The notes beneath the pieces are model-generated. The model was not told the DNA's origin. It did no database searches and was given only the letters and a program-made list of their open reading frames with translations. A program made the translations under genes and the position numbers. Positions 1 through 25,996 of a stretch of DNA of 25,996 nucleotides are shown here, piece after piece (position 1 is the stretch's first letter; each line of letters starts with the position of its first letter). The stretch comes from a virus, in IMG/VR virus record IMGVR_UViG_3300043446_005466, positions 1 to 25,996 of that record, one strand, 5' to 3'.

Positions 1-509
1 ACCAGCGGGGTGCCGGCAGCCAGCGGTGCATTGTTCCCCAGGATCGGTGACAGGTTGCCGTCACCGCTGCCGCCGCCGACCATCACGGTGCCGCCGCCAC
101 CGCCGCCGGCCATTGCCCCGGCAAACACCCGCGGATAGATCGGGTCGCCCTGCTCCGCCTTGAAACCAGTGGGCAGCTTCAGGGTGGCCGGATCCGGCTT
201 CAGCTTCACCGGGCTGCCCCAGCCGGTGCCTGTTTTCGGCCCATACAGCCAGCTGCGGCTGGTGTCGATATAGAAATCGCCCGCCTTGCCTTCCTCAAAC
301 ACCGGTGCACCAGCGCCGTGCAGCAGGGTGTTTCCGTCAGCACCTGGCCGGCCAGTGTCGCCCTTCGGGCCAGGGATGCCGGCCGGCCCCTGGGGCCCCT
401 GCACGAAACCTGCGCGGATCAGCTGGCCGCTGCTCAGGCCCAGGATCAGTTCACCCGACACCACAGCGGCCGAAACCACCGACACGCCATCAGCCACTGC
501 AGCCTGCAC
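1..509 (-). CDS. Collagen-like phage structural (tail or fibre) protein, 3' end beyond the left edge
   Basis: The reading frame stays open to the window edge, so the C-terminus is missing. The visible protein opens with a short beta-rich stretch (ELILGLSSGQLIRAG), continues with a Gly-X-Y run (GPQGPAGIPGPKGDTGRPG), then a segment ending in FYIDTSRSWLYGPK followed by WGSP. This order is typical of collagen-repeat tail-fibre or virion decoration proteins of tailed phages. A Gly-rich stretch (GAMAGGGGGGTVMVGGG) follows. Only a GTG at 507-509 is available as start, because an in-frame TAG lies at 525-527. It is the last visible gene of the packaging and head operon. Tail fibre versus head decoration cannot be decided here. 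Confidence 0.75.
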   Translation of the reverse strand, partial: MQAAVADGVSVVSAAVVSGELILGLSSGQLIRAGFVQGPQGPAGIPGPKGDTGRPGADGNTLLHGAGAPVFEEGKAGDFYIDTSRSWLYGPKTGTGWGSPVKLKPDPATLKLPTGFKAEQGDPIYPRVFAGAMAGGGGGGTVMVGGGSGDGNLSPILGNNAPLAAGTPL

Positions 510-511
510 AT

Positions 512-529
512 AGGTGCACCCAGGCTACC
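512..529. repeat. Intergenic element, copy 1 (AGGTGCACCC-AGGCTACC)
   Basis: An 18-bp block, AGGTGCACCCAGGCTACC on the plus strand, recurs with a 2-bp insertion at 6220-6239. Each copy sits just before a GTG-started minus-strand gene and overlaps the end of a small ORF. Read on the minus strand it is GGTAGCCTG followed by GGTGCACC, an 8-bp palindrome. TAGCCT resembles the -10 boxes elsewhere in the window, but I see no good -35. Confidence 0.5.
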
Positions 530-686
530 GGCGCCGCTCCACATCGCCCGCGCCACTGCAATCAGCCCCTGGCGCATTGCACACCGGCGGCGGCGGTTGC
601 ACGCATTCAACCTGAACCGGCGGTGTTTCGTATTCCACGAACCGCAGCGGCGGTGTCGCAAACAGGTAGCCGCACCATTCGATCAT
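525..686 (-). CDS. Small Cys/Pro-rich protein, unknown (53 aa)
   Basis: Starts MIEWCGYLFATPPLRF and contains VECVQPPPPVCNAPG with four cysteines in all. The ATG overlaps the TGA of the minor head gene as TGATG, the same junction used throughout this operon, which is the main support for it being real. It ends with TAG only 16 bases before the GTG of the collagen-like gene and in the same frame, so read-through would join the two. No family recognised. Small proteins at this place in phage head operons are often virion accessory proteins, but nothing in the sequence shows that. Confidence 0.6.
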   Translation of the reverse strand: MIEWCGYLFATPPLRFVEYETPPVQVECVQPPPPVCNAPGADCSGAGDVERRR

Positions 687-2227
687 CAGTAGCCCCGCCG
701 CGGCCGGCCCATCGGTTTGCCGGCATCGATCTGCCGCTGCTGCCGCACGCTGCGCACCGGCTGCACTGCATCGATCGCTTCCGCCCACTGGGGATACCGC
801 TCCCGCAGCTGCTCCACTGGCACCCACCTGCGCAATGCCGATCGGCCAGTCGCCCTGAACATCTCCTGCAGTGCATCCTCCGGTCGCTGCCCGCCGTTCA
901 CCAGCTGGCTGAACACCACCATCCGCCGTGCACCTGCCCGGCCACCGCCGAAGTATTCCTGCAGGGTGGTGGCAGCACCGATCGGATCCACCTTCCGCCG
1001 ATCCACCAGTGCACCCAGGAACTGCCCGAACCCTTCCGCACCCCGCTGCTGCGGCACCTGCACCCGCCGCCGCCACAGCCATTCACCGCTGGGTGCCTTC
1101 ACCTTCGCCGCATACCAGCCCGCAGCATTCAGGCGCTCCAGGTAAGCCTTTCGAGCCTCACCAGCACGCTGCGCCGGTGGTGGCTCCGCCGTCAGTTCCA
1201 CCGCCGTGCGCCGCGCCCCAGCAGCACGCTCCTGCTCCTGCTGCTCCCGCGTCACCGGCACCACTGCGCACCGGCACTGGATGTGCAGCGGGATGCCAGG
1301 CAGGCCCGACCGTTCACCCACCGTGCGGCCATCCAGTGCTGAACAGCCAGGGCAGGTGCGGGCATCGAAGGTCGCATCCCACCGCCACATCACCCCAGGC
1401 AGTGCACCAGCTGCGGCCGCGGCCTGCCACTGCTCCTGCCGCACCAGGTCGGCAATGTGCGCCAACCCCGTGCGGGCGATCGCCCGTGCATCCGATTTCA
1501 GCCGCACCACCGACTGCCCCAGGCGCATCCCGCCTCTGATTTCATCCGCGATCAGTTCCTGCGCGATCCGCTCACTGCTCCAGCCCTGCAAAAACCCCGC
1601 CTTCACCTGCCGTTCGATGCTGCGCAGCCCGAACCGTGCGAACAGTGGCTGCCCGCCGCCGTCCACCGCCACACCGCCGACACCAGGCCCCGTCACGAAA
1701 CGCCCCGCGGCATCGCGCTCCACCACGCTGCTGCCGAACCACTGCTGCAGCGTCTTGCCATCGATGCGCATCCGCTGCACCAGGGCCTTCACATCCACCG
1801 GCAGCTGCTGCTGCGCACCCAGCAGCAGTTCCGGCGAAGCGCCCAGCCGTTCGATCTGCGCTGGATCGATGCCGATCACCGGCAGCGCCGGCAGCCGGCT
1901 CACTGCCACCCCACTGGCCTGCAGGTAGCGCCGGGCCCACCGGGCCTGCTCATCTGCCACCACCGCCGCTTCCAGCACCAGATCGCGCCCCACCGCCAGC
2001 GCTGCGCGGTTCAGCACCTGCTGCACCTGTGGCTTCAGCTGCTGCCAGGCACGATCACGCAACAGCCCTTCAGCCGGCAGCCCCTGCACCAGGCCTTTCA
2101 CCTGCAGTGCCATCAGCTCCAGCGCCTGCTGCGATCGGCCCACCGTGCGGCCCGCCGCTTCCAGCACCCGCCACACCGCCAGCAGCAGCAGCCGCTGGCG
2201 TTCCTGCTCCTGCTCCTGTGGGTCCAT
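686..2227 (-). CDS. Minor head protein, SPP1 gp7 / Mu gpF-like
   Basis: A 513-residue protein with the family signature at about residues 281-325: W-R-W-D-A-T-F-D-A-R-T-C-P-G-C (Cys292, Cys295), then P-L-H (His315), then C-R-C (Cys318, Cys320). In SPP1 and Mu this family binds the portal and acts in head assembly or DNA entry. The N-terminal 250 residues are helical and charged, as expected. About 190 residues follow the signature; they contain W-, R- and Q-rich stretches and no domain I can name. Start ATG overlaps the portal stop (TGATG). Position directly after the portal fits the usual terminase-portal-minor head order. Confidence 0.9.
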   Translation of the reverse strand: MDPQEQEQERQRLLLLAVWRVLEAAGRTVGRSQQALELMALQVKGLVQGLPAEGLLRDRAWQQLKPQVQQVLNRAALAVGRDLVLEAAVVADEQARWARRYLQASGVAVSRLPALPVIGIDPAQIERLGASPELLLGAQQQLPVDVKALVQRMRIDGKTLQQWFGSSVVERDAAGRFVTGPGVGGVAVDGGGQPLFARFGLRSIERQVKAGFLQGWSSERIAQELIADEIRGGMRLGQSVVRLKSDARAIARTGLAHIADLVRQEQWQAAAAAGALPGVMWRWDATFDARTCPGCSALDGRTVGERSGLPGIPLHIQCRCAVVPVTREQQEQERAAGARRTAVELTAEPPPAQRAGEARKAYLERLNAAGWYAAKVKAPSGEWLWRRRVQVPQQRGAEGFGQFLGALVDRRKVDPIGAATTLQEYFGGGRAGARRMVVFSQLVNGGQRPEDALQEMFRATGRSALRRWVPVEQLRERYPQWAEAIDAVQPVRSVRQQRQIDAGKPMGRPRRGY

Positions 2228-3792
2228 CAGCCATCAGCCGGGGGCAGCACTTCCCGCACACCCGCTTCCGCCACCGCCGGTGCCGGATCAGCAAAGGTGA
2301 AGCCATCGCTGCTGCTCTCCAGCTCCTGCGCTTCGCTCAGGGCCAGCACCTGCTGTGGATCGAAATCATCGCCAAACACTTCACCGCGGCGCAGCAGCTC
2401 CAGCAGTGTGCGCTGATCGATCGCACCTTCCACAAACAGCCTGCCCAGCGCATCGATCGTTTGCGCATCGATCGGATCGGCATTGAAATCACGATCGATC
2501 GCCACCACCGGCGGTTCCACCCCGGCAAACTCAGCCACCCAGTTCACACCCCGCTGCAGCGCCGCTTCCAGATCCTGCGAAATCACCGCCAGCATCGAAT
2601 GGCTGTCGGCACGATCCAGCTGTTTTGCGATGCCGGATTCAGCCACATTTTTCTGCCGGGCCAGGATCGCAATGCCCAGGTTGGCCATTTGCTGCTCCAG
2701 GCTCTGCAGTTCCTTTTGCAGCGCATCGAAGGCGCTGCTGGCCGGCTCCACATAGAAGGCATCGCCATTTGTGGGCAGCTGCAGGGCGTTGTTCACACCC
2801 ACATCCAGCCTGTCGCTGGTTTGATCCCAGCCCTTCACCACCATCACCGGCTGTGCAGCCACATGCAGGCAGTTCAGCAGCTGCGCCTGCAGCGCATAGT
2901 GCTGCAGGTTCAGGTTGGCGATCTCCAGCAGCGGCGGCCGGGACTGCAGCAGCCCTTCCCGCTGGGAATACACCGCCACATAGGGAATGGCCTCCAGGCC
3001 CGTTTCACCCTCCTCGTGCAGCGCCCAGCGTTCTTCCCTGCCGTCGCGGCCCTTCACCACCCGGTAGGTGGCCCACTTCCCGGGCTCCAGCACCCGCACC
3101 TGCCGGTGCAATTCCTGGCCGAATTTGCCCCAGCTTTCGTGCACCACTTCCCGCAGCCGCAGCTGTGCCAGGTGCCCGCCAGCGCCACCAGCTGCCTCAC
3201 GCCAGCCGATCACATTGCCGGTTTCATACCGCACGAAATACGGCTTGACCGTGCTGCTCAGCTGATCCTGCAGCGTCACCACACCCGGATCGGCCTGGTG
3301 ATCCACCAGCCAGCCGTTGTGCCCGTAGGCAATGGCATCGAACAGCACCTTGCCGCAGAACTCCTCCAGGCTGCTGTTGTGCCTGTTCACATCCTGCCGC
3401 CACTCCTCCCACCACAGCGGATCACCACCCGACAGGGTGATCGGCTTGCGCAGGATCAGGCCCACCGCCGCTTTCACGATGCGCTGGAAAAAGGGTGTGA
3501 GCACACCCCGGGCGCAGCGCCGGCTGTAGGCAGCAGGTGTTTCGTGCTCCAGCTGCGGCAGCAGCTGCTCCAGCGCCCGCAGCCCCGCAGTCCCGCTCAG
3601 CACCGCTTCCACTGGCATCCACCGCTGGTATTGCACCCAGTAGGCAGGCGATGCCAGCGAAGGATCATCCTCCGGCCTGTAGCCCGGTGCTGTGCGCTGG
3701 TGCTGCGAAATATCCGGCAGGTCGCGGTTGCCTTCCCAGCCGTAGTGCGCGTTTTCTGAGTAGCTCGGCAGCTCCAGGCGGATGTCGGCCAT
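2227..3792 (-). CDS. Portal protein (DUF4055-like)
   Basis: 521 residues. The segment near residues 88-118 (RRCARGVLTPFFQRIVKAA then GLILRKPI) and the overall length match the DUF4055 group of phage proteins that occupy the portal position. The portal forms the dodecameric ring at the head vertex through which DNA is packaged and to which the terminase docks. Later helices and a Gln-rich stretch (LQKELQSLEQQMANLG) fit the stem and clip region. It lies between terminase and minor head protein, with a TGATG overlap on each side. The assignment rests on recalled family features and synteny. Confidence 0.88.
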   Translation of the reverse strand: MADIRLELPSYSENAHYGWEGNRDLPDISQHQRTAPGYRPEDDPSLASPAYWVQYQRWMPVEAVLSGTAGLRALEQLLPQLEHETPAAYSRRCARGVLTPFFQRIVKAAVGLILRKPITLSGGDPLWWEEWRQDVNRHNSSLEEFCGKVLFDAIAYGHNGWLVDHQADPGVVTLQDQLSSTVKPYFVRYETGNVIGWREAAGGAGGHLAQLRLREVVHESWGKFGQELHRQVRVLEPGKWATYRVVKGRDGREERWALHEEGETGLEAIPYVAVYSQREGLLQSRPPLLEIANLNLQHYALQAQLLNCLHVAAQPVMVVKGWDQTSDRLDVGVNNALQLPTNGDAFYVEPASSAFDALQKELQSLEQQMANLGIAILARQKNVAESGIAKQLDRADSHSMLAVISQDLEAALQRGVNWVAEFAGVEPPVVAIDRDFNADPIDAQTIDALGRLFVEGAIDQRTLLELLRRGEVFGDDFDPQQVLALSEAQELESSSDGFTFADPAPAVAEAGVREVLPPADG

Positions 3793-3992
3793 CAGTCGGC
3801 AGTGGCAACGGGTTTGCGGGTGCGGCGCTTGCGCACACCTTCATCCTGCCCAGTTTCGCCCGCTGCGGCCCCTTCGCCAGCATCCACCACTGCATCCGCT
3901 GCAACGGCATTGCCATCGGTGTCGGTGGTGAGCACCCGCGGCCCGTTTTTGCCCCACCACGGCCCCGGAATCCAGATCGCCACAGGTTGCAC
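3792..3992 (-). CDS. Small hypothetical protein between terminase and portal (66 aa)
   Basis: Begins at GTG 3990-3992 (VQPVAIWIPGPWWGKNG), has an acidic Ala-rich middle (AADAVVDAGEGAAAGETGQ) and a basic tail (VRKRRTRKPVATAD). The stop overlaps the portal ATG as TGATG. The frame upstream of the GTG stays open back to the terminase TGA, with no ATG in it. A competing ATG one base off (ATGGGTGCA) leads into the wrong frame. No family recognised. Its acidic-then-basic make-up and place would suit a small DNA-packaging or head accessory protein, but that is a guess. Confidence 0.7.
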   Translation of the reverse strand: MQPVAIWIPGPWWGKNGPRVLTTDTDGNAVAADAVVDAGEGAAAGETGQDEGVRKRRTRKPVATAD

Positions 3993-4025
3993 CCATTGAT
4001 CCCGGCACTGTAGGTGCGCTGCCGT

Positions 4026-5351
4026 TCAATACACCTGGATGTTGGTGCTGCCAGCGCTCCAGGGCTTCACCCGGTTCGCTGCACCCAACACCAGGTAGCC
4101 CAGTGCATCGCACCAGTGCTCCAGCCCCGGCCCTTTGTCCACCACCCAGGCATCGGTGCCCAGCTTGAAGGTCACCCCCCGCAGGCCTTTGATCAGGTTT
4201 TTGCACCTGGGGTGCACCTTCAGCCGCCGCAGGCCCTGCGCATCCTGGATCAGGTAGTTCGTGGCCTGCAGTTTGTCTTTGATGCTCCAGGGAGCATTCG
4301 GGCTGATCACCGTAAAACCGTAGTTGCGCAGGATGCCGTGATCGGTCAGGCCAGCGCTGGCTGTCTTGCGGGCTGCACCGGTCGGATCGGGATAGGTGAG
4401 CAGCCGCCGGCCGCTGAACCGCTGCCGCAGGTATTCGCACACTTCCGCGGTGTTGCTGTTCTGCATCGAAATTTCTTCCCACACCAGCAGTTCATCGCCG
4501 CGCAAACTGCACAGCACCCCGGCCATCACGCCCACATTGAAATCCAGGCCCAGCAGGATTTCGGCGCCGGTGTCGCCCACATCAGGATCGATGTGGTGAT
4601 CATCGAAATCGGGATACACCCGGCCGGCCATACTTTCAAAGCTGGCCATATATTCCTGACGGAATGTGCGGGCATCCATCACCCGTTTCGCCGCTTCCAC
4701 TTCTTCCTCAGGCACCTGCCCGCCTTCCAGCGTGCTGAAGGTGAACCTGCTCCAATCGGCTTCACCCTCCACCGATTCCCACAGATCGTGAAAATGGTTG
4801 TAGCCGGCGGGGGTGGTGATGTGCCAGCAGGGGCCCTGTTGATCTGACAGTGACGGCCGCACGATTTCTGTCCACACCCTGCTGCTCACATAGGCAGCTT
4901 CATCGATCACAGCCCCGCTCAGGCTGCTGCCCCGCAGGCTGTCGGGCGAATCAGCGCCCATCAGGCTGATCGTTGCCCCGTTCACCAGCTTCACTGTCAG
5001 TTCAGTGTGATTCACGCTGGTGACAATCTCCGGCGGCGCCATTTCACGCAATGCCGCCCAGGCAATACGCTTCGCTGATCTGTAGGTGCTGGTGATATAC
5101 CAGAACACCCCGCCGGGTTTGCCCATTGCCCAGATCAGCAGCTGCCCCACCGACAGATAGGTTTTGCCGAAGCGCCGCCCGCAGCACAGCAGCCGGAAGC
5201 GGGTGTCAGCGTCATACACTTTCCGCTGTGGTGGTGTCAGCGTCGCTTCAATTCGCGCCGCATACGGCGTGAGATCAGTGCCCCGCTTGCGCGACTGCGG
5301 GGGCAGCAGAATGCTCCCCACCGGCCCACTGCTCAGGATGCTGTTGCTCAT
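4026..5351 (-). CDS. terL: Terminase large subunit (ATPase and nuclease)
   Basis: 441 residues with both halves of a packaging motor. The ATPase has Walker A GRRFGKT (residues 58-64) and Walker B AVIDEAA (Asp150, Glu151), followed by the coupling region HITTPAG. The RNase H-like nuclease has GLDFNVG (Asp270), YPDPTG (Asp322) and the late Asp in HWCDALGYL. It cuts concatemers and drives DNA into the prohead through the portal. I chose ATG 5351, which overlaps the upstream TGA as TGATG; a GTG three bases earlier is possible. It resembles the Terminase_6 type. Length is normal for the family. Confidence 0.95.
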   Translation of the reverse strand: MSNSILSSGPVGSILLPPQSRKRGTDLTPYAARIEATLTPPQRKVYDADTRFRLLCCGRRFGKTYLSVGQLLIWAMGKPGGVFWYITSTYRSAKRIAWAALREMAPPEIVTSVNHTELTVKLVNGATISLMGADSPDSLRGSSLSGAVIDEAAYVSSRVWTEIVRPSLSDQQGPCWHITTPAGYNHFHDLWESVEGEADWSRFTFSTLEGGQVPEEEVEAAKRVMDARTFRQEYMASFESMAGRVYPDFDDHHIDPDVGDTGAEILLGLDFNVGVMAGVLCSLRGDELLVWEEISMQNSNTAEVCEYLRQRFSGRRLLTYPDPTGAARKTASAGLTDHGILRNYGFTVISPNAPWSIKDKLQATNYLIQDAQGLRRLKVHPRCKNLIKGLRGVTFKLGTDAWVVDKGPGLEHWCDALGYLVLGAANRVKPWSAGSTNIQVY

Positions 5352-6202
5352 CACTGCACATTTCCGTTAGCGAAACCGCCCATATTTGCCAGCTTCGCCA
5401 TACTGTTCAGGCAGCCCAGTGAAGTGCCAAACTGTTCGGCAAAGCGTGCATCTGATGCCAGCCGCTGATACTGCTCCAGCAGGTCAACCATAAAGTCCTC
5501 CCTGTCACGATGCCAGTTGCTGCGCAGCACTGATCGTGCAGCCGCAATATATTCATCGATGCTGCGATCACTGGTGCCGCTAGTCCAGTTTTCCTTCGCC
5601 CAGTCCAGGATCTGCCGCCTGGTGGCGCCCAGGCCCATCCGCTTCACGATCTCCATCACCCGCCGTTCCGCTTCCGCCGGCTGTGATTTCGCTGTGATCG
5701 CCTTCCGCCCCGGCTGGCTGATGGGTGGTGGTGTCATCCCCCTGCGGCCATTTTTCTCAGGATCACGCTGGTGCCGTGCTGCTGTTGCTGGCTTCACCGC
5801 TGGCGGCAGCTTGCTTTCCATCCGCTGATACTTCCGTTTTTCCTTCTCAGTCAGCTCCGGCGCCACCGTGCCCGCGAAATCGCTTTCACGCTCCAGCATT
5901 TCCGCCCGCGCCAGTTTTTCGTCGCTGTAGGCAGCATCCCCCAGCAGGTCGCTGTGCCCCCGGGCCACTGCCCGCAGGTGTTTCATCACCCGATCGGTCA
6001 GATCAGGCTCAGCCACCTTCAGTTCCTTTGCCTTCGCCCGGATGCCAGCTGCAATCCGGCGCCGGGTGTTGCTGTTGTCCATCGATGCACCCGGCCTGCG
6101 GGCTGCATCGATGCCGGCCTGCATCATCACTTCCAGCTGCTGCACCGTGGCAGCTTTCAGGCCACCAGCTGTGGGTTTCAGGCGGGGCGCACGGCGGGGC
6201 AC
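5351..6202 (-). CDS. Probable terminase small subunit (DNA recognition)
   Basis: 283 residues directly upstream of the large terminase with an overlapping junction. The middle is charged and low-complexity (TEKEKRKYQRMESK). The C-terminal 110 residues look folded: RVMEIVKRMGLGATRRQILDWAK then SDRSIDEYIAAARSVL, a pattern that could hold a helix-turn-helix, followed by a region with LLEQYQRLASDARFAE. Position, length and a DNA-binding-like helical domain suggest the small terminase that recognises the pac or cos site. I do not see a diagnostic family motif. Start is GTG 6200-6202; an in-frame TGA lies 18 bases upstream, so no earlier start is possible. Confidence 0.6.
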   Translation of the reverse strand: MPRRAPRLKPTAGGLKAATVQQLEVMMQAGIDAARRPGASMDNSNTRRRIAAGIRAKAKELKVAEPDLTDRVMKHLRAVARGHSDLLGDAAYSDEKLARAEMLERESDFAGTVAPELTEKEKRKYQRMESKLPPAVKPATAARHQRDPEKNGRRGMTPPPISQPGRKAITAKSQPAEAERRVMEIVKRMGLGATRRQILDWAKENWTSGTSDRSIDEYIAAARSVLRSNWHRDREDFMVDLLEQYQRLASDARFAEQFGTSLGCLNSMAKLANMGGFANGNVQ

Positions 6203-6206
6203 TGGC

Positions 6207-6338
6207 TCACATCGATCTCAGGTGCACCCGCAGGCTACCCCTGAACACCATTGGCAGGCACCTGCAGGCAATGCCACTGCCCCCGCGGCAGCTGGTTTCC
6301 AGGGGGTGGGGGCTCACTTCAACTGAGGGTGCCGGCAT
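6207..6338 (-). CDS. Possible small ORF (43 aa), doubtful
   Basis: ATG 6336-6338 overlaps the RusA-like TGA as TGATG, and the frame runs MPAPSVEVSPHPLETS to a TGA at 6207-6209, just before the small terminase. Codon choice is less typical than in neighbours, and the other minus frames also read partly like protein (for example GQWHCLQVPANGVQG). The only support is the coupled start; it may equally be a leader with no product. Confidence 0.3.
   Translation of the reverse strand: MPAPSVEVSPHPLETSCRGGSGIACRCLPMVFRGSLRVHLRSM
6220..6239. repeat. Intergenic element, copy 2 (AGGTGCACCCGCAGGCTACC)
   Basis: Matches the block at 512-529 except for a GC insertion after the tenth base. It lies 17 bases before the GTG start of the probable small terminase gene. 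Both copies precede GTG-started minus-strand genes in the same operon, so a regulatory or processing role is possible. Confidence 0.5.
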
Positions 6339-6892
6339 CACTCCAGCTTCCGCACCACCACCGACACCCCAGGCAGCTCCCCCTTCTCACACCACTGCCG
6401 CTTCACCACCAGGCTGCACAGCTGTTTGTCGTCCACCCAGCCCCCGCCCGTGGTGATCGCATCGTTCACCGCCCGGCTCAGCTTGTCCACATCACCGCTC
6501 AGCACCGTGTGCCACACCGGTGCTTTTTCCTTCAGCTCACCGTTCGCCCGGAAGTGATGCTGCGGCCGCGCATACCTGAACCACATTTCAACCTCCATCG
6601 CTCCAGCACGATCCCACCCGTCCGGCACCGCCCGCTCCACTGCATTCGCCACATCACTCCGCCATCCCGGCAGCCGCCTGTTCGCTTCCACTGCACGGCC
6701 CCGCATATAGGTTTTGCTGCCCTGCGTCGCTGGCTTGCCGTTCACCGTGAAGGAAAACTCCATCGGCACTTCCTGCGATGCCCGCTGCAGGATCCGCTGC
6801 GCCGCAGCTTCCGCTTCCGTCAGCTCCTGCGGGGCATCGGCTGCCACTTTCGCCTGAAAATTGCCCCCGGTCGCCCGGCCCCTGCGCAGCAT
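6338..6892 (-). CDS. RusA-like Holliday-junction resolvase
   Basis: 184 residues. The core from MEFSFTVNGKPATQGSK (residue 44 on) through GDVDKLSRAVNDAI (Asp134, Asp136, Asp144) and WVDDKQ (Asp154, Asp155) matches the RusA endonuclease family, whose acidic residues bind Mg and cut four-way junctions. In phages it resolves branched DNA before packaging, and here it heads the packaging operon. The first 43 residues are an extra, charged and Ala-rich stretch. I chose ATG 6892 because ACCACCACAGG lies just upstream, like the leaders of other genes here; a GTG at 6925 or the internal ATG at 6763 (core only) are alternatives. Confidence 0.85.
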   Translation of the reverse strand: MLRRGRATGGNFQAKVAADAPQELTEAEAAAQRILQRASQEVPMEFSFTVNGKPATQGSKTYMRGRAVEANRRLPGWRSDVANAVERAVPDGWDRAGAMEVEMWFRYARPQHHFRANGELKEKAPVWHTVLSGDVDKLSRAVNDAITTGGGWVDDKQLCSLVVKRQWCEKGELPGVSVVVRKLE

Positions 6893-6968
6893 CGCTTTTT
6901 TCCTGTGGTGGTTTTCGCCACACACACTACCTGCAGTGTCCGGCAGTGTGGGTGGGTGTGGTTGTGGC

Positions 6969-6985
6969 CCTGCAAGCGGGTGTAA
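6969..6985 (+). promoter_or_regulatory. Operator-like tandem element (CCTGCAA-3-GGTGTAA)
   Basis: Two heptamers with starts 10 bp apart, CCTGCAA and GGTGTAA, as in the promoters at 9596-9612, 14603-14619, 15307-15323, 17003-17019 and 18783-18799. Here it lies about 77 bp upstream of the start of the packaging operon, read in the opposite direction. The first heptamer is imperfect. Confidence 0.4.
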
Positions 6986-7194
6986 GTGGTGGTTGAAAAA
7001 CCTCCCGGCTGGGCAGGGGCCACCACCAGCACCCCACCTTTCGTTTTTGAGGGTGCCGGGGGGGTGTCCCGCCGCCGCGGCCGATCGATCAGGCCGGAGT
7101 GAAAGGCGCTACTGCGCCGCTGCGCCGCTGGCGCGGATCGATCGGCATCGATCGCCCGGGCCCGGCCAGCCCGGCCCGGCCAGCCCGGCCGGCC

Positions 7195-7216
7195 AGTGTC
7201 CCGCACCTGGGACACT
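7195..7216. repeat. Perfect 8-bp inverted repeat, 6-bp spacer
   Basis: AGTGTCCC, then GCACCT, then GGGACACT. There is no T-run on either side, so it is not a normal intrinsic terminator. A lone half-site GTGTCCCGCC occurs near 7065. A dimeric regulator's binding site upstream of the packaging operon is the likeliest reading; an RNA hairpin is the alternative. Confidence 0.5.
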
Positions 7217-7267
7217 CAGGCCGCGGCCGCGGGTGGCCGGGATTCCCGGCCCCGCTCCGCTGCCCCG

Positions 7268-7305
7268 CAAAAGCAACACCCCGGCCAGGAAACCCAGCCG
7301 GGGTG
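7268..7305 (-). terminator. Intrinsic terminator of the dCTP deaminase operon
   Basis: Read on the minus strand: a perfect 9-bp stem CACCCCGGC / GCCGGGGTG with an 11-nt loop (7277-7305), followed by TTGCTTTTG. It lies about 80 bp after the last gene of the minus operon. Confidence 0.75.
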
Positions 7306-7387
7306 CGATGGTCTAACCGATTGCCAACCCGTCACGGGCCGGCGCTCCAGCGCAGCCTGGTGGTGCACCACCTGCTGCCTGCTCAGC

Positions 7388-7546
7388 CTACCTGCTCAGC
7401 TCCGCCGGCACCGGCGGCAGCGGCGGCACCACCACTGCAGGCCGCGGCCTGCTGATCACCTGGCATCGCTCAGGCAATGCCAGCAGCACCGGTGTCGCCT
7501 GCCACCAGGTCGGTGGCAGCGTGCCCAGCCCGCACAGCCCCAGCAT
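7388..7546 (-). CDS. Small hydrophobic, Pro-rich protein (52 aa)
   Basis: Begins MLGLCGLGTLPPTWWQAT and ends with a Pro-rich tail (VVVPPLPPVPAELSR). Its ATG overlaps the stop of the dCTP deaminase gene (TGATG), and it is the last gene before the operon terminator. The short hydrophobic start with one Cys and a Pro-rich tail recalls small outer spanin lipoproteins, but there is no proper lipobox and no basic N-terminus, so I do not assign that. No family recognised. Confidence 0.55.
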   Translation of the reverse strand: MLGLCGLGTLPPTWWQATPVLLALPERCQVISRPRPAVVVPPLPPVPAELSR

Positions 7547-8085
7547 CACAGCCGGCTGCCCGTCACACCCCGCGATGCCGTGGGGAGCACCTGCCCGTTG
7601 TAGCGGCCCGTCTCCCGGTAGCTTTGCCGCGGCCGATCGTGCATCAGCAGCAGCACCAGCTGCACCACCGGCATCCCGGCCCACAGCCGCACCGGGCGGT
7701 GCTGCCTGCTGTTGTGCAGCTCCAGCGTGATCGTGCCGCGGAATCCCGGATCGATCCAGCCGGCCATCAGGTGTTCCAACCCTTGCCTGGCCACACTGGA
7801 TTTCAGCTGCACCTGCCCGCTCAGATCATCGTGCAGGTCCACCTGCTCAGCAGTGGCAGCCAGAATGAACTGCCCAGGCTGCAGCAGGAACGGATCAGCT
7901 TCGCTGTGCAGCTCCGCCAGCTGATACAGGGTGAAGCCAGGCCCCGCTTCATCCACTGTTTCCAGCAGCAGGTCAGGCCCCAGGTGCAGATCGATGCTGG
8001 CCGGGTTCACCGCTTCCGGGTGATACGGCTTCACCAGCCCTGCCTTCGCCCGCAGGTGCAGCGCTTCATCGTTCAGAACAGCCAT
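7546..8085 (-). CDS. dcd: dCTP deaminase / dUTPase-fold protein
   Basis: 179 residues with the motifs of the dCTP deaminase branch of the trimeric dUTPase fold: NPASIDLHLG (27-36), KSSVARQGL (95-103, catalytic Ser and Arg), WIDPGFRGTITLELHN (110-125, catalytic Glu122), and a C-terminal arm RYNGQVLPTASR (161-172) that closes over the nucleotide. It would make dUTP from dCTP (or dUMP if bifunctional), feeding dTTP synthesis for phage replication. Start ATG overlaps the upstream stop (TGATG). Next to a DUF3310 protein and an NrdR-like protein, it marks a nucleotide-metabolism operon. Whether it also cleaves dUTP cannot be read from the sequence. Confidence 0.93.
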   Translation of the reverse strand: MAVLNDEALHLRAKAGLVKPYHPEAVNPASIDLHLGPDLLLETVDEAGPGFTLYQLAELHSEADPFLLQPGQFILAATAEQVDLHDDLSGQVQLKSSVARQGLEHLMAGWIDPGFRGTITLELHNSRQHRPVRLWAGMPVVQLVLLLMHDRPRQSYRETGRYNGQVLPTASRGVTGSRL

Positions 8086-8492
8086 CAGCCCAGCCCAGGA
8101 AACAGATCATCGCTGGCCGCGGCCACACGCTCCAGCTCCAGCGCCAGCACCAGCGCACGCTTCACATACCACTGCGCCTTCGCCAGATCCCTGGCCCCAT
8201 CCTTCCGCCGCCAGCGCCACAGGTAGGCAACCGCTGTTTGCGTGCAGTGATCGATGTGGGCATCCACCCCGGCCATCGCCTGCAGCGCATCGATGCACTC
8301 CACCGCCCCGGCGGTGTAATGCCCCGGCGCTTCCACCAGCCCGCCAAATTCGGCCGCGGCTTCCACTGCATCGATGCCAGCTGCCAGCTGCTCCGCTGCC
8401 AGCTGCTTCGCTGCAGCGTCACTTCCAGCCCTGCCACTGCTGCCCCGCTGGGCACCAGCTCGGGCGGCCCCTGCACGATCGGCCCTTTTCAC
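8085..8492 (-). CDS. DUF3310 protein
   Basis: 135 residues. The first 50 are Ala-, Gly- and Arg-rich and probably disordered. The folded part has HYTAGAVECIDALQAM (58-73) and AVAYLWRWRRKDGARDLAKA (87-106), the pattern of DUF3310, a small helical domain found in many phages and, as I recall, in the T7 gp1.7 nucleotide kinase. Its place beside the dCTP deaminase fits a nucleotide-related role, but no enzyme activity follows from the visible residues. GTG 8490-8492 overlaps the upstream TGA and has GGAGG seven bases upstream, one of the few clear Shine-Dalgarno sites in the window. Confidence 0.8.
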   Translation of the reverse strand: MKRADRAGAARAGAQRGSSGRAGSDAAAKQLAAEQLAAGIDAVEAAAEFGGLVEAPGHYTAGAVECIDALQAMAGVDAHIDHCTQTAVAYLWRWRRKDGARDLAKAQWYVKRALVLALELERVAAASDDLFPGLG

Positions 8493-8956
8493 TTCACACC
8501 CTCCAGCTCAGCCGGCACCACATAGCAGCAGCCGATCGCTTCAGCAGTGAACGCTTCCGGCAAGGCCAATCCACACGAAATCAGTTCGGGGGATGCGTGC
8601 TGGCACCCCGCGCAGGGCAGGGTTTCCAATTTGGAAGGTGCCCCGGGGGGTGTTGCCGATCGGCTGCGCCTGGATCGGCGGGGATAAAAGGCGGAGCTGT
8701 CGGGCGCTGCAGCAGCGGTGTCAGCGATGGTGCTGGCGATGGTGGCGAATGCCGCGGCCTGCTGCTGGAGCAGCTGCAGGGCATCGCTGGTGATTTCGTA
8801 GGTGGTTTCACGGTGGCCGCAGGCGGAGCAGGCCAGGCGGCGGCGACGGGCCGGGCCGCTGGCCAGCACGGTGCTGCGGGATTCGATGGTGGTTACAGCC
8901 TGCAGGCCGCAGGCGGTGCAGGTGTGCCGCACGGGCGGCAGTGAAGGCGATGCCAT
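8489..8956 (-). CDS. NrdR-like zinc-ribbon protein without ATP-cone
   Basis: 155 residues. The N-terminus has a CxxC pair (CTAC), SRSTVLASGPARRRRLACSA and CGHRETTYE, closely like the zinc ribbon of NrdR, the repressor of ribonucleotide reductase genes. The ATP-cone that normally follows is absent. Instead there is a helical Ala-rich segment, an Arg-Ser-rich linker and a second Cys cluster (LPCAGCQHASPELISCG, later GCCYVV), perhaps a second metal site. It may bind DNA or regulate nucleotide genes of phage or host. Its own gene is preceded by CACCACACACC near the ATG. Confidence 0.65.
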   Translation of the reverse strand: MASPSLPPVRHTCTACGLQAVTTIESRSTVLASGPARRRRLACSACGHRETTYEITSDALQLLQQQAAAFATIASTIADTAAAAPDSSAFYPRRSRRSRSATPPGAPSKLETLPCAGCQHASPELISCGLALPEAFTAEAIGCCYVVPAELEGVK

Positions 8957-8976
8957 CAGGTTCTGGTGTGTGGTGA

Positions 8977-9162
8977 TCAGGAGCGGGGCAGGAGCGGGAA
9001 CGGCCCGTGCCAGGCGGTGAGATCGGTGGCGGCCCAGTCGGCCAGGGTGGTGAAGCCGTAGGTGGCAGCGGAGCGGGTGCAGGCTGCCAGGTGCTGTGGA
9101 TCCCAGCGCTGCAGGTGCGGGGCCAGGAACAGGTGGTGAGCGATGCCGGTGGTGAACAGCAC
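8977..9162 (-). CDS. Small unknown protein (61 aa)
   Basis: Begins at GTG 9160-9162 (VLFTTGIAHHLFLAPHLQRW) and ends ADWAATDLTAWHGPFPLLPRS. The sequence has mixed, protein-like composition, unlike the low-complexity frame upstream of it. The minus strand just upstream reads CACCCACCACCACC, the C-rich leader seen before many starts here. The next gene begins 20 bases after its stop. Function unknown; the rich His, Trp and Leu content does not point to a family. Confidence 0.5.
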   Translation of the reverse strand: MLFTTGIAHHLFLAPHLQRWDPQHLAACTRSAATYGFTTLADWAATDLTAWHGPFPLLPRS

Positions 9163-9187
9163 GGTGGTGGCGATGGTGGTGGTGGGT

Positions 9188-9221
9188 GATGGTGGCCGCG
9201 GCCTGATGGTGGCCGCGGCCT
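9188..9221. repeat. 17-bp perfect tandem repeat
   Basis: GATGGTGGCCGCGGCCT occurs twice without a gap (9188-9204, 9205-9221) in the leader between two minus-strand genes. Each unit contains GGCCGCGGCC, a 10-bp palindrome that is common between 7.2 and 10.3 kb. In RNA each palindrome could form a short hairpin. Confidence 0.85.
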
Positions 9222-9229
9222 GAGGGTGA

Positions 9230-9565
9230 TCAGGCAGCGGCCTGGGCTTTTGCCTTGCGCAGCACCCAGTAGGGGCTGCCCACTGATTCAGTGGCATCGC
9301 CGGACTGCAGGAGCTGCTGGCGCAGGGCTTCCTGTGCAGCCTTGCCGGCAGCGGTGAGGGTGGTGCTGGTGCGGCCGGACTGCAGGCCGAAGGTGTAGCC
9401 GAAGGCGGTGAAGCGGGTGGGGCACAGGCCAGCAGCGTGTGCTTCCTGGAGCTGAGCGACGGCGGCATCACGCTGTGCCTTCCAGGCTTCCAGCTGGGCG
9501 GTGGCGTAGGCCAGCTCCTGAGTGATCTGCTCCAGGCGGTCGGCGGTGACGGTGGTGGTGTTCAT
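9230..9565 (-). CDS. Coiled-coil-containing unknown protein (111 aa)
   Basis: Residues 4-45 (ADRLEQITQELAYATAQLEA and on) form a likely coiled coil. A small folded segment follows (FTAFGYTFGLQSGRTSTTL), then a helix and SPYWVLRKAKAQAAA. I chose ATG 9565, where CACCCACCAC lies four bases upstream and a promoter lies just beyond; a longer frame upstream crosses that promoter and is not likely used. No known family recognised. It is the first gene of the inner transcription unit that continues to the dCTP deaminase. Confidence 0.7.
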   Translation of the reverse strand: MNTTTVTADRLEQITQELAYATAQLEAWKAQRDAAVAQLQEAHAAGLCPTRFTAFGYTFGLQSGRTSTTLTAAGKAAQEALRQQLLQSGDATESVGSPYWVLRKAKAQAAA

Positions 9566-9589
9566 CTGTGGTGGGTGTGAACTGAAGCC

Positions 9590-9619
9590 ATTATGGGTGC
9601 AAGTGGGTGCAACCGTCAA
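9590..9619 (-). promoter_or_regulatory. Minus-strand promoter with embedded tandem operator
   Basis: -35 TTGACG (9614-9619) and -10 CATAAT (9590-9595), 18 bp apart. The spacer consists almost wholly of the tandem element, GGTGCAA at 9596-9602 and 9606-9612 read on the plus strand (TTGCACC on the transcribed side). A bound protein here would block RNA polymerase. Predicted transcripts begin about 16 bases before the ATG at 9565 with the C-rich leader. The -35 overlaps the stop codon of the upstream gene. Confidence 0.7.
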
Positions 9620-9906
9620 GCGGGTGGTGTGGGCATCGCCGCGGCCAGCCGATCAGCCAGTTCGCCCAGCACGGCATCACGATCCAGCCCGCTCAACACC
9701 GCCCCGGTGCGCAGGCTGCGCACGGTGTAGCAGGTGAAGCCCGGCAGCTTCGCCGGCCCGGGCATCCCGGGTTCCCAGGCTTCAGTCTCCGGCTGATCGG
9801 TGCGATACAGCCGGGCCACCGGCAGGCTGCCCCACCGGATTTCGCAGGTGGGCCCGGCCGGGCCCTGTTCCACAGGGCCGAAGCGCAGCGCAGGGTGCAG
9901 TGCCAT
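9616..9906 (-). CDS. Unknown protein (96 aa)
   Basis: Begins MALHPALRFGPVEQG, contains WGSLPVARLYRTDQPETEAWEP and GFTCYTVRSLRTGAVLSG, and ends with a helix rich in Ala (ELADRLAAAMPTPPA). The look of short beta strands followed by a helix suggests a small folded domain, but I recognise no family. It starts four bases after the stop of the preceding gene and is probably co-transcribed with it. Confidence 0.65.
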   Translation of the reverse strand: MALHPALRFGPVEQGPAGPTCEIRWGSLPVARLYRTDQPETEAWEPGMPGPAKLPGFTCYTVRSLRTGAVLSGLDRDAVLGELADRLAAAMPTPPA

Positions 9907-9910
9907 CGGA

Positions 9911-10462
9911 TCAGGCTCCTGCTGCGGCCAGGGCGGCCAGGGCGCTGGCGCGGCTGCGGCCAGGCGCGATGCCCAGCTGGTGGCAGCGGCGCCGGGCCTG
10001 CCGATAGGTGAGCTGCTCCAGACCAGCGGGGGCCGCGGCCGGCACCACAGCGATGGTGGTGCCAGCAGGCAGCGGTGCAGGCACCGCCACCGGCAGCGCC
10101 TGCCGCAGCGGCGGCAGCGGCTGCTGGGGCAGCGATGCCACCAGGCTGTGCAGCTGGTGCTGGCGATCGGCAGCGGCCAGGGCCGCGGCCACCGGCTCCG
10201 CCGAAGCGGGTGCCGGCTGCGCCGCAGCGGGCGCTGGGGCAGGCGGAGCGATCAGGCCTGCCCAGGCCGCGGCCAGCTGATCGTTCAGCTGGTGCAGCAG
10301 GCGGCCGCTGATCAGGCCTGCCTGATAGGTGAAGCCGATGCTGGCGCGGCACCAGGCCGCGGCGGTGATGCAGGTGGCGATGCCCAGGGCAACGGCCGGG
10401 GCAACAGCGAAGGCAGCGTGCCGGGCGCCCTGGCCCAGCTGCTGTGTGGTGGGGATTGTCAT
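9911..10462 (-). CDS. Single-pass membrane protein with possible SAP-like C-terminus
   Basis: 183 residues from ATG 10462. A hydrophobic stretch at about residues 15-36 (AAFAVAPAVALGIATCITAA) should span the membrane; the start precedes it by only 14 residues. A long Ala/Pro-rich linker follows. The last 35 residues (LTYRQARRRCHQLGI, then SRASALAALAAAGA) resemble the helix-extended loop-helix of SAP-type DNA-binding domains, though weakly. GCACCCACCACACC lies just before the ATG, supporting this start; ATGs at 10606-10609 would add about 48 residues and cross a possible -10 (TAGTGT near 10508). It heads the early minus operon. A membrane anchor with a nucleic-acid-binding tail is a guess. Confidence 0.6.
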   Translation of the reverse strand: MTIPTTQQLGQGARHAAFAVAPAVALGIATCITAAAWCRASIGFTYQAGLISGRLLHQLNDQLAAAWAGLIAPPAPAPAAAQPAPASAEPVAAALAAADRQHQLHSLVASLPQQPLPPLRQALPVAVPAPLPAGTTIAVVPAAAPAGLEQLTYRQARRRCHQLGIAPGRSRASALAALAAAGA

Positions 10463-10973
10463 TTCTGGTGTGGTGGGTGCGGGGCGCGTTCGGCCCCTGC
10501 TCCGCCACACTAGCACCGGATCGGTGCTGGTGGGTGTATCTGCCACCAGCTGATCCTGGAAATGCTCGGGGGGTGGTATCAGCTCCCCCCGGCCCCTGCC
10601 GAACATCACCCACCACAGGCAGATCGGCAGGGTTCGCCCGAAGGCGATGCCCGCACCCTATCCCCACCCGGCCGGCCCCGCTGGTGGCCGCGGCGCTGGT
10701 GGGCCACCAGCCGGCCCGCTCCAGCCCCCTGAGCAGTCTCACCGTGATTCCCAGGTGTAACCCACGGGATTTCGGTGGTTTGGGCTGTCACTTCCAGCCG
10801 AAAACCGTTTGCTAAATGGCAGCGGGCGCGGCCCCCCATCCAGCCCCATCCAGCCCACATCTGAGCAGAAATACCCCCCTTGCGGAGTTTTTCGGCAGGT
10901 CGGGCCCAGTGTTTGCAAGGGGTTTGGCGATCAGCCTGCCTGGGGCGGGGTTTGGCCGGGCTCGGCCAGGGGT

Positions 10974-11257
10974 GTGATCAGGTGATCACCCCCTTGCAGC
11001 CCTGTGATCAGGGGGGTGAACACGGGCAGATCGGTTGCAGCGCAGCGGGTTTGGGGGGTGTGATCAGGTGTGATCTGTGATCACCCCCCCTTCCATACCC
11101 CTTATAGGAAAAAACAGGGCATATACCCCCACCCCCTTATGTTCCATTCCCCCTATAAAACCAATAAAAAAGGGGTGCACACAGTGATCACACCACCAAA
11201 CCCGTTGCAGCCCAGTGGATTTCCGTGATCAGGGGGGTGTGATCACAGGGTGAACAC
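10974..11257. other. Candidate replication origin: GTGATCA iterons flanking an AT-rich tract
   Basis: TGATCA-core boxes start at about 10974, 10982, 11004, 11060, 11077, 11184, 11225 and 11239, with a variant GTGATCT at 11070 and GTGAACAC at 11016 and 11250. Several belong to longer repeats such as GATCAGGGGGGTG and the perfect palindrome GGTGATCACC (10981-10990). Between the two groups, 11090-11171 is the most AT-rich stretch of the window (CTTATAGGAAAAAACAG, CCCTATAAAACC, AATAAAAAA). Iterons beside an easily melted tract, next to the primase-helicase gene, are typical of a phage origin. A regulator-binding array is the alternative. Confidence 0.5.
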
Positions 11258-11332
11258 AGTGCACACAGCTGCGGGCCCTGGTGGTGGTGCTGCGGCCCCC
11301 GCTCCAGGCCTGTCCCGGTCACCTGCCCGATC

Positions 11333-11365
11333 AGCCGGCCAGCAGCCGGCCAGCAGCCGGCCAGC
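11333..11365. repeat. 11-bp tandem repeat, three copies
   Basis: AGCCGGCCAGC occurs three times without a gap (11333-11343, 11344-11354, 11355-11365). Each unit holds the palindrome GCCGGC, so the array can fold in several ways. It lies between the GTGATCA cluster and the 3' end of the primase gene. Confidence 0.85.
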
Positions 11366-11538
11366 CCCTGCCGTGATCGATCAGCCCTGGGGCATCGCCA
11401 GCTGCGCCCCAGCCAGCCCGAACCGTGCCTGCCGGCTGCTGGTGTTGGGCAGCCCCCGGAGCAGGCCTGCTGTGGCGCTGGCGGGCCAGCGGAAGCGGTG
11501 TGGGCTGGCGATGCCGTGGGGTGCTGGTGGGTGCGCAC

Positions 11539-11564
11539 GAAAAAGCCCCCCGGGCTGGGGGGCT
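11539..11564 (-). terminator. Intrinsic terminator after the primase gene
   Basis: On the minus strand AGCCCCCC, a 5-nt loop (AGCCC) and GGGGGGCT, followed directly by TTTTT. The 8-bp stem is perfect and nearly all G-C. It begins 20 bases after the primase stop codon and would end leftward transcription before the GTGATCA region. Confidence 0.9.
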
Positions 11565-11584
11565 GGTGTAACCCGGTCGGTGCC

Positions 11585-14503
11585 TCACCACCAGTTCCCA
11601 GCTGGTGGACCGCCCCGCTGATCCTGCTGCAGATCGGGGTGCTGGAAGCGGGCGTGATCAGGCTCCTCACCGGTGCGATGCCACACCGTCACCAGGGTGG
11701 TGTAACGGTTGCCTGGGCGGATCCGCTTCCGTTCCCAGGCGCCGCTGGCCTTCAGCACCTTCGCCATTTCGGCCTGCTCCGCTGGTTTGCAGTCGGTGGG
11801 CAGGCGGTGCAGCCCGCTCAGCACTGCAGCGTTCGGCAGGGTGAAGCACGCCCCGGTCGGCAGGCCTTCGGCCCAGTGCAGCAGCGCAGGGCCGTGCCGG
11901 CTTTCGGGTTCATAGGTTTCGTTCAGCTCCTGCAGCTGCCTGGCTTCATCCGGTGTCAGCCACCAGTCACAGCTGCCGGTGCGCTGCTGGTAAGCGAGCA
12001 GCGCCGCCTTCCAGATCGAATCACGGTGCCGCCGCACCCGTTCAGGCCTCACCCCGCTGCAGTCGCCCACATCCACCACCCAGAACCGCCGGGCGCCGGT
12101 GTTGTCGCGCAGGAAATCGTCGGTGTTCACCGTGGCGATCATCACGCTGGGGCGCAGCAGCCGTTCAGCAGCGCTGGCATAGGGAGCCCGCACCCGATCG
12201 ATCGATGCACTGATCTGTGCCTTCAGTTCCCCCGCTGCCCGTTTGTTTGTGATGTGCTCCAGCTCCTGCAGTTCGTGAATCCAGCAGCTGTGCATCGCCA
12301 GCAGGAAATCCTTGCTGTTCACATCGGCGGTGTCGTTCAGCCATTCCAGGTTCGGCAGCAGCGCCCGGATCCAGGTTGATTTCCCTTCGGCCTTGTCTCC
12401 CTGCTCACCCTTAAGCACCAGCACGGTCTGCATCTGGCAGCCGGGCTCCAGCGCCCGGGCCACTGCACCGATCAGTGTTTTCCGCACCAGGGTGGCGCTC
12501 AGTTCATCGGTGACACCCAGCGTTTCCGCCGCCACTGTGTTCAGATCCACCGGGTTCACCGACTGATCCAGCAGCAGGCCGTGCAGGTATTCGCGCACGG
12601 GGTGGTAGCTGTTCTGCCGGGCGGTGTGCAGCACGGCATCCCTGGCTTCACCCTTGCGCACCTTCCAGCCCACCTGCGCCAGCTGCGCATAGGTGTTGTC
12701 GATCACCGGCACCGGCAGCTGCACCTGGTGGGCGGTGCCATTGGCATCCACCACCGTCATTTCGGTCTGCTGCAGCAGCAGGTTCCACCGCAGGAAACCG
12801 GGCCGGCCGATGGTGGCCTGCTCCAGCGCCTTCATCAGCTCACCCAGATCGGCATCGCCGGTGGGCACCGACAGGGCCGCCAGCAGCGGTTTCCATTCCT
12901 GGCCGGCCGGTGGTGGGCCATCGCCCCAGGCGGTGGATTGCAGCAGCGCTTCCTGGGTTCTGGTGCGCTGCAGGTCACGGGCCTGCGCCTTCAGCTGGCG
13001 CTGTTCATCGGTGCGGGCCGCCTTCACCAGCTGATCGAACTGCACGCTGAGCATCAGCGGGTTGCTGGCGGATGTGCCCACCAGGTCGCTGCTGGTGCGC
13101 AGGGCGGTTTTCACCTGAGCGCTGATCGCGGTGCTGCCGGCCCTGGCATCCAGGCGGCCACAGCACTGGGCGATGCTGGCCAGCTGCTCCAGGCAGGCGG
13201 TGCGGCCGGGATCAGCGAACGGATCGATCCGGCCATCGTTGCAATCGGTGGCCAGGCGGTTCGCCGCGGCCAGCATCGATTCCAGGGTGATGTTGCCCGG
13301 CAGCTGGAGCGGGCCGGGCCCGGCCACCACATCGATCACCTGCTGCGCAGCGGGCGGTTCGGCGGGTGCTGGTGCTGGATCGATCGGCTGGTGGTGGTTG
13401 CCGTTGCCGCTGCTGGGCGGTGTGCCGCCGGGCAGGGAATCGATCAGCTGCTGCACGGTGGGGCCTGCGGGTGGTGCATCCACCAGCATCGGTGCGGCGG
13501 GCGGGAGTGACACCGTTTGTTCGCGTGGGCGGTGCTCCCGGAAATTGCCGCGCATCCCGATGCCTTCGGCGTTGCCTTCGGATGTGAAGGCATAGGTGCG
13601 GCCATCGCTGCCCAGGATTGTCTGGCCGGGCTTCAGGCGGCCGTGGCGGGCGGTGTAGCTGAAGGTGCTGCCATCGAAACAGCGCACCACTGCGGGCTGA
13701 TTCGGATCGCGCAGCCAGGCGCAGATATGGTTGTCGCCGGATTTCGCGGTGCGGCCGCAGATCGGGCACTGTTCCTTCCGGCCCATCCGGCGCCACACCT
13801 TGCCATCGCTGCGGCGGGCGGCATCACGGCGGGTTTTCTCCTCAGGGTGCAGCTTGCCGCGGCCCTGCTCCCGCGCTTCGGCAACGGCCAGGGCCAGGGT
13901 GAACCATTCGTGCGGCAGTGTGGCCAGCGCTTCAGGCCCGCGGCCCTGGGGCCAGAAATAGTTTCCGCCGCTGGGGTGAGCGCCCAGCAGCACCACCTGC
14001 CGTGCGCTGTGGTGGAACACTTCGATGCCTTCGCCGGCATCGCTGGGGCCGGCCGGTTCGGTGAGACGCAGGCTCCAGCTGCAGGCATCACCCAGGCGCT
14101 GGGCTTGATCGGGTGTCGGACGGAACAGCAGCTTGAAACGCCCGGGCACCGGTTCACCGGTGGCATCGGTGCGGGCCACTGTCCAGGTGGCGGTGGTGGT
14201 GGGATCGATGCCGTGATCGAAGGCAAACTGCACGGCAGCCAGGCCATCGAAATCAACCGCCAGCACGCTGTCGCCGGTGGGCTGCGGGCCGGTGATCAGG
14301 CCGAACCCAGTGGCATCGGGGTTGGCTAGCACCTGCTGATCGGAGAGGTTCAGGCGCTGCCAGCCGTCACCTGCGATGCCCGGTGACTTGCCGCGCACCG
14401 GCACCAGGCGGGGCGAAGTGCTCAGGTGCCAGCCGTCAACCGTGCGCAGGCGGGTGAGCTGTTCGCGCCACTGCTGGGCGGAACCGGGTGTGGGTGATAC
14501 CAT
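11585..14503 (-). CDS. Primase-helicase: prim-pol-like N-terminus and VirE-type helicase
   Basis: 972 residues. N-terminal part: GFGLITGPQ and VLAVDFDG (Asp84, Asp86), then FKLLFRP and EVFHHSARQVVLLG, consistent with a bifunctional primase-polymerase core. A possible zinc site follows (CPICG at 246-250, HIC at 259-261). The C-terminal part is a virulence-associated-E-type helicase: Walker A GDKAEGKST (702-710, with a slightly long loop after GEQ), Asp and Glu near IHELQELEH (742-750), IDRVRAPYA, and the sensor region MIATVNTDDFLRDNTGARRF. It would prime and unwind DNA at the phage fork. ATG 14503 was chosen, with GAGG 12 bases upstream; ATG 14521 in frame is possible. It is followed by a terminator. 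Confidence 0.88.
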   Translation of the reverse strand: MVSPTPGSAQQWREQLTRLRTVDGWHLSTSPRLVPVRGKSPGIAGDGWQRLNLSDQQVLANPDATGFGLITGPQPTGDSVLAVDFDGLAAVQFAFDHGIDPTTTATWTVARTDATGEPVPGRFKLLFRPTPDQAQRLGDACSWSLRLTEPAGPSDAGEGIEVFHHSARQVVLLGAHPSGGNYFWPQGRGPEALATLPHEWFTLALAVAEAREQGRGKLHPEEKTRRDAARRSDGKVWRRMGRKEQCPICGRTAKSGDNHICAWLRDPNQPAVVRCFDGSTFSYTARHGRLKPGQTILGSDGRTYAFTSEGNAEGIGMRGNFREHRPREQTVSLPPAAPMLVDAPPAGPTVQQLIDSLPGGTPPSSGNGNHHQPIDPAPAPAEPPAAQQVIDVVAGPGPLQLPGNITLESMLAAANRLATDCNDGRIDPFADPGRTACLEQLASIAQCCGRLDARAGSTAISAQVKTALRTSSDLVGTSASNPLMLSVQFDQLVKAARTDEQRQLKAQARDLQRTRTQEALLQSTAWGDGPPPAGQEWKPLLAALSVPTGDADLGELMKALEQATIGRPGFLRWNLLLQQTEMTVVDANGTAHQVQLPVPVIDNTYAQLAQVGWKVRKGEARDAVLHTARQNSYHPVREYLHGLLLDQSVNPVDLNTVAAETLGVTDELSATLVRKTLIGAVARALEPGCQMQTVLVLKGEQGDKAEGKSTWIRALLPNLEWLNDTADVNSKDFLLAMHSCWIHELQELEHITNKRAAGELKAQISASIDRVRAPYASAAERLLRPSVMIATVNTDDFLRDNTGARRFWVVDVGDCSGVRPERVRRHRDSIWKAALLAYQQRTGSCDWWLTPDEARQLQELNETYEPESRHGPALLHWAEGLPTGACFTLPNAAVLSGLHRLPTDCKPAEQAEMAKVLKASGAWERKRIRPGNRYTTLVTVWHRTGEEPDHARFQHPDLQQDQRGGPPAGNWW

Positions 14504-14523
14504 TGTCGCGTGATACCTCATTT

Positions 14524-14556
14524 GGGAGCGGGCGGGGGCCTGCTCCCTTTTTTTTT
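14524..14556 (+). terminator. Plus-strand intrinsic terminator inside the primase leader region
   Basis: GGGAGC (14524-14529), a 12-nt G-rich loop, GCTCCC (14542-14547), then nine Ts. It points rightward, although no plus-strand gene lies to its left: that strand is antisense to the primase gene for almost 3 kb. It would stop antisense transcription before the plus-strand operon. In the leftward primase mRNA the same hairpin sits in the 5' leader after an A-run. Confidence 0.8.
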
Positions 14557-14564
14557 GCTCCGCC

Positions 14565-14593
14565 AGCGTGGCACAGCCAGGGCAATGCTGCAA
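14565..14593 (-). promoter_or_regulatory. Primase promoter (leftward)
   Basis: -35 TTGCAG (14588-14593) and -10 CACGCT (14565-14570), 17 bp apart on the minus strand. The predicted leader of about 55 nt contains the A-run and hairpin described at 14524-14556. The tandem GGTGCAA element begins 10 bp upstream of the -35, so one bound protein could affect both divergent promoters. Confidence 0.5.
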
Positions 14594-14622
14594 CTGCCAG
14601 GCGGTGCAACCGGGTGTAGCGT
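14594..14622 (+). promoter_or_regulatory. Rightward promoter with tandem operator
   Basis: -35 CTGCCA (14594-14599) and -10 TAGCGT (14617-14622), 17 bp apart. The spacer holds GGTGCAA (14603-14609), and the second heptamer GGTGTAG (14613-14619) overlaps the -10. It lies back to back with the primase promoter and should drive the small genes from 14646. Confidence 0.6.
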
Positions 14623-14645
14623 GCGGCCAGCCGCCTGCTGGAGCA

Positions 14646-14825
14646 GTGGAAACGATCACGGTCACGCCGACCGCCGATGGTCTGGGATATGCGGTGCGCC
14701 TGGAAGCGCACGGGTTCGCTGTCACCGCCAGCGTGTCATCGATGCACCTGGTGGAGGACAAACTGCCGCAGCTGCGCCGGATGATCGATCAGCTGGCCAC
14801 CGAAGCGCTGGAGCCGCAGGAATGA
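14646..14825 (+). CDS. Small unknown protein (59 aa), first plus-strand gene
   Basis: From GTG 14646: VETITVTPTADGLGYAVRL, then SSMHLVEDKLPQLRRMIDQL. It reads as a small beta-sheet followed by a helix. An ATG at 14568 in the same frame would put the promoter inside the gene and add a Cys/Gln-rich stretch of poor quality, so the GTG about 24 bases after the -10 is preferred. The stop overlaps the next ATG as ATGA. No family recognised. Confidence 0.6.
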   Translation: METITVTPTADGLGYAVRLEAHGFAVTASVSSMHLVEDKLPQLRRMIDQLATEALEPQE

Positions 14826-15067
14826 ACTGGGCTGAGATCCTGGAGCGGGCCGGCATCCCTGAGCCCCCGGGCCGGCCCGAAGTGGTGGCAGCGATTGCAG
14901 CGGAGCGTGCTGCTGCTGAGGCTGCAGCACTGGTGCAGCCCCCGCAGCCTGTGGCGAAGCGTGCTGCGAAAAAGCGTGCCCTGGGGCCCCGGCAGCGGGC
15001 CGCTGCTGCAGCGGCGAAGGCGGCAAAGGCAGCGCAGACTGGTGGCAGCTGCCTGGGCCGCCGGTGA
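14822..15067 (+). CDS. Small Lys/Ala-rich basic protein (81 aa)
   Basis: Starts MNWAEILERAGIPEPPGRPE, then a helix with many Ala, then a basic Ala-rich tail (KRAAKKRALGPRQRAAAAAAK). The N-terminal WAEILERAGIPEPPGR is a pattern I have met in other small phage proteins of unknown function. The basic tail could bind nucleic acid. Its ATG overlaps the upstream stop (ATGA), and its own stop overlaps the next GTG (GTGA), so it is translationally coupled on both sides. Confidence 0.7.
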   Translation: MNWAEILERAGIPEPPGRPEVVAAIAAERAAAEAAALVQPPQPVAKRAAKKRALGPRQRAAAAAAKAAKAAQTGGSCLGRR

Positions 15068-15297
15068 CTGATCCGAACCGCCTGTGGCTGTTGAACCTGA
15101 AGCCTGAGCGTGATGCCCGGGCGAAAGGTGGCACTGGGCAATGCCTGAGCCTGGTGCTGGAGTCTGCTGGCCCGATCGAAGCGGTGCTGCAGGATGCGCT
15201 GCAGCGCTACCCCGGCCGGGTGCTGGATGTGGTGGGGCCGCAGGGCGAAAGCTACCTGCTGTGTTGCACACCGCCCTGGTATCAGCCGGCGGAATAG
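15064..15297 (+). CDS. Small unknown protein (77 aa)
   Basis: From GTG 15064: VTDPNRLWLLNLKPERDARA, GQCLSLVLESAGPIEAVLQD, then DVVGPQGESYLLCCTPPWYQ. The beta-helix-beta look suggests a small folded domain of unknown role. It is the third of three overlapping genes, and the next promoter begins two bases after its stop codon. Confidence 0.7.
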   Translation: MTDPNRLWLLNLKPERDARAKGGTGQCLSLVLESAGPIEAVLQDALQRYPGRVLDVVGPQGESYLLCCTPPWYQPAE

Positions 15298-15298
15298 C

Positions 15299-15326
15299 TT
15301 GCACCTGGTGCAAGTGGGTGTAACCT
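15299..15326 (+). promoter_or_regulatory. Promoter with tandem operator before the helicase unit
   Basis: -35 TTGCAC (15299-15304) and -10 TAACCT (15321-15326), 16 bp apart. GGTGCAA at 15307-15313 and GGTGTAA at 15317-15323 fill the spacer and overlap the -10. The predicted start of transcription leaves a leader of under 20 nt containing CCCCACCAC before the ATG at 15350. Confidence 0.6.
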
Positions 15327-15349
15327 GCTCAGTGCCCCACCACAGGGAA

Positions 15350-15502
15350 ATGACCAAACAACCGAAACAGCCGAAGGTGATCAGCGCCAGCGGCTACCTG
15401 TTCAGAATCGAAGGCGGCCGCCGGGTGTGGCTGTCGGTGCCCCCGCAGGAATGGCAGCAGGCCAACGGCATCGAATGCCCCGCCACCCCCGGTGCCCGCT
15501 GA
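15350..15502 (+). CDS. Small unknown protein (50 aa) before the helicase
   Basis: Begins MTKQPKQPKVISASGYLFRI and continues GGRRVWLSVPPQEWQQANGI. The leader holds CCCCACCAC and AGGGAA directly before the ATG. The stop overlaps the helicase ATG (TGATG), so the two are coupled. It may be a small partner of the helicase; no family recognised. Confidence 0.65.
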   Translation: MTKQPKQPKVISASGYLFRIEGGRRVWLSVPPQEWQQANGIECPATPGAR

Positions 15503-16986
15503 TGCCCTTTTCACTTCGCCACTACCAGCAGCCCCTGGTGGATCAGGCCGGCCTGCTGATGCAGCAGGGCCGGGTGCCCTGCATCGTGCTGCCCACCGGC
15601 GGCGGCAAGACGGTGGTGCTGGCCGAACTGGTGCGGCAGGCCCTGCTCCGGCAGGAGCGGGTGGTTTGCGTCGCGCACCGGCAGGAAATCGTGCAGCAGA
15701 TCACCCAGTCGCTGCGGCAGCACCTGAGCGGGACCGGCACCAGCATCGAAGTGGTGCAGGCCGGCTGCAAGGCCCACTGGCGTGCGCAGGTCACTGTCGG
15801 GATGGTGCCCACCCTGGCCCGCCGCACGAAACACCTGGGCGCCTTCGCCGGCTGCACCCTGTTTCAGGATGAAGCCCACCACGCTGCCGCCAGCACCTGG
15901 CTGAGCGTGCAGCAGGCGCTGCAGCCGGCCCGCAGGGCAGGCCTCACCGCCACCCCGGTGCGGCCCGATGGCAAGGGGATGGGCGATGCTGCTGGGTTCA
16001 CCGACCTGGTGCTGGGCCCGCACCCTGACGAACTGATGGCCGAAGGGGCACTGTGCCGCTACCGGTTGTTCGCCGCCCCGCAGCAGATCAGCAGCCAGGG
16101 GCTCCGCCGCCGCGGCGGTGATTTCGTGCTGAGCGATGTGGAAAAACGGGTGGTGGAAATCAACGGGCAGATCGTGCCCGACTGGGAGCGCCTGAACCCT
16201 GACCGCCTGCCCACCATCACGGTGGCGGTGTCGGTGGATCACGCGCACCAGCTGGCAGCGCTCTACCGCGATGCCGGGCACGCTGCCGAAGCGGTGGACG
16301 GCAGCACGCCGAAGGGGCAGCGGGATGCTGCCTTCGCCCGCTTCCGCTCCGGTGAAACCACCGTGATCGTGAGCTGCGCCCTGATCGATGAAGGTCTCGA
16401 TGTGCCCAGCGCCACGGTGCTGCAGCTCACCAGGCCCACCGCCAGCCTGCGGCTGTGGAAACAGCTGTGCGGCCGGGTGCTGCGCCCAGCGGACGGCAAA
16501 CCCTATGCGGTGATCGTTGATCACACCGACAACTGGCGCCGGCTGCCGCTGCCCGATGCCCGGATCAAATGGGAGCTGAATCCCGATGTGCAGGCGGTGG
16601 CGCAGCGCCGGCAGCTGGAAATCGATCCGGTCACTGATGAAGTGAAGGTGGGCCCGGTGGTGGAAATCGAAACCACCGGCAAACAGCTGCAGGAAATCAC
16701 CCCGGAGCTGATCGCTGCGGCGCACCCCACTGCTGCGCGGCGGATGTTCAACCAACGCTTTCAGCAGGAGCTGACCGGTGTGATGTGCGGCGACCTGCCG
16801 GCAGCATCGATGAAGGTGTGGTTACAGCGGATTCCGCTGCTGGAGCAGGCGAACCTGGAAGCGCTGGGGCAGGTGCTGGATCTGGGTGCCGGCTGGGCTC
16901 AGGCGCAGCTGATGCTGAACAGCCTGCTGCCGGCCACCCGGCTGGCGGCCACGAAACAGGCACAGGAGCGCCTGCGGCGGGGCTGA
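15502..16986 (+). CDS. SF2 DEAH-box helicase (RadD / type III res-like)
   Basis: 494 residues with a full superfamily 2 core: Q-like region LRHYQQPLVD, motif I PTGGGKT (31-37), Ia VAHRQE, motif II DEAH (123-126), motif III LTATP (148-152). The second RecA domain holds VSVDHAHQLAALY, FRSGETTVIVSCALIDEGLDVP and the arginine-finger motif QLCGRVLRP. About 130 residues follow that are phage-specific. Such helicases act in recombination, fork repair or replication; bacterial RadD is the nearest well-known relative by motif layout. ATG 15502 overlaps the stop of the small upstream gene. Confidence 0.9.
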   Translation: MPFSLRHYQQPLVDQAGLLMQQGRVPCIVLPTGGGKTVVLAELVRQALLRQERVVCVAHRQEIVQQITQSLRQHLSGTGTSIEVVQAGCKAHWRAQVTVGMVPTLARRTKHLGAFAGCTLFQDEAHHAAASTWLSVQQALQPARRAGLTATPVRPDGKGMGDAAGFTDLVLGPHPDELMAEGALCRYRLFAAPQQISSQGLRRRGGDFVLSDVEKRVVEINGQIVPDWERLNPDRLPTITVAVSVDHAHQLAALYRDAGHAAEAVDGSTPKGQRDAAFARFRSGETTVIVSCALIDEGLDVPSATVLQLTRPTASLRLWKQLCGRVLRPADGKPYAVIVDHTDNWRRLPLPDARIKWELNPDVQAVAQRRQLEIDPVTDEVKVGPVVEIETTGKQLQEITPELIAAAHPTAARRMFNQRFQQELTGVMCGDLPAASMKVWLQRIPLLEQANLEALGQVLDLGAGWAQAQLMLNSLLPATRLAATKQAQERLRRG

Positions 16987-17002
16987 ACACCGCAGCACAA
17001 CG

Positions 17003-17048
17003 GGTGCAAACAGGTGTAAGGTGCGAAAGCCCCTTGCACCCTTTTTTT
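17003..17048 (+). promoter_or_regulatory. Tandem operator and promoter overlapping a terminator-like hairpin
   Basis: GGTGCAA (17003-17009) and GGTGTAA (17013-17019) run into a -10 TAAGGT (17017-17022); the -35 is weak (CAGCAC near 16993). GGTGC at 17021-17025 pairs with GCACC at 17036-17040, and a longer arm GGGTGCAA (17002-17009) can pair with TTGCACCC (17034-17041). A run of seven Ts follows and the next gene begins at once. It can serve as the helicase terminator and as the start signal of the next gene. Confidence 0.5.
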
Positions 17049-17789
17049 GTGCTTCGCCCTGAACTGAAATCCCTGGCCAGCGCCGCCAGCACCGTGCTGG
17101 TGCGCGGCCGGGTGATCGAAATGCACTGCAATGCCCCGGGCACTGTGGACCTGCTGCTGCGCCGCACCACCGTGCGCCCGCTGGAGCAGGGGCAGCCCGC
17201 CACCCTGCACCCTGAGATCGCCACCGATCACCTGTGGATCCGCTTCCCTGATGCCGTGCGCGAAACCCGCCCTGCCCCCGCTGGGGTGAGCAGCCGGCTG
17301 AATGCTGTGCTGCGGCAGGAGCCGGTGACACTGCTGGAGCGCATCGCCCTGGTGGGCACCTGCGGGTTCTACACCCAGGCCAATGGCGCCCTGGGCATCG
17401 GCATCGTGCAGGTCCACCCGGTGGTGAGCGAACACCGCCTGCAGGCCCTGGTGATGGAAGCGCAGGAATGCTTCCTGGGGCATCCCTGGGATCGGCATTG
17501 CCTGGAGCACCTGCGGGAAACGCTGGCCACCGCCCGCCGCTACCTGGCAGAGGATCTGATCGTGCTCACCCAGCCAGCGGCGAAGGTGCTGAAGCTGCTG
17601 GAGCGGGTGGAACAGGTGTGTGAGCGCAACCACCGGGCGGAGCGCCGGGCCCGCGATGGCCGCCGGGAACTGGCAGCCGGATCGGTGGTGATGCTGGATC
17701 CGAAGCTGAGCGCCACCAGCCTGTTCGATGCTGTGCGCGGCGCCAGCGCCACCGATCGGCTGAAGCTGCAGCAAAGGATGCCAGGCTGA
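17049..17789 (+). CDS. Unknown protein (246 aa)
   Basis: From GTG 17049, straight after the T-run. The N-terminal part has beta-rich segments (TVLVRGRVIEMHC, VDLLLRRTTVRPLEQGQP); the middle ALVGTCGFYTQANGALGIGI is followed by IVQVHPVVSEHRLQALVM. The C-terminal half is helical (LERVEQVCERNHRAERRARD). I recognise no family and no catalytic motif. It stands between helicase and recombination genes, so a role in DNA metabolism is possible. The long frame upstream of this GTG is antisense-like overlap with the helicase. Confidence 0.7.
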   Translation: MLRPELKSLASAASTVLVRGRVIEMHCNAPGTVDLLLRRTTVRPLEQGQPATLHPEIATDHLWIRFPDAVRETRPAPAGVSSRLNAVLRQEPVTLLERIALVGTCGFYTQANGALGIGIVQVHPVVSEHRLQALVMEAQECFLGHPWDRHCLEHLRETLATARRYLAEDLIVLTQPAAKVLKLLERVEQVCERNHRAERRARDGRRELAAGSVVMLDPKLSATSLFDAVRGASATDRLKLQQRMPG

Positions 17790-17809
17790 TCACCCACCGC
17801 AGTGAAACA

Positions 17810-18016
17810 GTGGGGCGCATCACCTTCACCCAGGCGATGATGGCCGACCTGGAAATCCGGCAGGGCACCAGGCGGGGCGAAGTGGCCAGCCGCCTGCTGC
17901 CCGATCTGTCACCGGCCAGGGCGATGCAGGTGCTGCGGCAGGAGCTGAAACAGCACGATCTGTATCGGCACAACCCAGCCCCGAACGCCCGGAACCTGAA
18001 ACCAGATCCGCGCTAG
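17810..18016 (+). CDS. Small unknown protein, possibly helical DNA-binding (68 aa)
   Basis: GTG 17810 (VGRITFTQAMMADLEIRQ), then RRGEVASRLLPDLSPARAMQ and VLRQELKQHD. The helix-turn-helix-like spacing around EVASRLLPDLSPARAMQ and the basic make-up suggest DNA binding, but no family is certain. CACCCACCGC lies about 10 bases upstream of the start. It ends one base before an inverted repeat that precedes the next gene. Confidence 0.55.
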   Translation: MGRITFTQAMMADLEIRQGTRRGEVASRLLPDLSPARAMQVLRQELKQHDLYRHNPAPNARNLKPDPR

Positions 18017-18052
18017 AACCTTGTCTAGGTTGCCGCGGAAGGGTGCTACGCT
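18017..18052 (+). promoter_or_regulatory. Inverted repeat and possible promoter
   Basis: AACCT (18017-18021) and AGGTT (18027-18031) form a short inverted repeat, and TACGCT (18047-18052) could be a -10 box. The only -35 candidates are poorly spaced (TTGTCT 20 bp away, TTGCCG 11 bp away). A leader with ACCCACCAC (18063-18071) and the ATG at 18081 follow, as after the better promoters. Confidence 0.4.
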
Positions 18053-18080
18053 TTCTGAGTCAACCCACCACAGGCAGACA

Positions 18081-18773
18081 ATGCCCGCCCCCCGTAGCAC
18101 CCCCCTGGGGTCCACTTCGATCGCCGCTGAACAAGGCATCGTCAATTTCGCGCAGATCTGCGCCCCGTTTTTCGCCCAGGCATCGCAACCCACCTGGATC
18201 CTGCTGGCGCAGCGCCACTTCGGTGAGCGCATCCTGCACAGCACCCACATCAGCAAGCTGGTGAAGGGCGACCTGCTGTATCCCGCCCCTAAGACCTTCC
18301 TGGCCATCGGCAACCTGAACCTGGCCATTGCCGAAGGCACCCTGGACACCACCGGCCTGAACGATCGCCTGCCCGCTGGCGGCCTGCAGCCGATGGTGGT
18401 GGAAGGCGAAGCGCTGGGCCCCCTTTCGATGTTCGCGGTGTTCAGCGGCTACCAGCCGGTGGACCTGATCGATCGGGGCCCCATCCGCACCTTCGATCGC
18501 CGGGTGATCGGCCAGACCTTGCGCAGCTTCGGCCGTGCCGCCCGGGCCCGGTTCTATGCGATGGGCATCGATTTCGTGGCGGATGATCGCCAGCGCCTGC
18601 TGAAGGCTGCACCGTGCCTGCTGCCCTTCCTGACGGGTGAGCCTGCTGGCGATGGCCGTGAGCTGCTGGAGCAGCTGCCGGCTGTGGCTGAGCTGCTGGA
18701 CCTGAAGGAAGCGGAGCTGTGGGAGCAGCTGCAGCGGTTTGAGAAGGAAGCGCTGGGCCGCCGGGCCAAATAG
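18081..18773 (+). CDS. Unknown protein with possible N-terminal helix-turn-helix (230 aa)
   Basis: Residues 45-80 (RHFGERILHSTHISKLVKGD, then YPAPKTFLAIGNLN) look like an XRE-type helix-turn-helix in which ISKLVKGD would follow the recognition helix. The rest is helical, with FGRAARARFYAMGIDFVADD and Leu/Glu-rich C-terminal helices (LLDLKEAELWEQLQRFEKEA). It may be a phage regulator; its own promoter and the inverted repeat just upstream would suit self-regulation. An enzyme is not excluded. ATG 18081 was chosen for the C-rich leader; an earlier ATG at 18021 lies in the promoter. Confidence 0.6.
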   Translation: MPAPRSTPLGSTSIAAEQGIVNFAQICAPFFAQASQPTWILLAQRHFGERILHSTHISKLVKGDLLYPAPKTFLAIGNLNLAIAEGTLDTTGLNDRLPAGGLQPMVVEGEALGPLSMFAVFSGYQPVDLIDRGPIRTFDRRVIGQTLRSFGRAARARFYAMGIDFVADDRQRLLKAAPCLLPFLTGEPAGDGRELLEQLPAVAELLDLKEAELWEQLQRFEKEALGRRAK

Positions 18774-18802
18774 TTGCCAGTGGGTGCAGGTGGGTGTATG
18801 AT
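18774..18802 (+). promoter_or_regulatory. Strong promoter with tandem operator
   Basis: -35 TTGCCA (18774-18779), 17-bp spacer, -10 TATGAT (18797-18802): the best sigma-70-type match in the window. GGTGCAG (18783-18789) and GGTGTAT (18793-18799) lie in the spacer and overlap the -10. GGTGGGTGT (18789-18797) and ACACCCACC (18814-18822) form a perfect 9-bp inverted repeat around the -10 and likely start site. Confidence 0.75.
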
Positions 18803-18828
18803 TTCTGCATCGGACACCCACCACACCC

Positions 18829-19371
18829 GTGACCATCACCACCCCCGTTTTCGGCCCCCGCAGCACCTACGCGATCGGCACCCGCACCTTCCGCGATCAG
18901 CTGGAAGCCGACCTGGCCACCGGCGTGCGCGGCGGGAACAAGCACCGCCTGATCGCCCGCATCTGGTGGCACCTGCACGGTCACAACGACCTTGCCGGCT
19001 ATGCCACCTTTCGCGCCCAGCAGGAGCGCCGCACCTTCGCCCAGCTGCACGCTGATTTCGATCACTGCCTGCCCCCGCAGTGGGCCTGGAGCAAGCCTGA
19101 AGCTGCCCCTGCCCCCGCTGCACCGGCAGCTGCGCCGAAGGCCACCACGCCGAAGCTGGAGCGCCTGATTCGCACCTTCAACACCACCAGCGACCTGGCC
19201 GATGCCCAGCGGGACTGGGTGCTGGCCCAGGGCGGTGTGGAAGCGCTGGCCACCGCCCGGGTGATCAACCCCGCCAATGGCCGCACCTGGGGCCTGCTGC
19301 AGTCCAGCTGGTTCGCCACTTCGCAAACGATCTGGCACCTGATGCGCGGCCGCCTGCTGCTCCTGCGCTGA
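18829..19371 (+). CDS. Unknown protein (180 aa)
   Basis: From GTG 18829, five bases after CACCCACCAC. Residues 1-85 form a compact part (FGPRSTYAIGTRTFRDQLEA, HRLIARIWWHLHGHNDLAGY); then an Ala/Pro linker (APAPAAPAAAPKATTPK) and a second part (LIRTFNTTSDLADAQRDWVL, WGLLQSSWFATSQTIW). No family recognised. The strong own promoter suggests a product made in quantity or early. Confidence 0.7.
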   Translation: MTITTPVFGPRSTYAIGTRTFRDQLEADLATGVRGGNKHRLIARIWWHLHGHNDLAGYATFRAQQERRTFAQLHADFDHCLPPQWAWSKPEAAPAPAAPAAAPKATTPKLERLIRTFNTTSDLADAQRDWVLAQGGVEALATARVINPANGRTWGLLQSSWFATSQTIWHLMRGRLLLLR

Positions 19372-19396
19372 TCTGCACCCACAGGGGCTGTATGCT
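19368..19396 (+). promoter_or_regulatory. Possible promoter before the ribbon-helix-helix gene
   Basis: -10 TATGCT (19391-19396), preceded by TG, with a poor -35 (CTGATC, 19368-19373) at 17 bp. There is no complete tandem element here, only TGCACCC in the spacer. The predicted leader is C-rich (ATACACCCAACTGCCCCC). Confidence 0.45.
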
Positions 19397-19429
19397 CAGC
19401 CCCATACACCCAACTGCCCCCACACCCCG

Positions 19430-19732
19430 ATGCCTGTTGTAACCCGTGCCACTGGAAGCACCCGCCGCGATCCGAACGCCCGCAGCATCACATTTCGGCT
19501 CAGTGTTGAACTGCACAGCGCCCTGTCGGAATACGCTGCAGCCGAACGCCGCAGCCTGAACGGTGTGCTGGCGCTCCTGCTGGAGGAAGCGATTGCCGCC
19601 CGCCGTGCTGCTGCAGCTGCTGAAGCTGCCGAAATGGCTGAGCTGCGCCGTGCTGCCCGTGCAGCGAAAGCTGCCGGCCTGATCGAAACCACCCGCACCA
19701 GGAAGCGGAAGCCGAAAGCCACCGCTGCCTGA
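19430..19732 (+). CDS. Ribbon-helix-helix (Arc/CopG-type) protein
   Basis: 100 residues. Residues 18-57 (RSITFRLSVELHSALSEYAA, then RRSLNGVLALLLEEAI) fit the RHH fold: one beta strand for the DNA groove and two helices for dimerisation. A helical Ala-rich stretch and a basic tail (TRTRKRKPKATAA) follow. Such proteins bind tandem short sites as pairs of dimers, which makes it a reasonable candidate for the protein that reads the tandem GGTGYAA elements of this window; that link is only an inference. ATG 19430 comes after a C-rich leader. Confidence 0.8.
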   Translation: MPVVTRATGSTRRDPNARSITFRLSVELHSALSEYAAAERRSLNGVLALLLEEAIAARRAAAAAEAAEMAELRRAARAAKAAGLIETTRTRKRKPKATAA

Positions 19733-19752
19733 TCACCCACCACACCACTGCA

Positions 19753-19806
19753 ATGCCTGAAGCCACCGCCACCACCACCGAAGCGCCTGCTGCGGCGCCC
19801 GCCTGA
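19753..19806 (+). CDS. Seventeen-codon micro-ORF (possible leader peptide)
   Basis: MPEATATTTEAPAAAPA followed by TGA. It has the complete CACCCACCAC leader (19734-19743) and CTGCA before the ATG, just as the larger genes do. The product resembles the start of the next protein (MPATPAEAIEQPVAAAAP), and the next gene has its own leader within the following 17 bases. It could be a leader peptide, or the rest of a duplicated gene start. Confidence 0.4.
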   Translation: MPEATATTTEAPAAAPA

Positions 19807-19823
19807 TTTCACCCACCGACACC

Positions 19824-20531
19824 ATGCCCGCAACACCCGCCGAAGCGATCGAACAGCCTGTGGCTGCCGCTGCACCAGCAGCTGCGCCGAAGGCCCGCCG
19901 CAACCCCGCCAAACCATCACCTGAAGCCTTCGCCGCCCTGTCGGTGGCCCTGGAGCCCGGCCCACTGCCCCCCGGCTGCGGGCCCACCCTCGCTGCGCTC
20001 ACTGCCCTGGATGCAGCCATTGCGCTGTCGCAATCCCAGTTCGGCACGATCCTGCGCGATGCCGACAATCCGTATTTCAAAAGCTCCTATGTGAGCCTGC
20101 CCAGCCTGCTGGCCCTGGTGCGGCCGATCCTGCACGCCAATGGCGTGATGATCAGCAGCTCCTACCAGCTCACATCCGCCGGGTTTGTGGTGAGCACCAC
20201 CCTCACCCACACCACCACCGGCGGCTGGCGGGTGAGCACCTTCCCAGTGCCCGACCCATCGAAACCGCAATCGGTGGGTGCAGCAGGCACCTACGGCCTG
20301 CGGCTGTCGCTGCTCCAGCTGCTGGCGATCAGCGGTGAGGATGACGATGGCAATGCCGCCACCACCGGTGCGCCGGTGCCGAACACTGTGCCCGTGGCGC
20401 AGTGGGGTGCACCGTCCACAGCAGCCCAGCCGGCTGCCAGCGCACCCACAGCAGCACCAGCTGCGCAGGCCCCTGCGGCCTGGGATGCACCAGCACCCGC
20501 ACCTGGCACCGCCCCACAGCCCTGGCTGTGA
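19824..20531 (+). CDS. ERF-family single-strand annealing protein
   Basis: 235 residues. The core (about 58-177) fits the ERF superfamily of phage recombinases: an N-terminal helix (ALTALDAAIALSQSQF), the segment NPYFKSSYVSLPSLLALVRP, beta strands, and the hallmark GTYGLRLSLLQLLAISGEDD with a following acidic DGN. These proteins form rings and anneal complementary strands. The first 50 residues and the last 55 are Ala/Pro-rich, the end being PQPWL. With the PD-(D/E)XK nuclease downstream it makes an exonuclease-annealase pair. ATG 19824 follows CACCCACC at 19810-19817. Confidence 0.9.
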   Translation: MPATPAEAIEQPVAAAAPAAAPKARRNPAKPSPEAFAALSVALEPGPLPPGCGPTLAALTALDAAIALSQSQFGTILRDADNPYFKSSYVSLPSLLALVRPILHANGVMISSSYQLTSAGFVVSTTLTHTTTGGWRVSTFPVPDPSKPQSVGAAGTYGLRLSLLQLLAISGEDDDGNAATTGAPVPNTVPVAQWGAPSTAAQPAASAPTAAPAAQAPAAWDAPAPAPGTAPQPWL

Positions 20532-20581
20532 GCGCTGCCACCACTGGCTTCAAACCAAACCCTTCCTGACTGAGACCAACG

Positions 20582-21322
20582 ATGAAAGGCACCAAAGTTT
20601 CCCTGTGGGCCAACGCTGCACCCAGCGAAAAATCCCCCGTGCTGACCGGCCCTGTCGGTCTGCCCCACGCCACCGCCCGGATGTCGCTGTGGCAGAACAA
20701 GGCTGCAGGCCAGAACCCGAAGGCCCCCGTACTGAACGGGAACCTGGAGCTGAGCACCGGCTATGTGAAAGCGCTGCTGGCAATGGCGCAGGCCGGCCAG
20801 GTGGATCGCGGCTACCAGGATGTGCCTGTGATGAAGCTGCCGATCCAGGTGTCGCCCCCTGGTGGCGGCCAGGGCCTGAGCGGATCGATCGAAATCCCCC
20901 TGGAGCTGCTGCAGGGTGACCTGGCAGCAGGCCGCGGCCTGGAAGTGGTGAACCAGAACACTGGCGAACAGGCTTTCAAGCTGCGGGTGTCGATCTGGCG
21001 GGGTGATGGCCAGAACCCGCAGGCCCCGGTGCTGCGCGGCGAAGTGGAATCCCCCAGTGAGCGTGCCGCATACCAGGCCAGCCGCGGCCAGGCAGCTGCT
21101 GGCAATGCCTGGGGGGCTGCTCCTGCTGCTCCTGCTGCTCCTGCTGCTGCGCCTGCCGCCGCCGCCTGGGGCGCTCCTGCTGCTGCTCCTGCTGCTGCTC
21201 CTGCCCCTGTGGCGGTGGTGCCGGCCCCGGCCGATGCTCCTGCCCCGGTGCAGGCAATGGCTGCCCCGCCTGCCCCTGTGGCGGCCGCCGGCAGCGCCTG
21301 GGATACAACGCCCGCTTTCTGA
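20582..21322 (+). CDS. Repeat protein with Ala/Pro tail, possible SSB-like role
   Basis: 246 residues. Three copies of a motif about 20 residues long: VSLWANAAPSEKSPVLTG (6-23), MSLWQN...QNPKAPVLNG (34-53) and VSIWRG...QNPQAPVLRG (136-153). Between the second and third lies a beta-rich stretch. The last 75 residues are low-complexity Ala/Pro/Gly ending AWDTTPAF. A nucleic-acid-binding core, a flexible tail and a terminal Pro-x-Phe would be the plan of a single-strand binding protein, and the flanking ERF and nuclease genes suit it, but I see no OB-fold signature. No known family is recognised with confidence. A terminator follows. Confidence 0.65.
   Translation: MKGTKVSLWANAAPSEKSPVLTGPVGLPHATARMSLWQNKAAGQNPKAPVLNGNLELSTGYVKALLAMAQAGQVDRGYQDVPVMKLPIQVSPPGGGQGLSGSIEIPLELLQGDLAAGRGLEVVNQNTGEQAFKLRVSIWRGDGQNPQAPVLRGEVESPSERAAYQASRGQAAAGNAWGAAPAAPAAPAAAPAAAAWGAPAAAPAAAPAPVAVVPAPADAPAPVQAMAAPPAPVAAAGSAWDTTPAF
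21113..21213. repeat. Low-complexity GCT/CCT repeat tract inside the repeat protein gene
   Basis: Codons GCT and CCT are repeated (GCTGCTCCTGCTGCTCCT and variants), coding for Ala and Pro. The rest of the gene and its neighbours prefer GCC, GCA and CCC, so this tract looks like replication slippage or recent expansion. Confidence 0.7.
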
Positions 21323-21336
21323 TCAGCTGCTGCGCT

Positions 21337-21360
21337 GGGCCCCTGCGGGGGCCCTTTTTT
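21337..21360 (+). terminator. Intrinsic terminator after the repeat protein gene
   Basis: GGGCCCC (21337-21343), a 4-nt loop, GGGGCCC (21348-21354), then six Ts. It lies about 15 bases after the stop and about 25 before the next gene's ATG, so the nuclease gene needs either read-through or a promoter I cannot see. Confidence 0.85.
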
Positions 21361-21385
21361 GCGCCTTTCACCCACCACGCCTGCA

Positions 21386-22162
21386 ATGCCCTTCACCCTG
21401 TCGCTGCTGCCGCCGCAGCCGGGCATCACCTTCGATGAAGCGGAGCACCGCTACACCTACCAGTCAGCCATCGGCCCGATCAGCCCGGCCAGCGCCACCC
21501 AGGTGCTGACCGTGAGCGGGGCAAAGGCCTTCGATCCCAGCCACTGGCGCCGCAGCCTGATCGATCGGCAGGGCCTGAAGCCAGCTGAAGCCGATGCCTT
21601 TATGGATCGGCATCGCAACCTGCGGGCCGACATTGGAACCGAACTGCACAGCCTGATCCGGGCGGAGCTGCTGGGGCTGCCGTTCAACCCGCCCCGCTAC
21701 GGCGAACCGCTGCAGCTGGTGGCCACCTGGCGCCGGGCCTTCCTGCCGCGGATCGATGAAGTGCTGCTGGTGGAAGTGCCGCTGTGCAGCCGGTGGGGAT
21801 GCTTCACCGGCACGCCCGACCTGCTGGCCCGGGTGGAAGGTCGGCTGCTGGTGGTGGACTGGAAAACGAAAACCGATGCCAGCAAGGCCCGGCCTGATTC
21901 CAGCTGGATCCTGCAGCTGGCAGCGTATGCGGCGCTGGTGGAAGGGGAATACGGGCTGCAGGTGGATGGGGCGCTGAACCTGATGGTGTGGCCCGGTGGC
22001 ACCGCGGATGTTTTCTACAACCGTGCCGATGTGCTCCAGGGCCGGCAGCGGTTCATTGAAGCGCTCAGGAAGCACCACGAAATCCGCGCTGCTCAGGGCT
22101 GCGCATTGCACCGCCGGGCCCTGATCCACCTGGATCAACAGATCGCTTGCGGACGGGTGTAA
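21386..22162 (+). CDS. PD-(D/E)XK (RecB/Cas4-like) exonuclease
   Basis: 258 residues with the order of motifs of the RecB-type nuclease family: GTELHSLIR (85-92, His88), GTPDLLA (142-148, Asp145), LLVVDWKTK (154-162, Asp158 and Lys160) and QLAAYAAL (177-184, Gln177). It would degrade one strand of phage DNA ends to make single strands for the ERF protein two genes upstream. There are no four Cys for an iron-sulphur cluster, unlike many Cas4 proteins. ATG 21386 follows CACCCACCAC at 21369-21378. The next promoter starts inside the last codons of this gene. Confidence 0.88.
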   Translation: MPFTLSLLPPQPGITFDEAEHRYTYQSAIGPISPASATQVLTVSGAKAFDPSHWRRSLIDRQGLKPAEADAFMDRHRNLRADIGTELHSLIRAELLGLPFNPPRYGEPLQLVATWRRAFLPRIDEVLLVEVPLCSRWGCFTGTPDLLARVEGRLLVVDWKTKTDASKARPDSSWILQLAAYAALVEGEYGLQVDGALNLMVWPGGTADVFYNRADVLQGRQRFIEALRKHHEIRAAQGCALHRRALIHLDQQIACGRV

Positions 22163-22175
22163 GCGGTTGTAGAAT
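22147..22175 (+). promoter_or_regulatory. Promoter overlapping the end of the nuclease gene
   Basis: -35 TTGCGG (22147-22152), 17-bp spacer, -10 TAGAAT (22170-22175). GGTGTAA (22156-22162) and an imperfect second heptamer (GGTTGTA, 22165-22171) recall the tandem operator. Just after the -10 there is a perfect palindrome GGGTG-TT-CACCC (22180-22191) that runs into the CACCCACCAC leader. Confidence 0.65.
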
Positions 22176-22204
22176 GCCGGGGTGTTCACCCACCACCCCC
22201 TGCA

Positions 22205-22432
22205 ATGCAGCCCGCTTCACGCCGCCCGTTGATCACCACAGCCTGTTTCACCATCGCCTTTCTGGCCGCTGCTGCAGCCACCCTTCATTCAGCCCCCACA
22301 CCCCGCAATGCTCAGGTTCCTGCTGTGCGGCCTGCTCAGTCGCTTGTGGCATCGCCCACCGACACCAGCTCCCTACCGGCCGATGCAGCCCTGGAGTCCC
22401 GCTACGCAAATGGCTTGCACACCGGGCCCTGA
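22205..22432 (+). CDS. Small exported or membrane-anchored protein (75 aa)
   Basis: Begins MQPASRRPLITTACFTIAFL then AAAAATLHSAPTP: basic residues followed by about 17 hydrophobic residues, a signal peptide or N-terminal anchor. The remaining 45 residues are polar and without pattern. CACCCACCAC lies eight bases before the ATG, and a good promoter is close. Function unknown. It is the first of a run of small overlapping genes that ends with the lysis-type enzymes. Confidence 0.65.
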   Translation: MQPASRRPLITTACFTIAFLAAAAATLHSAPTPRNAQVPAVRPAQSLVASPTDTSSLPADAALESRYANGLHTGP

Positions 22433-22586
22433 ATCCCCCCTGCGCAACTGGGGCTACCACGCAATGGCCACCACCCGCCTGGGCGTCGGTGATCCGATCA
22501 CCCGCCACGAAACCCTGAGCGATTGCGTGCAGCACCTGGAAGCGTGCCTGCCCCTGGATCACCGCACCTGGCAGCACCGCCAATGA
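22410..22586 (+). CDS. Small unknown protein (58 aa), start uncertain
   Basis: The frame reads well in SPLRNWGYHAMATTRLGVGD, then ITRHETLSDCVQHLEACLPL and WQHRQ. The part before ATG 22464 also has good codons, so I prefer ATG 22410, overlapping the previous gene by 23 bases. An ATG at 22308 lies far inside the previous gene and would add LRFLLCGLLSRLWHRPP. The stop overlaps the next ATG (ATGA). No family recognised. Confidence 0.5.
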   Translation: MACTPGPESPLRNWGYHAMATTRLGVGDPITRHETLSDCVQHLEACLPLDHRTWQHRQ

Positions 22587-22882
22587 CAACCCGCACCCTC
22601 TACCTGATCGCCGGCCCCGGCGGCTACCTGGTGGACCTGGCCGATGCCGGCCCAGTGTTCGCCCCAGCCCCCGATCAGGCCATCGAATCGCAGCACCACT
22701 GGCTGAGCAGCACTGCCGCTGTTGCCGCCTGGAAAACCTGCACCGAACAGTGGCCCGGCACTGCCTTCACCCTCGCCCTGGTGCAGCTTCGGCTGTCCAG
22801 CCGCGGCCATTGGCAGCCCATCACTGTCCAGGGTTTCGCCCCTGGCCACACCACCACCCCCCTTCACTCCGACAATGCCTGA
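22583..22882 (+). CDS. Small unknown protein (99 aa)
   Basis: MTTRTLYLIAGPGGYLVDLA, GPVFAPAPDQAIESQHHWLS, AWKTCTEQWPGTAFTLALVQ. The start looks like a small beta domain rather than a membrane segment. It overlaps both neighbours (ATGA upstream, 8 bases downstream), so it belongs to the coupled gene run. No family recognised. Confidence 0.65.
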   Translation: MTTRTLYLIAGPGGYLVDLADAGPVFAPAPDQAIESQHHWLSSTAAVAAWKTCTEQWPGTAFTLALVQLRLSSRGHWQPITVQGFAPGHTTTPLHSDNA

Positions 22883-23375
22883 CCTGAACTGCAACCCGAT
22901 CGAACAGGAAGCCCGGCAGGCATACCTGGAAGCGCTCTATCTGCTGGCCGGCCGTGATCGCCCCGGCGCCCACAACGCTCACACCTACACCGGGCTGCTG
23001 CAGGAGCGCCAGCAGGAGCTGCTGCGCCGCGATGCCCTGGAGCTGAGCACTGCATCACCGCTGCGCACCGAAATGCCCGTGCACGACCTGCTGGGCAGCA
23101 GCATCCGATCGCTGCTGATCGAACCCACCGAAGGTTCCCTGGCCGCCACCAGCGTGATCTGCCGGCTGCTGGCCGCCCGGATTTCGGTCACCGCCAGCCA
23201 GCTGGCCGGCTCCGATGCCGATCGTGCACCGGTGGTGATGGCCACGATCGATGCAGTGGCCGGGTGGCTGCGGCAGGAAGCACTGGTGGCTGAGCGTGCC
23301 CTGATCGCTCACTGCGATCCAGATTTTCACGCCATCCCCGTGCTGGACACCGTTCGCCCTGTCGCCGTCCACTGA
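22875..23375 (+). CDS. Unknown helical protein (166 aa)
   Basis: MPDLNCNPIEQEARQAYLEA, HNAHTYTGLLQERQQELLRR, then VHDLLGSSIRSLLIEPTEGS and ATIDAVAGWLRQEALVAERA. Almost wholly helical, no signal or catalytic motif seen. It overlaps the preceding gene by 8 bases and the next by one base (TGATG). No family recognised. Confidence 0.7.
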   Translation: MPDLNCNPIEQEARQAYLEALYLLAGRDRPGAHNAHTYTGLLQERQQELLRRDALELSTASPLRTEMPVHDLLGSSIRSLLIEPTEGSLAATSVICRLLAARISVTASQLAGSDADRAPVVMATIDAVAGWLRQEALVAERALIAHCDPDFHAIPVLDTVRPVAVH

Positions 23376-23638
23376 TGAACTGCCGTGAAAAGCTGCAGGC
23401 CCTGGGCCTGAGCGATGCCGCCAGCAGCGCTGCCCTGCACTATCTGGCCGATCACCTGGCCCACAGCCTGCACCCGAACCCGCAGGCCCTGCCCCTGTTT
23501 CAGCAGGCCTTTCGCTGCGGCATCCGCGCCGCCTGCGATCAGCTGCGCACCGATGCCGGCGACACCGTGAGCACTGTGGATTTCCACCCGCCCACCACCC
23601 AGGCATCGCACAACCTGCTCACAGCAGCGAATGCCTGA
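23375..23638 (+). CDS. Small unknown helical protein (87 aa)
   Basis: MNCREKLQALGLSDAASSAA, LHYLADHLAHSLHPNPQALP, then FQQAFRCGIRAACDQLRTDA. It looks like a helical bundle. It overlaps the gene before by one base and the gene after by 8 bases. No family recognised. Confidence 0.65.
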   Translation: MNCREKLQALGLSDAASSAALHYLADHLAHSLHPNPQALPLFQQAFRCGIRAACDQLRTDAGDTVSTVDFHPPTTQASHNLLTAANA

Positions 23639-24020
23639 CACCCCAGCGAAGGTGAAGGTGCCCACCGATTTCATTCGGCCGGGCGCCCTTTCCATCACCT
23701 ACAGCCGCCGTGATCGGCTGTTCACCTGCTGGCGCCCGCACGTTTCGCAGGTCGCCACCACCCGGAAGGAAGTGCTGGCCTTCGCCCGCTGGCCCGCCAG
23801 CACACCCACCGGCCAGGCCCTGCGCGAATGGCTCACGGCACTGCTGGCAGCCCCCGCTGAAGCGCACACCTTCAGCAAAGCGGAGCTGCAGGCTGCTGGC
23901 CTGGAGCAGGCACCGGAAGCGCTCACGCCGGAGCTGCTGGTAACTGGGTTCGGCCCCGAATGCCACGCCCCGGATGATCAGGAAATCGATCCCACCGCAA
24001 ACACTCGCACCATCATTTGA
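23631..24020 (+). CDS. Unknown protein (129 aa)
   Basis: MPDTPAKVKVPTDFIRPGAL, SITYSRRDRLFTCWRPHVSQ, KEVLAFARWPASTPTGQALR. An N-terminal beta part with basic residues is followed by helices and an acidic, polar end (DDQEIDPTANTRTII). No family recognised. Coupled by overlap to both neighbours, and last before the lysis-type genes. Confidence 0.65.
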   Translation: MPDTPAKVKVPTDFIRPGALSITYSRRDRLFTCWRPHVSQVATTRKEVLAFARWPASTPTGQALREWLTALLAAPAEAHTFSKAELQAAGLEQAPEALTPELLVTGFGPECHAPDDQEIDPTANTRTII

Positions 24021-24340
24021 TGATCCTTCGCATCGCAGCCCTGCTGAGCATCACCACCTGGGGCCCGCCGGTTTCCGCCCGTGAAGTGCTGGCCACCGTC
24101 TACCACCCCGCCTTCGATGGGGGCACCACCGCCTGCGGTGGCACCTATCGCCACTGGGGTGTGTCGGCAGCGCATCCCTGGCTCAGCTGCGGGCATCGCC
24201 TGCGCATCACCCACAACGGCCGCACACTGAGCGTGCCGGTCACTGACCGCTGCGATTGCTCCAGCGTCGATCTGTCAGCCGGAGCCGCACACCGCCTGGG
24301 TGTGCCGCTGAACGGCACCGCCATTGTCACTGTGAACTGA
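24020..24340 (+). CDS. RlpA-like double-psi beta-barrel protein, secreted
   Basis: 106 residues. Residues 1-20 (MILRIAALLSITTWGPPVSA) look like a cleavable signal peptide. The mature part follows the RlpA pattern: LATVYHPAFDGGTTACGG, then GVSAAHPWLSCGHRLRITHN, GRTLSVPVTDRCDC, and VDLSAGAAHRLGVP. RlpA is a lytic transglycosylase that acts on peptidoglycan lacking stem peptides; the family's acidic residue is matched by the Asp of VTDR. Here a Cys-Asp-Cys replaces the usual GPF segment, which may mean a disulphide. It is small for RlpA and has no SPOR domain. Placed directly before a C39-like peptidase, it may help in cell-wall lysis. Confidence 0.75.
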   Translation: MILRIAALLSITTWGPPVSAREVLATVYHPAFDGGTTACGGTYRHWGVSAAHPWLSCGHRLRITHNGRTLSVPVTDRCDCSSVDLSAGAAHRLGVPLNGTAIVTVN

Positions 24341-24876
24341 TGACCTTCCCGAACCCACTGCCCGTGCCCTACCTGCACCAGCAGGAAATGGCCACCGATG
24401 GCTGGCGCAAGTGCTTCACCACCACCGCCGCGATGATCGCTGAACACCTGGGCGCTGAGCCCCGCGGCATCGCCGGTGAGCAGGCCTTTGATCACATCCG
24501 CGCCACCTATGGCGACACCACCACCAGCGAAGCGCAGCTGGCTGCCCTGCGGCACCTGGGCCTGCAGGCGCACTACGGCACCGATGGCACCCAGCAGCGG
24601 ATCATTGATCTGCTGGATTCCGGTGTGCCGGTCGGCCTGGGGATGCTCCATCACGGCAGCACTGCGCACCCCACTGGTGGCCACTGGATCCTGGCCATCG
24701 GCCACACCCCCACCCACTGCATCGTGCACGACCCATACGGCGAACAGGATCTGGTGAACGGCACCTGGGTGCACCAGGGCAGCGGCGGCCAGGCTGTGCA
24801 TTACAGCTGGGCGAACCTGATCCCCCGCTGGCAGCCCGGCGGCAGCGGCGGCTGGTATCTGTGGGCGACAAAATGA
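24340..24876 (+). CDS. C39-like cysteine peptidase, probable endolysin
   Basis: 178 residues with a papain-like triad in order: Cys25 in RKCFTTTAAMI, His115 in GGHWILAIGHT, and Asp131 in HDPYGEQ. This is the pattern of the C39-like (Peptidase_C39_2) family, members of which occur as phage cell-wall hydrolases. There is no signal peptide, so it would need a holin or the neighbouring secreted protein to reach the wall. Start ATG 24340 overlaps the RlpA-like stop. A processing peptidase for another phage protein is the alternative. Confidence 0.7.
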   Translation: MTFPNPLPVPYLHQQEMATDGWRKCFTTTAAMIAEHLGAEPRGIAGEQAFDHIRATYGDTTTSEAQLAALRHLGLQAHYGTDGTQQRIIDLLDSGVPVGLGMLHHGSTAHPTGGHWILAIGHTPTHCIVHDPYGEQDLVNGTWVHQGSGGQAVHYSWANLIPRWQPGGSGGWYLWATK

Positions 24877-25067
24877 ACCGCCCGCCTGAACCGCTCAGGC
24901 CCTGCTGGCTGGCGCTGGAGGATCGCCGGCACGAAATCCAGCTGGCACTGGACCGCTACAGCGATGCCGGTGCGCCGCCCTGCCCCTGGTGGCTGATCGA
25001 ACGGGGTGTGATCGGGGTGCTGCTGTTGCTGCACCCCCGATACCCCCGCCGTTTCACGCCCCAGTGA
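24873..25067 (+). CDS. Small protein with short hydrophobic C-terminal segment (64 aa)
   Basis: MNRPPEPLRPCWLALEDRRH, then EIQLALDRYSD, and WWLIERGVIGVLLLLHPRYP. The hydrophobic stretch is only 12-14 residues, short for a membrane span, so holin is not supported, although the place after two cell-wall enzymes makes it tempting. Its ATG overlaps the peptidase stop (ATGA). Last gene of the plus-strand run. Confidence 0.6.
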   Translation: MNRPPEPLRPCWLALEDRRHEIQLALDRYSDAGAPPCPWWLIERGVIGVLLLLHPRYPRRFTPQ

Positions 25068-25073
25068 TCGCCT

Positions 25074-25099
25074 GCCCCCCGCCTTAGGGGGGCATTTTT
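25074..25099 (+). terminator. Intrinsic terminator of the plus-strand operon
   Basis: GCCCCCC (25074-25080), loop GCCTTA, GGGGGGC (25087-25093), A, then TTTTT. The loop contains the TAA stop (25084-25086, minus strand) of the convergent tail gene, so that gene's last codons form part of the hairpin. Confidence 0.9.
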
Positions 25100-25996
25100 G
25101 TGGGATCGGTGGCCTGGGTCAGTGGTGGACCGCTGGGTCGCCCGTTCACCATTTTCTGCCACACCCCAGTGCTGGTTTGCACCCAGGTGATCGTCGGCGG
25201 CGCTGATGTTTCCCCGTAGTGCACCCCGTTCAGCTGGAAGGGGCCGGTGTCGGCCGCTGTGGGAACGGTGCCTGGGTTCACACCAGAACTGGCAGCCTGC
25301 TGTGAAATCCAGTTCGTGCCATCAGTCCAGGCGCTGTGGGTTGCATCCCAGTGCCAGGCAGCGGTGCCGCCCGGTGCACGCCAAATGAGACCGCCGGCGG
25401 TGTATTGGCCCCCTGGAGCAGCAGGCGCCTGGTAGAACCCAGCCTGGGTGGCATCCCACACACCAGGCGCTGGAATGCCCGGGTTGTCGGTTTGCCACAG
25501 GTCCGCACCCGTCACGCTGTTATGCCAGCGGCGGCCGCTGGTGCGCCCCGCCGGGCGGCCCACTGTGGTGAGCGTTGCTGTCCAGTCGGTGGGTGAACCA
25601 TCGCCGTGGTGATCGCCGTTCGGATCGGTGGTGTAAGCCACCGCCGCTGCCACAGCGCCACTGGCCGCAGCGGTGGCCGTGCTGGTTTGGCCATCGGCAT
25701 CGGTGAAGGTGGCCACCACCTGCAGGAACTTGCCGGCATCGCCTGCCACTGGGGTGTAGCTGGCGCCGGTGGCCAGGTTTGTCCAGGGCCCGCCTGCCGC
25801 AGCGCCCACCTGCCACTGGAAGGTGGTGATGCTCCAGGGTGCAGTGCCGCCGGTTGGATCGGTTTGCCGTGCAGCGATCAGCGCACCGCCGACCGTGGGA
25901 GCACCGGCCGGGGTGATCGTGATCGTGCCCGGTGCTGTGATCGCCACCACCACCGGCCCCACCGGGGTGCTGTTCATCACCACCTGCTGCGGCGGG
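25084..25996 (-). CDS. Ig-like tail or adhesin protein, 5' end beyond the right edge
   Basis: At least 303 residues; the frame is still open at the window edge, so the start shown by ATG 25977 is probably internal. The region FQWQVGAAAGGPWTNLATGA, SYTPVAGDAGKFLQVVATFT and DADGQTSTAT is an Ig-like domain of the type common in phage tail and bacterial surface proteins. After it comes a Trp/Gly/Asp-rich part (WRAPGGTAAWHWDATHSAWT, GTNWISQ) and an end TWVQTSTGVWQKMVNGRPSG. A receptor-binding or fibre protein is likely. It is convergent with the lysis-type operon and on the same strand as the structural genes at the left edge. Confidence 0.7.
   Translation of the reverse strand, partial: PPQQVVMNSTPVGPVVVAITAPGTITITPAGAPTVGGALIAARQTDPTGGTAPWSITTFQWQVGAAAGGPWTNLATGASYTPVAGDAGKFLQVVATFTDADGQTSTATAAASGAVAAAVAYTTDPNGDHHGDGSPTDWTATLTTVGRPAGRTSGRRWHNSVTGADLWQTDNPGIPAPGVWDATQAGFYQAPAAPGGQYTAGGLIWRAPGGTAAWHWDATHSAWTDGTNWISQQAASSGVNPGTVPTAADTGPFQLNGVHYGETSAPPTITWVQTSTGVWQKMVNGRPSGPPLTQATDPTKMPP

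Follow-up and report, generated by a model that had tools for sequence, protein, structure and literature searches.

Mostly opposed box arrays around an AT-rich tract as a probable replication origin near a VapE-type helicase gene of an uncultivated virus

Introduction

What is the role of a dense group of TGATCA boxes in a gene-free stretch of a viral genome fragment, and which protein would recognise them? The DNA analysed here (the window) is a 25,996-bp fragment of an uncultivated virus with 67% GC. A previous reading, made without database searches (the sequence-only reading), had proposed that positions 10974-11257 constitute a replication origin with iterons and an AT-rich tract. Among the products encoded in the window are a terminase that shares 55% identity with the one of cyanophage S-2L, a portal protein, two helicases, RusA, an ERF recombinase and a dCTP deaminase. 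Terminase (4026-5354), portal (2227-3792) and a superfamily II helicase (15526-16578) are common to the window and S-2L; relatives of S-2L PurZ, DatZ and MazZ were not found in the window fragment. The protein encoded at 8489-8956 (minus strand) has at its N-terminus an NrdR-like zinc ribbon, which scored slightly under the Pfam cut-off.

Results

The box cluster

The eight TGATCA boxes and two variants, which the sequence-only reading had counted in 284 bp, are all present: TGATCA starts at 10975, 10983, 11005, 11061, 11078, 11185, 11226 and 11240, and the variant GTGAACAC at 11016 and 11250. The longer repeats and the palindrome reported among them were also found, GATCAGGGGGGTG twice and GGTGATCACC once. 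With 0.21 TGATCA expected per 284 bp, the probability of at least eight copies is 8e-11, or about 7e-9 when corrected for all windows. The whole window has 27 TGATCA sites vs. 4.2 expected from dinucleotide shuffles. We considered the excess elsewhere in the window as a possible signal, but it is accounted for by base context: the 19 sites outside the cluster agree with the Markov expectation of 22.5, thus it is the cluster alone that needs explaining. Two GC-rich repeats in coding sequence of the window had also come up in an earlier control based on repeated 8-mers, showing that the 8-mer count alone is unspecific and that a comparison between intergenic stretches is fairer. Of the six stretches between genes in the window, only 10861-11543 contains a significantly repeated 8-mer (TGATCACA, six copies, 0 of 300 shuffles).

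Each reading frame of 10861-11543 is interrupted by three to seven stops and none spans the stretch, in agreement with the claim that the region has no gene. The adjacency to the primase-helicase gene holds in so far as the boxes lie in the same intergenic gap, 3' of the gene, but they are not directly at it: the array begins 328 bp past the helicase stop codon, beyond a terminator-like hairpin (11564-11544, minus strand) that probably marks the end of the helicase transcript. Across the array from the helicase gene there is a small ORF of 84 amino acids (10606-10860, minus strand), which overlaps the next ORF (9911-10609) by four bases and has no family match.

Orientation of the boxes

Because the TGATCA core is palindromic, orientation was taken from the outer TG (TGTGATCA). 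The left array (10973-11085, plus strand) consists of TGTGATCA at 10973, 11003, 11059 and 11076, TGTGATCT at 11069, the palindrome GGTGATCACC at 10981 and GTGAACAC at 11016; its four TGTGATCA copies are exact and all point right, towards the AT-rich tract. The right array (11176-11267, minus strand), with TGATCACA, the reverse of TGTGATCA, at 11185 and 11240, the variant TGAACACA at 11251, TGCACACA at 11176 and 11260 and CGTGATCAGG at 11224, points mostly left, also towards the tract. The orientation is not pure: several boxes are palindromic or stand on the 'wrong' strand, and GGTGATCACC and a few of the right-hand boxes read both ways. The boxes are repeated, as their description as iterons implied, but they do not form a simple direct repeat; that the two groups are mostly opposed had gone unnoticed.

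The tract between the arrays (11090-11171), a probable unwinding element, is 58.5% AT, the highest value among the 25,914 windows of 82 bp, and fully deserves to be called rare in this GC-rich DNA. It has G-runs on the helicase-coding strand; in relatives, too, such a tract lies between opposed boxes. No DnaA box with fewer than two mismatches was found. The cumulative GC skew of the window has no extremum at 11.1 kb, the window being a fragment in which the skew tracks gene direction.

The putative initiator

The neighbouring gene (11585-14761, minus strand) codes for a VapE-type SF3/AAA+ helicase (PF05272, 1.8e-55; PDB 7pds, E 1e-17), the putative initiator. It is 1058 amino acids long if translated from a TTG codon, but the true start is uncertain and similarity to the relatives begins near residue 109. 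The N-terminal half is diverged and PrimPol-like. It aligns with the Prim-Pol domains of the relatives, whose N-termini match PF09250 in 12 of 13 cases; in the window's own helicase no Prim-Pol match reached the Pfam threshold, and the likeness lies only in motifs conserved with the relatives. The N-terminal half retains the aspartate pair D170 and D172 and the histidine H262, conserved across the alignments.

An AlphaFold2 model of residues 691-1058 (mean pLDDT 80) had as best match SaPI PriRep1 with double-stranded DNA (7pds; Z 24.6 over 326 residues, next entry 13.3). The alignment takes in the C-terminal winged helix and continues through to residue 470 of 7pds. By the model and this alignment, the winged helix of the window's protein occupies about residues 957-1029 (11675-11893, minus strand), and it is likely to be the box-binding domain.

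Recurrence of the layout

The nearest relatives as judged by terminase (L001-L009, 55 to 100% identity) are contigs that end before the array region. No match came up when the phage collection was searched at the nucleotide level with 8001-15500, a single-protein search of viral or cellular genome contigs returned no close helicase relatives, and none of the searches made found a close relative spanning the array region. An alignment of four initiators led to 80 further uncultivated loci, which with the seeds formed 20 groups at 70% identity; 18 named phages and satellites were added. In the 600 bp following the gene, 13 of 20 groups had an 8-mer repeated more often than in any of 200 shuffles, as had 1 of 17 on the upstream side. 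One 8-mer reached five copies or more in 20 of 38 VapE 3' flanks and in 5 of the 453 windows used as controls (Fisher P 8e-21). For the named records and the window, significant repeats were found in 13 of 18 intergenic stretches 3' of VapE vs. 1 of 30 other intergenic stretches, the single exception being Vibrio phage 1.009.O, whose array is found upstream, still within the replication module. The inner boxes, i.e. those nearest the tract, were opposed in 30 of 33 regions. It must be added to these figures that the box words were picked from the regions later scored, and that the regions are not all independent, though the groups were cut at 70% protein identity; for the former reason we put the weight on the shuffles and control windows rather than on the raw counts.

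The comparison with other phages came out in favour of the origin: the same layout recurs in unrelated phages, with box sequences that differ between them, behind VapE/PrimPol helicase genes of cyanophage S-LBS1, of uncultivated viruses and of phages of Paenibacillus, Staphylococcus, Enterococcus, Yersinia, Marinobacter and Corynebacterium. Some VapE phages have no array at the 3' position (e.g. L146, L221, L228 and L230), and in L211 and L229 (467-912) the box array is upstream of the VapE gene, not downstream (GGGCACAA, AGGTATGG). Viral contigs scanned for GTGATCA triplets gave, among the matches listed, mostly unrelated clusters; the useful one was L094, where at 5990-6400 an array of GATCAACAC is adjoined by a further, dense array. 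This one consists of GTGTCCACAACGT-type repeats and may belong to a second binding system or an operator set.

The sequence of the boxes tracks the type of winged helix of the initiator. GGTNGG boxes were found in 8 of 11 groups with a winged-helix motif of the RQTRxDQM type and in 0 of 15 groups without it, a correlation part of which shared ancestry alone could give. The G-rich strand of GGTNGG-type boxes reads outward from the tract (in L205 the gap taken as the tract by the script was the wrong one). In five phages with such boxes (L140, L145, L154, L197 and L132) the helicase-coding strand between the boxes has an AT-rich stretch followed by a G-run (AGGGGGG), perhaps a priming or unwinding signal.

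Discussion

We think it very probable that 10973-11267 is the replication origin of a cyanobacterial virus, acted on by the neighbouring VapE-type initiator. The proposal of the sequence-only reading is supported by the recurrence of opposed arrays and AT-rich tract 3' of VapE/PrimPol genes, a layout equal to that tested in PICIs (PMC6092414). This parallel with satellite origins was missing from the reading, and it allows the kind of element to be named: most likely a SaPI/PICI-type rep-ori module in an ordinary phage. The C-terminal winged helix of the initiator would bind the TGTGATCA boxes. Since the box sets mostly face each other, two helicase assemblies would sit in opposite orientation, one on each side of the AT-rich tract, where they could melt the tract and load for two-way unwinding; replication would start here, and priming on the opened strands may then fall to the PrimPol-like N-terminal half.

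It is possible, if improbable, that the boxes are an operator array, on which a phage repressor or activator controls a leftward promoter within the AT-rich tract. The palindromic GTGATCAC resembles a dimer site, the tract contains AT-rich, TATAA-like words, and a leftward series of genes begins at 10860. However, no sigma-70-like promoter was found in the array region (the only match was at 9619-9590), isolated TGATCA sites elsewhere are at background level, and in phages whose neighbouring genes differ the layout stays with the helicase gene. The region could also serve as origin and operator both.

Very improbably, the inverted arrays act as one large cruciform and not as protein-binding boxes, like the stem-loop origins proposed for pRN1 and Bordetella phages. 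The array strand does fold better than its shuffles (z -3.4), and for Bordetella phage BIP-1 a study in 2014 placed a proposed stem-loop origin on the 3' side of a PrimPol-SF3-winged-helix protein; repeats met elsewhere in that study were judged not to be an origin (PMC4234260). The position 3' of the replication protein gene and the similar domain order are shared with the window (PMC4234260). The pRN1 type, however, has one large stem-loop and no iterons; although the strand of the window can fold, it carries several box copies on each side at varied spacing, which a single stem would not need, and in many relatives the boxes of each side stand in direct tandem. Moreover, in BPP-1 (L231), a phage near-identical to BIP-1, a 70-bp AT-rich tract is flanked by 2+2 opposed GTTTGCCTC boxes of 9 bp, at about 465-570 bp from the stop of bbp29. 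These boxes are likely to be an origin different from the stem-loop proposed for BIP-1, and their offset (+465) resembles the gap of 328 bp in the window.

Repeated boxes with an AT-rich core also occur in centromere-like sites, but a locus for partition, packaging or some other protein binding that has nothing to do with replication has next to no likelihood, as the terminase and portal genes are 5-9 kb off, no partition gene was recognised among the scanned proteins, and the association seen across phages is with the initiator helicase.

If the region is a replication origin, it is an element of a kind already known, and the interest lies in the breadth of the layout across phages: it was seen next to initiators of this one family in ordinary phages whose hosts are cyanobacteria, firmicutes, actinobacteria and proteobacteria. 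This breadth suggests that phages and satellites share one replication module. It offers a simple rule for locating phage origins from sequence alone, and many pairs of initiator and box from which to learn how a winged helix reads DNA. We consider it rather likely that the facing-iteron origin serves VapE/PrimPol phages in general, over many host phyla, and that the box co-diversifies with the winged helix to give each phage or satellite a private origin code.

Comparison with known systems

Origins behind a primase gene are known from Streptococcus thermophilus phages. For cyanophages, we found no report of a facing-box layout in the open-access papers searched. S-LBS1 and S-2L are cyanophages whose helicase is related to that of the window. 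The origin-like region of S-LBS1 (34237-34641) also lies 3' of a PrimPol-VapE gene and has opposed boxes (GCCTAACCT/AGGTTGGGC) around a purine/AT-rich tract; it differs from that of the window in box sequence, in its longer tandem runs and in being directly behind the gene. The GC-skew minimum of S-LBS1 adjoins the array, in a genome where the skew likewise tracks gene direction. In S-2L, whose DNA has adenine replaced by 2-aminoadenine, a CCCCCCCCC-TAGGAGAGAGAGAAAAAAA-GGGGG tract flanked by GGCACAG/CTGTGCC boxes was seen by eye 3' of PrimPol (23039-23397, L130). With a p of 0.07-0.11 for the exact 8-mer repeat against shuffles, this is a possible but weak candidate origin for the 2-aminoadenine phage, in which the 'AT-rich' element would have triple hydrogen bonds. 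The GC-skew maximum of S-2L is 5 kb away.

The putative origin of SCCmec Cch2 is similar in that the C-terminal domain of the initiator helicase binds repeats just downstream of the gene; it differs in having only three 5-nt iterons and a D5-type helicase, and in residing on a mobile cassette, not a phage (PMC7581432).

The closest resemblance is to the SaPI/PICI rep-ori module. There rep is followed immediately on its 3' side by the origin, in which an AT-rich region always lies between two iteron sets, and plasmid maintenance drops when this origin is deleted (PMC6092414); SaPI Rep recognises the downstream iterons via its C-terminal domain (PMC7581432). The window has the same VapE-type initiator helicase with a C-terminal winged helix, and 3' of its gene the two box sets and the AT-rich region, although with 328 bp from the stop codon the fit to 'immediately 3'' is loose. 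PICI satellites lack a full set of capsid and large-terminase genes and depend on a helper, whereas the window, with its own genes for the large terminase subunit, portal and head protein, belongs to a phage, and its box is TGTGATCA. The PICI layout was said to be absent from every other known bacterial replicon (PMC6092414); published as exclusive to satellites, it appears to be common in VapE phages.
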